Below, piece by piece: positions 1 to 47,241 of a stretch of 47,241 bases of DNA. The stretch is taken from positions 1 through 47,241 of the forward strand of contig REDJ01000097.1 of NCBI GenBank assembly GCA_007693555.1, written 5' to 3'. The notes under the pieces are model-generated. The model ran no database searches and was not told where the DNA came from. It was given only the letters and a program-made list of their open reading frames with translations. Position numbers and translations under genes: made by a program. This DNA comes from Bacteroidota bacterium (GTDB taxonomy: Bacteria > Bacteroidota > Bacteroidia > Bacteroidales > UBA7960). The stretch's first letter is position 1. Each line of letters begins with the position of its first letter.

Positions 1-214
1 CCTGCCGGTCGGATATCCCGATGGCAAGTATTACGGCTTCGTCTAAATCGGCAAGAGCATGAAGCATTGCCACGGCCCCCACATCATCCACGTCGTAATT
101 GAAATCGGTGTCAAAGATCACGCGTACTTTTTCACTTTCCGCCCTGGTGGATGAACAGGCAAATAAGGTAATTGCTGATAGGGAAAGGATAAAAAATTTG
201 ATTGCTTTTTTCAT
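1..214 (-). CDS. Nucleoside hydrolase-like lipoprotein (3' end cut off by window edge)
   Basis: The first 71 residues of a minus-strand gene are present; the rest lies beyond the left edge. The product starts MKKAIKFFILSLSAITLFAC, a signal peptide ending in a lipobox with Cys20 as the likely lipidated residue. It is followed by VIFDTDFNYDVDDVGAVAML, the Asp-rich calcium and ribose-binding signature (DTDxxxDxDD) of the inosine-uridine nucleoside hydrolase family. The family hydrolyses N-glycosidic bonds of ribonucleosides. The leader puts this member outside the cytoplasm, anchored to a membrane. It is the last visible gene of the minus-strand block that begins at deoC, 154 bases after the glycosidase upstream. 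Substrate cannot be told from this fragment. The family call is firm. Confidence 0.85.
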   Translation of the reverse strand, partial: MKKAIKFFILSLSAITLFACSSTRAESEKVRVIFDTDFNYDVDDVGAVAMLHALADLDEAVILAIGISDRQ

Positions 215-368
215 CCGTAAATAATTTTTAGTTTAAGGTCGGATGGAACTCCATGTTTGCTATTTTCATTGGTGTTTGTGTAAATTCGCAAACATGTTCG
301 TTTCATAACTGTTTAATATTATAGTTAATTGTCAATAAAAACATGTGTTAAATGTTAAAGTGTTGGTA

Positions 369-1844
369 TCAGTCCTGCCATAAGCCTCCATAGGGCCACC
401 ACGGGTTTTTGTAATAAGGCGATTCGACCACAATTTTGTGGCCATCACGAAGATAGGTGAGCCTTGCTTTGATCCAATGTTCACCCACCATAATATCCTG
501 GTTAATCTCATCTACAAGCCATTCTTCCAGGATATGTTGTGATTCAACTACCGTTTTGTTGTTTACAATGAGTTCGAGCCTCCTGACTTCCATTTCTGCA
601 GGGCCTCCATCCACTTTCAGGCTGATCTTTTTCCCGATTCTTTGCGAAAAATCAAGGGTAATATCGGGTGTGCCCGGGTAGCCGGTGATTTCTGCAAGCA
701 GGTTGAAAAAATCGCGTTTACGTTTTGACGAAATGCTCCAGTTTACAGGTATGCTCTGGAAACCCTGGTTGTAATCGTACCTTTCATCAGGCAGCCGAAA
801 ATCGAAATAACCCCAGCTTGTGTAACTTTTCACGCTGGCAACAAAATTGTTGTCCTCTTCTCCCCATCCCTGATCAGGATTTCGCCACGGTATATCGTCT
901 TCATTATTCACAAGGGGCATGGGCCTGTAACCACTTTTTTGCCGAACCTCCTTTGATATTTCTGTGATTCGTTTATGATCCTGTACCCCATTCCCATGAA
1001 TAAGAACATAGTCCGACACTTCAATGATATTGTCCGTGGGTACGAGTCCTCCTGCAAGTGAGGTGGTAACATAAAGTGAACGGCCATCTATCTCAATTTC
1101 CTTTACCAGTTTTATCAATTCGTGAACCCGTTCGCATCTCAGTATCTCATGATTGTAGGCCGGAGCAGTGCATTCATTGTTTATTTCAATGATCACGTTG
1201 GTGTATCCTTTGTTAAGTACCCATCGGGTGGCATTTTTTACAGCATTTTTTACCGCATCTTCGTCCTTAAGGGTTCCGTCTTCTCCGAAATAAAACAGCC
1301 CCAGGATAACCACCATGCCCAATTCATCTGCCCGGTCAAGAATTCGCTCTGCACGCTGCATGAAGGGCTCCCTTAGTGAACCATCGGGAGCAAATGCCGA
1401 ATTATCCCACGGAAAACCACTGCAATATCCGTATGGACAACCGCCCTGCAAGTTGAGTGTGAATGCAAGCAGTCCATTTTCCTTCCAGGATGCCATAGCC
1501 TTGATAAATTCGTTTGTATTCCGGTTAGGATCCCACTCTTTGGTATCAGGATATGCCCATTGCCCGCGGGTTTTTTCATTCAGATCATCAAAAACACCCT
1601 GCACAAGCCGGGCATTCATCAGCAGGCCTTCAACCGGATACTGTCCACCATAGGATGTTATCCAGGTTATGCCTTCATAGGTGGGTGAGCCATTGATGTA
1701 AAATTTCTCACCTTCTATGGTAACTCTGGTTTGTCGAAGGGGAGCAGCAGGGTTTTCAGCTGCTTGTCCATGCATAATCATGGAAGAGGTTGCGAAGGAG
1801 AACCATATAAAAAATGCGATTATGTATTTGATATTTGAAATCAT
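369..1844 (-). CDS. Secreted TIM-barrel (clan GH-A-like) glycoside hydrolase, family unassigned
   Basis: This 491-residue protein has an N-terminal hydrophobic signal segment (about residues 5-25, ending near MHGQAAE) and then a single catalytic-type domain. The pattern is that of a clan GH-A (alpha/beta)8 glycosidase. There is a barrel strand VIIEINNE with Glu224 in the place of the acid/base, and a later strand MPLVNNEDD with Glu315 as the possible nucleophile. Residues 100-190 carry a WKENGLLAFTLNLQGG strand and an FDFRLPDE-type strand lies near residue 350. The last 85 residues look like a small beta-sandwich. It shares some character with GH5/GH140-like enzymes but I could not place it in a numbered family. 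It sits 37 bases downstream of GH97, which suggests joint action on one glycan. Catalytic assignments are inferred from position. Confidence 0.65.
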   Translation of the reverse strand: MISNIKYIIAFFIWFSFATSSMIMHGQAAENPAAPLRQTRVTIEGEKFYINGSPTYEGITWITSYGGQYPVEGLLMNARLVQGVFDDLNEKTRGQWAYPDTKEWDPNRNTNEFIKAMASWKENGLLAFTLNLQGGCPYGYCSGFPWDNSAFAPDGSLREPFMQRAERILDRADELGMVVILGLFYFGEDGTLKDEDAVKNAVKNATRWVLNKGYTNVIIEINNECTAPAYNHEILRCERVHELIKLVKEIEIDGRSLYVTTSLAGGLVPTDNIIEVSDYVLIHGNGVQDHKRITEISKEVRQKSGYRPMPLVNNEDDIPWRNPDQGWGEEDNNFVASVKSYTSWGYFDFRLPDERYDYNQGFQSIPVNWSISSKRKRDFFNLLAEITGYPGTPDITLDFSQRIGKKISLKVDGGPAEMEVRRLELIVNNKTVVESQHILEEWLVDEINQDIMVGEHWIKARLTYLRDGHKIVVESPYYKNPWWPYGGLWQD

Positions 1845-1881
1845 AGAATATAGAGTTACTATTTTTATTGTGTATGATTTA

Positions 1882-4056
1882 TCATACCGGAGACACTACC
1901 ACTACAAAACCTCCCAATGGTATCATATCAATGGCGATTTCTTCATCATGCTGTATGTTTTTGGTATCGAAACGGAAGGTCTGGAAGTCTTCCCCATCCA
2001 GGTAAAAAGAGGCCTTGTATTCTCCTGGTTCCAGGAAATCAGGGGTAAAAGAGATGGTTCTGTTATCCTTCTTTCCGTTAATGCCCGAAATATACCATGT
2101 GTCGCCTGATTGGCGGGCCAGGGCCGAGTAATCTCCCGGGTATCCTGCAATAAATTTTATTTCATCCCACACCACCGGTACATCCCTAAGGAATTCAATT
2201 ATGAAATCGGGCTGCTGCCGGACATAATCAGCCCATTCGGCAATATGCAGGAGACCGGTTTCATAGTGCACCACCAGGGCCAGTTCATGGGCGTTGCTGG
2301 TAATTCTGGGATATCCGCCTCTGCGTGTTGACAGGGTAAAGGGTGTATAGTCGGTTGGCCCCACCACATCGCGGATAAAGGGATAAATGGTGTTCTGGAT
2401 GGGGGCAAGCTCAGGCCAGTCGGGAGTTCCATAAAATTCAGCACCCATTACTGCTTCCATGGTCAGCAGATTCGGGAAGGTTTTGGTCCAGCCACGCGGG
2501 ATAGTAGAGCCATGGGTGTTGATCAGAATTTCATTTTTGGCGGCTTCCCTGAAAATATTGATGTACATTTTGATGATCTCCTGTTTGTCGCTGGCAAAGA
2601 AATCCAGCTTGATGCCCCGCACACCCCTTTCTCTGAGAAGCTGGAACTCTTTAACCCTGGCTTCTTCTTCGTAAAAACGATCGCGCGGGCGTGCATTGCG
2701 GTTGCGGGCTGCCAGGATGATCTGCTCGCCCCAGCGATTAAAGTCATCATCACCCAAATGCGTATGTACCACCTCATAATATTCTTCTTCGGGAAAAAAC
2801 CCGGTGTTATAAATAGGCCTGAGTTTGCTGAGTACTTGCTGAGGAACTCCTTCCACACGGAGGTTTGCGACCACTTCATCGGTGAGGTTGAAATACCACA
2901 TCACCCTGTTGTTGGGGCCACCTGAGTTGTACCATATAAACAGCTCCACCCCCTGCTCATGGGCATATTCGATCAACTGGTCAATATTGCCGTTTCTCAT
3001 AATATCCCAGTCGGCATCTACCAGGGAGTATTTCCAGCCCATTTCAGCCGAAAGGTCAACATGGTCTGCAAGGGGAATATAGTCGCTGCTGCTGGCCGGG
3101 TCGTGCCACCAGCTCCATGAAGATATGCCGGGTTTTATCCAGTCAGTATCTTCAAATTCGGTGGGGCGGCTCAAATGGTCTACGATATTAGATTCTACAA
3201 TATCGCCAAGGTTTTGAGTAATGATGGCAAATCGCCAGGGTGTTGTCCAGGGCAGTTTGCTGGAAGGGAATCGGCTAAACAGACCATAGCACTCATATTC
3301 TTCGGGGAATTCGAGCATGTAGTTTCCGCCGGGGGCATGTTGTCTCACGTGCATGCCGGCATAGTGCTCATCCAGATCGGCTTCCGAAACCAACACCCAG
3401 GTACCGTCATCCTTTTCAAAGAGCAAGGGAAGTGCCCAGCCATAACTTACCGGGGCTGATGTGCCGATGGGAATTTCCCTGTCATAGGGAATTTCGTAGC
3501 CCAGGCTCCAGTGGCGAATGGTATCGTAGGTCTGCATCCAGGCTTTGCCACCGGTGGTATTCAGATTAAAGGATGATAATTCGTCGATCACGGTAAACCA
3601 CCGGATCGTATCTTTTGCCGGAAAATGGTAACGGAATGCCACCCCTTCATCGTAGGCACGGAAGGACATTTCAATAATTTCATTCTCCTGGTTCTTAAAT
3701 GCAATGGTGATTTCGTTGCAATTGTTAACATCGTTTATTCGTTTGCCGCTGATAACAGTATACGGCTCGTATATGGATTGTTTTCGGAATGAGTGAAATC
3801 GAAGGTTTTTTGAGAAATCCATGTCTTTACGCACCAGCCCCAACGTTGAGTTTTCCAACGCAGTAAAGGTGTTGCTTTCTGACATGAGAAGAGCATCATA
3901 GGTAACCGTTCCCGAAGACGGGTCAAGGGTTACCTGTACCAGGATATTACCATCAGGTGAGGATACCTGCCAGTTGGTTTGATTCTGTTGGCAGGAGATG
4001 ACAAAAAGCATAGCGCTGAGAAGCGGAAGCAGAAATAGCTGTTTTTTACTTTTCAT
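1882..4056 (-). CDS. GH97 family glycoside hydrolase lipoprotein (retaining type predicted)
   Basis: The 724-residue product starts with a lipoprotein signal (FVISC, Cys22) and has the GH97 architecture: an N-terminal beta-super-sandwich (about 28-305, beginning VSSPDGNILVQVTLD), a central TIM barrel (about 306-620, ISSWSWWHDP onward) and a C-terminal beta domain. GH97 enzymes are calcium-dependent alpha-glucosidases (SusB-like, inverting) or alpha-galactosidases (retaining). Here GIKLDFF places Asp485 where retaining members have their nucleophile, and TMEAVMGAEF supplies Glu534 as the likely acid/base, so a retaining alpha-galactosidase-like enzyme is the better guess. Between the IWYNSGG strand (about 380) and the PRDR segment (about 458) there is a run of about 70 residues that I do not recall in typical members. 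Gap to the DUF1593 gene upstream is 37 bases, so co-transcription is likely. Confidence 0.92.
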   Translation of the reverse strand: MKSKKQLFLLPLLSAMLFVISCQQNQTNWQVSSPDGNILVQVTLDPSSGTVTYDALLMSESNTFTALENSTLGLVRKDMDFSKNLRFHSFRKQSIYEPYTVISGKRINDVNNCNEITIAFKNQENEIIEMSFRAYDEGVAFRYHFPAKDTIRWFTVIDELSSFNLNTTGGKAWMQTYDTIRHWSLGYEIPYDREIPIGTSAPVSYGWALPLLFEKDDGTWVLVSEADLDEHYAGMHVRQHAPGGNYMLEFPEEYECYGLFSRFPSSKLPWTTPWRFAIITQNLGDIVESNIVDHLSRPTEFEDTDWIKPGISSWSWWHDPASSSDYIPLADHVDLSAEMGWKYSLVDADWDIMRNGNIDQLIEYAHEQGVELFIWYNSGGPNNRVMWYFNLTDEVVANLRVEGVPQQVLSKLRPIYNTGFFPEEEYYEVVHTHLGDDDFNRWGEQIILAARNRNARPRDRFYEEEARVKEFQLLRERGVRGIKLDFFASDKQEIIKMYINIFREAAKNEILINTHGSTIPRGWTKTFPNLLTMEAVMGAEFYGTPDWPELAPIQNTIYPFIRDVVGPTDYTPFTLSTRRGGYPRITSNAHELALVVHYETGLLHIAEWADYVRQQPDFIIEFLRDVPVVWDEIKFIAGYPGDYSALARQSGDTWYISGINGKKDNRTISFTPDFLEPGEYKASFYLDGEDFQTFRFDTKNIQHDEEIAIDMIPLGGFVVVVSPV

Positions 4057-4093
4057 GTGTAATTTATTTACGATTACTTAAAATAATTTTATT

Positions 4094-5422
4094 TTAATCT
4101 ACATTCAAGATCACTCTCCTGTAGCGTGTCATAGGAAAAGATGCATTGTCTTTAACTTCACATATTACATGAATGGTTTTTCCAGCCGCATCTGAAGGAA
4201 CAGTCATTTGTGCCTCAGGATTGTCATTATTTTGAATTTCAACGGACGCTCCATAAGTTCCGGCTTCGGGATAAACCCACCAATTGAAGATCAGCTCATC
4301 GCCATCGGGATCGTAAGTGGGTGAAGCATCCAGCTTTATAGCACTTCCGGGCTTAACCAGGAGATTCTGAGAATGGGCCAACTTAACGACCGGGGCATGA
4401 TTGGCGTCTTCAAAGTTTGAAGCAGCAGTCCATTGCATACGTGCAGCAAAATCTTCCTGTATAGGGATGATGAAACGCCACAAGGGTTTAAGGTTGTCGC
4501 CATCATCTTCAGCGTCGATCCAGAAATTGCCAGGCCCAATCCTTTCAAAGCGGCCACCCCAACCACCCCATGAAGGATTTTCGTGGCTGCGCATACCGGT
4601 ATTAATCACATGGAAGAAGGCCGGTGAGTCTCCCTCTTCCAATTCATCGCGATCGTAGATAGCTCCAAAACTGCTTACCTCCTTTATGTTACGTGTAGTC
4701 CATTCCCGGGTATAAACTTCGTGGTCCTTTAATGGATTCAAGCGGTCCCAGGCGTAGGCCACCACGCGCCAGAACTGACTTTGATTCAGGATATAGTTTA
4801 CCTGTGGAAACTCCTCATGCATCCACTCTCTTAAGTCGTCCTGCTCGGCAATGGCATAGATCCATGCTTTTTCAGATGCTTTTTCCAGTTGGTCGGGGTA
4901 AGATTCTTTAATGCGGTAAAGGGCCTGTGCAATATTGTTGAGTCCGCCCCATGCCTGCAACCAAACCGGGCGGGGGTCATCATCCAGCAATACTTCCACT
5001 ATTTTGTTTGATCCGGGAGTGTCCCATCCTTCACCCACAGCAGCTCTGCCTACTTGCTCCATCTGACCTACGTAGATCTTTGATTTCAGATATTCAGGTT
5101 CGGGAAAACCTGGATGGTGTGCCTTTAGATTTGGATATACTCTGGCATATTCGTCGATCATGTCGTGCATCCACTCCGTACCATTGCCCTGAAGGTGCCA
5201 CATAGAGTTGGTGTAAATCAGGGCTTCAATGTCGAAATCGGTGGTATAAAGCAGGAAGCGCAGAAAAGAAGCCTTATCGTCGGTTTCGCCATCGGTGGTT
5301 ACGATGATGCGGGGCCGCTCGGCTGGTTCATCTGCCAGCGATGTTGAACAACTGTAGATTATTGCTGCCATGACCAGGCAACAAATGAACGTTGTAAGTT
5401 TACGAAGCATTGATGTTTGCAT
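4094..5422 (-). CDS. DUF1593 (nucleoside-hydrolase-like) lipoprotein with C-terminal Ig/PKD-like domain
   Basis: The preferred start is the Met codon at 5422, because the following residues form a clean lipoprotein signal (MAAIIYSC, Cys25). An upstream in-frame start at 5500 would overlap the previous gene and add a polar tail ahead of the signal. The 442-residue product carries a DUF1593 domain from about residue 38 to 310, opening with RIIVTTDGETDD. This resembles the Asp-rich first loop of nucleoside hydrolases with DTD altered to TTD. The last 100 residues (APVVKLAHSQ, YDPDGDELIFNWWVYPE) look like a PKD/Ig-like beta-sandwich that could bind glycan or protein. DUF1593 proteins are common in Bacteroidota polysaccharide loci, and to my knowledge their substrate is not firmly established. 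The gene sits between a true nucleoside hydrolase and GH97. Confidence 0.85.
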   Translation of the reverse strand: MQTSMLRKLTTFICCLVMAAIIYSCSTSLADEPAERPRIIVTTDGETDDKASFLRFLLYTTDFDIEALIYTNSMWHLQGNGTEWMHDMIDEYARVYPNLKAHHPGFPEPEYLKSKIYVGQMEQVGRAAVGEGWDTPGSNKIVEVLLDDDPRPVWLQAWGGLNNIAQALYRIKESYPDQLEKASEKAWIYAIAEQDDLREWMHEEFPQVNYILNQSQFWRVVAYAWDRLNPLKDHEVYTREWTTRNIKEVSSFGAIYDRDELEEGDSPAFFHVINTGMRSHENPSWGGWGGRFERIGPGNFWIDAEDDGDNLKPLWRFIIPIQEDFAARMQWTAASNFEDANHAPVVKLAHSQNLLVKPGSAIKLDASPTYDPDGDELIFNWWVYPEAGTYGASVEIQNNDNPEAQMTVPSDAAGKTIHVICEVKDNASFPMTRYRRVILNVD

Positions 5423-5499
5423 AGTTTTCAGGTTTTTGTTTACAATCTTAGCTTTAGTGTCGGGCTGACTGGAAGTTGCCCTGTCACTGATTATTATCA

Positions 5500-6519
5500 T
5501 TAAAAATCATCAAGCATAAACGAATAAATGATTTCGGCCATCTCTTTCGGGTCTTTTTTCAAAACCAGGTAGGCATGGTTGGTGGGCCGGTCGTTGACCT
5601 CCATCCAGTAATTGCCTCCGGTGCTGTCGGCCACGCAAATACCGTTTTCAACAATATTCCAGTATTTTCCGATTCCGCCCCTTACCGTGTAAAGAACAGA
5701 TGTCTGATCATAAGTGGAATTAGGCGTAATCGTTCCGTCCTGATAGTATTCCTTCATCCAGGGTGCATAGCGGCTGAAATGTTTATACCCCACGTACAAT
5801 GGAGAGTTTTTTCCTGCTTCTGAAAGTCGGGGCCCTGTTTTGATCTCAACCCCAATCTCATAGCCAGAGAAAACAATAGGAACCGTTAGGTTTTCCAGCA
5901 CATACTTTGTAACTCCGGGCATACCACCATAAAAGTTCCATTCCCATTCCCCGCCGGGGAATTTTCCACCCATAATGGAAAACTCTTTTACCTTGAGCTC
6001 AATAAGCTCTTTTCCGGTAAGTGGTGAATACACATCAGGGCCGGATTGAATGAGATTCCTGATGTTGGCAAGTGGTCCTGTGGTAATGATCACTACGCTG
6101 TTATCGGGTTGAGATGCCAGGATTTTCCGGTAAAGGTCAGTTGCAAGGGGTACATCACTGTTGGTGAGTTCATGATGAAAGGCTTCGGCGATGGGCCGGG
6201 CATGCTGCCAGTCAAGCGTAAAGGTATCATGAGATCTTACCCCGATTAGAATTTCCGGATTTCCATAATAGCGGTTGATAGCGTCAATGGCTGGTACAGT
6301 GTATTGCTCGGGGTTCCATAGCATAATGGCCAGGAGCTCACATTCGCCCCTGTTTTGAAAATTATGCAACATGGCAATGGCCCCCAGGTCATCAGCGTCG
6401 CCACCAAAATCGGTGTCGAAAATGATTTTTACTGGTGGTTCAGCGGCTTCGGAACAAGCCATCAAAAGCGGGAAAAGCGCAATTATAAATAAGCTTTTTA
6501 TGGGATTTAAGTATTTCAT
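5500..6519 (-). CDS. Inosine-uridine preferring nucleoside hydrolase family lipoprotein
   Basis: The 339-residue product has a lipoprotein signal (LLMAC, Cys22) followed by KIIFDTDFGGDADDLGAIAM, the calcium-binding Asp cluster of the nucleoside hydrolase family (Asp35, Asp37, Asp41, Asp43, Asp44). The length fits a complete single-domain enzyme. The central VVIITTGPLANIRNL segment matches the family strand that precedes the active-site loop. Family members break the N-glycosidic bond of ribonucleosides to free base and ribose. The exported location would release ribose outside the cytoplasm, with ribokinase and DeoC of the same block handling the sugar inside. Specificity is not readable from sequence, and in polysaccharide loci such proteins may act on other ribosides. 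The stop lies 77 bases before the preferred start of the DUF1593 gene. Confidence 0.9.
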   Translation of the reverse strand: MKYLNPIKSLFIIALFPLLMACSEAAEPPVKIIFDTDFGGDADDLGAIAMLHNFQNRGECELLAIMLWNPEQYTVPAIDAINRYYGNPEILIGVRSHDTFTLDWQHARPIAEAFHHELTNSDVPLATDLYRKILASQPDNSVVIITTGPLANIRNLIQSGPDVYSPLTGKELIELKVKEFSIMGGKFPGGEWEWNFYGGMPGVTKYVLENLTVPIVFSGYEIGVEIKTGPRLSEAGKNSPLYVGYKHFSRYAPWMKEYYQDGTITPNSTYDQTSVLYTVRGGIGKYWNIVENGICVADSTGGNYWMEVNDRPTNHAYLVLKKDPKEMAEIIYSFMLDDF

Positions 6520-6621
6520 AGTATTTTTTTTTTTGGAACTTGGATGACGCTGATTGTTATAGTTGATTTGTTGATCCTGAAAATGATTTAATCATATTTG
6601 TCAGCATCATTTGCGTTAATA

Positions 6622-7638
6622 TTATTGATTTATGTTATTATACTTTTTACTGTTTATCCGGATTATCTGCTCCCTGACAAATCTTCCAGATTCAGAAAGA
6701 TGTTTTTCGGGGTCCCAGTTGCCTGAAACTGGAGCACCAGGTTGCAGAGCTGCTGAGGCTTCTTCCTTGTCGAAAACCGACCAGTTGTTCATGCTTAGGT
6801 TTCGCTCCAGTGCCCAGTCGAGCCACTCCTTAGCTTTGTCTTTATGAACAATCATGTCTTGGCCACCATCAGCATGGGATGTGCCCCACTCGGAGATGAA
6901 AAGAGCAATGCCTTTGGAAAGGGCATAATCGCCCATATCTCTTAGTTCTTGCCCATGTGTACCTGCATAAAAATGGAGAGAATAGGCCGTGTTTTTATCA
7001 GGTAAGGGATTATCAGCAGGTTCGTTTACCATTTGGCTCCAGTTTCTTGTTCCGGAGATGATCAGGTTATCGCTATGAGGCCTGATCACTGATGTTACCG
7101 CATTGGTAAAGACAGCTATCTCTTCCCAGCTTTGGTTTACAGGCTCATTAAAAGTCTGCCATAACAGATTGGGGTACCTACCGTACTTTTTTGCCAGGTA
7201 TTCGAAAAACTCCTTAGCTGCTTCAGTATGAATATGGTGGGTGTGCCAATTTACAAGAACATAGATTCCATTATCAATGGCAGCCTGTATGATGGTTTCA
7301 GCAAGTTCAAACTGACCTTCTTTATTGTATATCCAGCCTTGATTCCCCTCTCCGTCGTCGTTTATATCCACTGCGATAGAAACCCTTATCATATCAATTT
7401 TCCAATCTTTCACCAGCCAGTCCACCACATCTTTATTGTAATATTTCTGAGCTCCCCAGATGGACCAGAAAAGGCTCATCCCCATAAGTTGCACAGGTTT
7501 GCCATGCTCGCTAACAATCTGGTTGCCCGATACCTTTAGTCGCCCATGTGTTTCCACCGGAGTTTGAGTGAAGGATGGCGTCATTGAAATCATTACGAAA
7601 AGGATGAGCATTAATGCGGTTTTACAATAGATTCTCAT
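6622..7638 (-). CDS. GH5 family endo-glycanase (endoglucanase-like), secreted
   Basis: The 338-residue protein has an N-terminal signal peptide (about 1-24, cleavage likely after PSFTQ) and one GH5 barrel with no accessory domain. Diagnostic parts are GNQIVSEHGKPVQLMGMSLFW (first strand), IDMIRVSIAV, VLVNWHTHH, WQTFNEP with acid/base Glu165, LHFYAGTHG, and ALFISEWGTSHADGG with nucleophile Glu250. This arrangement is closest to the GH5 group that contains bacterial endo-beta-1,4-glucanases (subfamily 2). The lack of a lipobox suggests a free periplasmic or secreted enzyme. It sits inside the block with nucleoside hydrolases and GH97, 63 bases after ribokinase. Other beta-1,4-glycans such as mannan remain possible. 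Confidence 0.9.
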   Translation of the reverse strand: MRIYCKTALMLILFVMISMTPSFTQTPVETHGRLKVSGNQIVSEHGKPVQLMGMSLFWSIWGAQKYYNKDVVDWLVKDWKIDMIRVSIAVDINDDGEGNQGWIYNKEGQFELAETIIQAAIDNGIYVLVNWHTHHIHTEAAKEFFEYLAKKYGRYPNLLWQTFNEPVNQSWEEIAVFTNAVTSVIRPHSDNLIISGTRNWSQMVNEPADNPLPDKNTAYSLHFYAGTHGQELRDMGDYALSKGIALFISEWGTSHADGGQDMIVHKDKAKEWLDWALERNLSMNNWSVFDKEEASAALQPGAPVSGNWDPEKHLSESGRFVREQIIRINSKKYNNINQ

Positions 7639-7701
7639 ATTCTTTTTTTTTGAATGGGTTTCAAAAGTTAATTGCTTTTCAATTTATTCCCAAAAGGAAG
7701 A

Positions 7702-8616
7702 CTAAAATTGGGAGCTTTCAATCTCATGCAAATTAGGAGCTGAAGGTTGAGCTCCTAATCGTGTTACAGAGATGGCCGCAGCCCTTTGTGCAAAATCGAT
7801 GGCTTCCCGGATAGGTTTTTCAGCTGCAATACTTGCAGCTAGTGCCCCATTGAAAACATCGCCTGCCGCGGTGGTGTCTACTGCTTTCACTTTGTATCCC
7901 GGGATCGCTTCCCTGATTTTCTCATTACAAAGGTAAACCCCCTTGCTGCCCAGGGTAATGATAACTGTTTTAATCCCTTTGGCCAGAAGTTCCGCAGCCA
8001 TTGATGGAATGTCATCCGCTCTGACTTCCTTTCTGCCAGTTAGCAGAGCCGCTTCAGTCTCATTGGGTGTCAGAATACTTACTTTTCTCAGCAGCTCATC
8101 ACTAAGCAGAGCTGCAGGAGCAGGGTTCAGAATTAAAGGGATGCCCATGGACTGAGCTTTATCAGCAATAGCAGCTATTGTTTCCAATGGGGTTTCCAGT
8201 TGTGCAAGAATTAACCTTGCCCCGGTAAATGCATCCTTATATTTTACAATATCTTCTGGCAGCAAATGGCTGTTGGCTCCTGAAGCAACAGAAATACTGT
8301 TTTCTCCGTCGTCAGAAACATTGATCAGGGCCACCCCGGAGTGCGTTCCGGTTTGCACTTTAATGTATTGGGTGTTTATGCCATCTTTACGGTAGTTTTC
8401 AATAGCCTGCAACCCGAAGGAGTCATCGGCCACACAGGCTATAAAGGTTACTTCTGCTGCGGTACGTGCTGCGGCAACAGCCTGGTTGGCACCTTTTCCT
8501 CCAGGAATAACAAAAAATTCATTCCCAAGAATAGTTTCTCCCGGTGCCGGAATCCGTGGTACTTTTAATACCATATCGGTATTGGAACTGCCTACAACTA
8601 TTATTTTTTTACTCAT
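7702..8616 (-). CDS. rbsK: Ribokinase (PfkB family), possibly acting on 2-deoxyribose
   Basis: A 304-residue cytosolic sugar kinase of the PfkB family, the usual length for ribokinase. The N-terminal substrate motif (SSNTDMV, with PGGKGANQAVAAARTA at 38-53) and the C-terminal motif DTTAAGDVFNGALA (247-260), with catalytic base Asp253 in the AGD anion hole, are intact. The ITLGSKGV and LTPNETEA segments are also typical. It phosphorylates D-ribose to ribose 5-phosphate with ATP; related enzymes phosphorylate 2-deoxyribose. Because the gene directly follows deoC, whose product consumes 2-deoxyribose 5-phosphate, a deoxyribokinase role is a reasonable alternative. The two exported nucleoside hydrolases downstream favour ribose. 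The gap to deoC is 162 bases, longer than others in the block, so an internal promoter there is possible. Confidence 0.93.
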   Translation of the reverse strand: MSKKIIVVGSSNTDMVLKVPRIPAPGETILGNEFFVIPGGKGANQAVAAARTAAEVTFIACVADDSFGLQAIENYRKDGINTQYIKVQTGTHSGVALINVSDDGENSISVASGANSHLLPEDIVKYKDAFTGARLILAQLETPLETIAAIADKAQSMGIPLILNPAPAALLSDELLRKVSILTPNETEAALLTGRKEVRADDIPSMAAELLAKGIKTVIITLGSKGVYLCNEKIREAIPGYKVKAVDTTAAGDVFNGALAASIAAEKPIREAIDFAQRAAAISVTRLGAQPSAPNLHEIESSQF

Positions 8617-8778
8617 AATAACCCGGTTTTTTGATTATAAATTAAAACAGGTGAGCTACCTGGGACACCCACCTGTTTTCCTTTTTTTCCAACCTTATTT
8701 ATGAAAAAGAACCAACAATCATCCAGGTATACTTCAAACCCACTTCTCCACCTATTATTTACTAAAAATTCTATAACA

Positions 8779-9507
8779 TTATCCGTTTGATCCGGCATCG
8801 AACCGGGCTGCTGCTTCATCCAGCATGGCTGCAGTAGCGGTGGCTCCAGAACGTGTTGCACCCACATCTCTTACTGCAATCAGCTGATCGAGTGTGCGCA
8901 CACCTCCGGCAGCTTTCACTTTTACTTTATTTCCGGAATGTTGACGCATCAATCGCAAATCATCAAGTGTAGCACCGGTATAATTATAATTACCATCAGG
9001 CTGTTTGACAAAACCAAAACCGCTGGATGTCTTTACATAATCAGCGCCAACTCTGGTGCATATCTCACACAACTTAATCTTATCTTGTTTCTTTGTAATG
9101 AAATCTGTTTCAAAAATAACTTTTACAATCGCATTGCCGGCATGACAAGCTTCTGTAACCGCCCTGATTTCATCTTCGATATACTTCCAGTCTCCACCAA
9201 GAGCCTTCCCGATATTGATGACCATATCAATCTCGACAGCCCCGTCAGCAATGGCTTGCTTTGTCTCAAACACTTTCACTGCGATACTACTATTGCCGGC
9301 TGGAAAACCGATCACACATCCAACCAGGACATCAGAACCTTTTAACAGTTCTGCAGCACGTTTTACCGCGTAAGGCTTTACACATACGGAAGCCACATCA
9401 TATTTCACAGCGATGCGACACTCACGCTCCAAATCTTCATCAGTTAGGGTTGGATGTAAAACAGAATGGTCAATCATTTTTGCAAAGTCCTTTACTGTTG
9501 TAGTCAT
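8779..9507 (-). CDS. deoC: Deoxyribose-phosphate aldolase
   Basis: A complete 242-residue class I aldolase that splits 2-deoxy-D-ribose 5-phosphate into glyceraldehyde 3-phosphate and acetaldehyde. The key residues are visible: Schiff-base Lys159 in DYVKTSSGF, Asp94 in VEIDMVINIG, and Lys198 in KVKAAGGVR. The start is MIDHSVLHPTLTDEDLE-like after ten residues, as in the family. It is the first gene of the minus-strand block and is divergent from the hybrid two-component regulator, with 268 bases between them. A TAttTTTG-type -7 box lies 39 bases upstream of the start. Cytosolic nucleoside catabolism is the standard role and fits the ribokinase gene after it. Confidence 0.95.
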   Translation of the reverse strand: MTTTVKDFAKMIDHSVLHPTLTDEDLERECRIAVKYDVASVCVKPYAVKRAAELLKGSDVLVGCVIGFPAGNSSIAVKVFETKQAIADGAVEIDMVINIGKALGGDWKYIEDEIRAVTEACHAGNAIVKVIFETDFITKKQDKIKLCEICTRVGADYVKTSSGFGFVKQPDGNYNYTGATLDDLRLMRQHSGNKVKVKAAGGVRTLDQLIAVRDVGATRSGATATAAMLDEAAARFDAGSNG

Positions 9508-9545
9508 ATCATTTCTTAATTAAATTCATTGTATAAACACTTCAC

Positions 9546-9553
9546 CAAAAATA
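9546..9553 (-). promoter_or_regulatory. Candidate -7 box of the deoC operon
   Basis: Read on the minus strand this is TATTTTTG, an exact match to the Bacteroidota -7 consensus TAnnTTTG, 39 bases upstream of the deoC start. It predicts a leader of about 30 bases. A TTTG -33 element at the usual 19-21 base spacing was not found, which lowers confidence. Confidence 0.4.
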
Positions 9554-9732
9554 AATCAACCACCAAAGCAATCTCATGCTAAAAATCTCATATTTTATTA
9601 CATATGTCTCATTATGCTGCCATGGAATTTGAATTAAAACTATGATATTTAAAGGATATCATGTGTATATTATTATATATGGCACCCTCCGTTATATAAT
9701 GGCAACCCGGAATTACTAACATATTTTTTCAG

Positions 9733-9740
9733 TATATTTG
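9733..9740 (+). promoter_or_regulatory. Candidate -7 box of the hybrid regulator gene
   Basis: TATATTTG matches the Bacteroidota -7 consensus TAnnTTTG exactly and lies 36 bases before the ATG at 9776, predicting a leader of about 30 bases. No clear -33 TTTG is seen upstream. Confidence 0.42.
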
Positions 9741-9775
9741 CTTTCATGCTTAAATCATCATTAATCTTTTGATCA

Positions 9776-12700
9776 ATGCCCAAACATATTTGTTTTTTAT
9801 TCTCATTTTTCTTTTCATTGATTGCTTTCGGGCAATTAAAACCCGCCAGTATTTTTATGACCAGACACTTTTCAACTTCTGATGGATTGTCAAACAATAC
9901 AGGTTATACCATCACCCAGGATGGGAAAGGGTTTATCTGGATAGGAACAGACGAGGGTGTCAATCGTTTTAATGGTGTTGAATTTCAGCATTACTATAAA
10001 GATGCTGCCAATGATAAAACCTTGTTTTGGAACCGCGTTTACAATCTTCATACAGACAGCGATGGAGATATTTGGATTGCCGCCGATGCCGTTTCATTAT
10101 TTAACACAAAAAAAGAGACTTTTACACACTGGAAATATACTGATGGGAACCCTCCTGGTCTGGCATACATCAGAATTAACTCAATCAGTACGGATCATTC
10201 AGGTAACATATGGGTTGCCACTTATGAGGGTGTAAACATGATAAACAAAGCATCAGGCAAAGTGTCATCATTTTTTCCGGAAACGATGTATACTGTAACC
10301 CATTCAACTGTCGAATATTTACTACACAATAACTATCCGGCCTATGTAACTTCCGCTGCAGCCATGGTGTTAAATCATACTTTCAAAAATGAGGCTGCAA
10401 TCATTGACTCATTAAACCTTCTCTTCAATCACAACGAGAAAGCATTTTACTTTGAACGTATTCTTGAAAAAGCGGAGCAGGAACACAACCCGAACTCATT
10501 GCTTGAAAGGAGTGTAAAATTCATTGATACGGATCCAACCGGGAGAATATGGTTCGCATACCATCAAAGAGGGGTGAGCAGTTACGACCCATCTTCCGGA
10601 ACCTTCAGGCATTATCCTGATGCCGTGGATTCCGGCAAGGCAACCGGTGATCTGATCAACTCCCTTGTTTTTACTGAAAACAAAGTATGGATGGGAACCA
10701 CCCAGGAAGGTTTGAAAGTACTTGATGTTGAAAGTGGTGAAACCAGTAAAATCACTACAGATGGAGAAAGTTATATTTCACATTTAAGACTGGATAATAA
10801 TGAAATCTGGATTGCTGACAACAGTGGCGTTTTGATTTACAACATCGTGTCAGATACCTATAACCGCATAAGACTCCTTCATCCGGATTATGGTATTCTT
10901 CCGAATATGATAACCCGTTGTACTTTTCAAGACAAACAGGGTAATATATGGGTAGGCACAGCCAATAAGGGCGTCTTTTTATTGAAAACAAAAAATAATT
11001 TCATTTATTTCGAACACCATCTGAGGGGTATTTGGGAAGACACAGATTATATTGTTACATCAATCACTCAAGACAAAGAAAGCAATTTTTGGATTGGTTA
11101 TGCCAACGGAAGAGTTGACATCATAAACCCCGAAGGAATATTTAAAAATACTTTGCACAGACCTAAATATTACGAAACACTCATGCTTGATATCTTTACG
11201 ATATTTCGCGATGATGAAGATAATATGTGGATTAGCTCATATGAAGGAGGCGTTGAAAAATATGACAGCCGTGGTAATTTCATCAAATCATGGCGTCAAA
11301 GTCAGGGAACTGACATACAAATCAAAGGCAATGATATCCGTTCTATCGCGCAAGATTCCAGCGGAAAACTTTATTTTGGGATTCATGGCAAAGGGATTGC
11401 AATCCTGGACCAAAAAACAGGATACATTAAACATCTTACCAATGACCCTGCTAATCCATCTGAATCACTGGCCAGCAATTGGATATACTGGATAATGGTT
11501 GATAAACAAGACAATTTGTGGGTGTCTTCCGTATTGGGCCTAACCAAATACGCAACAAGCACCGGAACCTTCAACCATTTTAACTTCGGACAAGAGGAAA
11601 GCAGTCTGTCCATTGCACATACATTTACCATTGACTCAAAAGGACTTATCTGGGTTGGCACCGAGTTTGGGCTTGTCCTTTTTAATCCATTGAACCACAG
11701 CTTTTTGAGACTAACCAACGAACATGGTTTGTCAAGCAACCTGATCAGTGCCCTTGTGGAAGACAGCAACAATAATTTATGGATTAGCACTCCCAATGGT
11801 ATTGATTTTTTAGATTTGAATGGATTAGACTTGCATAAGGAACAAAACTTCTGCTCAGATAATTCCGAATTGTTTGCTAATCGCATAAGATCTTTTAACC
11901 GTGAGGACGGCTTGCTTTCCGATAATTTCACCAAGAATGCCTTTTATAAATCCAATACAGGCATGCTTTTTTTTGGTTCATCGCATGGAGTAGCAGGTTT
12001 TAACCCTGACTCCATACATATACATACCCTGACACCCCCGGTATATATTACAGGCCTCAGTCTTTTTAACAAAGAAGTCACCGGTCATGATGATACCGGT
12101 ATTTTAAAACAAAGCCTGATAGCTTCAGAAAGCATTAAACTCAAGCACTTCCAGAATGTAATTACATTTAAATATGTATCTCCGAATTTTACCGGAACTT
12201 CCAAAATTCGTTATGCCTATAAGCTGGAGGGATTTGATGAAAACTGGAACTATGTTGGAAATCAGCGTTTGGCAACTTATACCAACCTGGGGCCCGGCAC
12301 CTATAGTTTTCGTGTCAAGGCGACTAACAGCGATGGGATCTGGCTCGCTGAACCGGCATCCCTGCAGGTCATTGTATTGCCGCCCTGGTGGAAAACAACC
12401 CCTGCTATCATGATTTATTTCTTTATGCTTTTAGGCCTGTTTTACGCGTTACGTATTATTTGGACAATTAAAACAAAGGCCAGGTTGGAAATCGAAAAGA
12501 TGCAGGAACTAGATGCGCTTAAAACAAGGTTTTTTACCAATATTTCACACGAAATTCGAACACCACTAACCTTAATTGCCGGACCGATCAAAAAACTGAT
12601 CAGAGAAAAGGAACAGTTTAACTGGACATCTGACTTTCAACTGATAAACCTGATGTACCGCAACCTTCTCAGACTTCAAACATTGGTTAACCAGTATCTT

Positions 12701-14152
12701 GACTATCGAAAAATCGATACCGACAGTTTTCATTTAAGCGTTCGTAAAGGTGACATTGTTCTCTACATCAATGAAATAAAAGAAGCATTTGAATATGTCG
12801 CAATAGAGAAAAACATTAAGCTATCGCTTCTTGCAGAACAGCATTCTATAAATGCCTGGTTTGATCCTGAACTGATTGAAAAAGTTACTTTCAACCTTTT
12901 GTCCAATGCATTTAAGTTCACCCCGGCCAAAGGCTCCATAGATATTCGTATAGAACGCATCAAACACTCGGCAACCCCCCTGGCCAAAGCATATGCGGAT
13001 GAATATATCGCAGTTAGCATCAAAGATACCGGACCCGGCATACCAGAAAATCTCAGAGAAAAAATCTTTGACAGGTATTACCAGATCCAGGATGGGGCTA
13101 AAGTGAGGGTAAAAGGCACAGGTATTGGCCTTTCACTCGCCAAAGATCTGATGGAACTGCATAAAGGTGTTCTGAAGACATATCCTGCAAACCCATCTTC
13201 TTACCAGGATGGCAGTGTATTCGTTTTTTATATTCCTTATGGTAAGGAATATTATGAAGAAAACATAGCTCCAGACACGAAAGACCTGCCTATCAAAAAG
13301 CGCATGATGGATTTACCAATGACTTTTAAAACAGATGGTGTATTGCAGGATGATAGCATCCCAACCACTAAACAAGAGGACCTGCCTTTGATCCTTATTA
13401 TAGAGGACAACCCGGATGTGCGACAATACCTGAAACACGAGCTACGAGCATCATACCGGATACTCGAAACTGCCACAGCAGAAGAAGGTTATGAAATTGC
13501 CAGAAACGAGATGCCCGACCTGATCGTGTCAGATATCATGCTGCCAGGGATGGATGGGGATGAATTGTGTAAAAAGATAAAATCCGAGGTCCAAACCGAT
13601 CACATACCGGTAATCCTTCTTACTGCCCGATTTGGGGACCATGAAAAAATATCCGGTCTTTCCTCGGGTGCTGATGTCTATTTGACAAAGCCATTTATCC
13701 CTGAAGAGCTCATGGTAAGCATAAAAAATCTGATTGAATCAAGGAAAAAAATGATAGAAAAGTTTAATCTTGATTTCAGCAGCAAACCACTTAATATAAT
13801 ACAACAATGTGCTAAGGACAAATTCCTGGAAAAAGCACTTGCTATCATTGAAGACAACTTATCAAATACTGAATTGGATGTTGATTTTATGACATTGCAA
13901 ATGGGCATAAGCAGGGCGCAACTTTACAGAAAATTCAGCGCAGTTACTAACCAAACTGTTAAGGGTTTTGTTAAACTGGTACGATTGAAAAAAGCTGCAG
14001 AACTTCTGGCAACCGGTGATTTGAATGTATCTGAGGTTGCATATTCAGTCGGTTTCTCTGACCTGACATACTTTACAAGATGCTTTAAAGCCCAATACAA
14101 AATGACACCTTCGAAATATGCCTCGCAACATGGGCTAAAAGAGAAAGCATAA
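9776..14152 (+). CDS. Hybrid two-component system regulator (sensor kinase, receiver and AraC DNA-binding domain in one protein)
   Basis: This 1458-residue inner-membrane regulator senses a glycan fragment in the periplasm and controls nearby transport and hydrolase genes. The order is: signal peptide (1-20); two seven-bladed propellers of Reg_prop repeats (about 30-770, many [DN]xxGNIW[VI]G motifs); a Y_Y_Y domain (about 800-865, YAYKLEGFDENWN); one membrane helix (about 875-898); a histidine kinase with phospho-acceptor His925 in FFTNISHEIRTPLT and an ATPase domain (GPGIPENLREKIFDRYYQ, KGTGIGLSLAKDLM); a receiver domain with phospho-acceptor Asp1253 in LIVSDIMLPGMDG and LTKPF; and an AraC-type helix-turn-helix (about 1350-1455). 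Residues 165-248 are a helical, non-propeller stretch between repeats. The likely targets are the plus-strand phosphorylase genes that follow and perhaps the divergent deoC block. Confidence 0.97.
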   Translation: MPKHICFLFSFFFSLIAFGQLKPASIFMTRHFSTSDGLSNNTGYTITQDGKGFIWIGTDEGVNRFNGVEFQHYYKDAANDKTLFWNRVYNLHTDSDGDIWIAADAVSLFNTKKETFTHWKYTDGNPPGLAYIRINSISTDHSGNIWVATYEGVNMINKASGKVSSFFPETMYTVTHSTVEYLLHNNYPAYVTSAAAMVLNHTFKNEAAIIDSLNLLFNHNEKAFYFERILEKAEQEHNPNSLLERSVKFIDTDPTGRIWFAYHQRGVSSYDPSSGTFRHYPDAVDSGKATGDLINSLVFTENKVWMGTTQEGLKVLDVESGETSKITTDGESYISHLRLDNNEIWIADNSGVLIYNIVSDTYNRIRLLHPDYGILPNMITRCTFQDKQGNIWVGTANKGVFLLKTKNNFIYFEHHLRGIWEDTDYIVTSITQDKESNFWIGYANGRVDIINPEGIFKNTLHRPKYYETLMLDIFTIFRDDEDNMWISSYEGGVEKYDSRGNFIKSWRQSQGTDIQIKGNDIRSIAQDSSGKLYFGIHGKGIAILDQKTGYIKHLTNDPANPSESLASNWIYWIMVDKQDNLWVSSVLGLTKYATSTGTFNHFNFGQEESSLSIAHTFTIDSKGLIWVGTEFGLVLFNPLNHSFLRLTNEHGLSSNLISALVEDSNNNLWISTPNGIDFLDLNGLDLHKEQNFCSDNSELFANRIRSFNREDGLLSDNFTKNAFYKSNTGMLFFGSSHGVAGFNPDSIHIHTLTPPVYITGLSLFNKEVTGHDDTGILKQSLIASESIKLKHFQNVITFKYVSPNFTGTSKIRYAYKLEGFDENWNYVGNQRLATYTNLGPGTYSFRVKATNSDGIWLAEPASLQVIVLPPWWKTTPAIMIYFFMLLGLFYALRIIWTIKTKARLEIEKMQELDALKTRFFTNISHEIRTPLTLIAGPIKKLIREKEQFNWTSDFQLINLMYRNLLRLQTLVNQYLDYRKIDTDSFHLSVRKGDIVLYINEIKEAFEYVAIEKNIKLSLLAEQHSINAWFDPELIEKVTFNLLSNAFKFTPAKGSIDIRIERIKHSATPLAKAYADEYIAVSIKDTGPGIPENLREKIFDRYYQIQDGAKVRVKGTGIGLSLAKDLMELHKGVLKTYPANPSSYQDGSVFVFYIPYGKEYYEENIAPDTKDLPIKKRMMDLPMTFKTDGVLQDDSIPTTKQEDLPLILIIEDNPDVRQYLKHELRASYRILETATAEEGYEIARNEMPDLIVSDIMLPGMDGDELCKKIKSEVQTDHIPVILLTARFGDHEKISGLSSGADVYLTKPFIPEELMVSIKNLIESRKKMIEKFNLDFSSKPLNIIQQCAKDKFLEKALAIIEDNLSNTELDVDFMTLQMGISRAQLYRKFSAVTNQTVKGFVKLVRLKKAAELLATGDLNVSEVAYSVGFSDLTYFTRCFKAQYKMTPSKYASQHGLKEKA

Positions 14153-14189
14153 AAACTTCCTGTTATTCTTCCCGGATTTCTCTTTTTTG

Positions 14190-14211
14190 GTCATTATTTC
14201 TCAATAATGAC
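14190..14211. promoter_or_regulatory. Perfect inverted repeat between the regulator gene and the transporter gene
   Basis: GTCATTATT and AATAATGAC form a perfect 9-base-pair dyad around a four-base TCTC centre. A further TGACA...TGTCA dyad partly overlaps it to the right (14207 to about 14228). It lies 38 bases after the regulator stop and 170 bases before the transporter start. No U-run follows on either strand, so it is a weak terminator candidate; an operator for the phosphorylase operon is equally possible. Confidence 0.4.
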
Positions 14212-14381
14212 AACTAGGGAATTATGTCAAAAACATTGAGATTTAAAACGCGGCTCCAACAAAGGCAGGGTATTAATTTAGCTCAGTATAAAAAAGATTA
14301 TCAGGTTCAGGGGTTTTTCACGAAATCATAAATGGGCCAATAAAAATTCAGTATTTACCTATCTGTTAACAATTTTTCTAT

Positions 14382-15782
14382 ATGCATTCGACAGCGCCCA
14401 TTCTCTCTTTTAAAGAAAAGGTAGCATACGGATTTGGTGATCTTGCTTCAGTTTTATACTGGCAGACATTCATGCTCTATTTTACCTATTTTTATACCGA
14501 TGTGTTCATCATACCGGCAAGTGCTGCTGCCACCATGTTTCTGGTAAGCAGACTTTTTGACGGTATCAATGACCCGATCATGGGTATGATTGCAGACCGC
14601 ACAAAAACACGTTGGGGTAAATTCAGGCCTTATCTGCTGTGGTTGTGTGTACCTTTTGCTGTTTCAGGTGTTTTGGTTTTTACCACACCCGATTTTGGTG
14701 AATCGGGTAAGATCATATGGGCATACTCCACCTTTATACTTATTATGATGCTTTACACAGCTATAAATATACCTTACACCAGCCTGCTGGGGGTCATTTC
14801 ACCAAACTCTCAGGACAGAACATCTGTGTCATCCGTCAAGTTTATCTTTGCCTTTGCTGCGGGGATTATCGTTTCAGCAACTCTGTTGCCGTTGACAAAA
14901 ACATTGGGTGGCGGCAATGATCCCAAAGGATGGCAACTGACTTTCGTTCTATATGGAATAGCGGCAGTTGTTTTCTTCCTGATCGCTTTCAAAGGAACAC
15001 GTGAAAGGGTGATCCCCCCAGCATCTCATAAACCCTCTGTAAAAAGCGACATCCGCGCTTTATTTACAAACAAACCGTGGCTTATCTTGTGGGCAACCAC
15101 CATAACATTCATTCTATTTGTTGCCATAAGAAGCAGTGTTACTGCACACTATTTCAAATATTTTATTGGAGAACAAGCTTTAAGCTTACCTTTTGCCGGA
15201 AATCACGTTTATAGTTTTGAAACACTCGTTTCTGTTTACAATACGATTGGCCAGCTTGCTTCATTGCTTGGGGTGATTTTGATTCTGCCAATATCAAGGA
15301 TCTTTGGAAAAAAGAAAACCTTCATAGCATTCTTTATGATTGCCATTGTTTCAACCGCATCAATGTATTTCCTAACTGCAGATCATTTGGGTATAATCTA
15401 TTTTTTTCAGATCATCGGTTCTTTGACCGGAGGACCCCTTGCCGTCCTGCTGTGGGCTATGTACGCCGATACGGCGGATTACGATGAATGGAAACGTGGA
15501 CAAAGAGCAACGGGGTTGATCTTTTCAGCCTCGACCATGTCGCAAAAGTTTGGATGGGCCATTGGAGCCTATATAGCCCTTACCCTAATGGCTGGTATCG
15601 GATTTGAACCCAACGTGGATCAATCGCCGGACAGTTTAAGAGGAATAGTCCTTTTGTTTAGTTTAATTCCTGCAATGATAGGTATTGTGTCTCTGCTTAT
15701 ATATTTTGTATATCCTTTAAGTGAAAGCAAGGTGGAGCAAATGACCGCTGAACTTGAAATACGCAGAAAGGAGTCTGAGTAA
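14382..15782 (+). CDS. GPH-family (MelB-like) sugar:cation symporter
   Basis: A 466-residue MFS-type inner-membrane transporter with about twelve membrane helices. The start KEKVAYGFGDLASVLYWQTF and the loop RLFDGINDPIMGMIADRTKTRWGKFRPYLLW are the hallmark of the glycoside-pentoside-hexuronide (GPH) family, which brings di- and oligosaccharides into the cell with Na+ or H+. A second-half motif (WAMYADTADYDEWKRGQRATGL) is also present. It is the first gene of the plus-strand phosphorylase operon, so it likely imports the disaccharides or short oligosaccharides that GH94 and GH130 enzymes split. The substrate cannot be read from sequence. The gap to the following GH94 gene is 142 bases. Confidence 0.93.
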   Translation: MHSTAPILSFKEKVAYGFGDLASVLYWQTFMLYFTYFYTDVFIIPASAAATMFLVSRLFDGINDPIMGMIADRTKTRWGKFRPYLLWLCVPFAVSGVLVFTTPDFGESGKIIWAYSTFILIMMLYTAINIPYTSLLGVISPNSQDRTSVSSVKFIFAFAAGIIVSATLLPLTKTLGGGNDPKGWQLTFVLYGIAAVVFFLIAFKGTRERVIPPASHKPSVKSDIRALFTNKPWLILWATTITFILFVAIRSSVTAHYFKYFIGEQALSLPFAGNHVYSFETLVSVYNTIGQLASLLGVILILPISRIFGKKKTFIAFFMIAIVSTASMYFLTADHLGIIYFFQIIGSLTGGPLAVLLWAMYADTADYDEWKRGQRATGLIFSASTMSQKFGWAIGAYIALTLMAGIGFEPNVDQSPDSLRGIVLLFSLIPAMIGIVSLLIYFVYPLSESKVEQMTAELEIRRKESE

Positions 15783-15924
15783 CATTTTTAGGTGAATTTA
15801 AAAGTATGAAACTCACATGATGATGACTATTTGAAATACAACTGGATATCAACGTAGAAAACAAACTATGGATGTTCCCCAGCATAGGCACAGGTATCTG
15901 ACCGTTTAAAAATAAATTTAACAG

Positions 15925-18318
15925 ATGAAATACGGTTTTTTCGATAATAAAAAAAAGGAATACGTAATCACGCATCCGGCTACCCCTGCTTCCTGGAGTA
16001 ATTACCTGGGAGATACACGTTATGGAGCAATTATAACAAATAACGCAGGAGGATACAGCTTTTTCAGATCAGCCGTGCAGGGGCGTTTCATGCGTTTTCG
16101 AAGCAATACGATTCCGATAGATCAGCCGGGGCGCTTTATCTATTTCTATGACATGGAGACCAGAGAATCATGGTCGGCATCATGGCAGCCAATGGCAAAA
16201 CCGCTAAATGAGTTCGAATCTGTTTGCCGGCATGGTACAGCTTATAGCATCATCACATCAGGATACAGGGGTATAACATCAGAAACAACCTATTTTGTAC
16301 CATTAGGACAGGCTTTTGAGTATTGGCTGTGCAAACTCACAAACAACAGCAATAAAAAGAGAAAAATAAGGGTATTTACTTTTGTGGAATTTGCGAACCA
16401 CTGGCATATGTATCATGACACGGTCAATCTGCAGTATTCACAGTATATTATTAAATCCCGGGTAGCCGAAAATATTATAGAGCATGGAATTAATGTGAAT
16501 CTTTCTCTTGATGAGAAAGGGTCAGCGAACGAGGCGGCCAAATATTCTTTCATCGGGATTGCGGGAGCAAATGTCTCGGGTTTTGATACAGATCGTGAAG
16601 CTTTCCTTGGACGTTATGGTGATTATAAAAACCCGGAAGTAGTTTTGCAGGGTAAATGCAAACAATCGCTTGCCGAAGGATACAACGGTTGCGGTGTGCT
16701 ACAGACAGAGGTTGAGCTTGAACCGGGCGAAAGCAAAGAATTTACTGTTGTAATGGGTATTGGAAGGATAAATGATACTGGAAAAAGGGTAATGGAAGAA
16801 GCCAGTAACACAGCACTTGTAAAAGATCGCCTCAAAGAACTTATCCAACATTGGCATACCAGGCTCAGCCATTTTACAATAGAAAGCCCCGACAGCAGTT
16901 TTAACAGCATGATTAACACCTGGAATCCATACAACTGCCTGATTACCTTTGCATGGTCTCGCGCTGCAAGCCTTGTTTACGCAGGAGAAAGAGATGGCTA
17001 TGGATACCGTGATACGCTTCAGGACCTGTTAGGTATCATACATATTTTGCCGGAAGAGGCCAAAAAAAGATTAGAACTGATGATCACAGGTCAGGCATCC
17101 ACAGGTGGTGCCATGCCCGTGGTAAAATTCTATGGCCATAAACCCGGTATGGAAAAAGCCCCTGAAGAAGCAGAATACCGTTCTGATGATTCCATGTGGT
17201 TGTTCATTGCCATCCCCACCTATGTAAAAGAGACTGGTGACATCGACTTTTTTAACAAAGTGCTGCCATACGCTGACAATGGAGAAGACACGGTACTTAA
17301 TCACATGAAAAAAGCCATCATCTTCAATCTGAATCGAAGTGGAAAACATGGTTTACCATGTGGGCTTATGGCCGACTGGAATGACTGTCTTGAACTTGGT
17401 CATGATGGTGAATCTGTATTTGTTGCACTCCAGTTGTATTATGCTTTGGGTGTTTATGCCGATATCACAAAAATGCTTGGCCACCATAAGGAAACTAGCT
17501 GGTCTAAAGAACAGCAGTTAAGGTTAGGCGGCAGAATTGAAGAGCATGCATGGGATGGCAAATGGTACCTGCGCGCTTACAGTGAAAATGGGCAGGTTTT
17601 TGGATCTGAAAAAAATCAGGAAGGTAGTCTGTGGCTTAATCCACAAAGCTGGGCAGTCATAAGTGGTCACGCGGGAAAAGAACGTGCCAGAAAAATACTG
17701 GGAGTGGTCAAAGAACGACTAAGCACGAAGTACGGTATCATGATATGTGATCCTCCTTACGTCAATGAAGAGCTTTCTGTAATCAGAGCCGTCCTTTTTA
17801 ATCCGGGAATGAAGGAAAACGGTTCAATTTTTAACCACACACAAGGATGGATAGTAATGGCTGAAACATTGGCAGGTAATGGTGACAATGCATTTGAGTA
17901 TTTCCGGTCATCGATGCCGGCAAGTTATAATGAACAAGCAGATATCAGGCAAATTGAGCCCTATGTGTATAGCCAATCAACTCATGGCAAGCATAGCTCA
18001 CATCACGGGGCATCAAGTTTGCCTTGGCTTACTGGTGCTGCAACCTGGGCATATTATGCCGCAACACAATACATCCTGGGCATTCAACCGGATTACACCG
18101 GAATTCATATCAATCCATGTATTCCTGGAAATTGGGAAAAACTAAATATTACAAGGTATTTCAGGGGAAAAACATTGCATATTGAAATTCGCAATCCTGG
18201 GAAAATACAAAAAGGGATAAAGAAATTATTATTAAATGGAACTACACCCATAAAAGGTAACTTCATCCATGAATATATGCTTTCAGAATCAAATAAAGTT
18301 TTGGCAATTTTATCATAA
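15925..18318 (+). CDS. GH94 family glycoside phosphorylase, divergent copy of unknown aglycone
   Basis: The 797-residue product has no signal peptide and is cytosolic. It has the GH94 layout: N-terminal beta-sandwich (1-270), helical linker, (alpha/alpha)6 barrel (about 305-730) and a small C-terminal beta domain. The general acid is predicted as Asp484 in MADWNDCLELG. It starts like the 812-residue GH94 in the same operon, so the two are paralogues, but active-site motifs differ. It has YRDTLQDLLG where the other has [18 protein letters not shown] where the other has GRADWND, and it lacks the AYHQYQPL segment of cellobiose phosphorylases, having AMPVVKFYGHK there. This points to a different acceptor. 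N,N'-diacetylchitobiose, cellobionate or another beta-glucoside are candidates. GH94 enzymes give an alpha-sugar 1-phosphate with inversion. Confidence 0.88.
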   Translation: MKYGFFDNKKKEYVITHPATPASWSNYLGDTRYGAIITNNAGGYSFFRSAVQGRFMRFRSNTIPIDQPGRFIYFYDMETRESWSASWQPMAKPLNEFESVCRHGTAYSIITSGYRGITSETTYFVPLGQAFEYWLCKLTNNSNKKRKIRVFTFVEFANHWHMYHDTVNLQYSQYIIKSRVAENIIEHGINVNLSLDEKGSANEAAKYSFIGIAGANVSGFDTDREAFLGRYGDYKNPEVVLQGKCKQSLAEGYNGCGVLQTEVELEPGESKEFTVVMGIGRINDTGKRVMEEASNTALVKDRLKELIQHWHTRLSHFTIESPDSSFNSMINTWNPYNCLITFAWSRAASLVYAGERDGYGYRDTLQDLLGIIHILPEEAKKRLELMITGQASTGGAMPVVKFYGHKPGMEKAPEEAEYRSDDSMWLFIAIPTYVKETGDIDFFNKVLPYADNGEDTVLNHMKKAIIFNLNRSGKHGLPCGLMADWNDCLELGHDGESVFVALQLYYALGVYADITKMLGHHKETSWSKEQQLRLGGRIEEHAWDGKWYLRAYSENGQVFGSEKNQEGSLWLNPQSWAVISGHAGKERARKILGVVKERLSTKYGIMICDPPYVNEELSVIRAVLFNPGMKENGSIFNHTQGWIVMAETLAGNGDNAFEYFRSSMPASYNEQADIRQIEPYVYSQSTHGKHSSHHGASSLPWLTGAATWAYYAATQYILGIQPDYTGIHINPCIPGNWEKLNITRYFRGKTLHIEIRNPGKIQKGIKKLLLNGTTPIKGNFIHEYMLSESNKVLAILS

Positions 18319-18396
18319 TTGAAAATAAAGACACAATGCGGTTTTACTCTTTTCATAGTTGTTGTTTGATTTGGTTATTTTTTTGGTTTTTGTATG

Positions 18397-18442
18397 TTCG
18401 GCACCGGGATTATTTCATGTCTTGTAATCCCGGACTGCCGAA
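18397..18442 (+). promoter_or_regulatory. Intercistronic hairpin between GH94 and GH130 genes
   Basis: The arms 18397-18412 (TTCGGCACCGGGATTA) and 18425-18442 (TAATCCCGGACTGCCGAA) pair over about 16 positions with one small bulge and a 12-base loop. It lies in the 192-base gap between two genes of one operon and is not followed by a U-run. It may be an mRNA-stabilising or processing hairpin, or an inefficient terminator that lowers expression of the genes behind it. The structure is seen; the role is inference. Confidence 0.55.
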
Positions 18443-18510
18443 TATTCAAAACCATCTTAAACCGCAAAAATTTCTCACTTTTTACAATTAGATATTAAAT
18501 AATAAAAAAA

Positions 18511-19500
18511 ATGACAAAGATTTTTGGTTTAGACCTTAAAAATATTCCCTGGGAAGAAAAACCCTCAGATTGTAATGAACCAATTTGGCGATATAGCCAA
18601 AACCCTATTATTGGCTGGAATCCAGCAAAAAACATCGCAAGGGTTTATAATAGTGCCGTTTTACCTCATAATGGTTCATTCATTGGTGTTTTCAGGGCTG
18701 ACCATAAAAACGGGAGAGCCAACATCCATTTTGGACGGAGTAAAGATGGTCTTCACTTTGAGATAGATGATTATGTGATCCCCTGGAAAAACCAAAATGG
18801 AGAACCTGCACCCGTTAGTTACGCCTATGATCCTCGTCTTGTTAAAATAGACGATGCTTTTTATGTAGTTTGGTGTGATGACATGCATGGGCCCTCTATC
18901 GGACTTGGCTATACCAAAGATTTAGTCAATTGGATAAGACTACCTAATCCCCTGATGCCATTCAACCGGAATGGCGTTTTATTCCCAAGGAAGATTAATG
19001 GAAAGTATAAATTACTCAGCCGCCCCAGTGACAGCGGCCATACTCCCTTTGGAGATATTTTTATCAGTGAAAGTCCCGATCTGATCCATTGGGGGTACCA
19101 TCAAAAAGTGATGGGAAGAGGTGGTAAGGGCTGGTGGCAAGGCGTAAAGATTGGTTCAGGCCCTACCCCAATAGAAACCAGTGAAGGATGGCTGTTGTTT
19201 TACCATGGTGTTTCTTCAACATGCAATGGTTTTGTATACAGTCTGGGTGCCGCTATTCTGGATATTGACAACCCGGCTAAGGTAAAATACCGTTGCGGAA
19301 ACTATCTGCTCACTCCCCAGGAACAATATGAAGTCAGTGGTTTTGTTCCGAATGTAATTTTCCCCTGTCAAAACATATACGATGCAGAAACAGGAAGGAT
19401 AGCCATATATTATGGTGCTGCAGATACTTTCACAGCACTGGCTTTTTGCCATGTTGATGAAGTAGTGCAATATATAAAAGAATATCATGAAGATATTTGA
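18511..19500 (+). CDS. GH130 family beta-mannoside phosphorylase
   Basis: This 329-residue cytosolic protein is a five-bladed beta-propeller glycoside phosphorylase. The segments ARVYNSAVL, FRADHKNGRANIHFGRSKDG, SYAYDPRLVKIDD and HTPFGDIFISESPD follow the GH130 pattern, with Asp107 of YDPRL as the predicted general acid. Family members phosphorolyse beta-mannosides such as mannosyl-glucose, mannobiose, mannooligosaccharides or mannosyl-N-acetylglucosamine, giving alpha-mannose 1-phosphate; some members instead hydrolyse beta-1,2-mannosides. The length is nearer to the shorter GH130 groups than to the roughly 390-residue mannosylglucose phosphorylases, but I cannot fix the subfamily by eye. 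The stop is 30 bases before the sugar transporter gene, so the genes are co-transcribed. It is the clearest sign that the locus handles mannose-containing sugars. Confidence 0.9.
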   Translation: MTKIFGLDLKNIPWEEKPSDCNEPIWRYSQNPIIGWNPAKNIARVYNSAVLPHNGSFIGVFRADHKNGRANIHFGRSKDGLHFEIDDYVIPWKNQNGEPAPVSYAYDPRLVKIDDAFYVVWCDDMHGPSIGLGYTKDLVNWIRLPNPLMPFNRNGVLFPRKINGKYKLLSRPSDSGHTPFGDIFISESPDLIHWGYHQKVMGRGGKGWWQGVKIGSGPTPIETSEGWLLFYHGVSSTCNGFVYSLGAAILDIDNPAKVKYRCGNYLLTPQEQYEVSGFVPNVIFPCQNIYDAETGRIAIYYGAADTFTALAFCHVDEVVQYIKEYHEDI

Positions 19501-19530
19501 GCTGTTTATTAACCATAAAAACTTTGCATC

Positions 19531-20532
19531 ATGATCGTTATTCATTCTTACTCTTGGGCGGTTTTCCTTCTGTTCATAACCATGTTGTGCTGGGGTTCGT
19601 GGGCCAACACACAAAAAATGGCAACAAAAAAATGGCCTTTCCAGCTATATTACTGGGACTATGCCCTTGGAGTTCTGTTTCTTTCTCTATTGATGGCTTT
19701 CACAGCGGGAAGTATTGGTAATGAAGGACGAAGCTTTTGGGCGGATCTTATACAGGCAGATGCTTCAGCCGTAGGCTCAGCATTTCTGGGAGGCGTTGTG
19801 TTCAATATTGCTAATATCCTGCTCGTAGCTGCCATAGCTATTGCCGGAATGGCTGTTGCGTTCCCGATAGGTATCGGGTTAGCGCTTGTAATAGGTGTCG
19901 TGGTCAACTATATAGCAACACCACTGGGAAATCCCGTGCTGCTTTTTATAGGTGTTGGTCTGGTAACCACGGCTATAGTTCTGGATGCCCTGGCTTACCG
20001 GAAGCTGCCATCCTCCACACCTAAATCAACTTCCAAAGGTGTATTGATATCTCTGCTGGCAGGATTTCTGATGGGTTTCTTTTACAGGTTTGTAGCAGCA
20101 TCAATGGCCACAGATTTTGTAAATCCGGAAATCGGACGACTGACCCCCTATACAGCATCTGTTATATTCGCTATGGGCCTTCTGATCTCAAACTTTTTCT
20201 GGAATACTATCTTTATGTATAAACCACTGGCCGGAGAAAAAGTAACCTACCATGACTATTTCAGCAGGGGTACCACACGCCTTCATCTTATAGGAATCCT
20301 TGGGGGAGTTATATGGAGTATCGGGATGACTTTAAATATTATAGCAGCCGAACAAGCCGGGTTTGCCATATCCTATGGTTTGGGACAGGGAGCAACTCTT
20401 GTAGCGGCATTGTGGGGCGTTTTTATCTGGAAGGAATTTAAAGGAGCAAAAGGAGTAAACGGATTGCTTGCAGCGATGTTCGCATGCTTCATAGCTGGCC
20501 TGACATTGATAATCCTTGCCAGACTGCTGTGA
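19531..20532 (+). CDS. GRP/RhaT-like sugar transporter (DMT superfamily)
   Basis: A 333-residue inner-membrane protein with about ten hydrophobic helices. It begins with a WAVFLLFITMLCWGSWANTQK helix typical of the glucose/ribose porter (GRP) and RhaT-like branch of the drug/metabolite superfamily. The second half repeats the first in outline (GILGGVIWSIGMTLNIIAAEQAGFAISYGLGQG), as expected for the inverted-repeat fold. It probably moves a monosaccharide across the inner membrane. In this operon it lies between GH130 and the GH47-like lipoprotein, so it may import a sugar released in the periplasm, for example mannose or glucose. This gives the operon two different sugar transporters. The start at 19531 is 30 bases after the GH130 stop. 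Substrate unknown. Confidence 0.82.
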   Translation: MIVIHSYSWAVFLLFITMLCWGSWANTQKMATKKWPFQLYYWDYALGVLFLSLLMAFTAGSIGNEGRSFWADLIQADASAVGSAFLGGVVFNIANILLVAAIAIAGMAVAFPIGIGLALVIGVVVNYIATPLGNPVLLFIGVGLVTTAIVLDALAYRKLPSSTPKSTSKGVLISLLAGFLMGFFYRFVAASMATDFVNPEIGRLTPYTASVIFAMGLLISNFFWNTIFMYKPLAGEKVTYHDYFSRGTTRLHLIGILGGVIWSIGMTLNIIAAEQAGFAISYGLGQGATLVAALWGVFIWKEFKGAKGVNGLLAAMFACFIAGLTLIILARLL

Positions 20533-20603
20533 ATAAACTATATGGATTAAATAATATTATACTGATTTCCAGATAATTGCAAACAACTAAAAACAATAGC
20601 ACC

Positions 20604-21533
20604 ATGGTTACATTTGTCAAAAGAATGTATGTTAAGTGTATTATCATAGTGTTTCCATTATTCCCGGGGTTATTTGCCTGCAGCCAACCGGATAGCCATG
20701 CTGATATCAAAAAAAAACTTGCAGAAGATGTCATTAATGAGACTTTAAGAACCTGGGAAGCTTACGTTACCTATGCATGGGGAGCCGACGAACTACTTCC
20801 TCTCTCAAGGCAATATCGCAACTGGTATGATGAACCCATGTATATCAGCTTGATAGATGCCTATTCGACATTAAAGATCATGGGCCTTGAGGATGAATCA
20901 ACAAGGATAGAACAATTCGTTGCCGACACCATCAGCTTTGACAAAGATATTTATGTCAAAGCAGTGGAAACAGATTCAACACTCTGGTATGGAGCTGCCA
21001 ATAAATATACGGGAGAGATCATTAAAGAACATGATGTAACCCTTTGGGATGCATTTTTACCGTTGGTGCTGATTTCTTCAGGTGACTCAGACAGGGCCGC
21101 CAAAATTGTTTACACATGGGATAAATTATGGAACAAACACAGTTTGTTGCCCATGGGATATAACTTCCACAGGGATGAAATCACAAACCCGCCTTATTAC
21201 CTGAACCCGGAACTGATTGAATCAGCATATTATATGTATCATTACACCAACGACACTTTATATCTAAATATGCTTAAACAATACTGGGCAGACATTAAAG
21301 AATACTGCCGTGCAGATATAGCCTATACACATATTGAAAAGATAAATATAATTACAAAGGAGCAGGCTGATCAGATGTCAACATTCTTTTTTGCCGAAAC
21401 CCTTAAATATTTTTATCTGGCATTTCCCGGATCGGAAGTTCATCCCGAGAATTTTGTCTTTAACACAGAAGCCCACCCTTACAGGAAAGAACATTTTGAC
21501 AGCAAAGAATTAGTTAAAATGCTAGGTCTTTAA
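20604..21533 (+). CDS. GH47-like (class I alpha-mannosidase family) lipoprotein with large internal deletion
   Basis: The ATG at 20604 is preferred over an in-frame TTG at 20577, since it gives a standard lipoprotein signal (PGLFAC, Cys26). The 309-residue product matches GH47 at both ends. The N-terminal part has RTWEAYVTYAWGADELLPLS (49-68), SLIDAYSTLKIMGL (82-95) and SFDKDIYVKAVET (111-123). The C-terminal part has YLNPELIESAYYMY (199-212), FFFAETLKYFYLAF (261-274) and the calcium-binding FVFNTEAHP (284-292). The family is usually 440-500 residues. About 150 residues expected between VET (123) and LWYGAANKYTGEI (127-139) are absent without loss of frame. The acid-region Glu122 and base Glu203 remain, but the Asp-bearing DS(Y/F)YEY block is missing. 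The layout is nearest to EDEM-like members. Activity is doubtful; a binding role or a remodelled enzyme is possible. It lies 17 bases before the next GH94 gene. Confidence 0.8.
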   Translation: MVTFVKRMYVKCIIIVFPLFPGLFACSQPDSHADIKKKLAEDVINETLRTWEAYVTYAWGADELLPLSRQYRNWYDEPMYISLIDAYSTLKIMGLEDESTRIEQFVADTISFDKDIYVKAVETDSTLWYGAANKYTGEIIKEHDVTLWDAFLPLVLISSGDSDRAAKIVYTWDKLWNKHSLLPMGYNFHRDEITNPPYYLNPELIESAYYMYHYTNDTLYLNMLKQYWADIKEYCRADIAYTHIEKINIITKEQADQMSTFFFAETLKYFYLAFPGSEVHPENFVFNTEAHPYRKEHFDSKELVKMLGL

Positions 21534-21550
21534 CTTTTAAAACATAAAAA

Positions 21551-23989
21551 ATGAAATTTGGCTATTTTAACGACAATGACAGAGAGTATGTAATCAACAC
21601 TCCCACAACACCATATCCTTGGATCAACTATCTTGGGAATAATGATTTCTTTTCCATTATGTCGAACACAGGCGGGGGCTACAGCTTTTTTAAAGATGCC
21701 CGTCTGCGCAGAATCACGCGATTTACTTACAACACACCAGCCCTCGACATGCAGGGAAAATACTTTTATATTAAAGATGATGATGTTGTTTGGAATCCGG
21801 GGTGGAAACCTGTAAAAACAACACTGGACAATTATGAGTGTCGTCACGGACTTGGATATACCCGCATCATCAGCAGCAAGAATGATTTGCATGCAGATTT
21901 ATTGGCTTTTGTACCCCTCAACTTTACCGGAGAAATTCAAAAGATTACCCTTACCAACAAAAGCCTGGAGACAAAAAAAATCAAGCTGTTCTCTTATGTT
22001 GAGTTTTGTTTGTGGAATGCCCTTGATGACATGACCAATTTCCAGCGAAACTATTCAATCGGTCGTGCAGAATTGATTGACAATGCCGTTATCCATTTCA
22101 CCGATTTCCGCGACCGCCGTAATCATTATGCTTTTTCGGCCGTTAATTGCAACATTGATGGATTTGACTGTGACAGGGAAACATTTACAGGAACCCATAA
22201 TGGGTTAGAAAGTCCGCAAGTGGTAATGACAGGACAATCGCACGGATCAAGGGCCTTTGGTTGGTCACCTGTTGCTGCAATGCAAATTGAAATTACGCTT
22301 CAGCCTGGCGAAGAACGACAGTTGGTGTTTATGTTGGGCTATGCAGAGTACCCTGAGGAAGAGAAGTGGACAGCACCCGGACAAATCAACACGAGCAGAG
22401 TTGAGGAAATGAAAAAACAATTTGCAACTGCTGAACAGGTTGACAAAGCATTGAAAGAACTGGGTGTGTTTTGGTCTGAATTGCTTTCCGCATATCAGGT
22501 TAGCAGCCACGACGAAAAACTCAACCGCATGGTAAACATTTGGAATCAGTACCAGTGTATGGTTACTTTTAACTTGTCGCGAAGCGCATCCTATTTTGAA
22601 TCAGGCATAGGAAGGGGCATCGGTTTCAGGGATTCGAACCAGGACTTACTGGGTTTTGTTCACCAGGTACCTGAAAGAGCACGCGAACGCCTGATTGACC
22701 TCGCTTCAACCATGTTTGAAGATGGCGGTGCATACCATCAATACCAGCCACTAACAAAGAAAGGCAACCATGAGATAGGCGGCAATTTCAATGATGACCC
22801 GCTATGGATGATTTGTTCAACAGCTGCTTACATTCGGGAGACCGGTGACTTTAGCATACTTGAAGAACAAGTACCGTTCGACTGCAACCCTAAAAATAAG
22901 GCTACCATGTTTGAACACCTGAAAAGAGCTTTCTATCACGTGGTGAATAACAAAGGACCGCATGGATTGCCCCTGATCGGTCGTGCCGACTGGAATGACT
23001 GCCTGAACATGAACTGTTTCCTGAAATCACCCGATGAAGGATTCCAGACTGCCCCCTTTACCACCGATGGAAAAACAGCTGAATCCATCATGATTGCAGG
23101 AGCTTTCGTACTTTATGGTCGCGACTTTATAGAACTTTGCCGTGCTACAAAACAAATGGAAGAAGCAGAAAAAGCTGAGAAGTACATTAAGGAAATGACT
23201 CAAACCATTAAAAAGCATGGATGGGACGGCGATTGGTTCATCAGGGCCTACAATGCAAATGGTGAAAAAGTTGGTTCTGTGGAAAACGATGAAGGGAAAA
23301 TATTTATTGAATCGCAAGGTTTCTGTTCCATGGCAGGCATCGGATTAGAGGAGGGGTGGGTGCGTAAAGCCCTTGATTCAGTAAAAAAATATCTTGACTG
23401 CCCCTACGGGATAGTGCTCAACAACCCTGCTTTCACAACATACCGGATTGATCTCGGGGAAATTTCAACCTTCCTTCCTGGATATAAAGAAAATGCAGGC
23501 ATTTTCTGTCATAACAACCCCTGGATTATGATCGGCGAAACAATGATTGGAAGGGGAAACCATGCTTTCGAATATTGGCGGAAAATCGCTCCCTCCTATA
23601 ACGAGGAATCAAGTGAGTTACACAAAACCGAACCCTATGTTTATGCCCAAATGATAGCCGGTAAAGACGCATATAAACCCGGAGAAGCCAAAAACAGCTG
23701 GTTGACTGGTACTGCAGCATGGAATTTTGTTGCTATTTCCCAATATATTTTGGGCATAAAGCCCGAGTACGACGGGTTGGTTATCGAACCATGCATCCCG
23801 GAAGATTGGACAGGATACAGTGTTACCAGAAGATTTCGCGGTGCAACCTACCATATCGATATCAGTAATCCCAATCATGTGTCCAAAGGTGTAAGGAAAA
23901 TCAGTATGAATGGCAAAGAGATCACAGGTAACAAAATACCTTTGATACCTAAAGGTAGCAGTAGCAAAATAAAGGTTGTTATGGGTTAA
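21551..23989 (+). CDS. GH94 family cellobiose phosphorylase-like enzyme
   Basis: This 812-residue cytosolic enzyme carries the complete cellobiose phosphorylase motif set: [50 protein letters not shown] and [17 protein letters not shown], with general acid Asp480 in the ADWND motif. The length is as expected for cellobiose and diacetylchitobiose phosphorylases, shorter than cellodextrin phosphorylase. The reaction is cellobiose plus phosphate giving alpha-glucose 1-phosphate and glucose, saving one ATP relative to hydrolysis. It follows the GH47-like gene after 17 bases and closes the phosphorylase operon. Closeness to the divergent GH94 upstream points to gene duplication with change of specificity. 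The GH5 endo-enzymes of the window could supply cellodextrins. N,N'-diacetylchitobiose phosphorylase is the main alternative. Confidence 0.9.
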
Positions 23990-24165
23990 GCCTGGATAAT
24001 ACAATGTGAATATGGGATGCCTGTTGTCGATTGATTGTGTATGTTGAATAGCTATATATTGGTGCAAAGAATATATTATCTGTTGAGTTGATATTTTAAA
24101 TTAAATGCCAACATAAAATCAGTTATAACAACTAGACTTGATCTGCAAAATCAAAACTTCAAACC

Positions 24166-25341
24166 ATGATAAAAACAATTCGATTTTCATTTCTTATTGC
24201 ACTTCTTTTTACAAAACTTACAGCTTGTAATTCCAATGACTGGGTTATTATTCACGAATGGTCATCAACCTATAATAATGCTGACTGGAGTACCGCTTAT
24301 GCCGGTGATTTTGTGGCACAACAAAGCCCATGGGGAAATCAGCAAATGGCACCAGGCGATGTGTTTATAACAACACTTGAGTATCATGATGCTACCAACA
24401 ATGTCAGGCTTCGCACAATTACTGGTCCTCTTACGGGCAGTTCAACCAATCCTGGGTGGATGATGGTGAAGGGGAATCCACATGTTACTCTGGGTGACCA
24501 TTTCGATATAAGAAGCCCAAATTCTCCCTTTGGAGAAGGAGTCTGGTCAGGTAACATCAATGAGCTCCTGGTTTCCGCAGGCGGTCAGGAAGAAAATGAA
24601 GCTGACGCTGCCTACTTTAAAGCGGTGCAATTGCATGTGTTTTCCTGGGAATATAAGGGAAGCAACTGGACCGGAGTAACAATTCCCGAACAAAACTACC
24701 TGGGGGACATTCAGATACGTTTCCAGACCCTGGGATTTCCTGAAGCAGATCCTGAATCAGACGGATACATTGGAACCTACATAATTGGTGACCATGAATG
24801 GATTGTAAAACGATTTGATGGATATTGGCCTAATGGCGACCACGGCCTGTTGTTCTTCAACACCACACAAAGTGAAAGCATAGAAAACGTTGACGTAAAG
24901 GCAATCCTTGAGTTTGCTGTAGAAGATTACAATGAGCGTCTTAATCTTAATAAAACCGAGGTATATGTGCGTGGTGTACAAATATGGAAGGAGCCGTTAG
25001 CCGGATATATTAATACTACACTCCAGGATGTGAGTATTCAGTTTAACGGGGTTACCTATGGAATGAATACACCTGTTTCCACATTTGAAAAGACAGGAGG
25101 ATTATCTGGTATGGAAATAAAAATATATCCCAATCCTGCAAAAGATTATGTTTACGTTGACATGGATTTACAGAAGGAAGGTATGTTGAGCATCGCAGAT
25201 TTAAATGGAAAGGTTCTTCTAAGGACAGGGCTGCAAAACGGAACAAATGCCATTGACCTTTCCGGCATGCGCAAAGGGGCATACTTCGTTATGATAAGGA
25301 TTCAAAAAGGTTCTATTGTAAGGAGGTTACTTCTTTATTAG
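24166..25341 (+). CDS. Secreted protein of unknown type with T9SS sorting domain
   Basis: A 391-residue exported protein. The N-terminus (MIKTIRFSFLIALLFTKLTAC) is a signal segment ending in a possible lipobox with Cys21. The last 75 residues (IKIYPNPAKDYVYVDMDL ... RKGAYFVMIRIQKGSIVRRLLLY) form a type A T9SS sorting domain, which directs secretion across the outer membrane and cell-surface attachment. The part between (about 25-300) is rich in Trp, Gly and Asn (for example RFDGYWPNGDHGLLFF) and looks like an all-beta jelly-roll that could bind or cleave polysaccharide, but I do not recognise a family. It sits 176 bases after the cellobiose phosphorylase gene and before the SusC/D operon terminator, so a surface role in the same glycan system is likely. 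Lipobox plus sorting domain together is unusual. Confidence 0.72.
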   Translation: MIKTIRFSFLIALLFTKLTACNSNDWVIIHEWSSTYNNADWSTAYAGDFVAQQSPWGNQQMAPGDVFITTLEYHDATNNVRLRTITGPLTGSSTNPGWMMVKGNPHVTLGDHFDIRSPNSPFGEGVWSGNINELLVSAGGQEENEADAAYFKAVQLHVFSWEYKGSNWTGVTIPEQNYLGDIQIRFQTLGFPEADPESDGYIGTYIIGDHEWIVKRFDGYWPNGDHGLLFFNTTQSESIENVDVKAILEFAVEDYNERLNLNKTEVYVRGVQIWKEPLAGYINTTLQDVSIQFNGVTYGMNTPVSTFEKTGGLSGMEIKIYPNPAKDYVYVDMDLQKEGMLSIADLNGKVLLRTGLQNGTNAIDLSGMRKGAYFVMIRIQKGSIVRRLLLY

Positions 25342-25576
25342 ATAATTATTATATCTGAATACGAAAAGTAAGCCATGAGCTAAAATCTCTTCTTAATGAA
25401 AGAACATATCAAAATACTATTCAATTAATTCTTTCCGGTATCTTCTGCTTAACTATTGTCTGAATCAGTTCTATTTACAGACATCTGGTCAAAATTCAAA
25501 TTGTATTGACAATTATCAAAACCCTTGTTAATGTTCGCTGGTTTTACAAGGCAGAGAGTCGTCGTGCTCCCAATAA

Positions 25577-25620
25577 AACAGCCGGCCTGAAAATCTACAA
25601 AGATCGTCAGGCCGGCTGTT
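25577..25620 (-). terminator. Rho-independent terminator of the susC-susD-SGBP operon
   Basis: Two perfect 14-base arms (25577-25590, AACAGCCGGCCTGA, and 25607-25620, TCAGGCCGGCTGTT) enclose a 16-base loop. On the minus strand the stem is followed by TTTTATTG, so it terminates the minus-strand operon 15 bases after its last stop codon. On the plus strand no U-run follows, though the hairpin may still limit read-through from the T9SS protein gene. Confidence 0.88.
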
Positions 25621-25634
25621 AAAGATAATTGAAA

Positions 25635-26888
25635 TTAATCTACAATTCTAACAAGTCGGAAGTTATCAAATAACAGGTGTAGTTCATTTATTGTCAATCC
25701 CCTTGGCGGGTCTGGATTCTGGAAAGCCATAACCATTCCACCTATCCAGTCAAATTCACCCATTGATGGTATTACATCGCCATCTGGCTCATTTTCTGGT
25801 TTTAATCTGAAACGATTCATTGGAATTATATAGGTCTGCCAGCCATTGGTATTAAAATTAATTCGTGAATCAGGATCTACCAACCAGTATTTTGCAGGAT
25901 CTTCCGGAGTATTCCATGGCATAAGTTTAAAAAAGTAAGTCCAGCCTAAGTTAACTTCAAACCAACCTGAATTCCATGGTGTAACCGTGTAGAATTCAAA
26001 TTTAATTGCATAATCAGCCGGATTGTCACTTGTTGGCTCTGGCCAATTTACACCGTCTGTTGGTATTACCATATTGTTATCCCACCACATTTCCGTCGGA
26101 ATATTGGTTTCATGAACTCTTACGTATGCACCACCTTCTTCTATTGGGTCCGGATCAGAATAGCCCAATACGGGTTTATCACCCCATGCACCGAAAGGAT
26201 TGATGTCCTGGAAGTTACAGAACATACCTGTTTTGTCGTTAAAACGCCATCTTGGGGCAGAATCAACGCTGCCACTTTCAGTAACAACAACTACAGAACC
26301 GGCATCTTCAATTCCTTCCGGAACAACAACATAAAGTTCTCTCCCATTAGCAGAAGTTTCAAACTCAGTTGAGATGATTTCACCAGGAAATATAACCTCT
26401 TCAACAAAGAAGAAATATAATCCCTTTATGGTCAAAGTTTCTCCTGCCTGGGCAAACTCATTGCTGATAGAATTAATTCTTGGAGGAGGTGGAAGTACGA
26501 CTAATTCTGCTGATGCCTGACCAGCCTTTGTAACTACCGTAACATTATTTGGCACATCAGGGTCTGTGGCCAATGTGGGTGTATCATCATCAACAGCAAT
26601 AATAATATGAGTATCTGTAGCTAATGTAGGATTAAATCGGGTTAGCATTCCGTTAATATGAACTTCCTGCAGATTATGAAAATTTCTACCAACTATCACA
26701 ATTATCTGACCTAAACCTGCAGTTTCTATGGCTTGGTCAGCTGTTTCGGGATCGGTTAGTCTTACCTTTTCGATTACAGGAGGAAGACTATCATCAATTT
26801 CATCTTCGCACGATACTAAAAACATGCTCGGAAAAATAATTATAATAAAAGCCAATAGCTTCCATATTATATGATTATATTTTTTCAT
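25635..26888 (-). CDS. Surface glycan-binding lipoprotein with IPT/TIG domains (SusE/F position)
   Basis: The 417-residue product has a lipoprotein signal (FLVSC, Cys27) followed by an acidic EDEIDD stretch typical of surface-exported Bacteroidota lipoproteins. Two IPT/TIG immunoglobulin-like domains follow (about 38-130, with IIVIVGRNFHNLQEVHINGM, and about 136-210, with ETLTIKGLYF). A larger C-terminal domain (about 215-417) is rich in Trp and Tyr (WWDNN, WNSGWFEVNLGWTYFFKLMPW), as expected for aromatic platforms that bind a beta-glycan chain. It takes the place of SusE/SusF after susD, 26 bases downstream, and would hold polysaccharide at the cell surface for the SusC/D pair and the GH5 enzyme. 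Proteins of this build are known from xyloglucan, mannan and beta-glucan loci. Ligand not determined. Confidence 0.88.
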   Translation of the reverse strand: MKKYNHIIWKLLAFIIIIFPSMFLVSCEDEIDDSLPPVIEKVRLTDPETADQAIETAGLGQIIVIVGRNFHNLQEVHINGMLTRFNPTLATDTHIIIAVDDDTPTLATDPDVPNNVTVVTKAGQASAELVVLPPPPRINSISNEFAQAGETLTIKGLYFFFVEEVIFPGEIISTEFETSANGRELYVVVPEGIEDAGSVVVVTESGSVDSAPRWRFNDKTGMFCNFQDINPFGAWGDKPVLGYSDPDPIEEGGAYVRVHETNIPTEMWWDNNMVIPTDGVNWPEPTSDNPADYAIKFEFYTVTPWNSGWFEVNLGWTYFFKLMPWNTPEDPAKYWLVDPDSRINFNTNGWQTYIIPMNRFRLKPENEPDGDVIPSMGEFDWIGGMVMAFQNPDPPRGLTINELHLLFDNFRLVRIVD

Positions 26889-26914
26889 AATTGTTTATTT
26901 TTTAACGTTAAAGA

Positions 26915-28495
26915 TTAGTTAGAGAAATTATATGCAACCGGCTCTTCTAACAGTAGAGGATTTCTTGAAACCTCTGCTGAAGGGAAAGGCATTGTGAAAT
27001 GATCATCCGTAGGAACAATGAATAAATCATTCTCAGGATCAACATACCAATTTTCCTCATCCCAGCTGAAATGTCCTCTGTTTTGATTACTTATATAATT
27101 AATAGCTGCTGCCGGAGCAAAATAATGCCATCTTACAAGCTCGTACCATAACCGCCCTTCAAAAGCCAGTTCTATTCTCTTTTCTCTGAAAATATCATCA
27201 AAAGTTATTACATTTTGAGGGTCAAGCCCTGCTCTCTCTCTGACTGCATTATAATATGCAAGTGCATCACCATCGCTGGTACTTGCATTATTACCCAATA
27301 TGGCTTCGGCAGCTATCAGATAAACTTCAGCCAGCCTTAGCATATAAGTATTTTGCGGTGTAGACATAAATGAAACAGTAACATCAACATCATTCGGACC
27401 ACCAATTACATATTTTTTCACAGCCGACCCTGCAAAGCTTTGTAATTCATAATGATATCCACCTTCTTCTCTCATCAACTCAGGGTAGTGATCTCCATAA
27501 AACATAATTGTTGGTTTTCTACGCTGATCACCTTCTTGATACAGCTGCTGCAAATCATAAGAAGCTCCGGTAGAACCACCCCATCCGTCGCCAACACCAG
27601 CAATTCTACCTTCAGGGGCCAGATAGGCCTGGAGGGTATTCTGAACACCCCAGCCTGCGCCCTTATCAACCCATTGTAAGGCAAACAATGACTCAGGGTT
27701 GTTGTCATTTTCAACCCTGAACAGGTCAGCATAATCAGGCATTAAATTAAGACCACTTTCATTGATTACAGCCTCAGCATATTCTCTGGCTTTACTCAGG
27801 TGAGTAGCATCGCGGCTACCGCTTTGGCCAACTCCTGCTGCATATAGATGTACTCTTGCTAACATTCCTTTAGCACTCCACTTGGTCAATCTGCCTGCCG
27901 GGGATGTTTCACTCAAATGCTCATCAGCAAATTCGAGATCCCTGATAATAAATTCATAAATATCTTCTACTCTGTTCCTGGGAATTACATAATCTTCAAC
28001 AAAAGCCAGATTATCTTCAATTATGGGAACAGCGCCCCATGTAGTTACAATCTGCAAATAAGAAGCTGCCCTCATAAAACGCGCCTCGGCTAATGCACGG
28101 TTTTTATCCGCCTGAGTTATGTTATCACTATCTGCATTAGATACACCATAAATAACCATGTTTGATTGTGCCACCACATTAAATAGTGAACGCCATGCTT
28201 CTGTCATTCTTGCATGTTCTCCTGTTACAGAAAATTGAAAGAAAATCCTGAATTCACCATCATTGGTAAGATAATTACCGCCGGCACCTTCACCAATTCC
28301 CATTTTTGCCTTATCATGCCAATCAAACCATACCACGTTGTAGAGTGCATTAGTAGCCATTCTCAGCTCTTCTGGCGAATTATAAAACATATCAATGGTT
28401 AATTGATCCTGCGGTGGTCTGTCAAGAAAATCATCGACACATGATACTGCCATAAAGGCTAAAATTACAACTATATATTTTATTGTATTTTTCAT
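26915..28495 (-). CDS. SusD/RagB family outer-membrane glycan-binding lipoprotein
   Basis: The start at 28495 is preferred. It opens MKNTIKYIVVILAFMAVSC, a lipoprotein signal with Cys19, while the upstream in-frame start at 28528 overlaps the susC stop and adds a useless leader. The 526-residue product has the SusD layout: CVDDFLDRPPQDQLTIDMFYNSPEELRMATNALYN at the N-terminus, TPR-like helices (EARFMRAASYLQIVTTWGAVPII), and the C-terminal RagB part (YNAVRERAGLDPQN, IFREKRIELAFEGRLWYELVRW). SusD proteins form the lid on the SusC transporter and capture oligosaccharide at the surface. The gene starts 19 bases after susC and is followed by the TIG lipoprotein. Confidence 0.96.
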   Translation of the reverse strand: MKNTIKYIVVILAFMAVSCVDDFLDRPPQDQLTIDMFYNSPEELRMATNALYNVVWFDWHDKAKMGIGEGAGGNYLTNDGEFRIFFQFSVTGEHARMTEAWRSLFNVVAQSNMVIYGVSNADSDNITQADKNRALAEARFMRAASYLQIVTTWGAVPIIEDNLAFVEDYVIPRNRVEDIYEFIIRDLEFADEHLSETSPAGRLTKWSAKGMLARVHLYAAGVGQSGSRDATHLSKAREYAEAVINESGLNLMPDYADLFRVENDNNPESLFALQWVDKGAGWGVQNTLQAYLAPEGRIAGVGDGWGGSTGASYDLQQLYQEGDQRRKPTIMFYGDHYPELMREEGGYHYELQSFAGSAVKKYVIGGPNDVDVTVSFMSTPQNTYMLRLAEVYLIAAEAILGNNASTSDGDALAYYNAVRERAGLDPQNVITFDDIFREKRIELAFEGRLWYELVRWHYFAPAAAINYISNQNRGHFSWDEENWYVDPENDLFIVPTDDHFTMPFPSAEVSRNPLLLEEPVAYNFSN

Positions 28496-28514
28496 AGTAA
28501 TTAAGGTTTTTAGT

Positions 28515-31500
28515 TTAGAAACTAACATTTAATCCGAAAGTATACATTCTGGGTGAAGGATAATAACCATTATCAACACCTGTTAACAAAACATCCTGAT
28601 TGTAAGCCCCAATTTCGGGGTCAAAACCAGTATAGCTGGTAAATGTATATAAGTTTTGTAAGTTAACATACACCCTAACATTCTTTAATCCAATATTAGC
28701 GATAGTGTTACGGGGTAATGTATATCCAATACTGACGTTTCTAATTTTAAGGAAAGAACCGTCTTCAATATGCAAACTTGAGATTCTATGATTATCATTA
28801 GGATCAGTATTTGTAATTCTTGGTAATTCAGCATCTGAATTACCAACCACTACATTATAGGGGTCATGTGGACTTCCCTGAGGATCAATGAGCTCGAGCC
28901 TGGCACGATCCAAAACTCTTCTGGTTTGGTTTTGACCTGAATGCATACCTTCAGTCATTCTCCTTGTGAAATTTAACACATCGTTACCATAACTTCCGGT
29001 AAGAAAAATATTGAGGTCAAAACCTGCATATCTAAAAGTATTACTGATTGCAAATGTGAAGTCAGGGTGGGGGCTTCCGATAAATGTTTTGTCATTTTCA
29101 TCAATTATACCATCTCCGTTAAGGTCCCTGAACTTAACATCGCCCGGCCATACACCGTTTCTCCAATCAATATCAGGACCAACATAATCACCTTGCTCAT
29201 TAACGAAATGATTTAATATATCATCAACATTAAGAAATATACCATCGGCAACGTAGCCGTAAAACTGACCAAGAGGCTGACCTACCTGTGTGCGTGTAGA
29301 ATGATAGAACCACTGAACATTGCGGTCAATTACATTACCCTCATCATAAAGCCTTGTGAGCTTGTTACGGTTCAGGGTGAATGTAAAACCACTATTCCAT
29401 CTAAAATCACCTGTTAAATTTACTGTATTAAGGGTAAATTCCATGCCCCTGTTTTCAACTTCTCCAACATTGACCATTGGTGCTGACAAAGAGCCACTGC
29501 CACTTACTCCCATATACATTGGCAAATCAGCCGGCATGAGTAAATCTTTTGTTTCCCTGAGATAAAAATCAGCAATAAACTCAACCCTGTTTCTAAAAAA
29601 CAAGAGGTCTAAACCGGCATTATAAGATGTAGTAGTCTCCCACCTCACATCAGGGTTGGCATACCTGTTAGGAAGTAATCCCATTCCCAAGCCGGTTCTG
29701 AAATTATTAAGAGCAGCGCCATAGGTATATCCTCCAATATCCTGGTTTCCAACTTGTCCATATGATAGTCTTAATTTTATCATTTCTACTGCTTCAACGT
29801 TTTCCATAAAACCTTCATTGGAAATTGTCCAGGCAGCAGCTGCTGAAGGGAAGAAACCCCATTTATTATCAGGGGAAAAATTAGATGACCCATCTGCACG
29901 GTAGGTTGCAGTAAATAAGTAACGGTCGTTAAAGTTGAGGTTTAGACGTCCGAAATAAGATGCAAGTGCATTACTGCCTTTGTATTGGCTGTTTAATGCA
30001 TCACTGGCATCACCTGCATTAAGTTCTTGAACTGTGTTGGTAATAAACCCACTCCTTTGTCCCATCAGGCCTTCCCATTGAGCTTCCTGTGCCTCCTGGC
30101 CTAACATAATCTCGGTATTCAGTGCATTTCCAAAAACTCTATTGTAAGTAATAAAATTTGTAAATATCCAGCTTCGGTTATTAGCAAACTGACGACGACT
30201 AATGGCTACATCATTAAACATAGTACCCATCCTGTATGTGGGGTGGAAGCCATAATTATTGGTATTGCTAAGGTTATAACCAAATTGCGTTCTGAATATC
30301 AGCCCTTCAGTTAAAGTAATGTTTGCATTAAGGCTCGAAATAAATCTTTGACGATCCAGCTCTGTTTTTCTCATTTCTGCCATCGCAACAGGATTATGAA
30401 GATCTGTCATATCTCTGTCACCTTCAACTCCACCCCATGACCCATCAGGCATCTCAACCGGAACATCCGGGCGACTCCTGAGTGCCAGAGAAGTAATACC
30501 ATCGTCAGTATCGGTAAGTAAAATTACTTCATCAGTATTACCTATTGACATATTACCTCCTACGTGCAGCCAATCATACATTTGAGTTTGAAGATTTAAA
30601 CGGGCTGAGAGTCTTTCAAAACCCGAACCATACACTACACCTTCCTGATTAACATAACCGAATGACAAGGCATATGTAGTTTCTTCAAAGCCGCCTGAAA
30701 CGAAAAGATTATGCTCCTGCATAAAACCATTGCGAAATACTTCATCCTGCCAGTCAGTTCCTTTTCCTAAAATAGATGGATCAAGAAATCTGGAGTCTTT
30801 ATCCCAGCCATGTGCATCACGATATTCATTGTGGTATTCAGCAAACTCCTGTAAACTTAGCATAGGAATTTTTCTTGGGTTTTGCTGGACACCCAAAGTT
30901 GTACCATATTCTACAGTAGGTACACCAGCTTTACCCTGGCGGGTTGTTATCAATATAACACCGTTGGAAGCTCTTGATCCATATATTGCTGTGGCTGAAG
31001 CATCTTTAAGTACTTCTACCGAAACAATATCATTAGGATTTATATTTGCAAGCGGACTTTGTGTAGTTTGTCCGTCTCCACCACCACCCCATTCAAAACC
31101 AAGTGTTGTGCCGGTACCGTCTCCCGATATTGGGATACCATCAATTACATACAGAGGCTCGTTAGTACCTCCGATAGAGCTTGCACCACGTATCCTAATG
31201 GAAGCACCACCACCGGGACGACCGGATGACGGAGTAACCTGTACTCCGGCAGCACGCCCTTGTAAAGCCATCTCCAGTGAACTGACAACGGAGCCTCTGA
31301 GCTCCTCCTCCCCCACCGATACAACCGAACCGGTCATATCACTACGGCGCATGCTTCCATAGCCTATGAAGACATACTCATCCAACAACCGAACATCTGG
31401 CGAAAGTTCAACATCAATAATGTTCCTGCCATCAACAGGGATTTCAAGTGTTTCATACCCCAAATAAGAAATGTTCAGGATTGCTGTAGCCGGTTCAGAA

Positions 31501-31820
31501 ACCTTAAGAGAATACCTACCGTTTTCATTCGTGCTGGTTCCGATTGTGGTTCCGGAAATAGTAACAGTAGCTCCGGGTAGAACTTCACCTGTTATTGCAT
31601 CACGTACAATACCGGTTACCTCGTGCTCTTGCTGAATAATTTCTTTTAAAGTACCTGGTAAATTTCCTTCAGGACCGATTTCAGCTTTGGCCTGCAATGA
31701 AATACCATTGAATAGCAAAAGCAGGCAAAAGATAAAAAGCCCTGAATACAGAAAGCTAAGATTTTCCTTAACATGCTTGAGATTGAGCAAAATCATGCTC
31801 TGGGTAAATCGTTTTTTCAT
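28515..31820 (-). CDS. SusC/RagA family TonB-dependent outer-membrane transporter
   Basis: The 1101-residue product has a signal segment (about 20-45), a carboxypeptidase-regulatory-like beta-sandwich (about 66-140, VTGIVRDAITGEVLPGATVTISGTTIGT), a TonB-box-like stretch around DEYVFIGYGS, a plug domain (about 160-270, SLEMALQGRAAGVQVTPSSGRPGG, EVLKDASATAIYGSRASNGVILITT) and a 22-strand barrel ending in the aromatic MYTFGLNVSF. It imports oligosaccharides made at the surface, using TonB-ExbBD energy, and pairs with the SusD lid. It is the first gene of the operon. The leader upstream is long and AT-rich. No DNA-binding partner such as an anti-sigma factor adjoins it, so control by the hybrid regulator at 9.8-14.2 kb is the simplest guess. 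Confidence 0.97.
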   Translation of the reverse strand: MKKRFTQSMILLNLKHVKENLSFLYSGLFIFCLLLLFNGISLQAKAEIGPEGNLPGTLKEIIQQEHEVTGIVRDAITGEVLPGATVTISGTTIGTSTNENGRYSLKVSEPATAILNISYLGYETLEIPVDGRNIIDVELSPDVRLLDEYVFIGYGSMRRSDMTGSVVSVGEEELRGSVVSSLEMALQGRAAGVQVTPSSGRPGGGASIRIRGASSIGGTNEPLYVIDGIPISGDGTGTTLGFEWGGGGDGQTTQSPLANINPNDIVSVEVLKDASATAIYGSRASNGVILITTRQGKAGVPTVEYGTTLGVQQNPRKIPMLSLQEFAEYHNEYRDAHGWDKDSRFLDPSILGKGTDWQDEVFRNGFMQEHNLFVSGGFEETTYALSFGYVNQEGVVYGSGFERLSARLNLQTQMYDWLHVGGNMSIGNTDEVILLTDTDDGITSLALRSRPDVPVEMPDGSWGGVEGDRDMTDLHNPVAMAEMRKTELDRQRFISSLNANITLTEGLIFRTQFGYNLSNTNNYGFHPTYRMGTMFNDVAISRRQFANNRSWIFTNFITYNRVFGNALNTEIMLGQEAQEAQWEGLMGQRSGFITNTVQELNAGDASDALNSQYKGSNALASYFGRLNLNFNDRYLFTATYRADGSSNFSPDNKWGFFPSAAAAWTISNEGFMENVEAVEMIKLRLSYGQVGNQDIGGYTYGAALNNFRTGLGMGLLPNRYANPDVRWETTTSYNAGLDLLFFRNRVEFIADFYLRETKDLLMPADLPMYMGVSGSGSLSAPMVNVGEVENRGMEFTLNTVNLTGDFRWNSGFTFTLNRNKLTRLYDEGNVIDRNVQWFYHSTRTQVGQPLGQFYGYVADGIFLNVDDILNHFVNEQGDYVGPDIDWRNGVWPGDVKFRDLNGDGIIDENDKTFIGSPHPDFTFAISNTFRYAGFDLNIFLTGSYGNDVLNFTRRMTEGMHSGQNQTRRVLDRARLELIDPQGSPHDPYNVVVGNSDAELPRITNTDPNDNHRISSLHIEDGSFLKIRNVSIGYTLPRNTIANIGLKNVRVYVNLQNLYTFTSYTGFDPEIGAYNQDVLLTGVDNGYYPSPRMYTFGLNVSF

Positions 31821-32486
31821 AATACATGTTTTTATTGATTAATGTGTATTGATTTTGGTAGTTTTCCCAATTCTGCTAACCATGTTGTTGGAATCAAAAA
31901 TCAGGAAAGCTTTATTTTAAACAGGATAAAACTATTTGTTTTTATCAGGATGGAAACGACTTAAAATCTTATTCTTTTTAACAAACATACAATATTATTT
32001 AATCTGAGAAATAAAGAAAAAAAAAGAGATTTCTCTCTATTTCCTGATTCATAACTTCTCAAATGTAGACAAAAAAATGGCAAAAAATGTTAATTTTCTT
32101 TCTTTTTCAAAATCTCATTCATGTTTAAAAAAATAGTTAATATTTTTCATATATAGGCATAACAATCTCTTCGAAATTGAAATGAATGAGACTTCTGCCA
32201 TTTAAGTGAGATATCATTTTGATAATGGAACAATCCCAATTTATTACTTTTAATCCTGAAAATACAAACTCAAAATCTAAAGTATTATTGATGCATTTCC
32301 CGGCATTTTGATTATTTATATTCAATTACTAACTTTTTTTACTATTGGTTAATGATACAAGAAAAAAAGAGATTATTCCCAATGAACCCTGGAGGTATAA
32401 CACCCCAATACTGTTGGCTGGCAGCATAAATCAAAAATAAATCCGAACTATTTATATTAGCAACTTTGCAAATAAAAAAGAAGATT
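31821..32486. other. Long AT-rich divergent intergenic region between susC and the GH5 gene
   Basis: This gap of about 666 bases separates the divergent susC and GH5 genes. It is very AT-rich with A-runs and contains a TATGTTTG box on the minus strand (31982-31989) and a CAACTTTG near-match just before the GH5 start. Small open frames on the minus strand at 32137-32325 and 32342-32527 lack family features and look like chance. I see no other clear structure; operators for the locus regulator are expected here. Confidence 0.55.
31982..31989 (-). promoter_or_regulatory. Candidate -7 box of the susC operon
   Basis: On the minus strand this reads TATGTTTG, an exact TAnnTTTG match. It would give a leader of about 155 bases before susC. 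A TTTA word near 32012-32015 is a possible imperfect -33 element at slightly long spacing. Confidence 0.38.
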
Positions 32487-34220
32487 ATGATAAAAATGAT
32501 TTTCCCCTTTCTGATAATGTTAGGCATTGCTTTACAGGTTCAATGTCAACAACAAGCAACAGCATTTGATATGAATGAACGGCTGGGCCGTGGCATTAAT
32601 ATGGGTAATGCATTTGAAGCCCCTACCGAAACCGCCTGGGGTAACCCCTGGCAACCTGAATACTTTAAAATTATGGCTGAACTGGGGTTTTCTCACGTGC
32701 GGATTCCTGTCCGATGGAGCACCCCTGAGCGTTCAATGGAAGAGCCCCCATATACCATTTATGAAACTTTTATGAACAGGATAAAGCAGGTTGTTGACAC
32801 TGCTTTGAAATATCAGTTGCATCCTATCATCAATATGCATCATCATGACGACCTTTTTCAGGATCCAATTGGGCAAAAAGATCGTTTTCTGGCACAATGG
32901 TCACAAATTGCATCATTCTTCCAGGATTATCCTGACAGTTTACTATTTGAAGTGCTGAACGAACCCCACGATAATCTTACACCAGATTTATGGAATGAAT
33001 TCTTTGCACAAGCACTGGATACTATCCGGGAAAGCAATCCCACACGCACAGTATTGCTTGGAACGGCATTATTTGGTGGGCTTTCGGGAGTTCCCTATCT
33101 TGATGTACCTGAGGATTCTTATCTGATACTTTCTGTGCATTATTATAATCCTTTCCAGTTTACGCACCAGGGTGCCAGTTGGGTAGGCGATAACTCCGAT
33201 GAGTGGCTTGGTACAAAATGGCTCGATACAGAAGAGGAAAGACAAACAATTATCAATGAATTTAACCTTATACAACAATTTACTGCAGAACATAACATTC
33301 CCGTGCATGTAGGTGAATTTGGAGCGTATTCTACAGCCGACCTGGAGTCACGGGTTCGCTGGACAAATTTTCTTGCACGATGGTTTGAAGAACAAAGCTT
33401 TAGCTGGGCTTACTGGGAGTTTAGCGCCGGATTTGGAATTTACAATCCCAACAATGGCCAGTTTAATACTCCCCTGGTTAATGCTCTTCTGCACAACCCT
33501 ATGCCTGATCCTACGCAGGTGATGTATACTCCTTTGCTGGAAGAAAGCTTCGAGCAGGGTGCAGGAGGCTGGCAGCTCAACACTTTTGAATCAGCACAGG
33601 CAACCATGACGGTTGATGATGGAAATCTTATCATAATTATTACCAATATGGGCACAGAATCCTGGCATGTTCAGCTTTCCAAACAAGGCATCCCTCTTCT
33701 AAAAAACAACCTGTACAAGGTTACCTTTGATGCTTTTGCTCAGGAAAACCCCAGATATGCAACCTCTTATATGGGTAAAAGTTCGTCCCCATGGACGTCT
33801 TACAGTTCTTACAACACCACACATATTGACACACAGGAAAATACTTACAATTTTACATTTTTCATGAATAATCCCGATGATAATAACGCACGAATGGTTT
33901 TTGACCTGGGGCTATCTGATACCAACATTGCCTTTTCGAGGATTTTGATTGAAAGACTGGACCTGGTAACTTCAATCCATTCTCCTGGACTAAGCAACAT
34001 TAATATTTATCCCAATCCTACCCGGGAGCATTTTATCGTAACCAACCTTGATGAATTTCACACCCTTACCCTTTTTGATTTTGGGGGAAGAAATCTTCGA
34101 TCTTACAAGGTAAACCATCCCGAATTTAAAATGGATATGTCGGGAATTTTACCCGGAAGCTATATACTGCAAGCAAAAAATGACAACGAAAGTTACAATT
34201 TTAAAGTAATAAAAAAGTAA
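32487..34220 (+). CDS. GH5 endo-glycanase with carbohydrate-binding module and T9SS sorting domain
   Basis: The ATG at 32487 is chosen; the reading frame can be extended to a TTG at 32466 but that adds only a short basic stretch. The 577-residue protein has a signal peptide (1-20), a GH5 barrel (about 25-335: LGRGINMGNAFE, FSHVRIPVRWS, HPIINMHHHDD, LLFEVLNEPHDN with acid/base Glu159, HVGEFGAYS with nucleophile Glu277), a CBM4/9-like beta-sandwich (about 345-488) and a type A T9SS sorting domain (about 503-577, IYPNPTREHF). It would be secreted and held on the cell surface to cut the polysaccharide into pieces for SusC/D. The RGINMGNAFE start recalls GH5 subfamilies of endoglucanases and xyloglucanases; mannanase activity cannot be excluded. 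It is divergent from susC. Confidence 0.93.
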   Translation: MIKMIFPFLIMLGIALQVQCQQQATAFDMNERLGRGINMGNAFEAPTETAWGNPWQPEYFKIMAELGFSHVRIPVRWSTPERSMEEPPYTIYETFMNRIKQVVDTALKYQLHPIINMHHHDDLFQDPIGQKDRFLAQWSQIASFFQDYPDSLLFEVLNEPHDNLTPDLWNEFFAQALDTIRESNPTRTVLLGTALFGGLSGVPYLDVPEDSYLILSVHYYNPFQFTHQGASWVGDNSDEWLGTKWLDTEEERQTIINEFNLIQQFTAEHNIPVHVGEFGAYSTADLESRVRWTNFLARWFEEQSFSWAYWEFSAGFGIYNPNNGQFNTPLVNALLHNPMPDPTQVMYTPLLEESFEQGAGGWQLNTFESAQATMTVDDGNLIIIITNMGTESWHVQLSKQGIPLLKNNLYKVTFDAFAQENPRYATSYMGKSSSPWTSYSSYNTTHIDTQENTYNFTFFMNNPDDNNARMVFDLGLSDTNIAFSRILIERLDLVTSIHSPGLSNINIYPNPTREHFIVTNLDEFHTLTLFDFGGRNLRSYKVNHPEFKMDMSGILPGSYILQAKNDNESYNFKVIKK

Positions 34221-34544
34221 TACACGATTATGTTTAACTCATATGACAGTAATTTTATTCTGATGAACTGAACCACGACAATAATATTGACTCACTCACG
34301 GATGATTATAATTTTGCAGCATGGCAAAACATGCAGAATGAATATTCTTGGTGATCTCTCCCGAAATTTTTCGGGATTAAAACATATGACAGAATTAATA
34401 AGACTTAATCCCATTAAAATTTAACTAAATTCAGTTATCAGGTAATTAGTGGGAATTTAAAAGCAAAATAAAAAACTACCGCCTCTGAATGAAATAACCA
34501 ACCTGATGCGGTTTTTAATCCCAAGAAGTCAGAAAACGAAAAGC
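34221..34544. other. Intergenic stretch without recognisable gene
   Basis: This 324-base AT-rich gap lies between the convergent GH5 and bcp genes. It holds a short inverted repeat CCCGAAATTTTTCGGG (34360-34375) and a weak ACCGC...GCGGTTTTT pairing (about 34479-34517) next to the bcp stop that might act as a terminator. I see no coding potential. Confidence 0.5.
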
Positions 34545-35000
34545 TTACGCCGGTATAATCTGCGCTGTATGATTTTTCGTATCTACCTTGGCTATCACCT
34601 CTTCAATCACACCTTTTTCATCAATAACAAACGTGGTGCGGTGAATGCCATCGTATGTTTTGCCCATGAATTTTTTGGGGCCCCATACGCCAAAGGCTTT
34701 AAGAATTTCTTTTTCTGTATCAGCAATAAGCGGGAATGGCAGATTATTTTTTTCGATGAATTTCTGGTGGGATTTTTCGCTGTCGGCACTCACGCCTACT
34801 ACCTTATATCCCTTGCTGAGCAATACATCATAATTATCTCTCAGGTTGCAGGCCTGTGATGTGCAGCCGGGGGTGCTATCCCTGGGATAAAAATAGATTA
34901 CCAGTTTATTTCCTTTGAAATCGGCAAGTTTGATTTCTTTTCCGTTCTCGTCTTTTCCCTTGAAATCGGGGGCTTTGTCGCCGGGTTTGAGTGTGGTCAT
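34545..35000 (-). CDS. bcp: Thioredoxin-dependent thiol peroxidase (Bcp/PrxQ peroxiredoxin)
   Basis: A complete 151-residue cytosolic peroxiredoxin of the Bcp/PrxQ class. The peroxidatic Cys46 in DSTPGCTSQAC and the resolving Cys51, five residues later, are both present, matching the atypical two-Cys mechanism. The conserved KGYKVVGVSADSEKSHQKF and GIHRTTFVIDEKG segments follow. It reduces hydrogen peroxide and organic hydroperoxides using thioredoxin. It stands alone on the minus strand between the polysaccharide locus and the CotH-domain protein gene. The start is unambiguous (MTTLKPGDKAPDFKGKDENG). Confidence 0.96.
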   Translation of the reverse strand: MTTLKPGDKAPDFKGKDENGKEIKLADFKGNKLVIYFYPRDSTPGCTSQACNLRDNYDVLLSKGYKVVGVSADSEKSHQKFIEKNNLPFPLIADTEKEILKAFGVWGPKKFMGKTYDGIHRTTFVIDEKGVIEEVIAKVDTKNHTAQIIPA

Positions 35001-35193
35001 AATTTTAAGGTTTTAAAAAAACGTGCAATTTTAATTTTAATACATGAAATAAACAGCCATTAACTAAAAAAGTTTGCAGTGTTTTTAAGTAATTGTCCGG
35101 GAAAAGTATATCTGAACCGACCTGAAATTTTGACAATACTTTTTACTTAATAATATACATACATATGCAATGCTACGCATGAATCAGCTGACC

Positions 35194-38100
35194 TTAATTT
35201 CCGGCTTGGCTCTTAACGAATTTCCCGCTTCCTAACCTGCCGTTTGCAGTAAAAACCAAAACAATGTATAATCCCTCATGCAAGGCAGAGATATCAATGT
35301 ATGAAGAATAAACCTTTTGAACAAGCCTACCTGAAACATCATAAATCAATACAGATTCAATATCCGCAACCCCGGTAACAGAAATGGAGTTGCCGGCAGG
35401 GTTCGGAAAAATGGTCATGGAAGAAGTATCATCTGGATAAATTTCCAGCACATTAACTGAAAGATCATATCCTGTAACAGAGAAATTGTTAAAAGTAACC
35501 CGGTTGCCATCATCAGTATCCATTTCATCTCCTTCAAATCTTATGCGAAACTTCAAATTGGGGTTATTGTCGGCTGAGGTAATACCTGTAAGATCTACCG
35601 TGTAAAGCTGATAACTTCCACTCAGCGGATGTGTCACCATGGCCAACCCGTCAGCAATCCAACTTTCTCCTTCAGTAACCGAATAATCGATCAACAGGTT
35701 ATCAGCAGCCCCTTCATCTTTTGCGGCAAACTGAAACTGAATATTTTTAAATCCCTCTGTAGGGCTTTCAAAAATCATGGTATTTTCATCACCATCATCG
35801 ATAAAGGGCTGCCGTATCTGCAGGCCTCTCATATTGGATTCCGAATAGGGGATGTTGTTGTTTCCTTCTTCACGGTAATTTATCTGGGTTGGGCTGTTTC
35901 TTCTTTCCATAGAAGCTTTGCGCCAGAGTGGGTGATTTTCATCGAAAGGATATCCTTCCAGAGCAGAGTGGTAATTGATCCTTGCGTCTGATAACCGGCT
36001 GAAGGTAGCATCAACCGTTAGAAGGGGTGTGTCATTTTCAAGAGAAGTATCAAACAACCAATAATGGATCAATTCTTCGCTGGTTTCAACAAAATGGGCA
36101 GTAATTTGCACACCATTGCCCATATTCAATGTTACAGCATTGTCTGACCCTGAAGCGTCACCTGACCAGTGACTGAATTCAAATCCGGCAAATGGAATGG
36201 CTTTTAGCCGGATGGGCAGACCCTGGAAATAGGAGCCTGTCCATGGATAGGGATTGTAAGATACTCCCATTGTGGAGGAAGTAATATGCATTGTATTTAC
36301 TTTTACATAACCATGAGCAGGGTTTGAAACATCCACAATAAGCTGTGCAGGATCATTCAACCCAAACTTATTTTTCATGTGTTTAAACTGATAATCAACT
36401 CTTTGCAGGGCAAAATCGCGCATTACCTGAACATTGTAGTTCCATTCATCAAAATCTACCGGCCTCCGCCAGCGGTCAATATGCTCCTGCATTTCGGGGG
36501 CAAGTGCATCTGCAACAGAATCCAGGGTATTTACCACATGCGTTGCACTAAATGTAGTATTCAGCAGATCGCAATACCGGATGATGAACTGTTGCCTGAA
36601 ATGATTGTTTTGGAGAAGATTGCGCAGCATCATGGTTGACCATGGAGGATTGGGCCAATCAGGTCCGTTAGGTTGGGTGGCAAAAGCAAGTGTATTGTGG
36701 GCAGGCCCATCTTCAAGGCCTGGCACGTAAAAAAACGGAAGATCAAACCCAAAGTCGGTATCGTGAATAAACCATCGCCAGCGACCATCTTTTACCCCCT
36801 CTTCAGGAGCGTAATCTTCGCGATTGTACCGCCAGAAATGGACATTGTTGCCCGGCCAATCGGTATTCTTTATGTAGATATGGGTTAGTTGAAAGTCGAT
36901 AAAACTCTCCACATCCATTTGTGTAACCACATGATTATAATGTGTATCACTTTGCATATTATTGATATCAATGTAATTAAACAATGTATCATAATGGGCT
37001 TTTCCTGCCTCGTTGCCCCACCGGAATATGGCGTTATTGCTCAGGATTGTAAACTCCTCCTCAGGAATACCATATTTCCCGATTATATATCGGTGATCGT
37101 ATTTGTCTCGCACATTATGGATGCCCCAGTATTCGCCATTGATAAATACTATGGCCGGGAAATAATACTGGGTTTCCACGTTTAAGTCTTTGGCGAGGTA
37201 CTGAAAAAATCCATCTCTGAATATGGCATGATCCCAGTCATTACCCGAATTGCGAAGGATAAAACGCTTAAACATATCCGTGTCCTTATTGGGAAAGAGT
37301 TGATAATTGATCCATGAATTTCCGTACTGTCCGCGTGCAACTACGCGTAAAGCCTTTCGTGGACGACTTCTGGTTGTATTTCCGTTGAGCCTTAGACCAA
37401 TATCTTCCTTAAACTGCGTTTCTCCAAATGGGTTCCAGTAAGAGATATGAGCAGGCCTTTCCCACCCATCCATGAAGTAGTTCTGATGATTGCCATGCAC
37501 ATAGATACCAATATCATCATCAAAGAGATTCTCGTTGTTGGTTGCAATAGAGAATATTGGCAGGCTGTACCGGGTTAGTGCAGCATCATCTACCAGGTAG
37601 CTATAGGTAGAGGTTTTTGGAGCCAGCGCATCGGGCCGAAAGGCTTTTGCCCTGACTACATTGATTTTAAATACTTCGCCCAGTGGAGGCTGCCACCCCT
37701 CGAAATATGGTGGACCAGGATTGTGATTATTATTGGTAGGTATCATTGAAATGGTATTACTCTCTCCTTCTCTGCCGGCTATGGTAATGGGTGTGCTAAA
37801 AACAGGGGAATCTTCTGTAGGTTCTGATCCGTCAAAAGTATAATGAATTGTAGTTCCGGGATCGGATGATGTAAGAGTAAGTTGAAATTCTGAAGTATAG
37901 AAACCTTCGGGGTGCGAAAACTGCACAGGATGAAGGAGCGATTCGTAGGAAGGCCCTGCATTCATACTCCAGGGAGTGGGCTGGGTGAGGTAAAAGAATT
38001 CGCCGGTACCATTGGGAAGTCTGCCATAGGAAACATCGGTAGTATGCTGCACAACAGGTACCTGGTCAATGATTTCACCCTCGGGACTGGTAAGTAATAC

Positions 38101-38811
38101 CGGCTCGCCGGCAGAAGATATTCTGAAATTGGTGTGAAGTGGTGCACCGGGATTGTTGCGGTCTTTTCCCGATGCCCATACCAAAAGGTACTCACCCGGA
38201 TTTACCGACACATCGGGGAAAACCCATCTCATCAGATTATCAGGATCATCTGAAAGGCCATATCCCTGCAAATTCACAATCGATGCACCCCTGTTGTAAA
38301 GCTCAATCCAGTCCTCTGAATCCCCATCTTCATCATCCAGAACAGAAGAATTGGAAGCAAGTATTTCGTTGATGACCGGCTCAGGATCAGAGTCATCACC
38401 AATAATACCCCAGATATTGACAAAGGTTGTATCCGAATTTCCTACAACAACAATCCTGTTTGGATGACCACTCCATTCACCCAGGTTCCAGGCAGGTACA
38501 CCATTTTCCACAAGAAAATACTTGTAGGCATAGGTTTCGGGTATTACATTGGAAATGGTAATGGTGTAAAACCCGGCATCACCGTTTTCAAACATTTCCA
38601 GACCCGGCTCGGTTCCGGGCATGGGCCATACCCCAAAGGGACCAATACCAACTTGTGAATCATGGCGGGCTCCCGAGAGAAATACCTGGTGAATTTCAGG
38701 ATTAAACTCCGAAGCATTATTCATATCAACCGTAAACGAAACATTTACCTGTGCTGTTGTAGTAAAAGAAAGGAGAATCCAAAGGATTATAAAGAATGTC
38801 AGTTTTTTCAT
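35194..38811 (-). CDS. Secreted CotH-kinase protein with lamin-tail domain and T9SS sorting domain
   Basis: The start at 38811 (MKKLTFFIILWILLSFTTTAQ) gives a clean signal peptide; an in-frame start at 38856 would put 15 extra residues ahead of it. The 1205-residue protein has a starch-binding/E-set-like domain (about 22-135, VSFTVDMNN...VFLSGARHD), a lamin-tail domain (about 143-255, INEILASNSSVLDDEDGDSE and WIELYNRG), a chitobiase-like Ig domain (about 298-405, IHYTFDGSEPTEDSP), a CotH kinase domain (about 415-790, LRNSGNDWDHAIFRDGF, INGEYWGIHNVRDKYD, WRWFIHDTDFGFDLPF with the metal-site DTD at 684-686), a beta domain and a C-terminal T9SS sorting domain (about 1135-1205, IFPNPAGNSISV). CotH proteins are atypical protein kinases known from spore coats. 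The target here is unknown. The gene is monocistronic and divergent from the ABC exporter gene. Confidence 0.88.
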   Translation of the reverse strand: MKKLTFFIILWILLSFTTTAQVNVSFTVDMNNASEFNPEIHQVFLSGARHDSQVGIGPFGVWPMPGTEPGLEMFENGDAGFYTITISNVIPETYAYKYFLVENGVPAWNLGEWSGHPNRIVVVGNSDTTFVNIWGIIGDDSDPEPVINEILASNSSVLDDEDGDSEDWIELYNRGASIVNLQGYGLSDDPDNLMRWVFPDVSVNPGEYLLVWASGKDRNNPGAPLHTNFRISSAGEPVLLTSPEGEIIDQVPVVQHTTDVSYGRLPNGTGEFFYLTQPTPWSMNAGPSYESLLHPVQFSHPEGFYTSEFQLTLTSSDPGTTIHYTFDGSEPTEDSPVFSTPITIAGREGESNTISMIPTNNNHNPGPPYFEGWQPPLGEVFKINVVRAKAFRPDALAPKTSTYSYLVDDAALTRYSLPIFSIATNNENLFDDDIGIYVHGNHQNYFMDGWERPAHISYWNPFGETQFKEDIGLRLNGNTTRSRPRKALRVVARGQYGNSWINYQLFPNKDTDMFKRFILRNSGNDWDHAIFRDGFFQYLAKDLNVETQYYFPAIVFINGEYWGIHNVRDKYDHRYIIGKYGIPEEEFTILSNNAIFRWGNEAGKAHYDTLFNYIDINNMQSDTHYNHVVTQMDVESFIDFQLTHIYIKNTDWPGNNVHFWRYNREDYAPEEGVKDGRWRWFIHDTDFGFDLPFFYVPGLEDGPAHNTLAFATQPNGPDWPNPPWSTMMLRNLLQNNHFRQQFIIRYCDLLNTTFSATHVVNTLDSVADALAPEMQEHIDRWRRPVDFDEWNYNVQVMRDFALQRVDYQFKHMKNKFGLNDPAQLIVDVSNPAHGYVKVNTMHITSSTMGVSYNPYPWTGSYFQGLPIRLKAIPFAGFEFSHWSGDASGSDNAVTLNMGNGVQITAHFVETSEELIHYWLFDTSLENDTPLLTVDATFSRLSDARINYHSALEGYPFDENHPLWRKASMERRNSPTQINYREEGNNNIPYSESNMRGLQIRQPFIDDGDENTMIFESPTEGFKNIQFQFAAKDEGAADNLLIDYSVTEGESWIADGLAMVTHPLSGSYQLYTVDLTGITSADNNPNLKFRIRFEGDEMDTDDGNRVTFNNFSVTGYDLSVNVLEIYPDDTSSMTIFPNPAGNSISVTGVADIESVLIYDVSGRLVQKVYSSYIDISALHEGLYIVLVFTANGRLGSGKFVKSQAGN

Positions 38812-38999
38812 AAACAAAATAAAAGAACAAATAGTCATAAACCAAATTAGCGACATGACTTATTGACTGTAAATTTACGAATAATTGTTTCTTTAAAAAG
38901 GCATTGATTTTTGAATTTTAAACCGATGTGCCGTCAACATAAGTTACTCTTCAGGTGTTCTAGTAAAAGTTCTGTATTGAAGAACAAATTTTTTTTGAT

Positions 39000-40775
39000 A
39001 TGACTGATGAACCCCTGAAAAAGAAAATAACCATCACAGGTTTACGGAGACTCTTCAGGCTTTACCGCTATTTAAAGCCCTACAAGTGGGAGTATGGCCT
39101 TGGGATGTTATTTCTGTTGGGATCAAGCGCAGCCAGCCTTGCTTTTCCAAAGTTGCTGGGCGAGATAGTCGACTTAGGAAACCAGGGAATGCTGGGTAAA
39201 GAAATAAACCGAATAGCAATGATCCTTGCAATTGTGTTGATCATACAGTCTGTATTTTCCTACTTCAGGATATTTCTTTTTGTTCGTGTGGCCGAAAAAA
39301 CGCTGGCCGATTTGCGTCAAAGCACATACAATCATCTGATTAAATTACCCATGAAGTTTTTTCAGCAAAGAAGGGTGGGTGAACTAAACAGCAGAATATC
39401 TTCAGATATAACCCTGCTGCAGGACGCTCTTACGACAACCCTGGCCGAATTTATCAGGCAATTGCTGGTGATCACTGGCGGAGTAGCGCTAATGCTTATT
39501 ACTTCCTATAAACTCACTCTGTTTATGCTGGCTATTGTTCCTGTAGTAGTGGTACTGGTAGTTTTTTTCGGACGATATATACGGAAGCTAAGTAAACTGG
39601 CCCAGGCGCAGGTGGCCGACTCCAATACCATTGTGGAGGAAACTTTACAGGGAATACAAAGTGTAAAGGCATTTACCAACGAGTTCTTTGAAATGGCCCG
39701 TTATCGTTTAAAAACCCGTGAAATAGCAAAAACAGGAATTAAGAACGGTAAATTACGCGGAGCCTTTTCTTCCTTTATCATTCTGGGTCTTTTTGGTACC
39801 ATGGTGGCTGTAATATGGAGAGGTTCCATGCTGCTAGCCAGTGGTGAACTGGCTACAGGTGAATTGTTTTCATTTGTGATATACACGGTATTTATTGGCG
39901 GTACCATTGGCGGTATGGCTGATGTTTTTGCACGGGTGCAGAAATTCATCGGTGCCACTGAAGACCTGATGGAGATCTTTAATGAGTTGCCGGAGCCCGT
40001 CAGTAAACTTCCGCTGCGCGAGGCTCATCATATTTTAAAAGGTAGCGTCCGTTTTGAACAGGTAAACTTCAGTTATCCCAACAGACCTGACTTTCAGGTT
40101 TTAAAAACCATTGATACCGAAATTAAGCCCGATTCCCTTGTTGCGTTGGTGGGGCCCAGCGGTGCAGGAAAATCAACTTTTGTATCATTATTGCTCAGGT
40201 TGTACGATCCTTCATCCGGACTAATTCTTTTCGATGGGATTGACAATCGTGAAATACCCCTTTCAGTGCTGCGAAGCCAGATGGCTTTAGTGCCACAGGA
40301 TATTTTTCTTTTTGGGGGTACCATCCGAGAAAACATTGCCTACGGGAAACCGGATGCCACAAACCAAATGATAGAAGATGCAGCTCGAAAAGCCAATGCC
40401 TGGGAGTTTATCAATAAGTTTCCCGACAAATTGGACACCCTGGTGGGTGAGCGCGGTACCCAGCTTTCGGGAGGACAACGCCAGCGCATTGCTATAGCCC
40501 GGGCAGTGCTAAATGACCCGAAAATACTCATACTGGATGAAGCCACATCTTCGTTGGATTCAGAGAATGAACGACTGGTGCAGGATGCTCTTGAAAAGCT
40601 TATGGAGGGCCGTACCTCAATCGTAATTGCACACCGTCTTTCTACCATCCGAAAGGCTGACCTTATTCTCGTTATGGATAATGGGCAAATCGTGGAACAG
40701 GGCACACACAAAGAATTGCTCACATCAAAAACAGGCCTGTACAGGAATTTAAGCGAACTTCAGTTTCAAAGTTGA
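39000..40775 (+). CDS. ABC exporter, fused permease and ATPase (MsbA/lipid-exporter-like)
   Basis: The 591-residue protein is a half-transporter with six N-terminal membrane helices (about 30-320) and a C-terminal ATPase. Walker A (GPSGAGKST, about 383-391), the signature LSGGQRQRIAIARA (about 490) and Walker B (ILILDEATSSLD, about 510) followed by the switch His (IVIAHRLST) are intact. It works as a homodimer in the inner membrane, exporting a lipid, drug or peptide; the family is too broad to name the cargo. It is divergent from the CotH gene, with 188 bases between, and its last ten bases overlap the end of the convergent nth gene. Confidence 0.95.
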   Translation: MTDEPLKKKITITGLRRLFRLYRYLKPYKWEYGLGMLFLLGSSAASLAFPKLLGEIVDLGNQGMLGKEINRIAMILAIVLIIQSVFSYFRIFLFVRVAEKTLADLRQSTYNHLIKLPMKFFQQRRVGELNSRISSDITLLQDALTTTLAEFIRQLLVITGGVALMLITSYKLTLFMLAIVPVVVVLVVFFGRYIRKLSKLAQAQVADSNTIVEETLQGIQSVKAFTNEFFEMARYRLKTREIAKTGIKNGKLRGAFSSFIILGLFGTMVAVIWRGSMLLASGELATGELFSFVIYTVFIGGTIGGMADVFARVQKFIGATEDLMEIFNELPEPVSKLPLREAHHILKGSVRFEQVNFSYPNRPDFQVLKTIDTEIKPDSLVALVGPSGAGKSTFVSLLLRLYDPSSGLILFDGIDNREIPLSVLRSQMALVPQDIFLFGGTIRENIAYGKPDATNQMIEDAARKANAWEFINKFPDKLDTLVGERGTQLSGGQRQRIAIARAVLNDPKILILDEATSSLDSENERLVQDALEKLMEGRTSIVIAHRLSTIRKADLILVMDNGQIVEQGTHKELLTSKTGLYRNLSELQFQS

Positions 40776-41425
40776 CTTTGATAATACTTACAAACCTCCT
40801 TCAACGGACATTCCTCACACTTGGGTTTGCGTGCCACACAAACATACCTTCCATGCAGGATGAGCCAGTGGTGGGCAATGGCGAGCAGGTCTTCAGGGAT
40901 GTATTTTACCAGCTGCCGTTCAGTTTCAAGAGGTGTTTTGGCATTGGTGGTTAGACCAATTCGTGCGGCTACCCTGAATACGTGCGTATCCACCGCCAGG
41001 GCAGGTTTATTGAAAACCACCGATGCAATAACATTGGCTGTTTTGCGGCCAACACCGGGTAGCTTCTGCAATTCATTCACATCATCGGGTACTACTCCAT
41101 GGAAATCCTGCGTGAGCATCTGCGCCATCCCCAGCAGATTTTTTGATTTGTTGTTGGGATAGGAGCAACTGCGGATGTATTGAAATATCTCATCTACCTC
41201 CGCATTGGCCAGGCTATCAGCAGTGGGGAAACGTTCAAAAAAAGGCGGCGTAATCATATTTACACGCTTATCGGTACATTGCGCGGATAAGATAACAGCC
41301 ACAAGCAATTCGTAAGGGCTGGCATATTTTAATTCCGTTTCAGCAATGGGCTGATGTTTCAGAAAATAGTCCAGCACAAATTTGAAACGGGCTTTTTTGG
41401 TGATTCGCTTTTTTGGTTCTTGCAT
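40766..41425 (-). CDS. nth: Endonuclease III (DNA glycosylase/AP lyase)
   Basis: The 219-residue base-excision repair enzyme removes oxidised pyrimidines and cuts the abasic site. The helix-hairpin-helix with catalytic Lys128 (LPGVGRKTANVIAS), catalytic Asp146 (AVDTHVFRVA), and the four [4Fe-4S] cysteines Cys196, Cys203, Cys206 and Cys212 (C-x6-C-x2-C-x5-C) are all present. Length is typical. The gene ends in a 10-base tail-to-tail overlap with the ABC exporter gene (40766-40775, TCAAAGTTGA), in which both stop codons are TGA. Upstream of the start lies a repeat-filled gap. Confidence 0.97.
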   Translation of the reverse strand: MQEPKKRITKKARFKFVLDYFLKHQPIAETELKYASPYELLVAVILSAQCTDKRVNMITPPFFERFPTADSLANAEVDEIFQYIRSCSYPNNKSKNLLGMAQMLTQDFHGVVPDDVNELQKLPGVGRKTANVIASVVFNKPALAVDTHVFRVAARIGLTTNAKTPLETERQLVKYIPEDLLAIAHHWLILHGRYVCVARKPKCEECPLKEVCKYYQSQL

Positions 41426-41763
41426 TAAGGATTAATGATTTCAGATTTTTGAGTTTTGATTTTTGATTTCACTGCGGAAACGCCGGGACGCTGAGTTCGC
41501 AGAGTATTTTTTCGAATTTCGAGTTTAGCTTCGCTGAGCTCGGTTTAGCCTCGGTTCGAATTTCGGATTTTTTCAATTTACATTCCCGAATCGCCTTTGG
41601 CTCTCGGGACTTCGGGCTCTCGCCCTCAGCTTCCGTCTCCCGTCTCCGGTCTTCCGTCTTCGGTCTTCGGTCTTCTTACTTCGGACCTCTTTTAACATCC
41701 CCCTGACCCCCTTCAAAGGGGGAGTTGGCCGGCATATGCTTCCGTCTTCCGTCTTCCGTCTTC
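41426..41763. repeat. Repeat-filled intergenic region I (between nth and M29 peptidase genes)
   Basis: The 338-base gap is a chain of short modules that recur in the gaps at 42739-43101 and 43603-43810. In order: a TTTTGATT-rich stretch (about 41443-41469); a CTGCGGAnACGC...GCAGAG module (41471-41504); TTTAGCTTCGCTGAGCTCG (41524-41542); a 42-base module with internal CCCGA/TCGGG dyads (41577-41618), extended by CCCTCAGC; a C/T-rich array of TTCCGTC and TTCGGTC units (41631-41674); a CCCCTGACCCCCTTCAAAGG hairpin (41699-41723); and a second TTCCGTC run (41739-41763). No gene is visible. The layout looks like mosaic non-coding repeats rather than mobile elements with their own genes. Confidence 0.85.
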
Positions 41764-42738
41764 TTATACTTCATACCCCACCATCTTCCCCTTCTTCATA
41801 ATCAGCTCATCGTCGAAATACACATCGGGTTTGGTTACCAGTCCGTCCATGTGGCTGTTTACCGAAATTCTGCCACCCATGGTAATGTTGTTGCCAAAGG
41901 CAATGTGTATGGTGCCAAAAACCTTTTCATCCTCCAGGATCATTCCGGTAAGTTTGGCTTTATAGTTGGTTCCGATACCGAATTCTGCAACAGCCCGTGC
42001 ATCGCGGCCTGATTTATCAAAAAGTTCAACCAGTTTTTCTGCTTCTTTACCTCCCTTCACTTCTTCAGCATAGCCGTTTCTCACCTCAATAACAATGGGT
42101 TCCTCAATGATACCTATGCCTGCCATGGAGCCATCTATAACAACGGTACCATTTGACTGATCTTCCCAGGGAGCAAGATAAACTTCTCCGGAAGGGAGGT
42201 TTCCGCTTTCTCCTTTGTTCTTCAAAACGCCGGTGCTGGGAATGATTTTCCGGTCTTTAACCGGCATGGTAATATCGGTGCCTTTTTCAGTCACCACCCT
42301 GATGTTATTTACCCCTTCCAGTTTTTTAGCAATAAAATGGGTCAGTTCAATGATTTTATCGTAATTGGCACTCAGGCAGCGGGCCATGGCATCCACGGTT
42401 ATTCCGGGCATGGTTCCTACTCTAACGCCCAACTTGACTGCTTCACGGCGTGCATCGGTATGGGTGAGAGATTTGGCTGTGGGGCAAACCACCACATCAA
42501 CCATCTTCATCATTTCGGCTACCGGTTTTGGGGGTTCCTGGCCGTTGATCTCGCGGGATTTTATTTCCACAAAAACGGATTCTTTGCAAATTGCCATTCC
42601 TGCTTCATGCAGGGCCATTCCAATTTCTCTTTTAACTTCATCAGTAATAATAAGCAGGGCCTCATCTTCTTTCAGACCCATGCAGTCGCGTAGTGCAATT
42701 ATTGATGCTTCCTGGAGTTGTTTGTTTGGTTTGGTCAT
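41764..42738 (-). CDS. M29 family aminopeptidase
   Basis: The 324-residue cytosolic metallopeptidase resembles the M29 (aminopeptidase T/AmpS) family, though it is shorter than the usual 370-410 residues. Metal-site residues can be matched: Glu185 in NLPSGEV, Glu252 in VAEFGIGTN, His278 in IHIAFG, and His296 with Asp298 in NSHMDGLV. The N-terminal half (ADxxxxCPTAKSLTHTDARR, GVRVGTMPGI) also follows the family. It removes N-terminal residues from peptides using two metal ions. Both neighbouring gaps are filled with related repeats, so the gene appears to be transcribed alone. The call is firm at family level, not at substrate level. Confidence 0.85.
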   Translation of the reverse strand: MTKPNKQLQEASIIALRDCMGLKEDEALLIITDEVKREIGMALHEAGMAICKESVFVEIKSREINGQEPPKPVAEMMKMVDVVVCPTAKSLTHTDARREAVKLGVRVGTMPGITVDAMARCLSANYDKIIELTHFIAKKLEGVNNIRVVTEKGTDITMPVKDRKIIPSTGVLKNKGESGNLPSGEVYLAPWEDQSNGTVVIDGSMAGIGIIEEPIVIEVRNGYAEEVKGGKEAEKLVELFDKSGRDARAVAEFGIGTNYKAKLTGMILEDEKVFGTIHIAFGNNITMGGRISVNSHMDGLVTKPDVYFDDELIMKKGKMVGYEV

Positions 42739-43101
42739 TTCTTTCAGATTTAGTTCACCGCTGAAACAGGGAGACGCTGAGAATTTTGATTTATGATTTT
42801 TGATTTTTGATTTTGTATTTTTCGTGCTTGGTGCTTCGGATTTTTTTATTTACATTCCCGAATCGCCTTTGGCTCTCGGGACTTCGGGCTATAGCCCTCA
42901 GCCCCCAAACTCCGTTGACTTCGTCGAACCCTTCTGGTTTCAAAGGGGGAATAGGTCGGCAATTGCTTCGGAATTTTGTTGTTTGCAAATCAACTTAGTA
43001 TTGGTTCGAATTTTTTTTTATAAGATACATATCACAGATTACCCATTACACATTACACATTACCCATTACACATCACCCATTACACATCAACCATTACAC
43101 A
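42739..43101. repeat. Repeat-filled intergenic region II (between M29 peptidase and purE)
   Basis: This 363-base gap carries the same kinds of module as region I: an ACCGCTGAAACAGGGAGACG-type module (42756-42781), a TGATTTT-rich run (about 42785-42822), the 42-base dyad module at 42849-42890 identical to 41577-41618, a CCCCC...CAAAGGGGGA stretch (42902-42950) with a following GGTCGGCAATTGCTTCGG that parallels GGCCGGCATATGCTTCCG in region I, and a tandem array of ATTACACATyAnCC units (43038-43110) that runs into the last codons of purE. An open frame on the plus strand across it (42800-43399) is of repeat composition and has no family features. Confidence 0.85.
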
Positions 43102-43110
43102 TCAACCATC
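43038..43110. repeat. Short tandem array (CATTACACATC-like units) reaching into purE
   Basis: About seven degenerate copies of a 9-15 base unit built from CCATTACACAT follow one another. The last copies cover the purE stop codon (43102-43104) and its final Gly-Asp-Gly codons, so the present end of PurE is written in repeat sequence. Unit length and lack of unique spacers rule out a CRISPR array. Confidence 0.8.
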
Positions 43111-43602
43111 ACCATACTTCCCCTTCACATCCTTACTCATCAAATCCACTTTTTCTTTGAGGTCTGATTTGAAATCTATAATTCGCTGGCGGATTTTTTC
43201 ATCCTGTGTACCTAAAATCTGTGCTGCAAGAATACCCGCATTGCGGGCACCATCAAGTGCAACAGTAGCAACAGGCACACCGGCCGGCATTTGCAGTATA
43301 GATAGCACAGAATCCCAGCCGTCGATACTATTGGATGATTTCACGGGCACACCAATTACAGGCAGCGGAGTTAGTGAAGCAATCATACCAGGGAGGTGAG
43401 CTGCACCGCCTGCTCCTGCTATGATAACCTTCACCCCTTTTTCATGGGCATGTTTCGCAAATTCAAACATTTTTTCAGGAGTGCGATGCGCAGAAACAAT
43501 ATCCACTTCGCAATCCACACCCAGATCTTTAAGTATATTAACTGCTTCTTCCATTACCCTAAGGTCAGAAGAACTTCCCATTATAATTGCTACTTTTTTC
43601 AT
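43102..43602 (-). CDS. purE: N5-carboxyaminoimidazole ribonucleotide mutase
   Basis: The 166-residue class I PurE converts N5-CAIR to CAIR in purine synthesis, working after PurK. The signature IIMGSSSDLRVM (7-18), SAHRTPEKM with the catalytic His, GAGGAAHLPGM and GVPVKSSNSIDGWDSVLSILQMP are intact. It is encoded on the same strand as purK, 208 bases downstream, the usual purK-purE order, but the gap is filled with repeats. The last three residues (Gly-Asp-Gly) are coded by a tandem repeat that invades the 3' end. It functions as a cytosolic octamer in the family. Confidence 0.97.
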   Translation of the reverse strand: MKKVAIIMGSSSDLRVMEEAVNILKDLGVDCEVDIVSAHRTPEKMFEFAKHAHEKGVKVIIAGAGGAAHLPGMIASLTPLPVIGVPVKSSNSIDGWDSVLSILQMPAGVPVATVALDGARNAGILAAQILGTQDEKIRQRIIDFKSDLKEKVDLMSKDVKGKYGDG

Positions 43603-43810
43603 GGTGTTGGGTTATTGAGTTATTGAGTTTTAACTGCGGAGACGCGAAGGCGCAGAGAACGCAGTTTTTAGTTTTTTTTCGTGCTTCGATATTCGAATTT
43701 AGCTTCGCTGAGCTCGCCTTCAGCTCGGTTCAATTTTTAATAATTCCATTCTTCGGTCTTCCGTCTTCGGTCTTCCGTCTTCGGTCTTCCGTCTTCGGTC
43801 TTCCGTCTCC
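43603..43810. repeat. Repeat-filled intergenic region III (between purE and purK)
   Basis: The 208-base spacer contains GGGTTATTGAGTTATTGAG (43609-43627), an ACTGCGGAGACGC...GAACGCAG module (43633-43664), the TTTAGCTTCGCTGAGCTCG module (43698-43716, identical to 41524-41542) and a perfect four-copy tandem of TTCGGTCTTCCGTC (43752-43807). The same modules occur in regions I and II. The insert lies inside a probable purK-purE operon. Confidence 0.87.
43752..43807. repeat. Perfect 4 x 14-base tandem repeat
   Basis: TTCGGTCTTCCGTC is repeated four times without a mismatch, ending three bases before the purK stop codon. Each unit is itself a duplication of TTC(G/C)GTC heptamers. Degenerate forms of the same heptamer occur at 41631-41674 and 41739-41763. 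The three G/C-rich copies read as CT-rich on one strand and GA-rich on the other, so slippage is the probable cause of copy number. Confidence 0.92.
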
Positions 43811-44971
43811 CTAAACACTTTTCACCTTCAATATATCTTTTACTTTCATGGCATTTTCACGTGCTTTTTTCAAAGTATCTGCTGTTATAGTAACATGTCC
43901 CATCTTCCTGTAAGGCCGGGTTTCTGTTTTTCCGTAAAGGTGCATATAGGCCCCATCAATAGCAAGCATTTTTTCAGCACCTTCATATAAAACGGGTCCG
44001 GTATAATTTTCTTCGCCTGTAAGATTTACCATAACTGCTGGTCTTATCAAATCGGTATTTCCAAGCGGGAATCCCAGGATGGCCCGCAAATGTTGTTCAA
44101 ACTGAGAAATAACACATGCTTCAATGGTAAGGTGCCCGCTGTTATGCACCCTGGGGGCACATTCGTTAACCCATATTTCACCTTTTTTTGTAACAAACAT
44201 TTCTACGGCAAGCAGACCAACAATTTGTAATTTCTCCACAAGAGACTGTGCAATAACACCGGCTGCATCAAGATATTCAGCAGAAAGATCAGCCGGACAA
44301 AAAACATACTCCACAAGGTTTGCCACCGGGTGAAACGCCATTTCAACAGGTGGAAAGACCCTGATCTCTCCTGCTTCATTGCGGGCAGCAACAATAGCTA
44401 TTTCATGCTCTATGACAGCCAACTCTTCAATCAAACCCGGAACATCAGGAATGCTATTAATATCTGTCTTTGACCTCACAATGATTACTCCCCTGCCATC
44501 ATACCCGCCAACAGCAGCTTTCCAAACGAACGGAAGCTGAGTGGAGTTTTTCTCCATTTTTCGTAACATCTCAGCCTTATTCTTAAACCCAAACCAGGGT
44601 GTTGTGGGAACCTGATGGTCCTGGTAAAACTGCTTTTGCTGCACCTTGTTCTTTATAAGTTCAACGATCTCAGGCTGGGGGAATACCTTCTTCCCCATTG
44701 CTTGCAAGTCTTTCATGGCCTGTGTGTTCACATTTTCAATTTCAATGGTAATGACATCGCAATCCTGTCCGAACTGCATTACTGTATCATAATCATTGAA
44801 ACTCCCCTGAACAAACTCCTTGCTGCCGACCGAGCATGGAGCATCAACTGCGGGATCAAGTACTTTTGTGAAAAGGTCATAGCGGCGGGTTACATCTAGC
44901 AACATTTTACCTAACTGACCACCCCCAAGAATGCCTATTTTTTTATCTTTTGACGAAAAGTAATTTTCCAT
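43811..44971 (-). CDS. purK: 5-(carboxyamino)imidazole ribonucleotide synthase
   Basis: The 386-residue ATP-grasp enzyme makes N5-CAIR from AIR, bicarbonate and ATP. The N-terminal Rossmann-like motif GILGGGQLGKMLLD (13-26), ATP-grasp segments FVWKAAVGGYDGRGVIIV and INECAPRVHNSGH, and the C-terminal part are complete; length is normal. PurK supplies the substrate of PurE, encoded next on the strand. A TACCTTTG -7-like box lies 32 bases upstream of the start. The gene is oriented away from the secreted-protein genes to its right. Confidence 0.97.
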   Translation of the reverse strand: MENYFSSKDKKIGILGGGQLGKMLLDVTRRYDLFTKVLDPAVDAPCSVGSKEFVQGSFNDYDTVMQFGQDCDVITIEIENVNTQAMKDLQAMGKKVFPQPEIVELIKNKVQQKQFYQDHQVPTTPWFGFKNKAEMLRKMEKNSTQLPFVWKAAVGGYDGRGVIIVRSKTDINSIPDVPGLIEELAVIEHEIAIVAARNEAGEIRVFPPVEMAFHPVANLVEYVFCPADLSAEYLDAAGVIAQSLVEKLQIVGLLAVEMFVTKKGEIWVNECAPRVHNSGHLTIEACVISQFEQHLRAILGFPLGNTDLIRPAVMVNLTGEENYTGPVLYEGAEKMLAIDGAYMHLYGKTETRPYRKMGHVTITADTLKKARENAMKVKDILKVKSV

Positions 44972-45002
44972 GTAAAAAACCCCATATCACTGTTAATGCT
45001 GG

Positions 45003-45010
45003 CAAAGGTA
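45003..45010 (-). promoter_or_regulatory. Candidate -7 box of purK
   Basis: On the minus strand this is TACCTTTG, an exact TAnnTTTG match, 32 bases before the purK start. No clear -33 element is present at normal spacing. Confidence 0.4.
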
Positions 45011-45082
45011 AGAAGTTCTTTTATTTTTCAGAGAATGTTTTCTTGCTTATTGTGTATGTTTTTGGCTGAAACAGAGAACAAG

Positions 45083-45748
45083 TCAGTAGGCAAAATCGAC
45101 AACACGACCAATATACTTTCCGTTTCTGAAAATCCAGGTTATCTCATAAAGGCTCGGAATTTCCCCGTTTCGCATATAAACATAAATTCGCTCTCCATCA
45201 TTTGATAAATATACTGCTACATCACAACTCACAGTTCTCGAAAATAAATAGCGAATACATAAATTGGGTTCAAAAATATCATTGTAAGCAAAGGAAGGAA
45301 TAATCACATGATTTTCATCTATTACAACCTGTAAAGTTTCAATTTGCCTGCGTGGAACTTTACCATCAATACCCCAAAAATAGCGTCCGTCAATTTTATA
45401 CAAATAACCACTCATCCTGAAATATTTCAAGTGATGCCTGTTCGATCGAAACCTGCCTGTTTCAATAAAAACACTGTGATTTTCATGTGTAAATTCAACA
45501 GTATTTGAACTTACACTTTCGATGGGAAATGAAATAAGGGGTTCTGAAGGTTTTTGACCGTATATTCTGCCGACAAAGTTAAAGGACGCCAGTTCACTTG
45601 CAATAACTGAATCAGCAAGGTAAAAGAATCCTTCCTTCTTTCGGTCGGGATGAGTAACAACCAAAGCCGGATCGCGCTGACAGTTAGCTTCTTTTAAATC
45701 AAAAAACAGGAGAAAGAAAGACAAACAGATTATAAGTATACCTTTCAT
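45083..45748 (-). CDS. Secreted protein of unknown function
   Basis: I do not recognise this 221-residue product. It opens with a signal peptide (MKGILIICLSFFLLFF, cleavage likely after EANCQ near residue 24) and then has an all-beta, aromatic-rich composition (RYFWGIDGKVPRRQIETLQV, YVYMRNGEIPSLYEITWIFRNGKYIGRVVDFAY) with only two further cysteines. It is probably periplasmic or surface-exposed. It ends 111 bases before the purK start region, on the same strand, and has a TAaaTTTG-type -7 box about 74 bases upstream. The gene to its right is divergent. The coding call rests on length, signal peptide and a coherent composition. Confidence 0.7.
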   Translation of the reverse strand: MKGILIICLSFFLLFFDLKEANCQRDPALVVTHPDRKKEGFFYLADSVIASELASFNFVGRIYGQKPSEPLISFPIESVSSNTVEFTHENHSVFIETGRFRSNRHHLKYFRMSGYLYKIDGRYFWGIDGKVPRRQIETLQVVIDENHVIIPSFAYNDIFEPNLCIRYLFSRTVSCDVAVYLSNDGERIYVYMRNGEIPSLYEITWIFRNGKYIGRVVDFAY

Positions 45749-45821
45749 GATCGGGAGTTTTCATAAGTTAAAATCTATCTACTCCGCAAATGCATCAAAT
45801 TAACTCATACCATCACTATTG

Positions 45822-45829
45822 CAAATTTA
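45822..45829 (-). promoter_or_regulatory. Candidate -7 box of the secreted-protein gene at 45083-45748
   Basis: On the minus strand this reads TAAATTTG, matching TAnnTTTG, with a TTTG word at 45854-45857 as a possible -33 element at slightly long spacing (24 bases). It would give a leader of about 66 bases. Confidence 0.4.
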
Positions 45830-45918
45830 AAGTATTTATTAAAGCTTTGAAAGCAAAATCATCCTTTAACATTAGCCCTGAAAAGGCAAAAGCATTTTTA
45901 AATTGCAGGAATTTTTAG

Positions 45919-45926
45919 TAAGTTTG
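45919..45926 (+). promoter_or_regulatory. Candidate -7 box upstream of the HExxH protein gene
   Basis: TAAGTTTG matches the -7 consensus and lies 15 bases before the ATG at 45942. The leader would be very short for that start; it would be about 110 bases for the internal ATG at 46047, which begins directly with the hydrophobic signal core. The box therefore bears on the choice of start. Confidence 0.4.
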
Positions 45927-45941
45927 AAGTAATAAAATTTT

Positions 45942-46883
45942 ATGGAGAAACAAAATTCAGATATATTGTTTGTAAAGGCAACTGAAAGCACTGGCCAATT
46001 GCCTTCAAATAATTCTTATCGTGCAAAACCGGTAAGTGGTTTGAAGATGTTCTTTCTTCTCATGTTTCTCATGGGGCAACTTGCAGGCAGCCCTGCCCAA
46101 ACCCCCGACCGTATTGCACAATCATATAGTAAACAGTTGGTAAGGGTATTTGAATACCGCGACTCGCTTGAAGGAGTTCATCCTTTTATCAAAGGCCTTT
46201 ACCCTATTGCCATTGCAGAAGACGGTTATTTTTATGTTTTTGATCTGGACAGTTCAAAAACCCAGTACCGCATTATGACATATGAAGAAATTGAGATGAA
46301 GGTGCCCCGGGGTACCCGGGCTGCATTTCCACTTCAGTTTTATGATGATAAATGTGCATGTGTGGTAACCGGAGATGTGTTTGACAGTCCCGAAGGATAT
46401 GTTGTAATTTTTCATGAATTTATTCACTGCCATCAATGGCATACTGTTGAACCCGGCTTGCGCAGTGAATTGCCTCTGGCGGTAAAATCCCAGGAGGCAG
46501 GCAATGTTATGTGGGAAGTTGAATACCCTTTCCCCTATCAGGACAAGTGGTTTGTAAAGACATACAATGCCTTCCTGAAGGCAGCCAATGATAAGGACCA
46601 TGTCAAGGTAGCTCAATTGCGGGAAGAACTTGCGGGTATTCTGAACGACGATGATTATCAGTACATGGTATGGCAGGAATGGAAGGAGGGATTTGCACTT
46701 TTCCTGGAGAATAAAATGCGTAAGCATTTGAATCTCCCTGAAAACAAAGTGGGCAGACAGGAACCCTACAGCAGAACTGTATTTTATGCAGGTGGCTCGG
46801 CATATATTGAATTTCTGACCAATGAAAACCCTGATTTGCTTACCGATCTGGAAGCACTGTTTTACAAAATGTATTTCAATTAG
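45942..46883 (+). CDS. Secreted protein with HExxH zinc-metallopeptidase-like motif
   Basis: The 313-residue product (from 45942) has a hydrophobic signal core at 36-52 (MFFLLMFLMGQLAGSPAQ) preceded by 35 mostly polar residues, so the true start may be the ATG at 46047. VVIFHEFIHCHQWH contains an HExxH zinc motif (His158, Glu159, His162), and EWKEGFALFLENKMRK (Glu249) resembles the helix that carries the third ligand in gluzincins, though the 87-residue spacing is long. The rest matches no family I know. It is exported and might be a peptidase. The next gene, an outer-membrane protein, begins 20 bases downstream, so the two are probably co-transcribed. Confidence 0.75.
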   Translation: MEKQNSDILFVKATESTGQLPSNNSYRAKPVSGLKMFFLLMFLMGQLAGSPAQTPDRIAQSYSKQLVRVFEYRDSLEGVHPFIKGLYPIAIAEDGYFYVFDLDSSKTQYRIMTYEEIEMKVPRGTRAAFPLQFYDDKCACVVTGDVFDSPEGYVVIFHEFIHCHQWHTVEPGLRSELPLAVKSQEAGNVMWEVEYPFPYQDKWFVKTYNAFLKAANDKDHVKVAQLREELAGILNDDDYQYMVWQEWKEGFALFLENKMRKHLNLPENKVGRQEPYSRTVFYAGGSAYIEFLTNENPDLLTDLEALFYKMYFN

Positions 46884-46903
46884 GTTGAACTTAAGCCTTT
46901 CGG

Positions 46904-47241
46904 ATGAAGCATTTACTACTCCTGACCTTTCTGCTGGTTTCTACCATTAACTTTTCCCATGCTGCCAATGATAACTACCCTTTTGGTGGAAGAGCAGCCG
47001 GCATGGGCAATGCAGCCGTTACACTTTATGATTTCTGGGCTATCAGCCATAACCAGGCCGGTCTGGCAAAAATGCAGAATATAGCTGCCGGGGTTTATTT
47101 TGAAAACCGATTCCTTATTGAGGAATTGAATTTTGGTGCCGGTGCAGTTGTTTACCCCACTCCTTCAGGTGTGCTGGGTTTTAATTTTACTTATTTCGGG
47201 TTTGAATTATATAATGAAAGTAAATTAGGGCTTGCCTATGC
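46904..47241 (+). CDS. Outer-membrane beta-barrel protein, PorV/FadL-like (cut off by right edge)
   Basis: The first 112 residues of a plus-strand gene are in the window. The product starts MKHLLLLTFLLVSTINFSHA, a signal peptide, followed by NYPFGGRAAGMGNAAVTLYD. The GGRAxGMGxAxVxLxDxxxxxxNQAGL pattern is that of Bacteroidota outer-membrane barrels of the PorV/UPF0164-FadL type. Alternating hydrophobic strands follow (IAAGVYFENRF, GVLGFNFTYFGFELY). Some such proteins take part in type IX secretion, which fits the sorting domains elsewhere in the window, but nothing here shows that this one does. It lies 20 bases after the HExxH protein gene. Confidence 0.75.
   Translation, partial: MKHLLLLTFLLVSTINFSHAANDNYPFGGRAAGMGNAAVTLYDFWAISHNQAGLAKMQNIAAGVYFENRFLIEELNFGAGAVVYPTPSGVLGFNFTYFGFELYNESKLGLAY

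Follow-up and report, generated by a model that had tools for sequence, protein, structure and literature searches.

Does a gene of the GH47 family that has lost the middle of its catalytic barrel encode a remodelled protein, or is it a remnant of a working enzyme? The question is raised by one open frame in a 47,241-nucleotide stretch of a Bacteroidales genome (hereafter, the window). An earlier note, made from the letters alone, described its product as a GH47-type lipoprotein without the middle of the family domain.

Assignment to GH47 and extent of the deletion

The frame is open at the coordinates given in that note (20604-21533, plus strand) and encodes 309 aa, with an LFAC lipobox near the N-terminus. 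The product matches PF01532 (GH47) with an E-value of 4.8e-46 and 158.1 bits, compared with the Pfam cut-off of 22.9, and solved ER/Golgi class I mannosidases, including the ER mannosidase I structures, match it at 4e-24; NCBIfam assigns no model to it. Judged by the PF01532 cut-off, the protein is GH47 by descent, and its description as a GH47-type lipoprotein is borne out. The profile match consists of two pieces, covering positions 4-77 and 350-454 of 455. The missing block was also looked for elsewhere in the protein and is absent there; the claimed lack of the GH47 middle is confirmed. The comparison with EDEM-like proteins did not hold, as the nearest relatives are bacterial GH47s and not EDEMs.

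The nearest full-length relative in 98 neighbouring genomes is L004, a protein of 475 aa, 70% identical in the alignment. It is encoded in G083, a genome of the same order as the window genome and of a different family. Similar to the window protein, L004 is a lipoprotein, but it is full-length, with 14 helices and all catalytic residues. Compared with L004, the window gene is without exactly 163 codons (489 nt), in frame, between K119 and A120. On the N-terminal side of the junction, SFDKDIYVK aligns to SFDKDIFVK of L004 and, on the C-terminal side, AVETDSTLWYGAA aligns to AVETETTLWYGAA; both flanks are collinear with L004, with 69 of 84 and 139 of 185 positions identical. The break was previously placed between VET123 and LWYG127. 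This has to be corrected, because AVETDSTLWYG belongs to the part after the gap (AVETETTLWYG in L004), which puts the true break slightly upstream. The gap itself is confirmed, but the proposed size of about 150 residues is too small by the L004 alignment. The lost residues correspond to helices 4 to 9 of the 14 in the predicted L004 structure. Coordinates of the gene, its parts, and its neighbours are collected in Table 1.

Table 1. Features of the GH47 locus in window coordinates
Feature	Position	Strand	Basis or remark
HTCS regulator	9776-14152		cluster member
GH130 phosphorylase, intact neighbour	18511..19500	+	Pfam, NCBIfam match
RhaT/TMEM144-type sugar transporter, neighbour	19531..20532	+	81-83% identical to G083 and G007 copies
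Internally deleted GH47 gene, predicted lipoprotein	20604..21533	+	ORF reading, PF01532 match
Lipoprotein signal peptide to lipobox cysteine C26 (LFAC)	20604..20681	+	sequence reading; low pLDDT residues 1-30
N-terminal GH47 part, residues 31-119, barrel helices 1-3	20694..20960	+	PF01532 4-77; modelled helices 31-58, 81-92, 96-109
DNA hairpin, 9-bp perfect stem, 10-nt loop, 3' arm across junction	20935..20963	.	folding
Deletion junction K119/A120, codons AAA/GCA	20960..20961	.	alignment to L004; L004 residues 124-286 missing
C-terminal GH47 part, residues 120-294, helices 10-14, PEL base motif E203, FNTEAHP calcium motif T288	20961..21485	+	
GH94 phosphorylase, intact neighbour	21551..23989	+	Pfam match

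Catalytic residues and predicted structure

Residues E330, D463, and E599 were proposed as catalytic in human ER mannosidase I (ERManI) (PMC5035969), and a later paper assigns E599 as the base and E330 as the acid and also gives the role of Thr688 (PMC12550843). EDEM3 is inactivated by the D294N substitution, equivalent to D463N (PMC7835635). ERManI numbering was taken from printed alignments as the 1fmi chain index plus 239, by which E330, R334, E397, D463, E599, and T688 all land on the expected letters. The motifs containing the E599 base and the calcium-binding T688 of ER mannosidase I and EDEM proteins are conserved in the window protein. Its E203 corresponds to E599, within an (R/N)PE motif, and is invariant in 40 sequences, and T288, within FNTEAHP, corresponds to T688. 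The equivalents of E330, R334, E397, and D463 all fall inside the lost block; the deleted L004 counterparts are E126 (E330), R130 (R334), E189 (E397), and D253 (D463). The Asp of the DS(Y/F)YEY motif and the active-site Arg and second Glu, all expected in a working GH47, are therefore deleted. The claimed loss of this Asp together with several barrel helices agrees with both the L004 alignment and the model described below. A glutamate drawn from downstream, E122, occupies the E330 alignment column; the surrounding stretch has pLDDT under 50, and its position in this column is a coincidence of the junction.

The AlphaFold model built with 40 sequences has a mean pLDDT of 86.7 and is disordered at the junction (pLDDT under 50). 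It contains 8 of 14 helices, with helices 4-9 gone. Foldseek places it in the same family, GH47. In VIA-align, the model was superposed on the Caulobacter K31 GH47 alpha-1,2-mannosidase (PDB 4ayo, 5ne5). It covers 263 of the 434 residues in 4ayo, between positions 29 and 460, at 2.2 A and with Z 30.1; L004 covers 426 with Z 57.6. The Caulobacter enzyme has a closed (alpha/alpha)7 barrel, whereas the window protein is short by six of the 14 helices and its modelled barrel does not close. The two retained parts are predicted to be placed as in the full barrel, leaving an open wedge. The model shows where the pieces would go and not whether the fragment is stable, because its alignment holds full-length relatives. 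The cut takes exactly six helices, which form three complete hairpins, and ends at helix boundaries. A random in-frame deletion would take whole hairpins with a chance of about 17.5%; the chance that both its ends lie no more than one residue away from a helix end is 0.25%, a post hoc figure obtained with DSSP on a model. This precision is the strongest point in favour of a selected variant, although a modest one.

Distribution among relatives

GH47 genes were searched for at four taxonomic levels (47 genomes at family level, 393 at order level, 395 at class level, and 395 at phylum level), and a gene was taken as full-length if its match began at profile position 1-4 and ended at 453-455. None of the 57 full-length GH47s from these searches shares the gap, nor does any of 14 further loci on contigs of neighbouring genomes, which may overlap with the 57; the search for a homologue with the same gap, suggested earlier, thus came back empty. 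The gap as a trait of a family was rejected, as it was seen neither in GH47 relatives, nor in the family of G083, nor in the viral contigs searched. The distribution of GH47 is patchy, with the gene present in 1 of 12 genus members and 2 of 47 family members. In G190, of the same order and another genus, a C-terminal scrap of GH47 (L081:2581-2865 on G190:C7) lies between two intact genes and has stops in frame upstream. This decayed remnant provides a precedent for GH47 loss in the order.

Sequence decay and the junction

The retained parts were inspected for signs of decay (stops, faster change) and none was found. The pN between the window gene and L004 is 0.149, and neighbouring shared genes give 0.117-0.205; synonymous sites between the two are saturated. 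Unique changes are balanced (11.4 in the window copy and 9.3 in L004), and therefore the window copy is not accelerated. Among columns with at least 95% agreement, 1 of 32 is violated, by F121V at the junction itself, in line with the earlier description of an open frame with the rest well kept. As judged from the sequence, such clean flanks would fit a deletion recent relative to the split from L004, an artefact, or continued constraint alike, and do not decide between them.

Repeats or microhomology flanking the block were sought in L004 and none is visible (2 of 12 nt match on the left and 7 of 12 on the right), with the reservation that the true ancestor may differ from L004. Compared with all 51-nt windows across the 47 kb, the DNA hairpin across the junction ranks in the top 0.6% by strength. 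An inherited hairpin was rejected, as the structure is absent at the matching site of L004 and L005; the stretch folded for L008 lies just downstream of that site and is left out of this comparison. The hairpin could mark a site of slippage or of chimera formation. The promoter and terminator scan gave results at chance level.

Origin of the shortened gene

Taken together, the gene is probably a descendant of an ordinary bacterial GH47 that carries a recent, probably inactivating in-frame deletion, within a beta-glucan/mannan utilisation cluster. The alignment shows descent from a full-length bacterial GH47 exo-alpha-1,2-mannosidase lipoprotein similar to L004. According to the alignment and the model, a single in-frame 489-bp deletion took away helices 4-9 with the D463 equivalent and the native E330, R334, and E397, possibly by slippage at the hairpin crossing the junction. 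The product would be unable to close the barrel or to complete the -1 subsite, and most likely lacks catalytic activity; it may also be unstable. It would thus be a recent loss-of-function allele in a cluster that presumably does not depend on GH47, with a deletion too young for other damage or caught as a strain variant. Points in favour of the recent loss are the split profile match, the exact gap between collinear flanks, its absence from all relatives, the absence of the block from the rest of the genome, the loss of residues required in ERManI, the open barrel in the model, and the patchy distribution of GH47 with a decayed remnant in G190; undecayed flanks and a normal substitution rate fit a young deletion. 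Points against the loss-of-function reading are the open frame, the kept signal peptide and lipobox, the removal of whole hairpins, and E122 in the E330 column.

The second explanation, less likely, is an artefact of assembly or library preparation: the living genome would carry a full-length GH47, and the missing 489 bp would have dropped out during assembly or through a chimeric amplicon. The genome is a fragmented draft of 247 contigs with contamination of 4.33, the gap is seen in no relative, the flanks are undecayed, a strong hairpin lies on the junction, where chimeras can form, and an erroneous loss stays in frame with a 1 in 3 chance. However, a de Bruijn collapse would have had to occur without a shared k-mer, as no repeat flanks the block in L004 (if L004 stands for the ancestor), and the missing 489 bp are on no other contig.

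It is improbable that selection keeps the shortened GH47 for a function, as a half-barrel binding mannose-type sugars or acting in an oligomer. The open frame, the retention of all invariant residues outside the gap, and the normal substitution rate would fit it, as would the removal of exactly three hairpins, the kept base and calcium-site Thr, and E122 in the E330 column. Yet a recent deletion yields an equally clean sequence, the gap is a single occurrence absent from the 57 and 14 relatives, and half of the -1 subsite is lost with the R334, E397, and D463 equivalents. In addition, the junction is disordered in the model, and, as this was built on full-length relatives, its good scores are no proof of folding. 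The stronger proposal of a folded, exported half-barrel that arose by precise loss of three hairpins and serves as a lipoprotein in sugar binding or as an oligomer in catalysis is, in our view, very doubtful. Of the roles suggested in the earlier note, a pseudo-enzyme is likely; a remodelled binding protein and a minimal hydrolase working by a new mechanism are unsupported, because there is no homologue with the gap, the barrel is predicted to be open, and a recent deletion or an assembly error suffices. Finally, it is scarcely credible that the block is encoded elsewhere, through a split gene, a programmed rearrangement, or a spliced intervening element, as a search with the L004 block against the window's own genome (a draft assembly, 96.7% complete) found nothing, with a best E-value of 0.147, and the junction carries no insert.

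The case of a recent deletion calls for caution, as a clean in-frame loss of whole structural repeats can mimic a remodelled enzyme, and it is the relatives that reveal a one-off. If the fragment does fold and bind, it could serve to test how far the number of hairpins in an (alpha/alpha) barrel can be reduced.

Genomic context

The GH47 remnant is best read as part of a beta-glucan/mannan utilisation cluster, which comprises an HTCS regulator, an MFS sugar symporter, GH94, GH130, the RhaT/TMEM144-type transporter, the remnant itself, and a further GH94. Further along are SusC/SusD-like genes, named from size and order, and a GH5-CBM4 protein. The genes next to the remnant are intact. A literature search on GH47 together with GH130 in utilisation loci of Bacteroidetes found nothing relevant. 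The L004 locus of G083 and the window have in common the transporter (81%), ribokinase-like (69%), GH5-like, and nucleoside-hydrolase-like genes. This common gene content suggests that GH47 probably travelled together with the set.

A recurring gene set was also observed at 369-9507 (minus strand) of the window, in G083 (L077, G083:C80), and in G007 (L076), with 59-83% identity and near the RhaT/TMEM144-type transporter. It consists of ribokinase-like, nucleoside-hydrolase-like, Sde182 cellulose-binding NH-like, and GH5-like genes, with a DeoC-like aldolase in the window. The set resembles a conserved catabolic module of a ribose- or nucleoside-like kind that accompanies cellulose/mannan clusters. 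Its nucleoside-hydrolase-like and Sde182-like genes are separate in the window (4094-5500 and 5500-6519), and G083 has them fused in one 740-aa frame (L077:3800-6022).
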